From the NCBI GenBank assembly GCA_016790705.1, contig JAEUOT010000016.1, positions 1 to 43,576 of the forward strand: a stretch of 43,576 bases of DNA, written 5' to 3'. Of this stretch, positions 1 to 43,576 are shown piece after piece. A program made the position numbers and the translations under genes. Positions within the stretch are counted from its first letter, which is position 1, and the number at the start of each line of letters is the position of its first letter. Source of the DNA: Hydrogenophaga sp. (GTDB lineage Bacteria > Pseudomonadota > Gammaproteobacteria > Burkholderiales > Burkholderiaceae_C). The notes under the pieces were generated by a model that saw only the letters and a list, made by a program, of their open reading frames with translations, was not told where the DNA came from and did no database searches.

Positions 1-234
1 TGTCCGAGATCACCGGTCAAACCAACGGATGACGCTACGAGTCTACGATGGCCTTCCCGATTGGCTCCAAGTAGCCTACCGATCACTGCAACTGGGATGT
101 CTGCTATCTGGCCAGATGGCCGGAGGTCTGCTACGGGTCGAGAGCGGACCGTTAGACGCAGATCCGAACACCCCGCCGCCGCCGATCCCCCTTTGTCGCA
201 ACCCCGACGCACCCCGCCGCTCCGACACCCCGCC

Positions 235-250
235 TGTCCCCTTTCCGACA
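235..250 (+). promoter_or_regulatory. NifA upstream activator sequence for nifB
   Basis: The bases fit TGT-N10-ACA exactly, the binding site of the nitrogen-fixation activator NifA. It lies 44 bp upstream of the -24/-12 element that precedes nifB, closer than usual. A second, imperfect copy (TGT-N10-ACG) is at 194-209. The short motif alone is weak evidence, but the pairing with a sigma-54 promoter ahead of nifB makes it credible. Confidence 0.65.
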
Positions 251-265
251 AACGACAAAACCGCC

Positions 266-291
266 AAACCGTTGATCTGAAACGGTTTTTT
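266..291 (+). terminator. Possible intrinsic terminator of the gene left of the window
   Basis: AAACCGTT at 266-273 and AACGGTTT at 281-288 form an 8-bp stem with a 7-base loop, and a run of six T ends at 291. It lies between the NifA site and the nifB promoter, so it could end a transcript entering from the left. The stem is AT-rich and modest. Confidence 0.4.
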
Positions 292-294
292 CCG

Positions 295-310
295 TGGCAC
301 GGATTTCGCT
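295..310 (+). promoter_or_regulatory. Sigma-54 (-24/-12) promoter of the nifB operon
   Basis: TGGCAC, five bases, then TCGCT, with the required GG-N10-GC spacing (GG at 296-297, GC at 308-309). The -24 half is perfect and the -12 half has two mismatches to TTGCW. It ends 45 bp before the nifB start, with a NifA site upstream. The 1-290 stretch otherwise holds no convincing gene. Confidence 0.75.
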
Positions 311-355
311 GAAGCCCACCCGAGCGGCCACCAGTCGGCTGCAGGAAGGGTCTTC

Positions 356-1948
356 ATGTCGGCAAGCACCGCTGCGGGTTCCATGCCCGCCAAGACGTAT
401 GTGTCCATCGGCTCGATCAAGCCGCTGGGCTCCAGGCTCGATGTGCCCGAGGCAGGGGGTGGCTGCGGCACCTCCGGTGGCGAGGGCAAGGCCAGTTGTG
501 GTTCGTCGGGCGGCCCCGACGACATGCCGGCCGAGATCTGGGAGAAGGTCAAGAACCATCCCTGCTATTCCGAAGAGGCCCACCACCACTACGCGCGCAT
601 GCACGTCGCCGTGGCGCCGGCCTGCAACATCCAGTGCAACTACTGCAACCGCAAATACGACTGCTCCAATGAATCGCGCCCGGGCGTGGTGAGCCAGAAG
701 CTCACGCCGGAACAGGCGGTCAAGAAGGTGGTCGCGGTCGCGAGCGAGATTCCGCAGATGACGGTGCTCGGCGTCGCCGGCCCGGGTGACTCGCTGGCCA
801 ATCCGAAGAAGACCTTCGAAACCTTCCGCATGCTCCAGGAGCAGGCGCCGGACATCAAGCTCTGCATCTCGACCAACGGGCTGGCGCTGCCGGACTACGT
901 GGACGAGATCTGCAAGTACAACGTCGACCACGTGACCATCACCATCAACATGGTGGACCCGGCCGTGGGCGAGAAGATCTATCCGTGGATCTTCTGGGAC
1001 CACCGCCGCGTGACCGGCTACGAGGCCGCGAAGATCCTGCACGAGCGCCAGATGCTCGGCCTGGAGATGCTGACCGCGCGCGGCGTGCTCACCAAGATCA
1101 ACTCGGTGCTGATCCCCGGGATCAACGACGAGCACCTGATGGAGGTGAACCGCGAGGTGAAGAAGCGCGGCGCCTTCCTGCACAACATCATGCCGCTCAT
1201 CAGCGAGGCGGAGCACGGCACGCACTTCGGCCTGACCGGCCAGCGTGGCCCGACCGCGCAGGAGTTGAAGGCGGTGCAGGACGCCTGCGCGGGCGGCGCG
1301 AACCTGATGCGGCATTGCCGCCAGTGCCGCGCCGACGCGGTGGGCCTGCTGGGCGAGGACCGCTCGGAAGAGTTCACGCTCGACAAGATCGAAGAGATGG
1401 AGGTCGTGTACGACCTCGACAAGCGCCGCGCCTACCAGGAGAAGGTCGAGGTCGAGCGCCAGGCCCAGCACGCCGCCAAGCAGGACGCGCTGGCCGCCAG
1501 CGCCGCGATCGAGGTCGACCAGGACATGAAGGTGCTGGTCGCGGTCGCCACCAAGGGCGGCGGCCGGGTCAACGAGCACTTCGGCCACGTCACCGAGTTC
1601 CAGATCTTTGAAGTCAGCGCCGCCGAGGCCCTGTTCGTCGGCCACCGCCGCGTCGACCTGTATTGCCAGGGCGGCCACGGCGACGACGAGCAGTTGCCCA
1701 GCGTGGTCAAGGCGATCAACGACTGCCACGCGGTGCTGGTCGCCAAGATCGGCGCCTGCCCGCGCGACGAACTGAGCGCCGCCGGCATCGAGCCGGTCGA
1801 CCAGTTCAGCGGCGAGTTCATCGAGAAGGCGGCGCTGGACTGGTTCAGTGACTACCGCAAACGCATCGCGGCTGGCGAGATCACGCACCAGGACCGCGGC
1901 GACGCGCAGATCCGCCAGGGCGCCTTCACCGGCCTGGCCGCCGCCTGA
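356..1948 (+). CDS. nifB: NifB, FeMo-cofactor biosynthesis radical SAM enzyme
   Basis: NifB fuses two [4Fe-4S] units with an interstitial carbide to make NifB-co, the precursor of the nitrogenase cofactor. The 530-aa protein has the CX3CX2C radical SAM triad at C90, C94 and C97, followed by the NifB signature [13 protein letters not shown]. From about residue 391 there is a C-terminal NifX-like domain ([20 protein letters not shown]) that can hold the cofactor, the usual proteobacterial two-domain form. An AGGAAGG ribosome-binding site supports the ATG at 356. It is the first gene of the operon behind the NifA site and sigma-54 promoter at 235-310. No key residue is missing. Confidence 0.98.
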
Positions 1949-2008
1949 CCCCACCGCTCACGCCCAAGAGTTTCCTCACGACGTCCCCTCACCAGAAGGA
2001 GAACCACC

Positions 2009-2203
2009 ATGGCCCTGAAGATCATTTCCTCCACCTGCACCGCCTGCTCGGCCTGCGAACCCGAGTGCCCCAACGTCGCGATCCGCGAAAAGGGCGGCAC
2101 CTACGTGATCGACCCGAAGAAGTGCACCGAGTGCATCGACCAGTACGACTCGCCGCAATGCCAGGCCGTGTGCCCGGTCGACGGCTGCATCGTCAAAGCC
2201 TGA
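2009..2203 (+). CDS. fdxN: FdxN, 2[4Fe-4S] ferredoxin
   Basis: A 64-aa bacterial-type ferredoxin with two cluster motifs: [12 protein letters not shown] near the start, and a second beginning CTEC, with a loop insertion before QCQAVCP as in nif-linked FdxN proteins. It lies directly after nifB, and such ferredoxins supply electrons to NifB or nitrogenase. An AGAAGGAG ribosome-binding site precedes the ATG. The gap to nifB is 60 bp with no promoter seen, so it is probably co-transcribed. Confidence 0.93.
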
Positions 2204-2223
2204 CCACCCCCGAAAGCCCACCC

Positions 2224-2625
2224 ATGTCCACGTCCTTTTCCCTGACCCCGGCCGCCGAGAAATTCATCGGCCGCATCGTGCGCTTCTCGGGCATTCCGTC
2301 CGCCGGCTTCCGGCTGCTGGTGTCGCCCGGCGGCTGCTCGGGCTACAGCTCGGAGTTCAGCGCCGAGGCCGCTCCCAAGGATGGCGAACAGGTGTTCGAG
2401 GTCTCGGGCCTGAAGTTCTTCCTGCCGGCCGAGAGCCGCATGCTGCTGGACGGCGTGACGATCGACTTCGTCGAGACCGCGACGTCATCGGGCCTGAGCA
2501 TCATCAACCCGAACCAGGCCGCCTGCGGCTGCAGCAGCGCCGAGGGTGCATCGCCGCCCGGCGTGGCGAAGATCGAGATCGGGTCCATCGGCCGCGGCGG
2601 TCGCCCGGCCACGCTGGCGTCCTGA
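2224..2625 (+). CDS. hesB: HesB/IscA-type iron-sulfur carrier (nif-linked)
   Basis: An A-type Fe-S carrier of 133 aa. The three conserved cysteines are C38 (GGCSGY) and C101/C103 (CGC), the usual CX60-65CXC arrangement. Such proteins receive or transfer Fe-S units made with NifS-supplied sulfur. The C-terminal tail after CGC is some 30 residues longer than in IscA, which is common in nif-cluster HesB proteins. It begins 20 bp after fdxN in the same operon. Confidence 0.9.
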   Translation: MSTSFSLTPAAEKFIGRIVRFSGIPSAGFRLLVSPGGCSGYSSEFSAEAAPKDGEQVFEVSGLKFFLPAESRMLLDGVTIDFVETATSSGLSIINPNQAACGCSSAEGASPPGVAKIEIGSIGRGGRPATLAS

Positions 2626-2647
2626 CGCCGACGAACGGGGCGCTGCC

Positions 2648-3226
2648 GTGAACGCCGCTGACCGGGACTTCGAAGCCGCTGCTGCGGCCTTCGCGGCCTC
2701 GGTGATCGGCGGCGCGTTGCCGCCTGCGGTCGAGGCGCTGATCGCGCAGGCCGGCGCCTTGCGCGACCGGCCGGACGAGGCGCTGCCGCTGCTGGAGCAG
2801 GCCCGCGCGCTCGCCCCGCAGCACCCGGTGCCGGTGATCGCCATCTACCGCTACCACTTCTACGGTCACGCCCTGGTCCAGGCGCGTGCCGCGGGCGAGG
2901 ATGCGCTGGCGATCGCGCGCACCGCGCTCGGCCCGGACTTCGGCGATGTCCCGCCCGCGGACGAGGCGGTGCGGGACGATGTGGCGGTGCGGTTCTACCT
3001 GTTCACGCTCAAGGGGCTGGCCTACCTGAACCTGCGCCTGGGCGATCTGGACGAGGCGCGGCTGATGCTGGGCGAGCTGCGCCGTCTCGACCCGAAGGAC
3101 CACATGGGCGGCGGCCTGCTGTCGCACGTGCTGGCCCGCCACGATTCGGGCGAAGCGACCCTGCCGGCCGAAGGCCCCGCGGGCTACCCGGCGCGCGGCT
3201 GGGCCGATTTCCGCAAGGCGGTGTGA
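2648..3226 (+). CDS. Nif-associated tetratricopeptide-like protein
   Basis: A 192-aa helical, Ala/Leu-rich protein with TPR-like helix pairs: ALPLLEQARALAPQHPVP around residues 45-62, and LAYLNLRLGDLDEARLMLGE in the second half. No catalytic motif is seen. The start is taken as the GTG at 2648, 22 bp after hesB; a reading frame extends further upstream but overlaps hesB. It sits between hesB and the LRV gene, as similar genes do in other nif operons, suggesting a scaffold role. The precise function is unknown. Confidence 0.75.
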   Translation: MNAADRDFEAAAAAFAASVIGGALPPAVEALIAQAGALRDRPDEALPLLEQARALAPQHPVPVIAIYRYHFYGHALVQARAAGEDALAIARTALGPDFGDVPPADEAVRDDVAVRFYLFTLKGLAYLNLRLGDLDEARLMLGELRRLDPKDHMGGGLLSHVLARHDSGEATLPAEGPAGYPARGWADFRKAV

Positions 3227-3227
3227 G

Positions 3228-4058
3228 ATGGGCGCCGCCGCTGTTGCCAGCGTTCTTGCCAAACCCCAACGGCTGACATCGCGGGCGCCCGAGGGCGACA
3301 TGCCGCCGATGGACTGGACCGGCGGTCCGGTGGATTGCAGCGCCTGCGCCTACGCCGATCTGCGCGCGCGCGATGGCGGACGCGGCTGCGAGCCGGGCCA
3401 CGCCTGCATGCAGGACGCCTACGCGCGCCGCATCGACCGGTTTTTCCGCTGGCACCCCGAGCTCTCGGACGACCAGCTTGACCACCCGTATTTCGAGGTG
3501 CGCGCGATCGCGGCGCGTCACGCCAGCGTGTTCCGCCTGCCGGGGCTGATGAACGACCCGGACGAGACCGTGCGCATGCAGGTGGTGCTGCGGCTGGCGC
3601 CGGCGCAGCTCGAACGCATGGTCCACGACCCGCACCGCGAGGTCCGGCTGCGGGTCGCGCAGCGGATGGCGCCGGACCGGCTGGCCGCCATGCGCCAGGA
3701 CAGCGACTACGGCGTGCGCGAGATCGTGGCGCAGCGGCTGCCGCTGGCGCTGCTGACGACGATGGCCAATGACCCGGAGCGGACCGTGCGCGAGATCGTG
3801 GCGCGGCGGCTGAAGATGCCGGCGCTGATGCTGCTGTTGCGCGATCCGGAGCCGGAGGTGCGGCGGGCGGTGGCGGAGTCGCTGCCGGATGCGCTGCTGG
3901 ACCGGCTGGCGGACGACAGCGACTGGCGGGTGCGCTGGGAGGTTGCGCAGCGGGCCGCGCCGGCGGTGCTGCGTGGCCTGGTGGACGACGAGGACAGCGA
4001 GGTGAGGGCGCTGGCGCGCTCGCGCCTGGGCGAGGGCAGGGAGGTGGACCGTGGCTGA
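3228..4058 (+). CDS. Leucine-rich-repeat-variant (LRV) 4Fe-4S protein
   Basis: A 276-aa protein with cysteines at C37, C40, C54 and C60 (CSAC...CEPGHAC), the [4Fe-4S] site of the LRV protein known structurally from Azotobacter vinelandii. About eight helical repeats of roughly 24 residues follow, each containing a variant of D-x-(D/E)-x-x-V-R-x-x-V-A-x-R-(L/M). The biological role is unresolved; a redox-linked scaffold for nitrogenase maturation is inference from gene position. The ATG at 3228 lies one base after the previous stop, so coupling is likely. Confidence 0.9.
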   Translation: MGAAAVASVLAKPQRLTSRAPEGDMPPMDWTGGPVDCSACAYADLRARDGGRGCEPGHACMQDAYARRIDRFFRWHPELSDDQLDHPYFEVRAIAARHASVFRLPGLMNDPDETVRMQVVLRLAPAQLERMVHDPHREVRLRVAQRMAPDRLAAMRQDSDYGVREIVAQRLPLALLTTMANDPERTVREIVARRLKMPALMLLLRDPEPEVRRAVAESLPDALLDRLADDSDWRVRWEVAQRAAPAVLRGLVDDEDSEVRALARSRLGEGREVDRG

Positions 4059-4419
4059 CATCGTGCGCGACGACGACGTGATCGAGATTGCGGGTCCGCC
4101 GCGGTTTGCCTTCGGCGAGCGGGTAATTGCGCGCTCGGTGGTGCGCAACGACGGCACCTACGGCGGCAAGGACATCGGCGATGTGCTGGTCAACCGTGGC
4201 GACATCGGCTACGTCGTGAGCATCAACACCTTCCTGCAGCAGTTCTATATCTACGCGGTGGACTTCGTGGACACCGGCTGCCGCGTCGGCATGCGCGCCA
4301 AGGAGCTGTGCACGCTGGACAACCTGCCCGAGGAGGTGCTGGCGCAGCTCGGCGAGAAGGCCGGCGCGCTCGCCGATCTCGGGTCCGGCAAATCCCAGGA
4401 ACAAGGAGCCCGCCCATGA
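4051..4419 (+). CDS. nifZ: NifZ (first copy)
   Basis: A 122-aa NifZ protein, which helps mature the second P-cluster of the NifDK protein. Family features: FAFGERVIARSVVRNDGTY, then a GDIGYVVSINTFLQQFYIYAVDF core and a GCRVGMRAKEL segment. The start is a GTG overlapping the end of the LRV gene by 8 bases. A second, shorter nifZ follows immediately, so the operon carries a tandem, diverged pair. Confidence 0.93.
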   Translation: MADIVRDDDVIEIAGPPRFAFGERVIARSVVRNDGTYGGKDIGDVLVNRGDIGYVVSINTFLQQFYIYAVDFVDTGCRVGMRAKELCTLDNLPEEVLAQLGEKAGALADLGSGKSQEQGARP

Positions 4420-4721
4420 ACACGACCCCCATGGACCCCGCCGCTTTCGTCGAACCGAGGACCCCGGTGTACGCCTGGGGCCAGCGGGTGATCGCGCTGG
4501 ACGATCTGGTCAACGACGGCAGTCACCCGGAGTGCGAGCCGCAGGCGCTGCTGGCCTCGCGCGGCGATGTGGGCGAGGTGGTCAACATCGGCCACGCGAC
4601 CGAGATCAACGAGCCGGTCTATCTGGTGGACTTCGGCGGCTGCGTGGTCGGTTGCCTGGAGGTCGAGCTGGCGCCCGTGCCGGCGGGCTGGCGTCCGGAG
4701 ACCGAGGAGGCGGCGGGATGA
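4416..4721 (+). CDS. nifZ: NifZ (second copy)
   Basis: A 101-aa NifZ homologue: VYAWGQRVIALDDLVNDGS near the N-terminus, GDVGEVVNIGH in the core and VYLVDFGGCVVGCLEVEL at the end. It overlaps the first nifZ by the ATGA tetranucleotide, implying coupled translation. It is well diverged from its neighbour, so this is not a recent duplication. An AAGGAG ribosome-binding site precedes the ATG. Confidence 0.9.
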   Translation: MNTTPMDPAAFVEPRTPVYAWGQRVIALDDLVNDGSHPECEPQALLASRGDVGEVVNIGHATEINEPVYLVDFGGCVVGCLEVELAPVPAGWRPETEEAAG

Positions 4722-5074
4722 ATGCCGCCGCCGTCCGGCAGCCGCCCGACACCGCCGCGGCCCAGGTGGTGGGCTTCATGCAGCCCTTCATCGAACGGGC
4801 GCTGAAGGACCGGGCGCGCTACCGCTATGTGCAGCCGCGGGTGCTGCCCGAGGGCGACGCGTTCCGGATCGAGGCGCCGTGCTGTTCGCGCAATGTCGAC
4901 AAGGAAGGCGGGGTGATCGATATCGCGCTGCTGCGGCCGGTCCCGGACGGGTCGTGGCAGGTGTACGCGCGCAACCACCCGATGGGCATCTGGGAGCTGC
5001 AGGCGCGCGGGCTCACGCTCGGCGATGCGCTGGAGACGGTGTGCATCGATGCCGACCGGATCTTCTGGCCATGA
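4718..5074 (+). CDS. Small nif-associated protein (DUF3024-like)
   Basis: A 118-aa protein joined to nifZ and nifS by ATGA overlaps at both ends. The conserved-looking core reads RYRYVQPRVLPEGDAFRIEA, then PCCSRNVDKEGGVIDIALL. The paired cysteines next to SRNVD resemble proteins found in other nif operons, which I recall as DUF3024; the family name is from memory and uncertain. The CC pair could bind metal or sulfur. The tight packing ahead of nifS suggests a role in cluster assembly; this is inference. Confidence 0.7.
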   Translation: MNAAAVRQPPDTAAAQVVGFMQPFIERALKDRARYRYVQPRVLPEGDAFRIEAPCCSRNVDKEGGVIDIALLRPVPDGSWQVYARNHPMGIWELQARGLTLGDALETVCIDADRIFWP

Positions 5075-6216
5075 TCTATCTCGACCACCACGCGACCACG
5101 CCACCGTCGCCCGCCGTGATCGAGGCGATGGGCGCGCTGATGGTCACGACCTGGGCCAACGCCTCGTCGCAGCACGCCTTCGGTCAGGCCGCCAGACAGG
5201 CGCTGTCCGGCGCCCGCGCGACGGTCGCCAGGGTGCTGGGCTGCAAGCCGGCCGAGGTGGTGTTCACCAGCGGCGCGACCGAGGCGAACCACCTGGCGGT
5301 GCGCGGGCTGCTGGGCGCTGCGCCGGCCGGACGGTCTCGCGTGGTGTTCAGCGCGGTCGAACATTCGGGCCACCTGAAGCTGGCGCAGGCGCTGGCCGAG
5401 GCGGGTGTGCCGGTGGATGTGCTGCCGGTGACGGCAGAGGGCGGGCTGGACCTGGCCGCGGCCGCTCGGCTGATCGGCCCCGACGTGGCCGTGGTGTCGC
5501 TGATGGCGGCGAACAACGAGACCGGCGTGCTGATGCCGGTGGCCGAGGTGGCGGCGCTGGCGCGGGCGGCCGGCGCGCGCTTGCATGTCGATGCGACGCA
5601 GTGGATCGGCAAGCAGCCGTTCGACTTCGGCGCCTGGGGCGCGGACGCGGTGAGCTTCTCGGGCCACAAGTTCAACGGTCCCAAGGGCGCCGGCGCGTTG
5701 CTGTTGCGCCAGGGCGCGACGCTGCGGCCGACGGTGCCGGGTTCGCAGGAGCGCGGTCGGCGCGGCGGGACCGAGAACCTGCCCGCCATCGTGGGCATGG
5801 CGACCGCGCTGGCGGCGCTGGGCGATCTGGGCTCGGAGGCTTCGCGGCTGGCGGCGCTGCGCGACCGGCTGGAGGCCGCGCTGCTGACCGGGCTGCCCGA
5901 TGTGCATGTCTGGGGACGCGGCCTGCCGAGGTTGCCGGGCGTGAGTTTTCTGCGCGTGGGGATGTGGTCGGCCGATGTGCTGCTCAACCGGCTGGAACGG
6001 CTGGGCTTTGCGGCGTCGTCGGGCGCGGCCTGTTCGTCCTCCGGCAGCGAGCCGTCGCACGTCCTGACCGCCATGGGCGTGCCGCCCGAGGAGGCGCTGG
6101 GCGCGGTGCGCCTGTCGCTGGGCCGGACCACCACCGACGCCGACATCGAGGCGCTGGTCGCCGCGCTGCCGGCGCTGCGATCCCTGCTGCCGTCGGCCGA
6201 GCCGGCGACCGCCTGA
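5071..6216 (+). CDS. nifS: NifS-type cysteine desulfurase
   Basis: A PLP enzyme that takes sulfur from cysteine for Fe-S cluster building. The 381-aa protein starts MIYLDHHATTP, has the PLP lysine K200 in SFSGHKFNGPKG and the persulfide-forming cysteine C321 in SSGAACSSSGSEPSHVL. The GTEN motif after RRGG is also present. It overlaps the previous gene by ATGA. No nifU is in the window, so the scaffold partner is elsewhere or is the HesB protein. Confidence 0.93.
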   Translation: MIYLDHHATTPPSPAVIEAMGALMVTTWANASSQHAFGQAARQALSGARATVARVLGCKPAEVVFTSGATEANHLAVRGLLGAAPAGRSRVVFSAVEHSGHLKLAQALAEAGVPVDVLPVTAEGGLDLAAAARLIGPDVAVVSLMAANNETGVLMPVAEVAALARAAGARLHVDATQWIGKQPFDFGAWGADAVSFSGHKFNGPKGAGALLLRQGATLRPTVPGSQERGRRGGTENLPAIVGMATALAALGDLGSEASRLAALRDRLEAALLTGLPDVHVWGRGLPRLPGVSFLRVGMWSADVLLNRLERLGFAASSGAACSSSGSEPSHVLTAMGVPPEEALGAVRLSLGRTTTDADIEALVAALPALRSLLPSAEPATA

Positions 6217-6246
6217 CCCCCCGAACACCCACCAGGAGCGACGACG

Positions 6247-6465
6247 ATGAAAGTGATGATCCGCAAAGACAGCAAGGGCGTGCTCAGCGCCTATGTGCCC
6301 AAGAAGGACCTGGAGGAGCCCATCGTCTCGATGGCGAATCCGGGGATGTGGGGCGGCCTGGTGACCCTGGCCAACGGCTGGCAACTGGACCTGCCGGCGA
6401 TGGCCGCCGACACGCCGCTGCCGATCACGGTCGAGGCCCGCAAGCTGGCCTCCGCCGAAGACTGA
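6247..6465 (+). CDS. nifT: NifT/FixU
   Basis: A 72-aa protein of the NifT/FixU family, recognised by MKVMIRKDSKGVLSAYVPKKDLEE and NPGMWGGLVTLANGW. It is found in most nif operons and is dispensable in tested organisms; its biochemical role is not known. It has a good ribosome-binding site (CAGGAG) and lies 30 bp after nifS. Confidence 0.93.
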   Translation: MKVMIRKDSKGVLSAYVPKKDLEEPIVSMANPGMWGGLVTLANGWQLDLPAMAADTPLPITVEARKLASAED

Positions 6466-6485
6466 ACCTGCCAGGGAGATGCACC

Positions 6486-6746
6486 ATGGGACTGTCCGGA
6501 GAACAACTGCAGACCGCGGGCGAGGTGGTGGGCTACGCGCCGACCCTGCGCGACGCGGCCACCATCTTGCGCGGCCGATACCCCGGCGTGCGTGCCATCG
6601 TGGTCGACGAGATGGACATGAGGGACGAGACGCCGGCGCTGCGCCTGGGCCACCGCAATGTCTACCTCGCCGCGAGCAACGGCCACTGCTGGCACGTGAC
6701 GCAGAGCGCCGACGAGGCCTCGGTGTTCATCCTCACCCAACACTGA
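6486..6746 (+). CDS. Small nif-associated protein (DUF6129-like)
   Basis: An 86-aa protein with a short helical N-terminus, a central RAIVVDEMDMRDETPALRLG segment and a C-terminus with NGHCWHVT. I recall similar proteins in nif clusters as DUF6129, but that name is from memory. No catalytic motif is recognised. It sits 20 bp after nifT behind a CAGGGAG ribosome-binding site, so it is part of the same transcript. Confidence 0.7.
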   Translation: MGLSGEQLQTAGEVVGYAPTLRDAATILRGRYPGVRAIVVDEMDMRDETPALRLGHRNVYLAASNGHCWHVTQSADEASVFILTQH

Positions 6747-6755
6747 AAGACCGCC

Positions 6756-7919
6756 ATGGACGTCGAAACCATTGCGCTGTGCGAGTCCTCGATCACCGAC
6801 CAGGGCGTGTCCCTTGTCGAGGCGGTGCTCGACTCGGGTCGCTGGGGCGACGGACCGATGCTCGAATCCTTTGAGCAGGCGTTTGCGCAGTGGGTCGGCC
6901 GCAAACACGCGGTGGCGGTGGGCAGTGGCACGCTCGGGGTCTGGATCACCTTGCGCGCGATGGGGATCGGCCCGGGCGACGAGGTCGTCTGCGCCTCGCA
7001 CACCTGGCACCAGGTCGCGCAGGCGATCACGCTCTCGGGCGCGACGCCGGTGTTCGCCGACATCAACTACTGGAGCGGCTGCCTCAGCCCCGAGAAGGCG
7101 ACGCTGAAGATCACGCCGGCCACCAAGGCCATCCTCGCCGGCAACACCAACGGCCACCCGGCCGCGTGGAAAGCCCTGCGCGCACTGGCTGACGAGCACG
7201 GCCTGAAGCTGATCGAGGACAGCACCGAGTCCCTCGGTTCGCGCTATCTCGGCCGTAACGTCGGCACCTTCGGCGACGTGTCGGTGTTCGATTTCTCGAT
7301 GCCGTCGGCGCTGTGCACGGGCGAGGGCGGCATGCTGCTGACCGACGACGAGGCGCTGGCGATCGAGCTGCGCTACCTGCGGCAGCGGCGCCTGTCGGAC
7401 CGCGCCTCGGTCTCCGTCGGCTCGCGCGTGCCGCTGCAGGCGGGCATGAGCGAACTGACCGCGGCGCTGGGCCTGGCGCAGCTCGCCGATCTGGACGAGC
7501 GGCTGCTGCAGCGCAAGCAGGTCGAGGCCTGGTACCACGCCGAGATGCAGAGCTTCGAGGGCGTCAAGCCGCCGTACCTGGCCGAAGACGTCGACGAGGT
7601 GCACTGGATGCTCTACGTCGTCCACCTGGGCCACCGCTTCACCGCGAGCGCGCGCGCGCAGATGATCGAAGACCTCAAGGCCTGCGGCATCGAGACCGCC
7701 GCCTACAGCCACCCGCTGCACCAGCAGTTCTTCTACATGAACGCGGCCGGCGCCACCGGCCAGCGGCGCGGCGCCTTGCCCGACACCGACCGCATCGGCG
7801 CGCGCGCGCTGGCGCTGCCGCTGCACACCGGCCTGGACGCCGAACAGGTCAAGTACATCGTCAAGACGCTCAAGGACACCGCCACCAACGTCGGTGCGGG
7901 CGCCGCCATCTACCTCTGA
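6756..7919 (+). CDS. DegT/DnrJ/EryC1-family protein lacking the PLP lysine
   Basis: A 387-aa protein with the DegT fold: SGRWGDGPMLESFEQAFAQW at the start, AVAVGSGTLGVWITL, GDEVVCASHTW, LIEDSTESLG and GDVSVFDFS. Active members have a lysine a few residues later (HATKNLTTGEGG-like) that binds PLP. Here the aligned segment is SMPSALCTGEGG and the lysine position is S184, so ordinary transamination looks impossible. It belongs to the nif operon and is followed by the SIR2-like gene. It may be a non-catalytic binding protein or perform unusual PLP chemistry. Confidence 0.85.
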   Translation: MDVETIALCESSITDQGVSLVEAVLDSGRWGDGPMLESFEQAFAQWVGRKHAVAVGSGTLGVWITLRAMGIGPGDEVVCASHTWHQVAQAITLSGATPVFADINYWSGCLSPEKATLKITPATKAILAGNTNGHPAAWKALRALADEHGLKLIEDSTESLGSRYLGRNVGTFGDVSVFDFSMPSALCTGEGGMLLTDDEALAIELRYLRQRRLSDRASVSVGSRVPLQAGMSELTAALGLAQLADLDERLLQRKQVEAWYHAEMQSFEGVKPPYLAEDVDEVHWMLYVVHLGHRFTASARAQMIEDLKACGIETAAYSHPLHQQFFYMNAAGATGQRRGALPDTDRIGARALALPLHTGLDAEQVKYIVKTLKDTATNVGAGAAIYL

Positions 7920-7930
7920 AGGAACACCCC

Positions 7931-8779
7931 ATGTCCGACCTGATCGCCGACATCGCCCGCCAGCTCGACCAGGGCAGCGTCATTCCCTACCTGGGCGCCG
8001 GCATGCTGTCGCTGTGCGAGAACGTGAGCGTGCCCGCGACGCCGGCCGCACTGGCGGCGGTGATGACCGCCAAGGTCAGCGTGCCGCACAAGATCCGCGC
8101 CAGGCTGACGCAGGCGGCGCAGTTCATCGAGAACTTCAAGCACCGCAAGTCGGTGGTGATGATCATGGACGAGGCCTACGCCAGCGTGCCCACGCCGTCG
8201 CCGCTGCACCGCGCGCTGGCCGCCAGCGGCGCCACGCTGTGGGTCGACACCTGGTATGACGACACCATGCTGGCCGCGCTCAAGGCCGTGCGTCCGCAGG
8301 GCGGCTGGCACCAGCTCCAGGGTCTGTCGCAATCCGAACACTTCGGCCAGTGGACCGCCGACTACGACGCCGAGGGCCATGTGGCCGACGCGCCGGCCGG
8401 CGAGGCCACGGCACTGCTCTACCGCCCCATCGGCGGCCGCAGCCCGGCCAGCAACTACCTGGTCTCCGACAGCGACTACGTCGAGGTGCTGACCGAGATC
8501 GACATCCAGACCCCGATTCCCGCCGTGGTGCAGGAGCGGCGCAAGGGCAAGGGCTTCCTCTTCCTGGGCTGCCGCTTCGACGACCAGCTCACCCGCAGCT
8601 TCGCGCGCCAGATCATGAAGCGCTCCAGCGACGCGCACTGGGCCGTGCTGCCCGACGAGCCGACCCGCATGGAAGCGCGCTTCCTCGAAGAGCAGGGCAT
8701 CACGCGCATCCCGATGTCGCTGGCCGAGTTCGGCGCCGCGCTGACCGACGCGCTTCACGCCGAACCGGTGGCGCCCTGA
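7931..8779 (+). CDS. SIR2-like protein, divergent active site
   Basis: A 282-aa protein with the Rossmann start of the SIR2 superfamily (SVIPYLGAGMLSLC). Further family-like segments are VDTWYDDTML where TTNYDxxLE is usual, YRPIGG where a K-L-H-G-type motif is expected, and SDSDYVEVLTEI. The usual asparagine and catalytic histidine positions appear to be replaced (W and I). NAD-binding character is likely but deacylase or NADase activity is doubtful. It lies 11 bp after the DegT-like gene in the nif operon. Confidence 0.75.
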   Translation: MSDLIADIARQLDQGSVIPYLGAGMLSLCENVSVPATPAALAAVMTAKVSVPHKIRARLTQAAQFIENFKHRKSVVMIMDEAYASVPTPSPLHRALAASGATLWVDTWYDDTMLAALKAVRPQGGWHQLQGLSQSEHFGQWTADYDAEGHVADAPAGEATALLYRPIGGRSPASNYLVSDSDYVEVLTEIDIQTPIPAVVQERRKGKGFLFLGCRFDDQLTRSFARQIMKRSSDAHWAVLPDEPTRMEARFLEEQGITRIPMSLAEFGAALTDALHAEPVAP

Positions 8780-8822
8780 CCGCTTTTTCCTTTCGTTGTT
8801 CAACCGCTATCCGACCACGACC

Positions 8823-9119
8823 ATGACCACGCTGACCGTTCTCCCCTCCGGCAAGACCTATGACGCTGCCGCCGGCACCACGATCATGAAAGCGCTGCTC
8901 GCCGCCGGCGAAAACATTGCCCACAAATGCGACGGCAACGCGAGCTGCGGCTCCTGCCACATCTTCGTGACCGAAGGCCGCAAGACCATCTCGCGCATCC
9001 AGAAGCTGGAAAACGAAAAGCTAGACACCCTGGTCGGCGTCGGCTCCAAGTCGCGTCTGGCCTGCCAGGCGGTGCTGGGTGAAGAGCCGGTCACTGTCGA
9101 ATTGCTGACCTTCGTCTGA
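8823..9119 (+). CDS. [2Fe-2S] ferredoxin
   Basis: A 98-aa ferredoxin with cysteines C36, C42, C45 and C81, the CX5CX2CX35C spacing of adrenodoxin/bacterial Fdx types (CDGNASCGSCHIF ... LACQ). It could pass electrons within nitrogenase maturation or to the adjacent flavoprotein. The ATG at 8823 is chosen because it gives the normal N-terminus; a TTG at 8796 would add nine residues. No clear ribosome-binding site was found. Confidence 0.9.
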   Translation: MTTLTVLPSGKTYDAAAGTTIMKALLAAGENIAHKCDGNASCGSCHIFVTEGRKTISRIQKLENEKLDTLVGVGSKSRLACQAVLGEEPVTVELLTFV

Positions 9120-9127
9120 GCCACACC

Positions 9128-10702
9128 GTGGCTGAGGTCGTGCCGCTGGTTCGCGACGCGGTGATCGTCGGGGCCGGCCTGTGCGGGCTGGCGCTGGCGC
9201 ACCGGCTGACCGAGCGCGGCCAGCGTGTGTGTCTGCTCGAAGCGCGCGAGCGCATCGGCGGCCGCGTGCTGACGCAGGACTGCGCGACGACCGGCCAGCC
9301 GCTGGACCTGGGCCCTTCGTGGTTCTGGCCGGAGACCGAGCCGCACATGGTGGCGCTGCTGGACGCGCTCGGGCTTGAGAGCGTTGCGCAGCACGACCCG
9401 GGCGATGCGCTCTGGCTGGTCGACCCCAACCGGCAGCCCGAACGCCGCAGCGAAGCCGCCGGCGTGCACGCGGGCGCGCGGCGCATCGCGGGCGGCAGTG
9501 CGGCGCTGACCGAGGCCCTGTTCAAGGCGTTGCCCGAAGGCAGCGTGATCACCGGATCGGCGCTGATCGGTCTGCGCGACCGAGGCGATTCGGTCGAGCT
9601 GCTGCGCAGCGGCGGGCCGTCGCTGCGGGCGCGGCGCGTGGTGCTCGCGTTGCCGCCGCGGCTGGTGCAGGAACGGATCGCCTTTGACCCGCCGCTGCAC
9701 GCCGCGCTGGACCAGGCGCTGAAGGACACGCCGACCTGGATGGCGGCGCAGGCCAAGGCGGTGGCGTCGTTTGCCGCGCCGTTCTGGCGCGGGGCCGGCC
9801 ATTCGGGCAACGCCTTCGTGCGCCACCCGCAGGCGGTGCTGGGCGAGGTGTTCGACCAGAGCAGCGGCACTTCGGGTGCGCTCGGAGGCTTCGTCGCGCT
9901 CGACGCGGCGCAGCGCGAACACTTCCGGGTCGGCCTGCCGCTGCTGATCGAAAGCCAGCTCGCCCAGCTCTATGGCATCGAGGCCCAGTCGGGCCAGATC
10001 GCGTTGCAGGACTGGGCGCAGGAACGCTGGACCTGCAGCGAGGCCGACCGCGCCGAACCGCCCGCCTGGCCGCAGGCCGACCCGCTGCTGCGGCGTGGCC
10101 ACTGGGGTGGTCGGCTGTGGTTCGGTGGCACCGAGACCGCGACCCACGGCGCCGGTCACATGGAGGGCGCGCTCGCAGCGGCCGAGCGCATCGCCCGCGC
10201 GCTGCTGGCGCCGGTGTCGGCCGTGTCGCAGACCGGCGACCCGGCGGCGGCCGTTGCCGACTTCGCGACCGCCGTGCAGCGCCTGCGTGCGCTGGCCGGC
10301 GGGCGTTACCGGCAGCAACTGGTGCGCCTGCTCTCGGCGCAACAGCACGAACAACTGACCCAGCGAGCCTTGCTGGCGGCGGTGGACCAGACCTACAGCG
10401 AGGCGCTGGCGCTGCTCGACGCCTTCGCGCCCTGGGTCGGGCCGGAGCACGCCGGCCAGGGCCGCCACGCGCTGACGCCCGCGCTGCTCAAGGCCTTCGA
10501 CGGCTGGAACAAGGCCTTGCTGGACGAGGCGCTGGCGCACAACGGCAGTTCGTGTGCGCTGTCCAACTTCCCGCAGGACCACCGGCCCGACGCAGAGCTG
10601 CTGCGCGCGATCACACGCGACCTCGCCGCCGCCTGGCGCGAGTTCGCGCTTGAACTCAACGCGCGCCTGGTCGGTGCTGCCGCGGCGCAGGAGGCGGCAT
10701 GA
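9128..10702 (+). CDS. FAD-dependent amine-oxidase-like protein with extra C-terminal domain
   Basis: A 524-aa flavoprotein. The N-terminus has the dinucleotide-binding motif GAGLCGLALAHRL, followed by ERIGGRVLTQD and LDLGPSWFWPE. The FAD-closing motif LWFGGTETATHGAGHMEGAL is near residue 345. About 150 further helical residues follow that are not part of the amine-oxidase core. The GTG start lies 8 bp after the ferredoxin gene, which may be its redox partner. The substrate is unknown; it is packed with nif genes and overlaps the next gene by ATGA. Confidence 0.85.
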   Translation: MAEVVPLVRDAVIVGAGLCGLALAHRLTERGQRVCLLEARERIGGRVLTQDCATTGQPLDLGPSWFWPETEPHMVALLDALGLESVAQHDPGDALWLVDPNRQPERRSEAAGVHAGARRIAGGSAALTEALFKALPEGSVITGSALIGLRDRGDSVELLRSGGPSLRARRVVLALPPRLVQERIAFDPPLHAALDQALKDTPTWMAAQAKAVASFAAPFWRGAGHSGNAFVRHPQAVLGEVFDQSSGTSGALGGFVALDAAQREHFRVGLPLLIESQLAQLYGIEAQSGQIALQDWAQERWTCSEADRAEPPAWPQADPLLRRGHWGGRLWFGGTETATHGAGHMEGALAAAERIARALLAPVSAVSQTGDPAAAVADFATAVQRLRALAGGRYRQQLVRLLSAQQHEQLTQRALLAAVDQTYSEALALLDAFAPWVGPEHAGQGRHALTPALLKAFDGWNKALLDEALAHNGSSCALSNFPQDHRPDAELLRAITRDLAAAWREFALELNARLVGAAAAQEAA

Positions 10703-11067
10703 ACCGGATCGCCACCAGCGCGCTGCTGGCCCTGATCGAGCAGTCGGGTCTGGCGGTGGTGACGCTGGCCGAGGGGCTGGACGAGGCGGACCTGCGCCGC
10801 TCGCGCCTGACGCGGGCGGAACTGCTGCGGCATCTGCGCGTGCTGGCCCGCAGCGCGGTGTCGGTGCCGCCCTCGGCCCGGGGGGACATGCCCGAGCTGG
10901 ACTGGGACGGCTGGCGCTCGATGGTCGCGCGCCTTCAGGCCGACCACGGCGAGGAGGTCGACGAGGCGCTGTGGTTCGCGGTGTCCTCGCTGGTGCCGGC
11001 CAGCCTGCTGTGGCTGCGCGTCTACCGCCAGAGCCAGCCGCGCCTGTTCGAGATGTCGCCGGACTGA
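10699..11067 (+). CDS. Small HepT-like helical protein
   Basis: A 122-aa helical protein coupled to the flavoprotein gene by an ATGA overlap. The stretch ELDWDGWRSMVARLQADHGE resembles the HepT (minimal nucleotidyltransferase-toxin) helix, with the spacing R78-X4-H83 matching the RX4-6H motif of that family. The tyrosine that normally follows is absent, and no MntA-like partner is adjacent. The resemblance is weak, so a toxin role is not claimed. It may simply assist the flavoprotein. Confidence 0.65.
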   Translation: MNRIATSALLALIEQSGLAVVTLAEGLDEADLRRSRLTRAELLRHLRVLARSAVSVPPSARGDMPELDWDGWRSMVARLQADHGEEVDEALWFAVSSLVPASLLWLRVYRQSQPRLFEMSPD

Positions 11068-11091
11068 CGCCCCGACGGGGCCGCCGCAGGC

Positions 11092-11107
11092 TGGCCTGTG
11101 TCTTGCG
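11092..11107 (+). promoter_or_regulatory. Candidate sigma-54 promoter
   Basis: TGGCCT, five bases, TTGCG, with correct GG-N10-GC spacing. It would start a transcript near 11119 with a leader of about 110 bases before the 129-aa gene at 11231. The NifA-type palindromes lie downstream of it rather than upstream, which is unusual, so confidence is moderate. Confidence 0.45.
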
Positions 11108-11137
11108 AAGCAGTGCCCAGCCCCGCCGATGGCCGGT

Positions 11138-11161
11138 CGTTGTGTCGTGAAGCACACAACG
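11138..11161. promoter_or_regulatory. Perfect palindrome matching the NifA site
   Basis: CGTTGTGT, eight bases, ACACAACG: perfect 8-bp arms. TGT-N10-ACA can be read in two overlapping registers (11141-11156 and 11143-11158). CGTTGTGT recurs exactly 42 bp downstream at 11180-11187, about four helical turns, suggesting two proteins on one face of the DNA. In RNA the palindrome would also form a hairpin. Confidence 0.55.
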
Positions 11162-11184
11162 CTGGCCGAGCTGGCGGACCGTTG

Positions 11185-11200
11185 TGTAGGGATCGATACA
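11185..11200. promoter_or_regulatory. Second NifA-type site
   Basis: TGT-N10-ACA, preceded by the same CGTTG sequence as the palindrome at 11138. It is 31 bp from the ATG at 11231, too close for a normal enhancer with a sigma-54 promoter between them, and none was found there. Confidence 0.5.
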
Positions 11201-11230
11201 AAGCCGTCCCGTTGCCTCCAGGAGGGTGTC

Positions 11231-11620
11231 ATGTTCCAGACGTTGTACAGCCCGGTAGCCAACGCCTGCCCCGAGCGCGGCAAGGCGCCGGTGGCGTGGA
11301 TGGAGGAGTTGCCGGCCGACCTGGCCGGTCTGGTCGAGCCGCCGGTCAGCTTCGCGATCCAGCGCGACGGAATGATCGTGGCCGACCGCAGCCTGGGGCT
11401 CGACGCCAACGGCGATGCCTGCTTCTGCGCTTTCCGCCATGTGCAGACCGCTCTGCGTTCGGAAGACGACGAGATCTATTACGAGACGCCGGTCCACGTC
11501 GAGACGGTGACGGCCTGGCGGCTGCCTGACCACCGCTGGCTGACCAGCCACCGCGTCATCGGAGACCCGGAGCAGGCGACCGAGCCCGAGCTGTCGCTGA
11601 GCCGGGGGATGCCGCGATGA
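11231..11620 (+). CDS. Unknown 129-aa protein with its own control region
   Basis: I do not recognise this protein. It is soluble-looking, with two adjacent cysteines in DACFCAFRH, an acidic centre and no membrane segment or signal peptide. The ATG at 11231 has a very strong AGGAGGG ribosome-binding site; an in-frame ATG at 11129 has none and would place the NifA-type sites inside the gene. It ends 14 bp before convergent modG. The upstream palindromes imply nitrogen-fixation control. Confidence 0.7.
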   Translation: MFQTLYSPVANACPERGKAPVAWMEELPADLAGLVEPPVSFAIQRDGMIVADRSLGLDANGDACFCAFRHVQTALRSEDDEIYYETPVHVETVTAWRLPDHRWLTSHRVIGDPEQATEPELSLSRGMPR

Positions 11621-11634
11621 AGGCCACGATGCGA

Positions 11635-12063
11635 TCAGGCCGGCACGCCGACCACGACCTGGCCGGCCTTGAACAGGGCGACCGCCGCCACGCCGGGCCT
11701 CAGACCCATGGCCGAGACGGCTTCGTTGGTGACCACGGCATCGACCTTGGAGCCACCGGGCAGCGTGAGCGTGACCTGGCTGTTGATGGCGCCGGCGTGG
11801 ATGCCGCTGACCGTGCCGCTGAGCTGGTTGCGCGCGCTGAAACGGTACTCGGGCGTGCCGCTCATGAGGATGACCGACGGCGCCTTGACCACGGCCACGA
11901 CCGGGCTGCCGACCTTCAGGCCCAAGGTCTTGACGCTGGTTCCGGTCAGGGTGGCGACGATGCTGTCGCCGCCGGCGGTGGTGATCACCACTTCGGCGTG
12001 GATCGGCCCTTCCTGGATGGCCGTGACCGAACCCTTGAATACATTGCGTGCGCTGATGGCCAT
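11635..12063 (-). CDS. modG: ModG, molybdenum-binding protein with two Mop domains
   Basis: A 142-aa protein made of two Mop/TOBE units. The first starts SARNVFKGSVTAIQEGPIHA and the second SARNQLSGTVSGIHAGAIN. Assemblies of such proteins bind several molybdate ions and are thought to buffer cellular Mo. The ATG at 12063 has an AGGAAG ribosome-binding site. It is divergent from modE across about 140 bp, in which I saw no clear ModE operator. Confidence 0.92.
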   Translation of the reverse strand: MAISARNVFKGSVTAIQEGPIHAEVVITTAGGDSIVATLTGTSVKTLGLKVGSPVVAVVKAPSVILMSGTPEYRFSARNQLSGTVSGIHAGAINSQVTLTLPGGSKVDAVVTNEAVSAMGLRPGVAAVALFKAGQVVVGVPA

Positions 12064-12203
12064 GGAGAGCTTCCTTTCATGCTGGGCTGGACGCCCGAAG
12101 TGGTGACGGGCGGCAGTCTGTTGGAAGGCGTTGGGTTTTTTCAAGCACAGCGCGGCATCTGGGCGCGCTGCGTCAGCCTGTTGACAGCCCGGAGGCGCGC
12201 CGC

Positions 12204-13028
12204 ATGAACGCTGCTCCCCCCGTGCTCACCGGCCGGCTGGTGATCGACACCGACCTGGGCAGCTTCCTGGGCGACAAGCGCATCCGGCTGCTCGAAGCGA
12301 TTGCCCGCCACGGCTCCATCCTGCAGGCGGCCAAGGCCGTGCCGATGGCCTACAAGGCCGCCTGGGACGCGGTCGACGACATGAACAACGTCGCGCCCGA
12401 GCCGCTGGTGCTGCGCGTGACCGGCGGACGCCACGGTGGCGGCACCGAGCTGACCGACTACGGCCGCCGCCTGATCGCGTTCTACCGCGCGCTGGAGCAG
12501 GAGTCGCAGGCCGCGCTGGCACGGCTGAGCGACCAGCTCGGCGCGGGCGGCGCGCCCGATATCGCCGGGTTCCGGCAGGTGCTGAGGAAGCTGTCCATGA
12601 AGACCAGTGCGCGCAACCAGTTTGCAGGCCCCATCGGCGCCATCCGCAGCGGCGCGGTCGAGAGCGAGGTTGTGCTCGCGCTCGGCCCAGGCCTGGAGCT
12701 GACCGCCATCGTCACCAACGAGTCGGTGCAGAACCTGGGTCTGGCCGAGGGACGCGACGTGCTGGCCTTCGTCAAGGCCTCGTCCATCGTGCTCATGGTG
12801 GGCGAGGAGGCGGTGCGGGTCTCGGCGCGCAACCGCTTCCGCGGCGAGGTGCTGCAGATCCAGCACGGCCCGGTCAACACCGAGGTGACCCTGGCCCTGC
12901 CGGGCAGCCACCACGTGCTGACCGCCGTGGTCACCGACCAGAGCGTGCAGCGCCTGGGCCTGGCCGAGGGCCAGCCGGTGACCGCGATCTTCAAGGCCTC
13001 CAGCGTGTTCCTCGTCTCGACCGACTGA
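12204..13028 (+). CDS. modE: ModE, molybdate-responsive transcription regulator
   Basis: A 274-aa regulator with an N-terminal winged helix (GSILQAAKAVPMAYKAAWDA, then VTGGRHGGGTELTDYGRRLI) and two C-terminal Mop domains from about residues 132 and 206 (SARNQFAGPI, SARNRFRGEV). It senses molybdate and normally represses modABC. It heads the plus-strand mod cluster. All expected domains are present. Confidence 0.95.
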   Translation: MNAAPPVLTGRLVIDTDLGSFLGDKRIRLLEAIARHGSILQAAKAVPMAYKAAWDAVDDMNNVAPEPLVLRVTGGRHGGGTELTDYGRRLIAFYRALEQESQAALARLSDQLGAGGAPDIAGFRQVLRKLSMKTSARNQFAGPIGAIRSGAVESEVVLALGPGLELTAIVTNESVQNLGLAEGRDVLAFVKASSIVLMVGEEAVRVSARNRFRGEVLQIQHGPVNTEVTLALPGSHHVLTAVVTDQSVQRLGLAEGQPVTAIFKASSVFLVSTD

Positions 13029-13051
13029 TGCCCACCGTTTGAAAGCACACC

Positions 13052-13438
13052 ATGAAAGTTGCCATCGCCACCCACAAGGACTGGAGCCAGGTCAGCGGCC
13101 ACGCCGGCCAGACCCGCGAATGGCTGCTGTTCGATTGCCGGCCCGACGCGCCGCTGCCCGAACCGCAGCACATCGCGCTGACCAAGGAGCAGTTGCCCCA
13201 CCACTTCAAGGACGACGGGCCGCACCCGCTGCACGGTGTGCAGGTGCTGATCGCCGGCAGCGCGGGCGACGGCTTCCTGCGCCACATGAAGGGCTGGGGC
13301 GCCGAGGTGCTGCTGACCGGCGAGACCGACCCGCGCGTGGCGCTGCAGAAGGTGCTGGCCGGCGAGGCGCTGCCCGACACCCGTTTCGACGTCACCACCG
13401 CGCTGTGCAAGGTGCGCGACCTGTTTTCCCGCCATTGA
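13052..13438 (+). CDS. NifX/NifB-C-terminal-like protein in the mod cluster
   Basis: A 128-aa protein starting MKVAIATHKDWSQVSGHAGQ. It matches the domain found in NifX, NafY and the NifB C-terminus, which binds FeMo-cofactor or its precursors. Its position between modE and modA links Mo uptake with cofactor building. It may be a small Mo/Fe-S carrier; this is inference. It lies 23 bp after modE. Confidence 0.82.
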   Translation: MKVAIATHKDWSQVSGHAGQTREWLLFDCRPDAPLPEPQHIALTKEQLPHHFKDDGPHPLHGVQVLIAGSAGDGFLRHMKGWGAEVLLTGETDPRVALQKVLAGEALPDTRFDVTTALCKVRDLFSRH

Positions 13439-15069
<1,631 letters not shown>

Positions 15070-15081
15070 GAAAGGCCGCGC

Positions 15082-15753
15082 ATGCTCTCGCCCCAGGACC
15101 TCGCCGCCGTCTGGCTCACCGTCAAGCTCGCGGCGCTGACGACCGCGCTCCTGCTCCTGCTGGGCACGCCCGTGGCCTGGTGGCTGGCGCGTACGCGATC
15201 GCGGCTCAAGGGGCTGGTGGGCTCGGTGGTGACGCTGCCGCTGGTGCTGCCGCCGGCCGTGCTGGGCTTCTACCTGCTGGTGCTGATGGGGCCGAACGGC
15301 CCGGTCGGCCGGCTCACGCAAGCGCTGGGCCTGGGCCTGCTGCCGTTCACCTTCGCCGGTCTGGTCGTCGCGTCCTGCCTGTACTCGACGCCCTTTGTGG
15401 TCCAGCCCCTGCAGCAGGCCTTTGCCGCCATCGGCCGCGCGCCGCTGGAAGCCGCTGCGACGCTGCGCGCCTCGCCGCTGGACGCGTTCTTCACCGTCGC
15501 GCTGCCGCTCGCCCGGCCGGGCTTCGTCACCGCAGCCGTGCTGGGTTTTGCGCACACGGTCGGCGAGTTCGGCGTGGTGCTCATGATCGGCGGCAACATC
15601 CCCGGCAAGACGCAGGTGCTGTCGATGGCGATCTACAACCACGTGGAAGCGATGGAGTACGCCAACGCCCATTGGCTGGCCGGCGGCATGCTGGCGTTTT
15701 CGTTCGCGGTGCTGCTGGTGCTCAACAGCCGTGGCTGGAACCGGTCGCCATGA
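15082..15753 (+). CDS. modB: ModB, molybdate ABC transporter permease
   Basis: A 223-aa inner-membrane permease with about five membrane segments. The cytoplasmic coupling motif is [20 protein letters not shown], ending in LARPGF. It forms the channel powered by ModC and fed by ModA. It overlaps modC by ATGA and lies 12 bp after modD. Confidence 0.95.
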
Positions 15754-16823
15754 GCATCGACCTGCGCTTTCGCCAGGACTTCCCCGGCTTCGCGCTGGAT
15801 GTTGACCTGAGCCTGCCCGGCCGTGGCGTGACCGCGCTGTTCGGCCCCTCGGGTTGTGGCAAGTCCACGCTGCTGCGCTGCATCGCCGGACTCAACGCCG
15901 CTCCGGGTGGGCGCTGCGTGGTCAACGGCGAGGTCTGGCAGGACGGTGATCAGAGCCGGCCCACGCACCGGCGCGCGCTGGGCTACGTGTTCCAGGAACC
16001 GGCGCTGTTCGCCCACCTCAGCGTGGCGGCCAATCTGGACTACGGCCGCCGCCGCGCAGGAGACGCCGGACAGCGCGTGGCGCGCGAACGCGCCATCGAA
16101 CTGCTGGGCATCGCCCACCTGCTGGACCGGCGCACCGAGGGTCTCTCCGGCGGCGAGCGCCAACGTATCGCCATCGCCCGGGCGCTGCTCACCGGACCGC
16201 AACTGCTGCTGATGGACGAACCCATGGCCGCGCTCGACCTGGCGCGCAAGCAGGAGTTCATGCCCTACCTGGACCGGCTCACGCGCGAGCTGGACATCCC
16301 GGTGATCTACGTCAGCCACGCGCCCGACGAGGTCGCGCGGCTGGCCCACCACATCGTGGCGATGGAGGCGGGGAGGGTGGTGGCGGCCGGCCCGCTGGCC
16401 GAGGTGCTGGCGCGCGTGGACCTGCCGATCCGGCTGGGCGAGGACGCGGGCGTGGTGCTCGACGGGGTGGTGGCCGAGCGCGATCTGCGGTGGCATCTGG
16501 CGCGGGTGGATTTCCCCGGTGGTCACCTGTGGGTGCGCGACGGCGGGCAGGCGCACGGCGCTGCGGTGCGCGTGCGCATCCTGGCGCGCGACGTGAGCCT
16601 GGCGCTCGCTCCCACCGCCGACACCAGCCTGCTCAACAGCCTGCCGGCTGTGGTGGAGCAGATCGCCGACGAAAGCCACCCCGCGCTGGCGCTGTGCCGG
16701 CTGCGCGTGGGCGATGGTTCTTCGCTGCTGGCGCGGTTGACGCGGCGTTCGGCCGCCGCACTGGACCTGCAGCCCGGTCAGGCGGTGTGGGCGCAGATCA
16801 AGGCGGTGGCGCTGATCGGTTAA
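15750..16823 (+). CDS. modC: ModC, molybdate ABC transporter ATPase
   Basis: A 357-aa ATPase: Walker [10 protein letters not shown], signature [15 protein letters not shown], Walker [13 protein letters not shown], and a histidine switch in [10 protein letters not shown]. The last 70-80 residues form a TOBE domain that may bind molybdate. Its TAA lies in GGTTAACC, where the stop of the converging gene on the other strand also lies. Confidence 0.95.
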
Positions 16824-17257
16824 CCGTGACCAAACAGTCCGAAGGCCTGGCGAAGCAGCAGCAGTTCCTTCATGTCAGTGCCGCGCAACTGGCTCAGTGC
16901 CATGAAGCGCGCGCCCAGCGCCTCGATGGCGGGCTTGGGTGCGTCGGGCGTGGTGAACTGCAGCAGGTGCACGCGCAGCAGCTCGCCGCCCGGGCTCTGG
17001 TACCAGGCCTGGAAGTCGCCGACCGCGCGCAGCTCGTCGGGGTTCAGGCCGGTGGCCGCCACCAGGCTGGCCATCGCCGCAGCGGCGGCGTGGCCGTCGG
17101 GCACCACGGCCGGGGCCGGCACGGGTTCGGCCCCTTCGGGCAGCGGGCGGGGCCAGAGCATGCCGTGCTCCCAGCGAGGAAACAGCAGGGCGTGGCTGTA
17201 GTCGTCGAAGTGGCAGAGGATGACGCGGTTGTGGGTCAGCGGATCGGTGGGGTTCAT
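16820..17257 (-). CDS. Unknown conserved-looking 145-aa protein
   Basis: I do not recognise this gene. From the chosen ATG at 17257 it reads MNPTDPLTHNRVILCHFDDY and ends with a helical tail, SQLRGTDMKELLLLRQAFGL. It is soluble, with no motif I can name. The frame is open 51 bases further upstream, but no start has a clear ribosome-binding site. It converges with modC, overlapping it by four bases, and is divergent from hypC. Confidence 0.6.
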   Translation of the reverse strand: MNPTDPLTHNRVILCHFDDYSHALLFPRWEHGMLWPRPLPEGAEPVPAPAVVPDGHAAAAAMASLVAATGLNPDELRAVGDFQAWYQSPGGELLRVHLLQFTTPDAPKPAIEALGARFMALSQLRGTDMKELLLLRQAFGLFGHG

Positions 17258-17366
17258 GGTCGGCATCGGTTCGGGTGAGGTCCGTGCCATCCGCAATTTC
17301 CAGGCCATGTTGCGGCCGACCGGGACGCAGCGACGACAATGGGTGCCTCGCCGTCAGGAGCCCGCC

Positions 17367-17660
17367 ATGTGCATCGCGCTGCCGTTGAAGATCACCGAAC
17401 TTGTCCCACCGCACCAGGCCGTCTGTGATGCCGGGGGGACGCCGCAGACCGTCGACATTTCGCTGCTCGACGGGGTCTGCGTCGGTGACTGGGTGTCGGT
17501 GCACCGGGGGATGGCGGTTACCCGGATGACCGAAGCCGACGCGCGGCTCATACTGGATGCGCTGTCGGCCCTGGATCAGGTGCGTGCGGGCGAGACCGAT
17601 GTCGATCATCTGTTCGCAGACCTCGTGGACCGGGAGCCGCCGCGTCCGCCCACGACCTGA
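17367..17660 (+). CDS. hypC: HypC, hydrogenase maturation chaperone
   Basis: A 97-aa protein beginning MCIALPLKI, the HypC/HybG signature in which Cys2 carries the iron ligand group to the large subunit. VDISLLDGVCVGDWVSVHRG and the final MTEADARLIL match the family. It precedes the hydrogenase operon; the other hyp genes are not in the window. The ribosome-binding site CAGGAG supports the start. Confidence 0.93.
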   Translation: MCIALPLKITELVPPHQAVCDAGGTPQTVDISLLDGVCVGDWVSVHRGMAVTRMTEADARLILDALSALDQVRAGETDVDHLFADLVDREPPRPPTT

Positions 17661-17661
17661 G

Positions 17662-17682
17662 CTGTCACCCTGTCCGTGACAG
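17662..17682 (+). terminator. Hairpin after hypC
   Basis: CTGTCAC and GTGACAG form a perfect 7-bp stem with a 7-base loop two bases after the hypC stop. There is no T run, so it may be a weak or Rho-assisted terminator or an mRNA end stabiliser. Between it and the next gene I saw no sigma-54 promoter, only a poor TTGCCG-N18-CACTAT element at 17767-17796. Confidence 0.4.
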
Positions 17683-17796
17683 TCTGTCGGACCGTGTGAT
17701 GCGTGCGGCCATCATGTGCCCGCTTCGCGGCCACTTTCCGCGTGGCGTTTGATGTACCGCAGGAACTTGCCGCTCTGAAAATCGCAAATTCACTAT

Positions 17797-18345
17797 ATGC
17801 GAATATTTGCTGAAAACAGAACCGACACAGCGTCTCTCGCGGCGCCCGCTGCCAGAGGCAGAGTGCGACTGCTGGCGATGGGCGTGGGCAACACGCTCAT
17901 GACCGACGAAGCGGCCGGACCCCGTGCGATGGAAGCGTTTCGCGCCTTGGCCGGCGACCTGGAGGGGATCACCTTTCTCGACGCCGGTACCCTGAGCTTC
18001 ACCCTGGCCGAAACCATCGCCGCGCACGACGCGATCATCGTGTTCGATGCGGCCCGGCTGCAGGCCGCGCCCGGCACAGTGCAGGTGCTCGAAGGGCAGG
18101 CGATGGACGACTTTGTCCGCTCGGGCAAGCTCACCGTGCATGAGGTTGGCATCACCGATCTGCTGGACATGGCGCGCATCACCGGCGAACTGCCGACCCA
18201 GCGCGCGCTGGTCGCCATCGAGCCGGCCGAGATCGGCTGGGGCCTGAAACTCTCACCCGCCGTCGCGGCCGCCATGCCGGTCGCGGCCCGGGCCGCGCGC
18301 GCGGTGGCCGAACGCTTTCTCGCCGTTCAGGGGGAACGCACATGA
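17797..18345 (+). CDS. hupD: Hydrogenase maturation endopeptidase (HupD/HyaD type)
   Basis: This protease trims the large-subunit C-terminus after nickel insertion. The sequence has LLAMGVGNTLMTDEAAGPRA, with the metal-binding acid in the TDE turn, then FLDAGTLSFTL and a VHEVGITDLL histidine region. From the ATG at 17797 it is 182 aa, about 20 longer than usual, and that start has no ribosome-binding site. An in-frame GTG at 17863 would give a normal-length protein. It overlaps the next gene by ATGA. Confidence 0.9.
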   Translation: MRIFAENRTDTASLAAPAARGRVRLLAMGVGNTLMTDEAAGPRAMEAFRALAGDLEGITFLDAGTLSFTLAETIAAHDAIIVFDAARLQAAPGTVQVLEGQAMDDFVRSGKLTVHEVGITDLLDMARITGELPTQRALVAIEPAEIGWGLKLSPAVAAAMPVAARAARAVAERFLAVQGERT

Positions 18346-18761
18346 ACATACCCATCCTGCGCGAATGCCCACCGACGCCCCGCACCGGCAACGTGGTCCT
18401 GCTGCTCAACGAGGTGCGCCACGCGCTGGACCGGCTGCTGCACAGCGGCGAGGGCACAACGATTGATCTGTCGACGATTCCGATGGCGCCGCAGGAACAG
18501 GCGGAGCTTGACGCCGTGCTGGGCGTCGGCGAAGTGACGGCCACGCTCACGGCCTCCGGTCCGTCCGAGGTGCAGGAAACCGCCTACCCCGGCGTCTGGC
18601 GGCTGACCCACAAAACCGACGAAGGCCGGACGCTGGGCCGCTACATCGAGATCGCGGCCATTCCCGCGATCCTGCTGGCGCAGCCCTCGGACATGGCTGC
18701 CGGGCTGGCGCGGCTGACCCATCAACTGATCCCAACCAGCGAACACGAGGTGACCCCATGA
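18342..18761 (+). CDS. hupH: HupH-like hydrogenase expression protein
   Basis: A 139-aa protein matching the conserved C-terminal region of HupH/HoxQ: VLLLNEVRHALDRLL, QEQAELDAVLGVGEVTATL, then EVQETAYPGVWRLTH. Such proteins assist small-subunit assembly. It is much shorter than full HupH (about 280 aa), containing only the one domain. It overlaps both neighbours by ATGA, coupling it to the small-subunit gene. Confidence 0.82.
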   Translation: MNIPILRECPPTPRTGNVVLLLNEVRHALDRLLHSGEGTTIDLSTIPMAPQEQAELDAVLGVGEVTATLTASGPSEVQETAYPGVWRLTHKTDEGRTLGRYIEIAAIPAILLAQPSDMAAGLARLTHQLIPTSEHEVTP

Positions 18762-19861
18762 CCGACAGGGAACTCACACTGGGCGAGCAATTGCAAGCCC
18801 GAGGTGTGTCGCGGCGCGCATTCATGAAGTACTGCGCCACGACCGCCTCGCTTCTCGCCCTGCCGCCGGCCCTGGTGCCGCAGATCGCCCATGCGCTCGA
18901 AACGCAGCGGCGGCCTTCGGTGATCTGGCTGTCGTTCCAGGAATGCACCGGCTGCACCGAGTCGATCACGCGCGCACACAGCCCGTCCATCGAATCGATG
19001 ATCTTCGACGCGATCAGCCTGGACTACCACCACACCCTGCAGGCGGCCTCGGGGCACGCCGCCGAAGCGGCGCGCGAGAAGGCGATGAAGGACAACTGGG
19101 GCAAGTACCTGGTGCTGGTCGACGGCTCGATCCCGATGGGGAACATGGGCTTTTCGACCACGGCCGGCGAAAGCAACCTGGACACGCTCAAACGGGTGGC
19201 CGAAGGGGCCGCCGCCATCGTCTCCATCGGCACCTGTGCGGCGTTCGGCGGCATCCCGCACGCCAACCCCAACCCGACCGGCGCGGTCTCGGTGTCCGAC
19301 ATCATCAAGAACAAGCCCATCGTCAACATCCCGGGCTGCCCGCCGATTGCGGCGGTGATGACCTCGGTGCTGACGCACTACATCGCCTTCGGCAAGCTGC
19401 CCGAGCTGGACCACCTCGGTCGCCCGAAGGTGTTCTACGGCCAGAACATCCACGACCGCTGCTACCGGCGCCCGTTCTACGAGCGCGGCCAGTTTGCCGA
19501 GACCTTCGACGACGAAGGGGCCAGGCAGGGCTGGTGCCTCTACAAGCTCGGCTGCAAGGGCCCGACCACCTACAACGCCTGCGCGGTGCTGAAGTGGAAC
19601 GAAGGCACCTCGTTCCCCATCGAGGCGGGGCACGGTTGCCTGGGTTGTTCGGAACCCGACTTCTGGGACGCCGGCAGCTTCTACAAACCGCTCTCGCAAT
19701 CGACCCGGCTCGACACCAGGACCGTGGCAATCGCCGCGGCGGTCGGTGTCGCGGTGGGCGTGGGCGCCGGCGCCGCCGGCCGCGCGGTGCAGAAAAGCGC
19801 GCGGGCCGCCCCGGCCGCGCCCAAACCCGATGTCCAGTCCACTCCGGAGAACGCACCATGA
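18758..19861 (+). CDS. hupS: [NiFe] hydrogenase small subunit (Isp type)
   Basis: The 367-aa electron-transfer subunit with three Fe-S clusters. A Tat signal SRRAFMKYCATTASLLALP near residue 25 sends it folded to the periplasm. Cluster ligands are visible in QECTGCTES, GTCAAFGGIP, NIPGCPPIA, HDRCYRRPFY, CLYKLGCKGPTTYNAC and GCLGCSEPDFWD. A C-terminal hydrophobic helix (VAIAAAVGVAVGVGAGAAG) anchors it. It is followed by isp1 and isp2 rather than directly by the large subunit, the hallmark of group 1e hydrogenases as in Thiocapsa. Confidence 0.95.
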   Translation: MTDRELTLGEQLQARGVSRRAFMKYCATTASLLALPPALVPQIAHALETQRRPSVIWLSFQECTGCTESITRAHSPSIESMIFDAISLDYHHTLQAASGHAAEAAREKAMKDNWGKYLVLVDGSIPMGNMGFSTTAGESNLDTLKRVAEGAAAIVSIGTCAAFGGIPHANPNPTGAVSVSDIIKNKPIVNIPGCPPIAAVMTSVLTHYIAFGKLPELDHLGRPKVFYGQNIHDRCYRRPFYERGQFAETFDDEGARQGWCLYKLGCKGPTTYNACAVLKWNEGTSFPIEAGHGCLGCSEPDFWDAGSFYKPLSQSTRLDTRTVAIAAAVGVAVGVGAGAAGRAVQKSARAAPAAPKPDVQSTPENAP

Positions 19862-20511
19862 CGCTGCTTGAATTCGCGCGTGGCCCCGCGCTGCAATGGG
19901 CCGCCGCCATCTTTGTGGCCGGCATGCTCTGGCGGGTCGTCGGCCTGCTCATGCTCCGGCGCTCGCACCCGATGTCCGCCGACCGGCGCGAGAACCTCGC
20001 CTTCGGTGGCGCGCGGGCGGTGTTTCACCGCTTCACGCTGCCGCCGGTGTTCCAGAAGAAGGTGATGTTCCAGTACGTCGCGGGCTGGGCCTGGCACCTG
20101 GGCTTCTTCGTCGTGCTGTTCTTCTTCAAGCTGCACATCAACTTCTTCTCCGGCATCCTGGGCTTCTCATGGCCCGCGCTGCCCAACGGGGTGATCGTGT
20201 TCTTCGGCTCGCTCAGTGCGGCGGTGCTGCTGATGCTGTTCGTGCGGCGCTTCACCCACCCGGTGCTGCGTTACCTCTCGACCTTCAACGACTACTCCAG
20301 CGTGCTGATCACCGCGCTGCCGTTCATGACGGGTCTGGCGGCCTACATGCACCTGGGGCTGCGTTACGAAACCCTGCTGGCGCTGCATTTCCTGTCGATT
20401 GCGCTGCTGCTGGTCTGGATGCCGTTTTCCAAGTTGTTCCACGTCGTCACCATCCTCCCGTCCCGCTACATCCTGGGCGTGAAGTTCTGGCGCAGGGGAG
20501 TGCAAGCATGA
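19858..20511 (+). CDS. isp1: Isp1, membrane b-type cytochrome-like subunit
   Basis: A 217-aa membrane protein with about five helices, related to the NarI/HdrE heme-b family. Histidines in helices (FHRF, WAWHLGFFVV, MHLGL, LHFLSIALL, KLFHVV) can bind heme. It should pass electrons between the hydrogenase and the quinone pool or Isp2. It overlaps the small-subunit gene and isp2 by ATGA, so all are coupled. Confidence 0.88.
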   Translation: MTLLEFARGPALQWAAAIFVAGMLWRVVGLLMLRRSHPMSADRRENLAFGGARAVFHRFTLPPVFQKKVMFQYVAGWAWHLGFFVVLFFFKLHINFFSGILGFSWPALPNGVIVFFGSLSAAVLLMLFVRRFTHPVLRYLSTFNDYSSVLITALPFMTGLAAYMHLGLRYETLLALHFLSIALLLVWMPFSKLFHVVTILPSRYILGVKFWRRGVQA

Positions 20512-21884
20512 CCGAAGTCGTTTCCCAACAAGAGATGCGCGATGCCTTTGCCATGTTCTATGGCATGGCGATGAGCCTGAAGGATCTGGCGCCGCCGCCC
20601 GAGCAACTGAGCGACCAGGAGCGCGTCTCGCGCGCCAAGGCGGTCTACCTCAAGGCGCTGGACAACGGCTTCGCCACGCAACTGGACGCCTGCGTCCACT
20701 GTGGCGCCTGCGCCCAGGCCTGCCAGTACTACATCGGCACCGAGGACCCGAAGTACACGCCGATCCACAAGCTGGACCTGATGAAACGGGTGTACCAGCG
20801 CGAGCTGTCGCCGCTGTCGTGGCTGCTAAAACCCTTCGTGCGGGACGTGACGGTCGAGGACCTGCACGAAGAACGCCACCTGGCCTTCGAGGCCTGCACC
20901 ATGTGCGGCCGCTGCAACATGGTCTGCCCGGCGGGCATCAACATCGCCGACATGGTGGCCGTCAACCGCGCGGCCCTGGCGCAGGCCGGGCTGATGCCGG
21001 ACGAGTTGCGCTTCATGGTCGCGGAACAGACCGCCGAAGGCACGATCTTCGGCGCCGACAAGGACCTGTTCCTGTTCCGCATCGGCGTGCTGGAAGAGAA
21101 GCTGGGCTTCAAGATCCCGATCGACAAGGAGAAGGCCGATGTGATGCTCGTCACCTCGGGCCTGGACATCCACCTGTTCTCCGACGCAACCGGCGGCGCG
21201 GTGGAAACCCTGCAGCACATGGGCGTGGACTACACGCTCTTGTCCGACGCCTACGAGGGCGCCAACTTCGGCGCGCTCGGTGGTGACGACGCGCTCAAGA
21301 AGAAGCTCACCAAGAAGCTGACCGAAGCGGCCATCCGCATCGGCGCCAAGACCGTGATCGTGCCCGAGTGCGGCCACAGCTTCCCGGCGCTGCGCTGGGG
21401 CGCGGCCGAGAGCGTGGGCCACGAGGTGCCGTTCGATGTGTCCACCGTCTCCGAGTATTTCGGCAAGGCGGTGATGGAAGGGCGCCTGAAGCTCCAGGCC
21501 AAGGACCACCCCGGCATCGTGGCGCTGCACGACCCCTGCAAGGTCGGGCGCTGGGGCGGTGTGTTCGACGAGCCGCGCGCCATCCTCAAGGCCTGCGGCT
21601 ACAACGTCAAGGAAACCGAGAGCTCGCGCGAACTCAACTTCTGCTGCGGTGGCGGCGCGGGCAACTTCCTGATCCAGGAGGCCGACCAGCTCAAGCGCGT
21701 CGGCTACCGCATCAAGATGGGCGAGATCGAGGCCACGGGCGCCGAGAAGCTGATGGTCTCGTGCGGTTCCTGCCGCATGAACTTCGAGGTCGGCAAGGTC
21801 AAGGCCGGTGACAGCATGCCGGTCGAAAGCCTGGCCGCCGTGATCGCGGCGCATCTTCCAGCCAACGAGGGAGCGAAGCAGTGA
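20508..21884 (+). CDS. isp2: Isp2, HdrD-like Fe-S protein
   Basis: A 458-aa cytoplasmic protein related to heterodisulfide reductase HdrD and GlpC. Two [4Fe-4S] sites are in the N-terminal part: CVHCGACAQACQ and CTMCGRCNMVCP. A CCG-type domain near the end has DPCKVGRWGG, NFCCGGGAGN and SCGSCRMNF. With Isp1 it would link periplasmic H2 oxidation to a cytoplasmic thiol or electron-carrier reaction. The physiological partner is not established. Confidence 0.88.
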   Translation: MTEVVSQQEMRDAFAMFYGMAMSLKDLAPPPEQLSDQERVSRAKAVYLKALDNGFATQLDACVHCGACAQACQYYIGTEDPKYTPIHKLDLMKRVYQRELSPLSWLLKPFVRDVTVEDLHEERHLAFEACTMCGRCNMVCPAGINIADMVAVNRAALAQAGLMPDELRFMVAEQTAEGTIFGADKDLFLFRIGVLEEKLGFKIPIDKEKADVMLVTSGLDIHLFSDATGGAVETLQHMGVDYTLLSDAYEGANFGALGGDDALKKKLTKKLTEAAIRIGAKTVIVPECGHSFPALRWGAAESVGHEVPFDVSTVSEYFGKAVMEGRLKLQAKDHPGIVALHDPCKVGRWGGVFDEPRAILKACGYNVKETESSRELNFCCGGGAGNFLIQEADQLKRVGYRIKMGEIEATGAEKLMVSCGSCRMNFEVGKVKAGDSMPVESLAAVIAAHLPANEGAKQ

Positions 21885-23599
21885 GCAAACGAATCGTCGT
21901 CGACCCCATCACGCGGATCGAAGGGCATCTGCGCATCGAGGCGCAGATGGAGGGCAACAGGATCGCCGCCGCCTACTCGTCGGGCACCTCGGTCCGGGGC
22001 ATCGAGATCATCCTCAAGGGCCGCGACCCGCGCGACGCCTGGGCCTTCGCCCAGCGCATCTGCGGCGTCTGCACCCTGGTGCACGGCATGGCCTCGATCC
22101 GCGCAGTGGAAGACGCGCTGAAGTACCCGATCCCGCCGAACGCGCAACTGATCCGCAACCTCATGATCGCGGCGCAGTACGTGCACGACCATGTGATGCA
22201 CTTCTATCACCTGCACGCGCTGGACTGGGTGGACGTGGTGTCCGCGCTCAACGCCGACCCGGCGGCCACCTCGGCGCTGCAGCAGTCGATCTCCAAGCAC
22301 CCGCTGTCTTCACCCGGCTACTTCGCCGACGTCAAGGCGCAGCTCAAGCGCTTTGTCGAGTCGGGGCAGATCGGCATCTTCGCCAACGGCTACTGGGGCC
22401 ATCCGGCCTACAAGCTGCCGGCCGAAGCCAACCTGATGGCGGTGGCGCATTACTTCGAAGCCCTGAAGTGGCAACGCGAAATCGCCAAGCTGCACGCGAT
22501 CTTCGGCGGCAAGAACCCGCACCCGAACTTCGTGGTCGGCGGCGTGCCGTGCCCGATCGACCTGAACTCCGACTCGGCCATCAACGCCGAGAAGCTGCAG
22601 AAGGTGCTGGGCATCATCCAGCAGGCGCGCGAGTTTGTCGACAACGTCTACCTGCCCGACACGCTGGCCATCGCCGGCTTCTACAAGGACTGGGGCACGC
22701 GCGGCGAAGGACTGGGCAACTTCATGACCTACGGCGACTTCCCGGCCGACGGCATGAACCCGGCGACGAATCTGGTGCCGGCCGGCGTGATCCTCAAACG
22801 CGACCTGTCCGTCATCCATCCGCTGGATCTGCGCCAGCCGGGTCAGGTGGAGGAATACGTCGCCCACAGCTGGTACGACTACGCCGGCGGCAAGGACAAG
22901 GGCCTGCACCCCTGGGACGGCGAAACGGCGCTGAACTACACCGGCCCGAAACCGCCGTACGACCAGCTCGACGTGGAGGGCGGTTACTCGTGGATCAAGG
23001 CGCCGCGCTGGAACGGCCACGCGGTGGAAGTCGGTCCGCTGGCGCGCGTGCTCATGCTCTACGCCTCGGGCCATGCGCAGACCAAGGAACTGGTGGGCCA
23101 GGCGCTGTCCAAGCTGCAGCTCCCGGTCGAGGCGCTGTATTCGACCCTTGGCCGGGTGGCCGCGCGCACGCTGGAGACCAAGGTCATCGCGGACGCGATG
23201 CAGGGCTGGTACGACAGCCTGGTGGCCAACATCCGCGCCGGCGACACCAAGACCTTCAACGAAACCCTGTGGGATCCGTCCACCTGGCCCAGCCACGCCA
23301 AGGGCGTGGGCTTCATGGAAGCGCCGCGCGGTGGCCTGGGCCACTGGGTCGTGATCGAGAACGGCAAGATCGCCAATTACCAGGCCGTGGTGCCGTCGAC
23401 CTGGAACGCCGGCCCACGCGACCCCAAGGGGCAGCCCGGCGCCTACGAAGCCGCGCTGCAACACAACCACACCATGGAGAACCCGGACCAGCCGCTGGAA
23501 ATCCTGCGCACGGTCCACAGCTTCGACCCCTGCCTGGCCTGCGCCGTCCACGTGATGGACCCCGACGGCCAGCAGCGCGTCCAGGTCATGGTGAACTGA
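21881..23599 (+). CDS. hupL: [NiFe] hydrogenase large subunit
   Basis: The 572-aa catalytic subunit. The nickel-iron ligands are RICGVCTLVH (C61, C64) and DPCLACAVH (C551, C554) near the end. The N-terminal VDPITRIEGHLRIEAQ is classical. Fifteen residues follow H557 and would be removed by the maturation protease encoded upstream. The start is a GTG overlapping isp2's stop. The protein is complete and should be active. It would recycle H2 released by nitrogenase. Confidence 0.96.
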   Translation: MSKRIVVDPITRIEGHLRIEAQMEGNRIAAAYSSGTSVRGIEIILKGRDPRDAWAFAQRICGVCTLVHGMASIRAVEDALKYPIPPNAQLIRNLMIAAQYVHDHVMHFYHLHALDWVDVVSALNADPAATSALQQSISKHPLSSPGYFADVKAQLKRFVESGQIGIFANGYWGHPAYKLPAEANLMAVAHYFEALKWQREIAKLHAIFGGKNPHPNFVVGGVPCPIDLNSDSAINAEKLQKVLGIIQQAREFVDNVYLPDTLAIAGFYKDWGTRGEGLGNFMTYGDFPADGMNPATNLVPAGVILKRDLSVIHPLDLRQPGQVEEYVAHSWYDYAGGKDKGLHPWDGETALNYTGPKPPYDQLDVEGGYSWIKAPRWNGHAVEVGPLARVLMLYASGHAQTKELVGQALSKLQLPVEALYSTLGRVAARTLETKVIADAMQGWYDSLVANIRAGDTKTFNETLWDPSTWPSHAKGVGFMEAPRGGLGHWVVIENGKIANYQAVVPSTWNAGPRDPKGQPGAYEAALQHNHTMENPDQPLEILRTVHSFDPCLACAVHVMDPDGQQRVQVMVN

Positions 23600-23626
23600 A
23601 CGAAACGACACACAGGAGCAGCCCAC

Positions 23627-24025
23627 ATGAGCGAACTGTTTTCCCCTGAATGGATGGCCGGTTTTGCCAGCAACTGGAACGCCGACCCCGAACTGGGCGC
23701 GGCCCTGGCCGCCATCGACTTCAACTCGAACGTCGCCTACGGCTACCTGGGCGATGACGCGCCCAAGGGCGTGCTGATCGTCAAGCAAGGCATGGTGGTG
23801 GACAGCGGGGCCTACGCCGGCCAGCCCCTGAACTGGGACATCCGCGCCTCCGCCGAGACCTGGTCCGGCTGGATGAAGACGCCGCCCAACATGATGAAGC
23901 TGGGCGTGAACTACACGACCGGCAAGCTCAAGTTCGTCGTTGGCGACTACGGCGCCATGATCAAGGACCCGCGCATGGCCGGCCCTTTCATCAAGTCGTT
24001 TGCCGCGATGTCGAAAGTCGCCTGA
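23627..24025 (+). CDS. SCP-2 sterol-carrier-like protein of the hydrogenase operon
   Basis: A 132-aa protein resembling the SCP-2 lipid-carrier fold: GVLIVKQGMVVDSGAYAG, then ETWSGWMKTPPNMMKLGVNY and KLKFVVGDYGAM. It starts 28 bp after hupL behind a CAGGAGC ribosome-binding site, so it is probably co-transcribed. The reason for a lipid-carrier-like protein beside a hydrogenase is unknown; binding a quinone or another hydrophobic ligand is a guess. Confidence 0.7.
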   Translation: MSELFSPEWMAGFASNWNADPELGAALAAIDFNSNVAYGYLGDDAPKGVLIVKQGMVVDSGAYAGQPLNWDIRASAETWSGWMKTPPNMMKLGVNYTTGKLKFVVGDYGAMIKDPRMAGPFIKSFAAMSKVA

Positions 24026-24158
24026 CCGGCGACCGGCGGCGCCAGCGGGCGCGCACAACCCTTGCTAAGGCAACTCTGTTGGCAGGCGCCGGACCGGCGT
24101 CTGTGCCCTTTGTGCCGGCGCCGGGTGGGTCCTGTGTCGGCTTTGTCCGATTGCGCCC

Positions 24159-25655
24159 ATGCTGACCGCTCCCTTGTTCAACGCCGACGACCTGCGCCGC
24201 TGGCGCAGTTGTGAACGCCGCTTCTGGCTGGCGCGCCACCGCCTGCAGCGCGGCGATCCGGGCCCCGCGCCCGCACCACCGCCCGAGCTGGACGTGGCGC
24301 TGCGCGCCTCCTTCCCGCACGCCGACACCCTGGCCGCGCCGCAGACGCCGTCGCAATGGCTGCAGGCGATGCGCCACACGCTCGACTGCCTCGACAGCGA
24401 CGCCCCGCTGCCCGAGGGCTGGGCCATCCTCGGCGCCTGCCTGACCAGCGAAGACCGCGCCCAGGCGCGCATCGACGTGCTCAGCGCCGGACCGCACGGC
24501 CTGCGCGTGTTCAAGGTGCGCCAGGCCACCGCCGGCGACGAGTCCGACATCGACACCGTCGCGCTCTGGACCCACGTCGCCGCGCGCTGCGGCTTCGCGG
24601 TGCAGGGCGCCGGCCTGCTGCTGGTCGACACCGACTTCATCTACCCCGGCCACGGCTGCTACGCCGGCCTGTTCCGCGAGGTCGATCTGCGACCCGTGCT
24701 CGGCTCCCGCCCGGTGGCGCAGTGGCTGGACGCCATGCGCCACTGCGCTCACGGCGCCGAACCCGCCGCCACGCCCGGCCCGCACTGCCACCAGGGCGAA
24801 GGCTGTGAATTCGCCGCCAGTTGCAAGGCCTGCCCACCGCCCCCGGTCCACCGCCAGGACCCCGCCAGCCTCGACATCCTCGGCCGCGAAGCCGCCAGCG
24901 CCTGGCGCGCCCTCGGCCACCGCGACGTGCTCAGCCTGCGGCCGGACGACATCGAATCCCCCCGCCAGCGCCGCGCCGTGCGCGCGGTGCAGCAGGGCGC
25001 CCCGGTCATCGAACCCGCCGTCGCCGAGCTCGCGCGCCACTGGCCGCACCCGCACCACTGCCTGCGCTTCGACACCATCGGCATGGCGGTGCCCGTCTGG
25101 TCCGGCACACGGCCGTACCAGACCCTGCCGTTCCAGTGGAGCTGCGCCCGCGAGGAGGCCGATGGCCGCTGGAGCGACCACCACTTCCTGGCCGCCGGCC
25201 AGGGCAGCGACCCGCGCCGCGCCTTCGCCGAAACCCTGCTGCAGGTGCTGGGCACGCAAGGCGCCGTGCTGGCCTACAACGCCGGCTTCGAACGCAACCG
25301 CCTCCGCGAACTGGCCCAGTGGTTCGACGACTTCGCGCCCGCGCTCGACGCACTGCAGCCGCGCATCGTCGACCTGTTCCAGGTTGCCCGCGAACACTAT
25401 TACCACCCCGCCATGGCCGGCTCATGGTCCCTGCGCGCCATCGCCCGCGCCGTGGCCCCGGGCGTCAACATGGACGTCACCCTCGACCCCGCGCTCGGCG
25501 CCAAGGTCGGCCGCACCGCCCAGTCGGTCTACGCACTGATGGAGAAGCCCGGCCAGACCCTGCCGGTGCGCCACGCCTGCCGGGAAGCGCTGCAGGCGCA
25601 TGGGCGACGGGAGACGGAGGTGTTGCGGGAGTTGGTGGGGGTGATGGAGAGCTAG
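24159..25655 (+). CDS. DUF2779 protein with nuclease-like folds
   Basis: A 498-aa cytoplasmic protein of the DUF2779 type. The N-terminal half has a PD-(D/E)XK-like look, including a C-rich CHQGEGCEFAASCKAC segment typical of Fe-S nucleases. The C-terminal half has an RNase-H/DnaQ-like pattern: HHCLRFDTIGMAVP, then AVLAYNAGFERNRLRELAQW and RIVDLFQVAREHYY. The usual first acidic pair (DFET) appears here as FDTIG. It is not part of the hydrogenase operon and could be defensive; unproven. Confidence 0.75.
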   Translation: MLTAPLFNADDLRRWRSCERRFWLARHRLQRGDPGPAPAPPPELDVALRASFPHADTLAAPQTPSQWLQAMRHTLDCLDSDAPLPEGWAILGACLTSEDRAQARIDVLSAGPHGLRVFKVRQATAGDESDIDTVALWTHVAARCGFAVQGAGLLLVDTDFIYPGHGCYAGLFREVDLRPVLGSRPVAQWLDAMRHCAHGAEPAATPGPHCHQGEGCEFAASCKACPPPPVHRQDPASLDILGREAASAWRALGHRDVLSLRPDDIESPRQRRAVRAVQQGAPVIEPAVAELARHWPHPHHCLRFDTIGMAVPVWSGTRPYQTLPFQWSCAREEADGRWSDHHFLAAGQGSDPRRAFAETLLQVLGTQGAVLAYNAGFERNRLRELAQWFDDFAPALDALQPRIVDLFQVAREHYYHPAMAGSWSLRAIARAVAPGVNMDVTLDPALGAKVGRTAQSVYALMEKPGQTLPVRHACREALQAHGRRETEVLRELVGVMES

Positions 25656-25759
25656 GCCATAACAATCCGAAAAAGGATAAATAACGGTCTCTTAATCTTT
25701 AAATGTTCATTTATGGGCTTTTAGAAAGAAACCTGTTCCCTGGATACGTACAGATCACT

Positions 25760-25819
25760 AGAATCCGTTTTCGAACTGATAAAAGCCAGACCGGCTTTTA
25801 CGATCCATAAACGGATTCT
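25760..25819. promoter_or_regulatory. Nested palindromes, probable hipBA operator
   Basis: Outer arms AGAATCCGTTT (25760-25770) and AAACGGATTCT (25809-25819) are perfect 11-mers. Inside, TAAAAGCC (25780-25787) and GGCTTTTA (25793-25800) are perfect 8-mers. The outer arm ends one base before the hipB ATG, and no ribosome-binding site is visible. HipB proteins bind such repeats to repress their own operon. The sequence 25656-25820 is AT-rich compared with its surroundings. Confidence 0.65.
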
Positions 25820-25820
25820 T

Positions 25821-26132
25821 ATGGACCAGGCAAACACCACAGCCGAACTGCTGATGCATCTGGGCGAACAGCTCAGGGCCCAGCGCCTGCGCATGAACCT
25901 CACCCTCGACGAAGTGGCCCAGTCCGCGGGGGTGTCCATCAACGCTGTGCGCCGGCTGGAGGCCGGTGACGGCTCCTCGCTGTCGTCCTTCGTCTCGGTG
26001 CTCAAGGTCCTCGGGCGGGCCGACTGGTTGTCCACCCTCAAACCGGCGGTCACCATCAACCCGCTGGACATGCTGCGCCAGCGCGGCCCCCGCCAGCGCG
26101 CGCGCAAACCCCAGCAGCCCAAGGAAGACTGA
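25821..26132 (+). CDS. hipB: HipB-like antitoxin/repressor
   Basis: A 103-aa protein with an XRE-type helix-turn-helix (LGEQLRAQRLRMNLTLDEVA, then QSAGVSINAVRRLEAGDG) and a basic tail. It should bind the palindromes upstream and the HipA kinase downstream. The start ATG follows directly on the operator's outer arm. The gap to hipA is only four bases. Confidence 0.9.
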   Translation: MDQANTTAELLMHLGEQLRAQRLRMNLTLDEVAQSAGVSINAVRRLEAGDGSSLSSFVSVLKVLGRADWLSTLKPAVTINPLDMLRQRGPRQRARKPQQPKED

Positions 26133-26136
26133 CCCC

Positions 26137-27471
26137 ATGGCCACGTCCCGGCAAACACGGCAGAGCCCGTACAAGAGCGTCGACGCCATCGAGGTCCGCA
26201 TCTGGGGCCGACGCGTGGGCGCTGTCGCGCGAGAACCCACGCGCAACCACTACGCCTTCAGCTACGACCCGGCCTGGGTCCGCACGGGCATCGAACTGGC
26301 CCCGCTGCACATGCCGCTGGCGCAGGCCAGCGAACCCTTCCTGTTTGCCGACCTGCCCGAGGCCACGTACAAACGCCTTCCCGCCATGCTGGCCGACGCG
26401 CTGCCCGACGACTTCGGCAACGCCCTGATCGACGCCTGGATGGCCGAGCGTGGTCTGCGCAAGGACGCCATCACCGCCCTGGACCGCCTGGCCTACATGG
26501 GCAAACGCGGCATGGGCGCGCTGACCTTCGGCCCCATGCGCGGCCCCACACCCAGCAAACCCACCGCCATCGAAATGGGGCAACTGGTGGAAGCCGCGCG
26601 CAAGGCCGTGCAGGGCGACTTTGCCGGGGACGACCACGCCGCCACCGCCCTCAAACAGATCATCCAGGTCGGCACCTCGGCCGGCGGCGCGCGCGCCAAA
26701 GCCACCATCGCCTGGAACCCCGACACGCAAGAAGTGCGCACCGGGCAATTCGACATCCCGGCCGGCTTCGAGGCCTGGCTGCTCAAGTTCGACGGCGTCG
26801 GGCCCGACGCAGTGTTCGGCCCGTCCAGAAACTACGGCCGCATCGAATACGCCTACCACCTCATGGCCCGGGCCGCAGGCATCGACATGTCGCCCTGCCG
26901 CCTGCTGCAGGAAAACGGCCGTGCCCACTTCATGACCCGGCGCTTCGACCGCGACGGTGACCAGCGCCACCACATGCAGACCCTGTGCGCCCTGGCGCAC
27001 CTGGACTACAAGCAGATCGGCACCCACAGCTACAACCAGCTCTTCCAGACCGCCCAGGCGCTGAAGCTCGGGCGCGACGCGCTCGCGCAAATCCTGCGGC
27101 GCATGGTCTTCAACGTGCTCGCCGTCAACAACGACGACCACACCAAGAACTTCTCGTTCCTGCTGCGCGAAGGCGGCCGGTGGGAACTGGCGCCCGCCTA
27201 CGACATCACCCATGCCTATCGGCCCGACAGCGAATGGGTGCGCGAACACCAGATGTCGGTCAACGGCCGGTTCGACGGCATCACCCGCGCCGATGTGCGC
27301 GTGGTGGCCGAGCGCTTCGGCCTGCTGGCGGAGTTGCCCAAGGCGCTGGACGCCGTGACGGGCGCCGTGCGCCGCTGGGGTGAGTTCGCCAAAGAAGCCG
27401 GCGTGGCGGCGGAAGAGATCTCCACCATTGCGGGGCACATGGCTGAGCGGGAGCGGGTGTTTGGAGGGTAG
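26137..27471 (+). CDS. hipA: HipA-like serine/threonine kinase toxin
   Basis: A 444-aa HipA family kinase. HipA of E. coli phosphorylates glutamyl-tRNA synthetase to induce dormancy. Motifs: glycine-rich loop GTSAGGARAKATIAW, catalytic NNDDHTKNFSFLL, and metal-binding APAYDITHAY. Length is normal and no motif is broken, so it is probably functional. Substrate specificity cannot be told from the sequence. It is the last intact gene before the IS-scarred stretch. Confidence 0.92.
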   Translation: MATSRQTRQSPYKSVDAIEVRIWGRRVGAVAREPTRNHYAFSYDPAWVRTGIELAPLHMPLAQASEPFLFADLPEATYKRLPAMLADALPDDFGNALIDAWMAERGLRKDAITALDRLAYMGKRGMGALTFGPMRGPTPSKPTAIEMGQLVEAARKAVQGDFAGDDHAATALKQIIQVGTSAGGARAKATIAWNPDTQEVRTGQFDIPAGFEAWLLKFDGVGPDAVFGPSRNYGRIEYAYHLMARAAGIDMSPCRLLQENGRAHFMTRRFDRDGDQRHHMQTLCALAHLDYKQIGTHSYNQLFQTAQALKLGRDALAQILRRMVFNVLAVNNDDHTKNFSFLLREGGRWELAPAYDITHAYRPDSEWVREHQMSVNGRFDGITRADVRVVAERFGLLAELPKALDAVTGAVRRWGEFAKEAGVAAEEISTIAGHMAERERVFGG

Positions 27472-27595
27472 GGCTGCGAAGAGACTGTCGGTCAGGCAAT
27501 AGCCGCAGTGGCTGTCTGGAAATCAAGGGCGGGAAAAGGCTGGAAGCTGTCGCTCACCAAGTACTGCTTTTGGGAGACTCAGTACAGAACGACGA

Positions 27596-27706
27596 GTCCA
27601 AACGGCTGCGCACTTCGCCGCCATCCGGCCGCAAGAAGCGGATACAAATCATGGTCGTCACCAAATCCGGATGGCCCAGGAGTTTGCATATGGACACATG
27701 CTGACT
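27596..27706 (-). pseudogene. Remnant of an integron-integrase-like tyrosine recombinase
   Basis: The minus strand encodes ICKLLGHPDLVTTMICIRF followed by GGEVRSRLD. This resembles the C-terminus of IntI/XerC recombinases (xLLGHxDxxTTMIYTHV ... GGxGVRSPLD). The catalytic Tyr and the following His are replaced (MICIRF), and no upstream domain is left. It is therefore dead. Between hipA and here, 27472-27595 shows nothing else recognisable. Confidence 0.5.
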
Positions 27707-27779
27707 GGCTCCTCTCGGCCCGTTCAACAAGCGCCTTGCGGCCACGCCTACTGTACAGCCGCAAGACCGTGGGCTTGGG

Positions 27780-28291
27780 GCGTGCACGCGACACCGACGA
27801 CTGCGTGCACACGGCTCACCTGGCGCGCCGCACCGCGCTGGCAGAGTTCATCGGCAAGATGCTGTCCAAGCACGTGCTGAACGACGACAGCGGATCAACG
27901 CTTAAGGCCTCTACGGTACTGGGAATACGGGTGCAAACCCATCCTACTCGCGGCCCCGCGAGTGCGATTACAACGCCTACGCCGAATCCTTGTTCCGCAG
28001 ACCGACAAGTACCGCCCCGACCTTCCTGCCAAGGAATCTACAGACCTCCAGGCCACTCGGACCTGGGCAGCTGCGTACGTGCATTGGTACAACGACGTGT
28101 ATCGACACAGCGGCATCCGGTACGTCAACACTGGGCAGCGCCATTGCGGCGCAGATCAACTGATCCGGGCGGCTCGACGCACCCTCTACTCCAGAGCCGC
28201 AAGCGCAACCAGACGCGCTAGTCTGGCCCCACGCGCGACTGGGCGCCCAAGAGCGCACTCACCCTCAACCCCGAACCTGACTCGATCGTAA
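27780..28291 (+). pseudogene. Degenerate IS3-family transposase (orfB C-terminal half)
   Basis: Fragments in two or more frames line up with an IS3-type DDE transposase: ALAEFIGKMLSKHVLNDDSG for the ..LVLHSDNGS.. region, then TDKYRPDLP and AYVHWYNDVYRHSGIRYV for the conserved end, finally TLNPEPD. Frameshifts break the frame near 27935-27960 and again near 28200. No intact orfA was seen. It is an old insertion scar beside the AT-rich island. Confidence 0.75.
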
Positions 28292-28312
28292 CGGCACAAT
28301 CGGAAACAGAAC

Positions 28313-28335
28313 CTATGCAGCAGTTGGCTGCATAG
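28313..28335. terminator. Strong hairpin at the end of the minus-strand peptide gene
   Basis: CTATGCAGC and GCTGCATAG form a perfect 9-bp stem with a 5-base loop, 12 bp beyond the stop of the peptide gene at 28348. On the minus strand the hairpin is followed by GTTCTGTTTC, T-rich but not a clean run. It is probably the terminator of the minus-strand transcripts. Confidence 0.5.
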
Positions 28336-28347
28336 ATGAGGCCAAAA

Positions 28348-28554
28348 CTACCTTGACGCACGCCGCTCAGATGTCATGGGCAAAGTCCTCTTTTGAGCGA
28401 CGGCCATTCCGACCTCCGCACCAGCGTGGACAAGAAAGATTCGGTCAAGAGACTTGCCTTCAGAAGACTCATCGATGGGCGTGAGCGACAGCTCTTGCTC
28501 CATCCCACCTGAGACCAAATAGATCTTTTCAAGCTTCAAGTCAACGCTATCCAT
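28348..28554 (-). CDS. Small repeat-containing peptide, possible second RiPP precursor
   Basis: A 68-aa peptide with an excellent ribosome-binding site (GAGGAG) and its own promoter. Two related segments occur 26 residues apart: LEKIYLVSGGMEQE and LDRIFLVHAGAEVG, fitting L-(E/D)-(K/R)-I-(Y/F)-L-V-x-(G/A)-G-x-E. The C-terminus is basic. Its size, internal repetition and position beside modifying enzymes suggest a precursor peptide, or a small partner of the SelO-like enzyme. I know no family for it. It could also be a plain regulatory peptide. Confidence 0.6.
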   Translation of the reverse strand: MDSVDLKLEKIYLVSGGMEQELSLTPIDESSEGKSLDRIFLVHAGAEVGMAVAQKRTLPMTSERRASR

Positions 28555-28584
28555 GACATCTCCTCGATAAAATGGGACGGGAAA

Positions 28585-28614
28585 ATTTTAATCGAACAGG
28601 CGAGCGCCTGTCAA
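28585..28614 (-). promoter_or_regulatory. Sigma-70 promoter with a palindromic operator in its spacer
   Basis: On the minus strand, a perfect -35 TTGACA (28614-28609), an 18-bp spacer and -10 TAAAAT (28590-28585, five of six matches). The palindrome ACAGGC-GAGC-GCCTGT (28596-28611) overlaps the -35 and fills most of the spacer, as repressor sites often do. It lies between the SelO-like gene and the peptide gene, so the peptide is made separately from the enzymes. The same palindrome could act as a weak terminator. Confidence 0.65.
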
Positions 28615-28621
28615 CATTGGG

Positions 28622-29890
28622 TTATGAAATTTTGCCATGACTGACGAGATCCACTGCATCGTGGATGAACTTATCAATACTCCCTTGAAGCTGCATTCGG
28701 TCTAGTCGTCCCGATGCATACTCCGAGGTTAGGTCAAAAGCGAAGTGTGTTATATCGGTAACACGGTAAGTTTCTTCAACACCGAAATGAGCTGCCTCGA
28801 CAGCAGTTAGATTTCTAAGTCTCATTAATCGTCCCAAAGGTGTATCCTCACGGCTGCCATTACAGCCCATCAACGCCTCTACGTCATGGTCACCACCCCA
28901 ATTCAAAGGGCGATCAGCAACCATACAGAGAAGGCGATCAATCCTTGAATCTACCTCGCAGTAATGACCAAAATCAACAAGCTGGCAACGAATAGGATTA
29001 AGATCTACATGTCGGGTTAATTGAACGTTGATTCCACCAAATACGATTCTTTGACCGCAGCTTAGACTCTTGCCAATTTTTCTCAGAACTAACTCCGTTT
29101 CGTCTTCACCCAGTCCATCGACAGGGTGCCCGCCATACAACGAACTCACCCTCCCGTCAGCACCGCGCTCTATTTGAAAGGTGGTCATCGGAGTAACGGA
29201 GCTGATGCCAAACCTGCGCAAAACTAACTCAAGTTGAAGCTGAGCGTGGTGTGCATTAGAATTAAATGCAGGCAGATCAATACCTCCGACTGGTCGGCGA
29301 TGACCCTGCCTTACTAACGCGGCACAAGGCAAGGGACGGCGAATCTCTGGAATCCATCCTTCAAAACCAAGATCAATAATGCCATACACCGGAACTCCAG
29401 AAACATCGTAATTCAATGCCTCCATCACACCCTCCACTATCCGTTGGTTTACCAACTCCTCAATTGCAAGTGGCAGCGGGAGTATGCCTGTTGCATGGTT
29501 GCGGAGTATCGGCTCCGACTTAGGTCCGACGCCTTTGACGTCAAAGATTCCTCGAAACAGTTGCAACGAATCATCTTGAGAAGGGCGAGCAAATTCTATG
29601 ACGAGAGAACGACCATACCGAGGGGGGCGAAAAACCTCGACAGAATCACCGTAGGGCACAAAACTGACAACTTGGTTCGGTCTCGTGAGGGACTCCGACA
29701 CGACCGCCGCATTCGAAAGAACAAACTCTTGAGACTGCTCGATTCTCAGATCTGGAAAATCTTGTGCAAGCAAGTTGTGGTTAGTCCACAAGAGGCTTGC
29801 CGAAATTGCACGGCGCGCCGTTTCCCATTCGCCAAGCGGCTCGTCAAGCTCATTCACAGATTTTGGACGATCAATCGACATGGATTTCAT
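28622..29890 (-). CDS. Divergent SelO/YdiU-like protein (AMPylase-type pseudokinase fold)
   Basis: A 422-aa protein. Its motif order follows SelO: YGRSLVIE, then FDVKGVGPKSEP (SelO has ..LKGAGLTPYSR), a helix LAIEELVNQRIVEGVMEAL, PCAALVRQGH, and GGINVQLT...LVDFGHYCEVD, where SelO has N(T/S)DNMS...IDYGPFGF. SelO transfers AMP to Ser/Thr/Tyr. Here the catalytic asparagine segment is altered, so the chemistry may differ. The start ATG at 29890 overlaps the pentapeptide gene by 20 bases; 29881 is an alternative. The assignment is by eye and tentative. Confidence 0.5.
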   Translation of the reverse strand: MKSMSIDRPKSVNELDEPLGEWETARRAISASLLWTNHNLLAQDFPDLRIEQSQEFVLSNAAVVSESLTRPNQVVSFVPYGDSVEVFRPPRYGRSLVIEFARPSQDDSLQLFRGIFDVKGVGPKSEPILRNHATGILPLPLAIEELVNQRIVEGVMEALNYDVSGVPVYGIIDLGFEGWIPEIRRPLPCAALVRQGHRRPVGGIDLPAFNSNAHHAQLQLELVLRRFGISSVTPMTTFQIERGADGRVSSLYGGHPVDGLGEDETELVLRKIGKSLSCGQRIVFGGINVQLTRHVDLNPIRCQLVDFGHYCEVDSRIDRLLCMVADRPLNWGGDHDVEALMGCNGSREDTPLGRLMRLRNLTAVEAAHFGVEETYRVTDITHFAFDLTSEYASGRLDRMQLQGSIDKFIHDAVDLVSHGKIS

Positions 29891-30542
29891 ACACGGCGAG
29901 GAGCTCGGATGCTTGTGAAGCAGAGATGATGGCCCCCTTAAACGTGTTGGCATCAGCAATGGAAAACGTGCCTAGGTCACAACCGCGCAGATCCGCTCCG
30001 CGGAAATTCGCTGACTTTAGTGAGGCTCCTCGAAGGCTACAATTAGTAAAGACTGCATCACGAAAATCTGCACCAGCCAAATCCGCATCCGAGAAATTTA
30101 GCCCATCCAGTTTTTGTTTGCGAAACGAGAAACCTCTGAGAGCACAACTCACAAGAAGGCACTCGTGGAACTCTAAACCCAGAGATTTTATCTCAGCGAA
30201 AGTTGCACCAGTAAGCTTTGTTTCCTCAAATCTTGCCGCAGACAATCTTGCACCTCTCCAGTTGGAGTTAGACAAATTGCATCCGACAAACTTGGCTTCC
30301 GAGCAATCTGCGGCTAGATATTCGGCTCGTTCAGCAACGCAGTTGTGGAACTTGCAGCCTGTGAAATCAGTACGAGTAAAATTAACACCTTCAAAACGGC
30401 ACCCCCTAAAACAAGAGCCTGATAGATCGAGTTCAGACAGATCTACACTAGAAAGATCAAGCTCCAGAAACTCTCGTTCGTCGTTAATATATTTTTCCAG
30501 CAAAGAATCACGCGAAGAATATACTAGCATAGTCAACGCCAT
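29871..30542 (-). CDS. Pentapeptide-repeat protein, Qnr-sized
   Basis: A 223-aa right-handed beta-helix protein. From about residue 25 nearly every fifth position fits A(D/N)LXX: LSSVDLSELDLSGSCF, RTDFTGCKF, FSDADLAGADFRDAVF, SANFRGADLRGCDL. Length and the helical tail (GAIISASQASELLAVYEI) resemble Qnr and McbG/AlbG proteins, which mimic DNA and protect gyrase. In a peptide locus this could be self-immunity, but that is inference. It overlaps the carbamoyltransferase gene by 10 bases. Confidence 0.88.
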   Translation of the reverse strand: MALTMLVYSSRDSLLEKYINDEREFLELDLSSVDLSELDLSGSCFRGCRFEGVNFTRTDFTGCKFHNCVAERAEYLAADCSEAKFVGCNLSNSNWRGARLSAARFEETKLTGATFAEIKSLGLEFHECLLVSCALRGFSFRKQKLDGLNFSDADLAGADFRDAVFTNCSLRGASLKSANFRGADLRGCDLGTFSIADANTFKGAIISASQASELLAVYEIHVD

Positions 30543-32143
30543 TTATCATTTTTAACGAGATAGCCACTACGAAATGCGAGTATATCCAGGCCGCTTCTGT
30601 AAAACGTTGCTAGGGCTTGATCTGGTTTCAATACCATGGGTTCGTCATTAAGATTAAAACTTGTGTTTAGCAAAACAGGGACTCCTGTCAAGCCCAAAAA
30701 GTTTTCGAGTATCTCGGATAAGAAACTGCCATCGGGCACGGCATGCGCACGGGCTGTCCCATCCACATGAACAACTGCCGGCACTGCTTCTTGCCATTCT
30801 GCAAAGACATCACTCGAAACAGTCATCGTGGTCGTCGCGTGCTTACAAATAGTAGAAGTAAATCGTGTTAGTATTGAAGGCGCAAACGGTCTCCAAGATT
30901 CGCGTCGTTTCACAAGGGAATTTACTCTGTCTCTGCTTTGAACGGTTCTTGGGTCTGCGAGAATACTCCTGGCACCAAGAGCTCGTGGCCCAAACTCAGC
31001 CCGTCCGTCGAAAATTCCTACAACAGCACCAGAGGCAAGCGCGGAGGCAATACGACCAACTACATCTCCCTTGGTCAGTCGCAAGTTCGCAAAAGAAATG
31101 GCAGCGTCAACATCCCCGTCTGAGTAGTTCGGTCCCCAGAATGGCGTGTCTGCCAAACAGCCCAATCCAACTCTCTCACCAGACTCTTGGCTCGCGGAGA
31201 ATGCAGCGCCAATCGAAACGCCTGAATCACTCGAAGCAGGATGGACATAAAGTTGATCGATAAACGGTTGTTCGAGTAGCTTCCCATTGGCGACGCAATT
31301 CAACGCGACCCCGCCGGCAAGGGCAAAGGTACTCAAACCTGTTTGCTCATGAACCCGCTCAGCACATCGAAGAACCGCTCTCTCCAAATACCACTGCGCC
31401 GTTGCTGCTAGTGCGATGTGATTAGGCTGAATAGGATCCGCGCTCGCCCGCTGAGGGAAGTTGTCTTGAAGGTACTCAAAATACGCTGAAACGTCTGGAA
31501 GCGCACTTTGCTGGTCGCAAAGGTCAGGTAGTACTGACGAATCTGGTTTTCCGAACGCAGCCAGCCCCATAGTCTTCCCTTCATCGGAATGGGGGGAAAA
31601 ACCAAGCCGTGCCGTTACCAGTTGATAGAAGAGCCCTATGCTATGGTTGACTGGGACTCTCCACAGCTCCTTAAGTTGACCGCAAGAGTCAGCAACGAAA
31701 GCTGCACCAGCGCTGTCCCCGCCCCATCCATCAAGGACCAAGATGTTCCCTGCGGAGGACCTTAAGTAAGGCAGAACGCTCAAGGCATGAGCTTCGTAGT
31801 GGTCAATGCGGTGTTGCTTCACTCCAAGCCAGTTCAGCCGTGAATCATGAAAACGGTACGCAAGCCGCATGTCTCCTAGGAAACGACGCAAACGGCTGCC
31901 TAGCTGCGCATTCCAAGCTGTTGAAGGCTCGGTGAATCCGACTGAAATACTACTTAGATCCTTAATGCTGAGGCCCGCATCTCTGAGGAGGGCTTCGATT
32001 GAACGAGTTGGTATCGCGTTCAGTGCGTGCTTCTGACGCGTGAAACGCTCCTCTTCATAGATGCCTTTTAGCTTCCCGTCATGGATCAGGCAAGCTGCTA
32101 CGTCCGCTCCGATGGGATGTGTAAGGCCTAGGTGCGCAGTCAT
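30533..32143 (-). CDS. Carbamoyltransferase (NodU/TobZ/CmcH family)
   Basis: A 536-aa enzyme that transfers a carbamoyl group from carbamoyl phosphate, through carbamoyl-AMP, to a hydroxyl of a natural product. N-terminal Kae1-like domain: LGLTHPIGADVAACLIHDGK, EEERFTRQKH, VLDGWGGDSAGAAFV. C-terminal signature: GRAEFGPRALGARSILADPR, then RESWRPFAPSIL. The ATG at 32143 gives the family's normal start; 32173 is possible, but neither has a clear ribosome-binding site. It is divergent from the peptide operon by about 50 bp. Confidence 0.93.
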   Translation of the reverse strand: MTAHLGLTHPIGADVAACLIHDGKLKGIYEEERFTRQKHALNAIPTRSIEALLRDAGLSIKDLSSISVGFTEPSTAWNAQLGSRLRRFLGDMRLAYRFHDSRLNWLGVKQHRIDHYEAHALSVLPYLRSSAGNILVLDGWGGDSAGAAFVADSCGQLKELWRVPVNHSIGLFYQLVTARLGFSPHSDEGKTMGLAAFGKPDSSVLPDLCDQQSALPDVSAYFEYLQDNFPQRASADPIQPNHIALAATAQWYLERAVLRCAERVHEQTGLSTFALAGGVALNCVANGKLLEQPFIDQLYVHPASSDSGVSIGAAFSASQESGERVGLGCLADTPFWGPNYSDGDVDAAISFANLRLTKGDVVGRIASALASGAVVGIFDGRAEFGPRALGARSILADPRTVQSRDRVNSLVKRRESWRPFAPSILTRFTSTICKHATTTMTVSSDVFAEWQEAVPAVVHVDGTARAHAVPDGSFLSEILENFLGLTGVPVLLNTSFNLNDEPMVLKPDQALATFYRSGLDILAFRSGYLVKNDKWR

Positions 32144-32145
32144 AG

Positions 32146-32173
32146 TTGCATTTGTTGCACTTTTCGCTATCAT
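32146..32173 (+). promoter_or_regulatory. Probable sigma-70 promoter of the peptide operon
   Basis: TTGCAT (32146-32151), 16 bases, TATCAT (32168-32173), followed by AAGGAGG (32183-32189) and the peptide ATG at 32197. TTGCA occurs twice in this stretch (32146-32150, 32155-32159). The region is short and must also serve the divergent carbamoyltransferase gene. Confidence 0.4.
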
Positions 32174-32196
32174 AAGGGCCACAAGGAGGTCTGCCA

Positions 32197-32418
32197 ATGT
32201 CATCCAGTTCACATTCCGAAAACGCCCTGCGTCGCGCTGCCACCGCGAGCGAGGCTGCAGCAATGCTTAGCCAATCGACCTACTCGGGAACCGTTGAGGC
32301 TGTTCCAGTCGCCCCGAACCTCAAGATGCTTCGCTCGGCAACAGAGGCGGCGATGGAGTTGAGTCAGTCAACCTACAGTGGGACGGTCGAAGGCATCTCT
32401 CCACCTGCTTCAGTTTAA
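32197..32418 (+). CDS. Probable RiPP precursor peptide with two identical core motifs
   Basis: A 73-aa peptide, too short for an enzyme, with an ideal AGGAGG ribosome-binding site. Residues 24-34 and 55-65 are the same 11-mer, LSQSTYSGTVE, each preceded by an Ala-rich helix-like segment (SEAAAM, TEAAME). The two DNA copies differ at nine of eleven codons with no amino-acid change. This is the pattern of a modified core under selection. The stop overlaps the next gene's start (TAATG). I know no family with this motif; Ser, Thr and Tyr are the obvious modification sites. Confidence 0.8.
   Translation: MSSSSHSENALRRAATASEAAAMLSQSTYSGTVEAVPVAPNLKMLRSATEAAMELSQSTYSGTVEGISPPASV
32266..32298 (+). 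repeat. Core repeat 1 of the precursor (residues 24-34)
   Basis: It encodes LSQSTYSGTVE. It differs from the second copy at 12 of 33 bases, all silent. Confidence 0.85.
32359..32391 (+). repeat. Core repeat 2 of the precursor (residues 55-65)
   Basis: It encodes the same 11 residues as the copy at 32266, mostly with different codons. The offset between copies is 93 bases (31 residues). Confidence 0.85.
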
Positions 32419-33614
32419 TGAGCGCCGTCCTCAGGGCGGCGCCGTTTCTTTGGCGGCGGGAGTATTTTGGCTGCTTTTTGTGGTCCAAGGACAGAAGCGC
32501 GTTCTTCAAGCTTGAGGGTCAAGACGCGCTAGTGTGGTCGTTGGTCAGGTCAGGGGTGCCCGTTCCCGACATTGTCTCCGCACATGCCCGAACGCTCCCC
32601 GGACTCTCAGACCTGCAAGAGGTTGATCGAAGTATCGCTCGGCTCCTGAGCGCGGATCTACTTCTTCTTGGGGCCTCTCCTGAGCCCGAAACCGGTCTAC
32701 TCGAGGCCTACGAGGCGTTTCATTTATTCAGACCCAAAGTCGCCACATCCAAACCTGTGTGGGTGCACCTTCAGCCTTTCACATTTTGCAATCTAAGCTG
32801 TAGTCACTGCTACTGCAACAGTTCTCCCAGCGCCTCCAAGTTTCGCCTGGATATTCAAGTCTGGAGGGATCTCATCAGAAGATTTGATGAATACGGGATA
32901 GCTGAGGTATTCATCACAGGAGGAGAAACAACCCTATTGGATGGGGCTTGGGAGCTACTTGCTGAGATTCGTTCGCGAGGGATGGGTACTGGAATCAGTA
33001 CAAACGCCGTTTTAGTAACACCGACAATCCTTGATCGTTTAAGGGAGCTGTCGATTACTCGAGTTCAGGTGTCAATCGATGGGTGCGAGAAGACTCACGA
33101 GTTCTTTAGGGGACGCCAGGGTCAGTTCCACAAAACAATTTCAAATATTGCCAAACTAGCCTCTATCGCAGAGCCTGTTATAAATACGACGGTAAACCAA
33201 CTAAACCTACACGAACTTGACGGGATAGTTAAGATTGGCAAAAGTGCAGGTGCACGGAAGTTTAAATTCTTTCCTCAAAAACGGACAGGTAGAGCGGCCT
33301 CACTTTGCGATTTGGCGCTGTCGGACAAAGAAATCTTGGGTGAATTGGCCTCTTCCTGCCGAGAGCTAAGTGAACGCCATGGTGTAGATATTGAGACGAC
33401 TACACCAAATGACCTATGTGGCTCAGGGCGCTCCGGATTCGCCGTCGATGAAATTGCCGATGTCTACCCATGCATCTTTGGAATTGGGTCCTTATCTCAG
33501 CGCGCCGGGAATTTGCTTCAAGACTCAATAGATGATCTCTGGTTTGATGCGCAAGTTATGGTGGATTTCCGCAAGCGTGTTGCCCAACCTTGTCATAACT
33601 GCGAAGATCTATGA
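32418..33614 (+). CDS. Radical SAM peptide-modifying enzyme with RRE-like N-terminus
   Basis: A 398-aa enzyme. Residues about 10-85 resemble a PqqD/RRE domain that grips a leader peptide (FGCFLWSKDRSAFFKL, ALVWSLVRSGVPVPDIVSAH, IARLLSADLLLL). The radical SAM triad is C124, C128, C131 (CNLSCSHC). A partial SPASM region has CGSGRSGFAVDEIADVYPC (C334, C352) and ends with CHNC (C392, C395); the usual further cysteines are missing. Such enzymes make C-C, C-S or C-O crosslinks or epimerise residues. It is coupled to the precursor by TAATG. Confidence 0.9.
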   Translation: MSAVLRAAPFLWRREYFGCFLWSKDRSAFFKLEGQDALVWSLVRSGVPVPDIVSAHARTLPGLSDLQEVDRSIARLLSADLLLLGASPEPETGLLEAYEAFHLFRPKVATSKPVWVHLQPFTFCNLSCSHCYCNSSPSASKFRLDIQVWRDLIRRFDEYGIAEVFITGGETTLLDGAWELLAEIRSRGMGTGISTNAVLVTPTILDRLRELSITRVQVSIDGCEKTHEFFRGRQGQFHKTISNIAKLASIAEPVINTTVNQLNLHELDGIVKIGKSAGARKFKFFPQKRTGRAASLCDLALSDKEILGELASSCRELSERHGVDIETTTPNDLCGSGRSGFAVDEIADVYPCIFGIGSLSQRAGNLLQDSIDDLWFDAQVMVDFRKRVAQPCHNCEDL

Positions 33615-34963
33615 CGTCCGTGTTTCTGGTTTCTCCTGATTTTTTCAGAGCCTCGCTTAAAAAAAAGGTAGTTGACGGCGAACTGCTTGCAGTGGCAGCC
33701 GCTCTAAAAGATGCAGGATTTCCAGTGTCGATATTCGATGCATATCGCTCGAAAGAGTCCCCTTGGACCACTCTTCTGGATCAGCTAAATCTAGTTCATT
33801 CACCGATTCTTTTTGTTCATCTTTGGAAAGTTGAAGCCCTGGAAGGTGAAGCCAATCGAGTAATTTCTGAAATTTCAGCCATTAGGCGCACCATACCTAA
33901 TCTTCGTGTTGTAGGCTTTGGATACTTGGCTAGGGCGCTTAAGACACAGCTGCCTAGCAGCGGCGGCTTCGATGCAATTGCGGATGCTGATGGATCTGAG
34001 GTTTTCTCCTCGGACGAACAGAGTAGCGATTTCAAGAGAGCGACACAGGTGCTATCTTTGAGCCTAGCCGGAAAACAAACGTCAAATCTGGCTGTAATGG
34101 CTGAACACCTTGCCACCACGACAGGTAAGGATGATGTCGTCTCAATTCATGCAAGCCGCGGGTGTCGAGCTAGATGCACGTTTTGCACTTACAACGCCGA
34201 CCTAAGCAAAGGCTGGATGCCCAGAAGTATCAATTCTATCGCTGACGATATTGAAACTGTGCTTCAAAACTCGTCTGCCTCAAAGATTGCATTCTATGAC
34301 AACGATTTTGGAGGAAGCTTAGATGAGCTGGAGTACCGCACCTCTCAATTAGAGTCGATTCTGCGAGCAAGGAATCTTCTCGGCAGAGCAACTTTCTCAA
34401 TGAATGTGCGGTCCGATTGTCTTTCGGAACGTAGTCTTTTTTCCATGCGTGCCATTGGCGTACGAACAATTCTCGTTGGACTTGAGTCCTTCAATGAAGA
34501 TACTCGCCTAAAGCGTTTTGGCAAGATTTTGGATATCACACACCTTCGTCGAATGGTCGCACTTTGCGATAATCTCGATATTGAAATACTCCTGAGTTAT
34601 ATTCTCTGGCACCCGTGGCAAAATCCGGAAGGCTTGAAAGAAGAAGTTAAACTAATTCAGGAAATCGGCCGCCATCGAATTCCCCAACTCCTTACTCGCA
34701 GTATTTTGCGTGTCGTACCGGGAACTCCTGTAGCACATCTATTAGGATTTGAAAAGATACAAGCTTCCCAAGCTACTACCTTCATGTTTAAGGTGCCGGA
34801 AACTGAAAGACTATACAGCCGAATGAACCAGTGGCTTGAAGATCGATTGAAAAATATAAACAATGCTGGCTTACTTCATGGGCCGGAGCGTTTCGAAACT
34901 TTGGCAACTTTGAAGCTTGATGAGCTTGATTACTATCAGCAGACTCTTCTAGAATCACTATGA
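33611..34963 (+). CDS. Second radical SAM enzyme, B12-binding-like N-terminus
   Basis: A 450-aa protein. Residues 1-150 look like a Rossmann B12-binding domain (VFLVSPDFFR, LLAVAAALKDAGFPVSIFDA), though the cobalamin DXHXXG motif is not obvious. The radical SAM triad is C185, C189, C192 in SRGCRARCTFCTYN. Then IAFYDNDFGGS and VRTILVGLESFNEDTRL fit the B12-radical SAM (BchE-like) layout. It may methylate or otherwise alter the peptide. It overlaps the first radical SAM gene and the DUF2164 gene by ATGA. Confidence 0.85.
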   Translation: MTSVFLVSPDFFRASLKKKVVDGELLAVAAALKDAGFPVSIFDAYRSKESPWTTLLDQLNLVHSPILFVHLWKVEALEGEANRVISEISAIRRTIPNLRVVGFGYLARALKTQLPSSGGFDAIADADGSEVFSSDEQSSDFKRATQVLSLSLAGKQTSNLAVMAEHLATTTGKDDVVSIHASRGCRARCTFCTYNADLSKGWMPRSINSIADDIETVLQNSSASKIAFYDNDFGGSLDELEYRTSQLESILRARNLLGRATFSMNVRSDCLSERSLFSMRAIGVRTILVGLESFNEDTRLKRFGKILDITHLRRMVALCDNLDIEILLSYILWHPWQNPEGLKEEVKLIQEIGRHRIPQLLTRSILRVVPGTPVAHLLGFEKIQASQATTFMFKVPETERLYSRMNQWLEDRLKNINNAGLLHGPERFETLATLKLDELDYYQQTLLESL

Positions 34964-35223
34964 CTGAACTAAGCAAGGATGCCCGAAAGGTAGCAATAGC
35001 CTCTATTCAGAGGTACTGCAAGGAAGAACTAGATTTTCCGATTGGGAACTTACGCGCAGGTGGCCTCTTGGATTTTTTTACAACCGAGATTGGATCAATA
35101 ATCTACAATCATGCGCTACACGATATGCAAGAATCGTTACTCGCAAGGACTGACGATGCAGTCTCAGAACTTCGGATCGAGGAACTTTCGTATTGGAAGC
35201 GCACATCGCCGCCAAAGAACTGA
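34960..35223 (+). CDS. DUF2164 protein
   Basis: An 87-aa protein with KDARKVAIASIQRYCKEELD, then FPIGNLRAGGLLDFFTTEIG and SIIYNHALHDMQ, which I recognise as DUF2164. The family is widespread, usually as a lone chromosomal gene of unknown function. Here it is coupled by ATGA to a radical SAM gene, an unusual place, suggesting a subunit or leader-binding role. The final residues EELSYWKR match the family's usual tail. Confidence 0.82.
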   Translation: MTELSKDARKVAIASIQRYCKEELDFPIGNLRAGGLLDFFTTEIGSIIYNHALHDMQESLLARTDDAVSELRIEELSYWKRTSPPKN

Positions 35224-35648
35224 GCCTAATCAAGCCTTTTAGTTTCCCGCTCTTAGTTAAGAACCAGTTTACTTCGGAAGTTTGAGTACTGCGTGGAGTA
35301 GAGGCCGGTCTGGAGTGGGTTGTGGCACGGTGCGTCGAGATTGCCTATGCCTTAGTGAAAAATCGGCCCTCGAGAGCGCGCTCTGCGGCAACCTTCACTT
35401 CTGCCAGTCTTGATGTTGCGCTTCAGGGAGGCTGCCGTCAGGTGGGATACAGGCAAGTATTAGGGATGAACTGCGCGCCGCATCTACCCAACCCATTGCT
35501 CCTGCGGACGGCGGCGCCGACCGTGCGAATGTTGAGCGACCGCTTGCTGGCAACGAGTTCTGCAAAGCGGAGGACCGCACCCGCTGCAGAACAGCCATTG
35601 ACCACAACGCGCTGATCTGTCCCTGCGTGGCGCCCGCGGCTTTCGCCC
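35224..35648. other. Intergenic stretch, right edge of the AT-rich island
   Basis: No convincing gene or RNA was found. Base composition returns to the high GC of the nif region within this stretch. Short open frames on both strands show no family resemblance. It may hold decayed mobile DNA, but I could not match any part of it. Confidence 0.5.
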
Positions 35649-36356
35649 TCAGCACCCCATCTCATCAAACCCCGCCGCCATCGCCTCCCGCTGCTCCACA
35701 TCAGCCGCCGCCTCGGCCAGCGGGTCTTCGCCGAGCGCCCACGCCGCCTGCGCGTCGGGCCGGTCCAGCGCCAGCACCAGCGCGTGGTGCAGTTCGTAGG
35801 CGCCCCAGGCTTTGCCGTCGTCGAGCAGCGCGGCTTGCAGGGCCGCCTGCAGCAGCAGTCGCACCATGCGGTGCGGGCCGGAATAGGGGACTTCGTCGAC
35901 CCGCCCGGCCGCCGCATCGGCGCAGGCGCCGCGGTCGTGTGAGGCATGTCCGCGGCACGACAGGGGCCGCGCGCGGTGGATGAGGCACACGCCCTGGACG
36001 ACGAAGGCGCAGCGGCGGCGCGCGGCGACGCGGGCGGTTTCGTCCAGGCCTCGGGTGATGGCGTCGGCTTCGCGCACGGCGCCGATCAGGTCGATGCCGT
36101 GGCGCTGCAGGGCGGGCGCGGTGGCGCGCAGGTAGTCGGCCAGCACGAACACTTCGGGAGCGAGCGCGGTCACGCGCAGGGCGCAGCAACTGGCGCAGCC
36201 TTTGGCGCAGTCGACCGGGGGCTGGCCTTCGCACTGGATCGCGACATTGCCGTCGAAGCTGTCCCAGGCCTGCAGCAGCGTCGCTTCGGTGCCCTGGGTG
36301 GCCAGGGTGTGGCCGAAGGCGGCGCGTTGTTCGCGGAAGAAGGCTTCGGCGCCCAT
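35649..36356 (-). CDS. YkgJ-family cysteine-cluster protein
   Basis: A 235-aa protein with the YkgJ pattern: CAKGCASCCALRVTALAPEV near residue 60, RRCAFVVQGVCLIHRARPLS, CRGHASHDRGACAD. The cysteines bind a metal or Fe-S cluster; the family's role is unknown. It is the last gene of the dra-linked operon, one base from the FmdB gene. The protein ends GFDEMGC. Confidence 0.82.
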   Translation of the reverse strand: MGAEAFFREQRAAFGHTLATQGTEATLLQAWDSFDGNVAIQCEGQPPVDCAKGCASCCALRVTALAPEVFVLADYLRATAPALQRHGIDLIGAVREADAITRGLDETARVAARRRCAFVVQGVCLIHRARPLSCRGHASHDRGACADAAAGRVDEVPYSGPHRMVRLLLQAALQAALLDDGKAWGAYELHHALVLALDRPDAQAAWALGEDPLAEAAADVEQREAMAAGFDEMGC

Positions 36357-36357
36357 G

Positions 36358-36606
36358 TCAGACCCGCTTGCCCTTGAGCAGCCGCGCGCGCTCGGACGGG
36401 CTGTAGTGGTTGAAGTGGCCGGCGGCGTCGGCGGCGCGCCGGTTGGACATGCGGATGGCTTCGATCTTGCCGGCCGGGGCGATGCGCGAGACACATTTTT
36501 CCAGCTCGGTGCTGGCGCAGTGCGGACAGGTGGGCACGGTGCTGGCGCGCACCAGCAGCTCGAAGTCGGCGTTGCAGGCTTTGCAGTGGTAGTCAAACAG
36601 CGGCAT
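36358..36606 (-). CDS. FmdB-type zinc-ribbon protein
   Basis: An 82-aa protein starting MPLFDYHCKACNADFELLV, with a second knuckle CPHCASTELEKCVS; the four cysteines can bind zinc. The C-terminus is basic. Such proteins are small presumed regulators or RNA/protein binders. It overlaps the NifO-like gene by 14 bases. Confidence 0.85.
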   Translation of the reverse strand: MPLFDYHCKACNADFELLVRASTVPTCPHCASTELEKCVSRIAPAGKIEAIRMSNRRAADAAGHFNHYSPSERARLLKGKRV

Positions 36607-37036
36607 GGTGGTCTCCGGTGCGGCAGGCGTGGGTCGGGGAGGTGCAGCCTTCGAGCGAGTCCGGGCGCTGGGCCGAGGGTTCGAGGCCGACCCAGGCGCT
36701 GACGGCGGCGGTGTCGAAGCCGACATGGCGGCTGCCGTCGGCGGCGTTGAGCATGAGCGGGCGGCGGATCAGCAGCGGCTCGGCGATCAGCAGGCCCAGG
36801 GCGGCGTCGGCGTCGAGCGCCTCGGGCACGACGTCGCCGCTCTTGATGCGCGGAGCGGCGCGGTTGAACCAGTCGGCGACCGGCAGCGGCGCGAAGAATT
36901 CCAGCAGGGCCTCGCGGGTCCATTGCGCGGTCAGCAGGTTGCGCCGCTCCAGGGTGTGGCCGGCGGCCTCCAGCGCGGCGCGCTGGCGGGCGTTGCCGCC
37001 GCAGCCGGGTTTTTCGAAGAAGACGAGGTGGGTCAT
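36593..37036 (-). CDS. nifO: NifO-like nitrogenase-associated protein (ArsC/Spx fold)
   Basis: A 147-aa thioredoxin-fold protein of the nitrogenase-associated (arsenate-reductase-like) family. It starts MTHLVFFEKPGCGGNARQ, with one cysteine where ArsC has its active site, then LERRNLLTAQWTREALLEFF and EPLLIRRPLMLN. NifO in Azotobacter influences molybdenum use for nitrogenase. It overlaps the ankyrin gene by ATGA. Confidence 0.85.
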   Translation of the reverse strand: MTHLVFFEKPGCGGNARQRAALEAAGHTLERRNLLTAQWTREALLEFFAPLPVADWFNRAAPRIKSGDVVPEALDADAALGLLIAEPLLIRRPLMLNAADGSRHVGFDTAAVSAWVGLEPSAQRPDSLEGCTSPTHACRTGDHHAAV

Positions 37037-37560
37037 GGCGTGGTCTCCGTCGGGTGGGTGGGGGAGCGGGTGGCCTTGCGCAGCAGTTGCAGGCATTCGA
37101 GGCTGGCGGCCATGTCGAGCGCGCTGAAGTCGTCCTGCGTGACGAGCCGCGGGTTGGCGCCCAGGGCCAGCAGGGTGGCGACCACGCCGGCCTTGCCGCT
37201 GGAGGCGGCGTACATGAGCGCGGTGGCGCCGGTGAGGTTGGCGTGGTCGATGGGCACGCCGTGGGACACCAGGGTGCGGATGGCCTCCGGCTCGCCGTGC
37301 ACACAGGCCAGCCAGAGCGCGTTGTTGCCGTCGCCGTTAATGGCGTCCAGCGGCACCTTGAGCGCGAGCAGCTCGTCGAGCCGCTCGCGCTCGCCGCGCC
37401 AGGCGGCGTGCATGAGCGGGGTGTTGCCGTGTGCGCCGGGCGCGTCGGGTCGGGCGGGGTCGAAGCCTTCGGCCCGCAGCCAGTCGGTCAGGACGGTCGG
37501 CTCGCCCATGCCGGCGCGTGCCTGCTCGGGGGGCGGTCGGGTCGAGGGCGGGGTGGTCAT
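37033..37560 (-). CDS. Ankyrin-repeat protein
   Basis: A 175-aa protein with about four ankyrin repeats: GNTPLMHAAWRGERERLDEL, GNNALWLACVHGEPEAIRTL, GATALMYAASSGKAGVVATL, DFSALDMAASLECLQLL. Ankyrin repeats bind other proteins. It is coupled by overlaps to the nitroreductase-like gene and to nifO, so it probably acts in nitrogenase control or repair; the partner is unknown. Confidence 0.88.
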   Translation of the reverse strand: MTTPPSTRPPPEQARAGMGEPTVLTDWLRAEGFDPARPDAPGAHGNTPLMHAAWRGERERLDELLALKVPLDAINGDGNNALWLACVHGEPEAIRTLVSHGVPIDHANLTGATALMYAASSGKAGVVATLLALGANPRLVTQDDFSALDMAASLECLQLLRKATRSPTHPTETTP

Positions 37561-39200
37561 GGGTGGCTCCGGGCCGGTTGGATGGGGTGGGCCAGATGGG
37601 CATACGGCGCTTCGGTGCCGATGCGGCCGTCGCTCAGCGGGGCGCCGACGGTGAAGTGGTAGACGGTCTGCAGCGCGGCGCTGGCGGCGGGCGCGGGCAG
37701 GCCCAGGAGCTGGTGCAGGGCGTCGTCGAAGAAGCAGCCGATGCCGGTGCCGCGCAGGCCGGCGGCCTCGGCTTCGAGGTAGAGCGCCTGGCCGATCAGG
37801 CCAGCTTCCTGCAGCCGGTCGCGGTAGTTGGCGGGGTCGCCGAGCGGCTGGAATTCGGCCAGCAGGGCGAAGGCGACGACGGCGTCCGAGCCCAGGGCCT
37901 GGTGGCAGTTGAGGGTGCGCAGTGTGCCGGCCAGGGCGGGGTTGTCGGCCAGGTGCCGCAACGGCGCGTCGGCGGGCGCGCCGGGCACCGGCAAGAGGTC
38001 CAGCGCCTCGGGCAGTTGCTGGCGCAGCAGGGCGAGCCCGCTGTCGCTGCGCGGCAGCAGGTAGGCGCCGGGCGCGAGACCGTCCACGCGGTGCGCGAAC
38101 AGCAGCACATGCACGCGGGCCGGGCCGGGCGCGGCGTCGAAGGGCAGTCGGTCCGGGTGCAGGGCCCGCAGCAGCGGCCAGAGGCGCTCCAGCGTCGTGC
38201 GGGCGCGCGGGTCGAAGCGCTGGGCGCTGCGGCGCTGGCGGATCAGCGTGGCGGTGTCGGCCGAGGCAGCGGTTTGGGCGTCCGTCGCGACGGGCGATGC
38301 GGGGGCGGGCGTGGCGTGCGGCGACGAGGACAGGGCGCTGGACGTCCGCTGGGTGGCGCGGGTCACCTCGTCGATCACCGGCCAACGGTACATGGGGTGG
38401 CGATCCAGCCGGTTGGCCTGGCCTTGCCAGGTGGCGTGGGCGGTCCACGACCAGGGCGCGTCGTCCGGTGTCGCGTCGCGGTCGCCGGACAGCAGCTCGA
38501 ACAGGGCGTCGGGTTCCTCGCGCTCGGCGGCGCCGAAGTCGGCGTCGCGGTCCAGGCCGAGCAACTGCGCCAGCGCCGCGTTGTCGCAGGCCACCGGCCG
38601 CAGGCGCCAGCCCAGCAGCGCGGCGGCGTAGCGCAGCGCGCCGGTGGCGTGTCCGGCGTCGAGCTGGCAGTAGCGGAAGGCGCGTTCGCCGTACTTCCAG
38701 GCTTCGCGCCAGGCGATGCTGCTGAGCGCGACGAAAGCGCGGGCCGGTCCGGTGGCGGGGCCAGCGGTGGCGCGCTGTTCGAGCGCGTGTTCGTGCGGCG
38801 CGTAGTGGTGCAGGCCATCCGACAAACCCGACACACCCCGACAGAGCAGCCAGCCTTCGGTGGGGTGCAGGTTGCCGCTGGAGGGGTTGATGCGCACGGC
38901 CCAGCGGTCGGGGCCCTGGGTTTTCCAGGCGGCCAGGGCCAGGCTGTGTTCGAACAGCAGGCCGATGCCCTGACGGTCCAGCGCCTGCGCGGGCACCCGG
39001 CCCGGCCGGCCCAGGTCGGACCAGTCCACCGCAGGCGCCGGTGTGTCCAGCGGCAACGCAGCCAGCGGGGCGCCGATGTAGCGGCGGAAGGGATCGGGCT
39101 GGGCATCCCAGTCGAGCGTGTCGGGCCCGGCGGCGTAGCGCTCCAGCCGGTGCTTGGTCCGCTCGTGGTAGGCCTGAACGACCGCCAGCGCCTCAGCCAT
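37557..39200 (-). CDS. Double-domain nitroreductase/SagB-type flavoprotein
   Basis: A 547-aa protein made of two nitroreductase-like halves. The first has WAVRINPSSGNLHPTEGWLL and YCQLDAGHATGALRYAAALLGW. The second has LIRQRRSAQRFDPRART and YLEAEAAGLRGTGIGCFFDD. They are joined by an Ala/Ser/Pro-rich linker near residue 300. SagB-type enzymes use FMN, but no YcaO or peptide partner is adjacent, and the genes around it are draG and the ankyrin gene. It overlaps draG by 8 bases. The role in nitrogen fixation is unknown. Confidence 0.85.
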   Translation of the reverse strand: MAEALAVVQAYHERTKHRLERYAAGPDTLDWDAQPDPFRRYIGAPLAALPLDTPAPAVDWSDLGRPGRVPAQALDRQGIGLLFEHSLALAAWKTQGPDRWAVRINPSSGNLHPTEGWLLCRGVSGLSDGLHHYAPHEHALEQRATAGPATGPARAFVALSSIAWREAWKYGERAFRYCQLDAGHATGALRYAAALLGWRLRPVACDNAALAQLLGLDRDADFGAAEREEPDALFELLSGDRDATPDDAPWSWTAHATWQGQANRLDRHPMYRWPVIDEVTRATQRTSSALSSSPHATPAPASPVATDAQTAASADTATLIRQRRSAQRFDPRARTTLERLWPLLRALHPDRLPFDAAPGPARVHVLLFAHRVDGLAPGAYLLPRSDSGLALLRQQLPEALDLLPVPGAPADAPLRHLADNPALAGTLRTLNCHQALGSDAVVAFALLAEFQPLGDPANYRDRLQEAGLIGQALYLEAEAAGLRGTGIGCFFDDALHQLLGLPAPAASAALQTVYHFTVGAPLSDGRIGTEAPYAHLAHPIQPARSHP

Positions 39201-40149
39201 GGGGCACCCCGGTCAACTGGTCGGCCAGGGCGAGCAGGCCACTGGTCTGGTCGGTGATGGCGCGCAGGGTGGCCGGTTGCAGGCGGCTGACCCAGCGCCA
39301 GGGCAGGCGGCTGGCGCCGCAGCGCGCGCCGGCCAGCATGCCGACCAGGGCGCCGGTGGTGTCGGCGTCGTCGCCCTGGTTGACGGTCGCGACGACGGCG
39401 TCCTCGAAGTCGTCGTGCGCAGAGACGAAGTGCAGCACGGTCTGCACCGTGTCGACGACGTAGGCGGTGGCGCGGCCGCGGTAGGGCGTGTGGCGGAAGG
39501 CGGGTTCGTCGGCGACCCAGCGCTCGATGCGCCGGCACAGGGCGGCGTGGTCGTGGCCGGCGATCAGGCCCCGCAGCAGCTCGCCCAGGCCCAGCGTCGC
39601 GGCATCGGACAGCGGGTGGTGGTGGGTCAGGCGGGCCTGCGCGAGGGAGAGTGTTTCAAAGGCGGCGTGGTCGCCCAGGGTGGCCAGCGCGACCGGCAGG
39701 TTGCGCATCGCGGCGCCGTTGCCGCCATCGCCGTCGTTGGGCGGGCCGCTGAGGCTGCCGTTCTGCAGGAAGCGCTGGATGCCGCGGCGGCAGGTGTTGC
39801 CGCAGTCGACCGGGCCGGCGCGCCACCAGGCGACGTAGGCCTCGCCGATGCGGCGCACCAGGGCGTCGTCCTGTCCGTCGCGCAGCCGGGTGATGCCCTC
39901 GGTCCCGCCGGCCAGCAGCGCCTCGCCCAGCGCCAGGCTCATGGTGGTGTCGTCGGTGACCTGGCCGCGCGCGAGCTTGAGCCAGCCGCCGCCGACGATG
40001 TCGCGGTGGGTGCCGTACTGCAGCAGGATCTCGCGCGGTCGCATGAACTCGACCGTCGCGCCCAGCGCGTCGCCGATGGCCAGGCCGAGGTAGGCGCCCA
40101 GCGCCTTGTCGAAACGGGCATGGAAGCGGGAGGCGGCGGGTTCACTCAT
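39193..40149 (-). CDS. draG: DraG, dinitrogenase reductase-activating glycohydrolase
   Basis: A 318-aa ADP-ribosylglycohydrolase that removes ADP-ribose from NifH arginine and so restores nitrogenase. The metal-binding acids are in GQVTDDTTMSLALGEALL and NQGDDADTTGALVGMLAG; GLAIGDALGATVEF opens the fold. It overlaps draT by 8 bases. The window's NifH has the target arginine. Confidence 0.96.
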   Translation of the reverse strand: MSEPAASRFHARFDKALGAYLGLAIGDALGATVEFMRPREILLQYGTHRDIVGGGWLKLARGQVTDDTTMSLALGEALLAGGTEGITRLRDGQDDALVRRIGEAYVAWWRAGPVDCGNTCRRGIQRFLQNGSLSGPPNDGDGGNGAAMRNLPVALATLGDHAAFETLSLAQARLTHHHPLSDAATLGLGELLRGLIAGHDHAALCRRIERWVADEPAFRHTPYRGRATAYVVDTVQTVLHFVSAHDDFEDAVVATVNQGDDADTTGALVGMLAGARCGASRLPWRWVSRLQPATLRAITDQTSGLLALADQLTGVPHG

Positions 40150-40987
40150 AGCGGGCCACCACCTCGTAGTCGCCGCCCAGGGCCAGCACCTCCTGCTCGC
40201 CCTGCAGCACCTGGCCGGTCAGCAGACCGGGGAACACCAGCAGCTTGCTGGCGGGCACCCGCGCCTCGAAGACCCAGTCGCCGAAGCAGCCTGCGTCTTC
40301 TTGCGACAGGCTGAACGAGACCAGGTTGTTCAGGCGCACGGTGCAGTGGCGGCCCCGCAGCGATCCGTCGACGAGCTGTTCTTCGCAATGCGTGCTGCCG
40401 CGCCACAGGCGCACATGACTGGCGCCGGCATCGGCGTGGCCGGGCAGGCCGAAGCGCTGCAGCGCCCATTGGCAGAACTCGAACAGCAGGTCGAGCTGCT
40501 GGTGGATGTTGTTGTTGTGCAGCCGGCTGAAGGTCTTTTCTTCGAGGTAGGTGACCCAGCCCGGCGAGGGAAAGCGCTGCAGCGGCTGGCGGTGGTGCGT
40601 GGGCACCAGGCCGAAGCGGCTCTCGACCCAGCCCTTGAGCACGGCGCCGGCCGGGCTGGCGTTGTCCATGCCCCAGGCCTGCAGCAGCTTGCGCCAGCTG
40701 CTGCGCCAGCGCCGGCGCTCGGCCGGGTCCAGCGTGACGGCCTCGTGGGCGGCCGGCGCGCGCAGTCCGAAGGCGATGTCGAGGTAGTGCACGAACACCT
40801 CCGCCGCGTCGCTCAGGCTCTGGCTGCGCCCGAGCAGGTTGAACAGGCCGGGATGCGATTCCCGGGTGCCGGCGATGGACAGGGGAACCGGGTGCGCGTT
40901 GAACGCGGTGCCAGCCAGCACCCGCGCCGGCACGCCGACGAGGTTGGTGCTGTACCAGCGGTGCGGCTGGACCGGTTCATCGTCCAT
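40142..40987 (-). CDS. draT: DraT, NAD+-dinitrogenase reductase ADP-ribosyltransferase
   Basis: A 281-aa DraT, which attaches ADP-ribose to NifH when ammonium appears or energy falls. Family segments: RWYSTNLVGVPARVLAGTAF, then RSQSLSDAAEVFVHYLDIAF, VTYLEEKTFSRLHNNNIHQQ and RLNNLVSFSLSQEDAGCFGD. It lies 17 bp after the unknown 202-aa gene and probably shares its promoter. Confidence 0.96.
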   Translation of the reverse strand: MDDEPVQPHRWYSTNLVGVPARVLAGTAFNAHPVPLSIAGTRESHPGLFNLLGRSQSLSDAAEVFVHYLDIAFGLRAPAAHEAVTLDPAERRRWRSSWRKLLQAWGMDNASPAGAVLKGWVESRFGLVPTHHRQPLQRFPSPGWVTYLEEKTFSRLHNNNIHQQLDLLFEFCQWALQRFGLPGHADAGASHVRLWRGSTHCEEQLVDGSLRGRHCTVRLNNLVSFSLSQEDAGCFGDWVFEARVPASKLLVFPGLLTGQVLQGEQEVLALGGDYEVVARYE

Positions 40988-41004
40988 CGTGGCCGGTCGG
41001 GTCG

Positions 41005-41613
41005 TCAGACCGGCCGGTTTTCGTTGACGTTGCGCACCGGGCCCATCAGCTTGAGGCCTTCGTCGTAGGTGATGGTGTCGAAGGTGACGTCGAACTTCAT
41101 CGCGGCGTCGGCCACGGCGTCGAGCTTGCCGGCGGTGTCCTTCTTCTTGAGGTCGCCCTTCTCCAGGTAGAGCAGTTCGAGCATCTCGTTGTAGACGGTG
41201 TTCTCCAGGATGGGCAGCACGTAGAACATCGCGCCCTTGTACGGCACCTGGTACTTCTTGGAGATGTCCATGTTGTCGCAGTACAGGAAGTACTTGCCAC
41301 CGGCGCTGAGCGTATCGCCCAGCACTTCGGCCACATCCTTGAGCGATTCGAAGGACAGCAACCAGCCGCAGAAGAAGGGCAGGTGGGTCTCGCCTGCGCG
41401 GGCCACCGCCATCACCTGGTCGCACTTGAGCTCGGGCGGGCGGGCCTCGTCGGCCATCTTGTCGGCAAAGCGCAGCGCCAGTTCGCCGCGGAAGCCGAAG
41501 CGGCCCTCGACGTGGGTCGGCGCCTTGAGCACCGGGTTGAGCATGCGGCCCTCTTTGTCGAGGCGGGCGAAGGCGGTGTCGGCAAGGGCGACGGGCGCGG
41601 TCAGCGTGGTCAT
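41005..41613 (-). CDS. Unknown 202-aa protein, first gene of the dra operon
   Basis: I do not recognise a named family. The protein is soluble with an even mix of charges: GRFGFRGELALRFADKMADE, AGETHLPFFCGWLLSFESLK, KYQVPYKGAMFYVLPILENT. It has few cysteines and no membrane segment. A sigma-54 promoter lies 46 bp upstream and shares a NifA site with nifH, so it should be made with nitrogenase. Its place before draT suggests a role in nitrogenase switching. Confidence 0.75.
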   Translation of the reverse strand: MTTLTAPVALADTAFARLDKEGRMLNPVLKAPTHVEGRFGFRGELALRFADKMADEARPPELKCDQVMAVARAGETHLPFFCGWLLSFESLKDVAEVLGDTLSAGGKYFLYCDNMDISKKYQVPYKGAMFYVLPILENTVYNEMLELLYLEKGDLKKKDTAGKLDAVADAAMKFDVTFDTITYDEGLKLMGPVRNVNENRPV

Positions 41614-41659
41614 GGCGGTTCCTGTGGTTGGGGAAGGGGAAGGACTCACCGTGGCTGTC

Positions 41660-41675
41660 TGCAATGAACGTACCA
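41660..41675 (-). promoter_or_regulatory. Sigma-54 promoter of the dra-linked operon
   Basis: On the minus strand TGGTAC-N5-TTGCA, with correct GG-N10-GC spacing; one mismatch to TGGCAC and a perfect -12. It is 46 bp upstream of the ATG at 41613 and about 105 bp from the NifA site at 41780. Confidence 0.75.
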
Positions 41676-41779
41676 ACCCCTACAAACCCTCGCGCGCGCG
41701 AGCAGGCGCAGCAAACCCGACACAAGCGGCCGGCGTGGCGGTCGGCAGGCGTGCCGTTTGCGACGCCGGCTCCCCACTT

Positions 41780-41795
41780 TGTCGGATTCGGAACA
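41780..41795. promoter_or_regulatory. NifA site shared by nifH and the divergent dra operon
   Basis: A perfect TGT-N10-ACA. It lies 94 bp upstream of the nifH promoter and about 105 bp upstream of the minus-strand promoter, both normal enhancer distances. It is the only such site found between the two genes. Confidence 0.8.
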
Positions 41796-41889
41796 AAGCC
41801 ATTCGGGCTGCTTTCAGGGGCCCCGAAAACACGGATTTCCCTCTGAAAAACAAGCACTTGCGTGGTGTCGGGAAGGGGCTGGCGCGGCA

Positions 41890-41905
41890 TGGCACGGAAG
41901 GTGCA
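41890..41905 (+). promoter_or_regulatory. Sigma-54 promoter of nifHD
   Basis: TGGCAC-N5-GTGCA, with exact GG-N10-GC spacing. Transcription would begin near 41917, giving a leader of about 120 bases before nifH. The 41676-41889 stretch holds no gene, only the NifA site. Confidence 0.85.
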
Positions 41906-41979
41906 AAGGAGTGGCTGCGCGGACACAAGTCCGGCCGATGCGTGATCCGATAAGAAGACCTATAGGCACGTCAGGCTGA

Positions 41980-42918
<939 letters not shown>

Positions 42919-43003
42919 TCGTCACCAGGACCGCACCCGGTGCGCCAGCGGCGCGCCGGGTGACGGAACAACAGAGCCACCCCCACATCCACCGGAGTTC
43001 CCC

Positions 43004-43576
43004 ATGACCGCCACCGTTGAAGAGCGCAAGGCCGCGAATAAGGCCCTGATCGATGAAGTGCTCAAGGCCTATCCCGAAAAGATGGCCAAGCGCCGTGCCA
43101 AGCACCTGAACACGTTCGAAGAGGGCAAGCCCGACTGCGGCGTGAAGTCCAACATCAAGTCGCTGCCGGGCGTGATGACGATCCGCGGCTGCGCCTATGC
43201 GGGCTCCAAGGGCGTGGTGTGGGGCCCCATCAAGGACATGATCCACATCTCCCACGGCCCCGTGGGATGCGGCCAGTACAGCTGGGCCGCCCGCCGCAAC
43301 TACTACATCGGCATGACCGGTGTGGACACCTTCGTGACGATGCAGTTCACCTCCGACTTCCAGGAGAAGGACATCGTCTTCGGCGGCGACAAGAAGCTCG
43401 ACAAGATCATCGACGAGATCCAGGAGCTGTTCCCCCTGAACAAGGGCATCTCGATCCAGTCGGAGTGCCCGATCGGCCTGATCGGCGACGACATCGAAGC
43501 CGTCTCGAAGAAGAAGAGCAAGGAGTACGAAGGCAAGACCATCGTGCCCGTGCGCTGCGAAGGTTTCCGCGGCGTG
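43004..43576 (+). CDS. nifD: NifD, nitrogenase MoFe protein alpha chain (5' part)
   Basis: The first 191 codons of NifD; the frame is open to the window edge. P-cluster ligands C63 (RGCAYAG), C89 (GPVGCGQYS) and C155 ([11 protein letters not shown]) are present. The cofactor-binding cysteine and histidine would lie beyond the edge. It starts 85 bp after nifH behind CCGGAG, so it belongs to the nifHD(K) operon. Confidence 0.98.

Follow-up and report, generated by a model that had tools for sequence, protein, structure and literature searches.

The question raised by one 43,576-nucleotide stretch of Hydrogenophaga DNA (the window) is what an AT-rich island of eight genes makes, and whether its two divergent operons make it together. 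A first-pass annotation had described such a block at 28348-35223. This description is borne out by the ORF list, which gives the same limits and eight ORFs in two divergent operons of overlapping genes, by a drop in GC to 0.45-0.55 over 28-35 kb (about 0.70 around it), and by the Pfam families of the encoded proteins (Table 1). The island genes have a GC3 of 0.41-0.61, compared with 0.92-0.95 in three host genes, and low GC3 is common to both operons. The left edge carries a transposase remnant, labelled IS3 from one record, among the best 10 of 19 matching, in which an IS3 family transposase is annotated there. The island looks like a foreign, horizontally acquired block. It is adjoined by hipBA-like genes, the GC3 of hipA being 0.87.

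Table 1. Coordinates of the island features within the window
Feature	Position	Strand	Basis or detail
Decayed IS3-family transposase remnant	27751..28350	.	Left island edge; 77% to Hydrogenophaga plasmid
Terminator-like hairpin after 68-aa ORF	28311..28337	-	11 pairs
Second small peptide, 68 aa, imperfect internal repeat	28348..28554	-	GAGGAG before ATG
Promoter-like TTGACA-18-TAAAAT, 11/12	28585..28614	-	6 such sites in region, 5.6 expected
Candidate SelO-like pseudokinase, 422 aa	28622..29890	-	Profile comparison with 30 SelO proteins; start ATG 29890 or 29881
Pentapeptide-repeat protein, 223 aa	29871..30542	-	PF00805 1.6e-33
O-carbamoyltransferase, TobZ/NodU type	30533..32143	-	PF02543/PF16861; TobZ 4.2e-76
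73-aa candidate precursor with two copies of LSQSTYSGTVE	32197..32418	+	AGGAGG 7 bases before ATG; stop overlaps next ATG
SPASM-type radical SAM peptide maturase; N terminus PqqD-like (RRE)	32418..33614	+	PF04055 4.4e-21, PF13186
GC-rich attenuator-like hairpin at SPASM gene start	32422..32442	+	9 pairs, 8 G-C
Second radical SAM protein, HpnJ/BchE/B12-class similarity	33611..34963	+	PF04055 4.8e-8
DUF2164 protein, 87 aa	34960..35223	+	PF09932 2.8e-21

Both operons had also been described as coupled, and overlaps uphold this for seven genes. In the right operon, the precursor and SPASM genes share 1 base, the SPASM and second radical SAM genes 4, and the second radical SAM and DUF2164 genes 4. 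In the left operon, the carbamoyltransferase and pentapeptide genes share 10 bases, and the pentapeptide and SelO-like genes 20 (with the SelO-like start at ATG 29890). The exception is the 68-aa ORF, which begins 67 bases after the SelO-like gene without overlap and comes with its own promoter-like and terminator-like elements. Relative to shuffles, the region is not enriched in elements of these kinds. The terminator-like hairpin folds at -15.7 kcal/mol when taken as 41 bases (z -3.1; 2/200 shuffles as stable), and has a z of -2.1 when taken as 61 bases (5/200 as stable). The starts of the left and right operons lie 54 bases apart, and a promoter-like sequence (10/12) overlaps the precursor start, the number of such sites in the region being at chance level.

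The right operon has the features of a RiPP locus, in that a short candidate precursor gene, preceded by a strong ribosome-binding site, lies beside modifying enzymes and encodes a core under selection. The two copies of LSQSTYSGTVE differ at 12 of 33 bases, all silently, so that 9/11 codons differ while 11/11 residues are identical; in a simulation of 180,000 sets of 12 changes, at most 9/11 residues were ever kept. The repeated core is under selection. The self-match of the 73-aa peptide (best 12 residues) is 53, against a shuffle maximum of 37, and that of the 68-aa peptide is 32, against a maximum of 28; neither value was reached in 1000 shuffles. Plasmid matches of the 68-aa peptide, at E 0.9-8 only, were taken as chance. 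At the junction of the precursor and SPASM genes, 32410-32450 folds at -20 kcal/mol (z -3.9; 1/200 shuffles as stable), although hairpins of terminator type are not above chance over the whole region (7 found, 7.3 expected).

The enzyme encoded next combines an intact CxxxCxxC motif (CNLSCSHC at 124) with a SPASM domain (PF13186, 23.5 bits against a cut-off of 21.5), as in SPASM radical SAM maturases. Its sequence matches in the PDB include SkfB (2.9e-24) and SuiB (8.6e-7), which we take to be peptide maturases, and the SuiB match extends over its N-terminal part too. An RRE domain is present in many, though not all, RiPP loci. Here, no PqqD match was returned by a Pfam search of the N-terminal stretch, and the domain appears at profile level: in an hhalign comparison with a PqqD profile built from 30 domains, it scored 22.98 (P 4e-4, HHalign probability 35%). 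None of 400 shuffles was as good (200 shuffled profiles, maximum 15.8; 200 shuffled queries, maximum 18.3), and five other window proteins scored 8.4-13.7. In plasmids the enzyme has one match at 1e-20; this halophile pseudo-SAM protein spans half of the query and was rejected as a locus relative.

The second radical SAM protein also has an intact CxxxCxxC motif (CRARCTFC at 185) and matches TIGR03471 (5.3e-18) and TIGR04072 (1.5e-15 over residues 27-378). Cobalamin dependence was not accepted as established for it; there is neither a Pfam match to a B12-binding domain nor a DxHxxG motif. In a phylum sample, 13/397 other genomes match it at E<=1e-12 (best 1.3e-16, 26%), which is read as general class similarity. 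The DUF2164 similarity was dropped as a clue to function, as was the HetL similarity of the pentapeptide protein, because neither is specific. A further DUF2164 protein is encoded elsewhere in the same genome.

A RiPP reading of the right operon is well supported at the level of sequence features. The earlier claim of a peptide-maturation island stands for this half, with its core under selection, RRE-like domain and two intact CxxxCxxC motifs, and is not directly supported where it has the left operon act on this peptide.

The carbamoyltransferase of the left operon is full length and has both Pfam domains and the family motif strings of the NodU/TobZ type, with Tyr in place of one His of HHxAHA relative to TobZ. 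Its start was taken as ATG 32143, with ATG 32173 or TTG 32263 as possible alternatives. The pentapeptide-repeat protein matches designed and natural pentapeptide-repeat proteins in the PDB, including Qnr and MfpA. McbG is likewise a pentapeptide protein in a peptide locus. The island protein differs from Qnr and MfpA in falling far under the curated cut-offs (MfpA 65/360 bits, Qnr 57/240, HetL 87/260), and no curated Qnr/MfpA match was found that would place it in the gyrase-protecting class. With these cut-offs missed by far, the proposal that it gives immunity is not directly supported.

For the SelO-like protein, a Pfam search that set its limit to E 10 gave no match to SelO (PF02696), HMMER dropping most matches above about E 0.1, and SelO was accordingly rejected as a Pfam family assignment. 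The profile match is weak but full-length, scoring 26.6 against a mean of 15.5 and a maximum of 22.1 for 100 column-shuffled profiles. It appears only with a three-sequence profile. Because single sequences show no SelO match, the label is kept as a weak one, and the protein may be a very distant SelO-like pseudokinase. The motifs tabulated for SelO pseudokinases are WHLK, HGVMNTDN and DYG/DFG (PMC12599244). In the weak colinear alignment with these AMPylating proteins, FDVK takes the place of WHLK/LHLK, with the Lys lined up, and DFG that of DYG/DFG; the HGVMNTDN loop has no clear counterpart, FGGINVQL lying nearby. Two relatives are known from the comparison, in Rhizobium and Mesorhizobium, at 25-28% identity. 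A PbeC-like gene lies about 5 kb, and a PbeA-like gene 7 kb, from one of them.

Island DNA is absent from all 66 other genomes of the genus (66/66), so that the linkage of left and right operons rests on a single instance. The samples searched for a second copy cover a small share of known genomes. Within them, a plasmid search by near DNA match gave no island relative, and neither did plasmid searches with the second radical SAM protein (at 1e-15) and the precursor, nor a search of phages with the SelO-like protein. Viral contigs were searched with the SelO-like protein, second radical SAM protein and precursor; a few stretches fitted a pattern in two of these searches, none of them a relative. 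Two short patterns drawn from a three-sequence alignment hit 66 stretches in genome contigs, of which 1 was a relative, so the sensitivity of that scan is low. The first-pass annotation had named separate occurrence of the genes in relatives as grounds for giving up its claim, and this is half the case: near the two SelO-like relatives (about 20 kb each, tblastn, E<=0.01), none of the carbamoyltransferase, the pentapeptide protein and the two radical SAM proteins has a match.

It is reasonably probable that the island is a horizontally acquired RiPP-type locus whose two operons yield one carbamoylated, radical-modified peptide. The 73-aa peptide would be a precursor carrying two LSQSTYSGTVE units. 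The SPASM enzyme would hold it via the RRE-like N-terminal domain and alter its core by radical chemistry, our guess being a crosslink at or near Tyr/Thr/Ser, and the second radical SAM enzyme would make an additional carbon-centred change. The carbamoyltransferase would then cap hydroxyls of the core. O-carbamoylation is more probable than carbamoylation of lysine because the precursor, with its 15 Ser, 6 Thr and 2 Tyr, contains a single Lys, which lies outside the repeats; it has no Cys or Trp. The SelO-like protein may act by adenylylation, on the peptide or on an intracellular target, or be a nucleotide-binding regulator, and the pentapeptide protein probably shields the producer's own target. 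We infer all of these chemical steps, and with them that both operons serve one product. Decoration of the peptide by the carbamoyltransferase and SelO-like protein, as first proposed, is not directly supported, the left operon being tied to the right by position only.

Comparison with known systems bears on this reading in both directions. SkfB and SuiB belong to the radical SAM-SPASM RiPP loci for the sactipeptide SKF and for streptide. In loci of their type, as in the island, the SPASM enzyme has an RRE-like N terminus and its gene directly follows that of the precursor. The island differs in its two-core peptide, which lacks Cys and Trp and has repeats without Lys, and in adding genes for a B12-class-like radical SAM protein, a carbamoyltransferase, a pentapeptide protein and a SelO-like protein. 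No protease, exporter or transporter is found among the eight island ORFs; host proteases serve many RiPP loci. The crocagin RiPP pathway likewise includes a carbamoyltransferase, CgnI, in a cluster that differs in CgnB, CgnC (a predicted dioxygenase), CgnE, the protease CgnD and the methyltransferase CgnL, and no radical SAM or SelO-like enzyme is mentioned alongside them (PMC10070186). In the Std cluster, the NodU-like carbamoyltransferase StdF acts on a ribosomal peptide; it differs in being fused to a peptidase domain, in modifying Lys and in its YcaO-TfuA and MNIO partners, and no radical SAM enzymes are mentioned among these (PMC13174530). RREs fused to carbamoyltransferases have also been noted (PMC12710340). 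By analogy, the precedent of CgnI and StdF would favour the one-peptide model, and the lack of a protease or transporter, the single instance and the SelO-like relatives without the other genes count against it.

The island could instead hold two independent cargoes that share an intergenic region by chance: the right operon would serve a radical SAM RiPP, and the carbamoyltransferase, pentapeptide, SelO-like and 68-aa genes on the left would form a module with no connection to it. Such a composite is unlikely, though far from negligible. It would suit the 68-aa ORF with its own promoter- and terminator-like elements, the SelO-like relatives, whose flanks of about 10 kb each lack relatives of the radical SAM, carbamoyltransferase and pentapeptide proteins, and a spot that accepts varied cargo in siblings. 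However, 54 bases separate the operon starts, a promoter-like sequence (in chance number) lies over the precursor start, GC3 is equally low in both operons, and it is less simple to suppose that two tailoring-type operons came together by chance. Passenger DNA that is decaying or inactive, with no present function, would agree with the decayed IS3 remnant at the edge and with presence of the island in 1/67 genomes; it is very improbable given eight intact ORFs, intact motifs and silent-only differences between the core repeats.

The varied cargo at the spot suggests another role. Siblings carry a Mrr type IV restriction enzyme there (PADLOC 3.8e-73), a PDC-S60 candidate-defence metallophosphatase (2.6e-16), a Mrr_cat-nSTAND1 protein (Pfam) and a UvrD-like protein. 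Such a hotspot suits a non-antibiotic role just as well. Because some of this cargo is of restriction or candidate defence type, an intracellular anti-phage or abortive-infection role keeps a small share of the probability. In it, a two-core peptide modified by the radical SAM pair and armed by carbamoylation would be the effector, the SelO-like protein (possibly AMP-transferring) a sensor or switch, and the pentapeptide protein an antidote, a mimic guarding the host target. The adjoining hipBA-like genes, the lack of an exporter and the PbeC-like (about 5 kb) and PbeA-like (7 kb) genes near one SelO-like relative agree with this. Against it, two siblings have genes there that we read as metabolic or of sugar/glycan type. 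A PADLOC hit at E<=1e-3 is unspecific, and such hits were downgraded as proof of a defence spot because 3/10 host proteins also score (best 1.2e-7). When six of the eight island proteins were scanned for known anti-phage systems, PADLOC gave a match for the SPASM enzyme alone; the models concerned are those for viperin, and a nifB-like host gene matches them too. Moreover, lanthipeptide clusters too are reported near defence genes (PMC12715929), and hotspot location alone therefore does not imply defence. On balance, a defence system of this kind is distinctly unlikely.

If the operons do act together, as in the preferred one-peptide reading, the product would be a carbamoylated radical SAM RiPP, and a SelO-like enzyme would be placed in a peptide pathway. 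The first-pass claim of an unusual enzyme combination is partly borne out: among the open-access literature matches listed, none has radical SAM, carbamoyltransferase and SelO in one locus, and none has a SelO-like enzyme in a peptide pathway. One paper names both SelO and RiPP; judging from the title and opening of the abstract, it describes a kinase-orthology method. The SPASM enzyme and the 73-aa peptide form a small two-gene system with an exactly defined repeated core.

The plus-strand operon of the island very likely represents a new variety of radical SAM RiPP module, and the strongest single result comes from its candidate precursor, a 73-aa peptide whose ATG is preceded by AGGAGG. The peptide carries two copies of LSQSTYSGTVE at a spacing of 31 residues. 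Between the underlying 33-base units, 12 bases and 9 of 11 codons are different, yet all 11 encoded residues are the same. Simulated sets of 12 random changes (180,000, under three transition biases) never retained more than 9 of 11 residues; both copies are maintained by peptide-level selection. Just 3' of the stop codon lies a GC-rich hairpin (-20 kcal/mol, z -3.9; of 200 shuffles, one was as stable), which fits the expectation of a leaky terminator giving more precursor than enzyme; across the whole region, terminator-like hairpins show no excess (7 observed vs 7.3 expected).

The solved structures that match the SPASM enzyme include SkfB (2.9e-24) and SuiB (8.6e-7), with other radical SAM proteins ranking between them. 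A profile built from 30 PqqD domains aligns with residues 1-112 of the enzyme (P 4e-4, score 22.98, probability 35%), against maxima of 15.8 for 200 shuffled profiles and 18.3 for 200 shuffled queries, and scores of 8.4 to 13.7 for five other window proteins; Pfam itself gives no PqqD match. The second radical SAM protein carries CRARCTFC and resembles HpnJ (5.3e-18); its residues 27-378 also match a B12-class family, but neither a Pfam B12 domain nor DxHxxG is present. It is matched in none of 249 other genomes of the host's family (1e-12) and in 13 of 397 from the phylum (best 1.3e-16, 26%).

Eight open reading frames lie between 28348 and 35223. On the plus strand, adjacent genes share 1, 4 and 4 bases; the first three minus-strand genes overlap by 10 and 20. 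The block is foreign, since its GC falls to 0.45-0.55 from about 0.70 around it, and third-position GC to 0.41-0.61 from 0.92-0.95 in three host genes. The window contains no tRNA (ARAGORN) and no Rfam family at gathering score. The host genus is inferred to be Hydrogenophaga: G049, a genome of the same genus, agrees at every one of 15,001 aligned bases with plasmid NZ_CP044976.1 of Hydrogenophaga sp. PBL-H3. A DUF2779 gene and hipBA-like genes lie to the left; the latter recur at the corresponding position of a sibling genome, G914, with about 90% DNA identity. The surroundings form a nif/hup region, where a protein of 547 aa, its C-terminal part a nitroreductase domain, may at a guess be SagB-like.

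Features of the island and its surroundings (forward-strand positions)
Feature	Position	Strand	Remark
nifB-like	356-1948		
NiFe hydrogenase small subunit	18758-19861		
NiFe hydrogenase large subunit	21881-23599		
hipB-like and HipA genes	25821-27471		
Decayed IS3 remnant	27751-28350		
68-aa ORF	28348-28554	minus	
SelO-like protein	28622-29890	minus	start chosen by the authors; listed TTG start 29959
Pentapeptide-repeat protein	29871-30542	minus	
Carbamoyltransferase	30533-32143	minus	start ATG 32143; ATG 32173 or TTG 32263 possible
73-aa peptide	32197-32418	plus	
Radical SAM/SPASM enzyme	32418-33614	plus	
Second radical SAM protein	33611-34963	plus	
DUF2164 protein	34960-35223	plus	
Nitroreductase-domain protein (547 aa)	37557-39200		near nif genes
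nifH	42037-42918		

The minus-strand operon would probably serve to tailor, regulate or protect. The closest PDB match of its carbamoyltransferase is TobZ (4.2e-76), and the closest among plasmid proteins is of NolO/NodU type (about 36%). It contains motif strings of the family; in comparison with TobZ, Tyr replaces one His of the HHxAHA run. Excerpts of the literature describe the crocagin carbamoyltransferase CgnI (PMC10070186) and mention RREs fused to carbamoyltransferases (PMC12710340); from such fusions, further carbamoyltransferase-bearing RiPPs are to be expected. Class II lanthipeptide clusters, too, are reported to have defence genes in their vicinity (PMC12715929). The 68-aa ORF, whose product could serve as a regulator or as another substrate, holds the repeat LEKIYLVSGG / LDRIFLVHAG (0 of 1000 shuffles as good) and has its own GAGGAG with promoter-like and terminator-like elements; promoter-like sites in the region are at chance level (6 observed vs 5.6).

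The SelO label is a weak one. The protein is matched in neither Pfam nor NCBIfam, nor has it a relative in the PDB, where the best hit is at E 0.75. A three-sequence profile made from it and two relatives aligns with 30 SelO proteins from end to end (score 26.6, against a mean of 15.5 and a maximum of 22.1 for 100 column shuffles and 16.7 for the reversed profile), a match invisible with single sequences. SelO motifs are described in an excerpt of PMC12599244; in the alignment, GR, KGxG, the helix after it and DFG are in register, whereas HGVMNTDN is not. Relatives occur on Rhizobium phaseoli plasmids (two records) and in Mesorhizobium sp. NFR06. None was found in 299 other genomes of the host's order, one in 397 others of the phylum, and none in 279 of Mesorhizobium's order besides that genome itself; a scan of genome contigs gave one locus. 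The Mesorhizobium gene has a PbeC-like gene at a distance of about 5 kb and a PbeA-like one at about 7 kb, and the two genes immediately upstream of the Rhizobium one (L005:7962-9999) have no Pfam or PADLOC match.

The first-pass annotation had proposed an undescribed combination of enzymes and a neighbourhood check across bacteria. Among the papers listed, mostly from outside subscription journals, none was relevant to SelO with RiPP, and none combined SPASM, cobalamin and radical SAM with carbamoyl and RiPP. Within about 10 kb either side of both SelO-like relatives, no carbamoyltransferase, radical SAM (either) or pentapeptide protein was matched (tblastn E<=0.01), and among 67 genus genomes the island DNA occurs in one, that of the host itself, with no second copy. 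Since conservation of the gene set was not found in the genomes sampled, which represent much larger groups, co-operation of the operons rests on position, a common intergenic region and common base composition in one genome. The evidence on the peptide is strong, and searchable papers did not show this combination of genes. The locus is a singleton in the sample, the SelO label is weak and any product is hypothetical.

The insertion site (25655-35648), beside a putative YkgJ-like cysteine-cluster gene on the right, is a cargo hotspot in Hydrogenophaga. Of 66 other genus genomes, 13 have the right-flank DNA, and 12 stretches were analysed (L029, L105-L115), the omitted one having a 266-base match only. 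None of the 12 matches island DNA (E<=1e-5), and L105 and L106 hold no low-GC block. Six also show the left flank; there the flanks are 2.4 to 11.1 kb apart, and the sequence between them is different, including hipBA-like DNA in L113. Only cargo-looking ORFs adjoining the right flank were scanned: nine proteins from seven loci and one from L029 with Pfam, and the same proteins plus one of L105 with PADLOC. Six loci gave matches. L114 has an Mrr restriction enzyme (PADLOC 3.8e-73), L108 a metallophosphatase from the candidate defence family PDC-S60 (2.6e-16), L109 a UvrD-like protein (1.2e-7 to a NERD+UvrD model), L107 an Mrr_cat-nSTAND1 protein (Pfam 5.8e-9 and 3e-8; PADLOC 3.1e-4), L029 a SEC-C protein (Pfam 8.4e-9) and L111 a weak match of Aga type (3.2e-4). 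Because 3 of 10 window host proteins also match PADLOC at E<=1e-3, the best at 1.2e-7, only the L114 and L108 matches are clearly above the control; the L107 assignment rests on its Pfam domains. The single proteins scanned from L112, L113 and L105 gave no match. From the ORF lists, cargo seems to be metabolic in L110 and of sugar/glycan type in L115. At the same spot, L112:2352-3779 and L113:2312-4321 encode 475- and 669-aa proteins (GC 0.49 and 0.56) that lack Pfam or PADLOC matches (E 0.001) and are possible undescribed defence genes.
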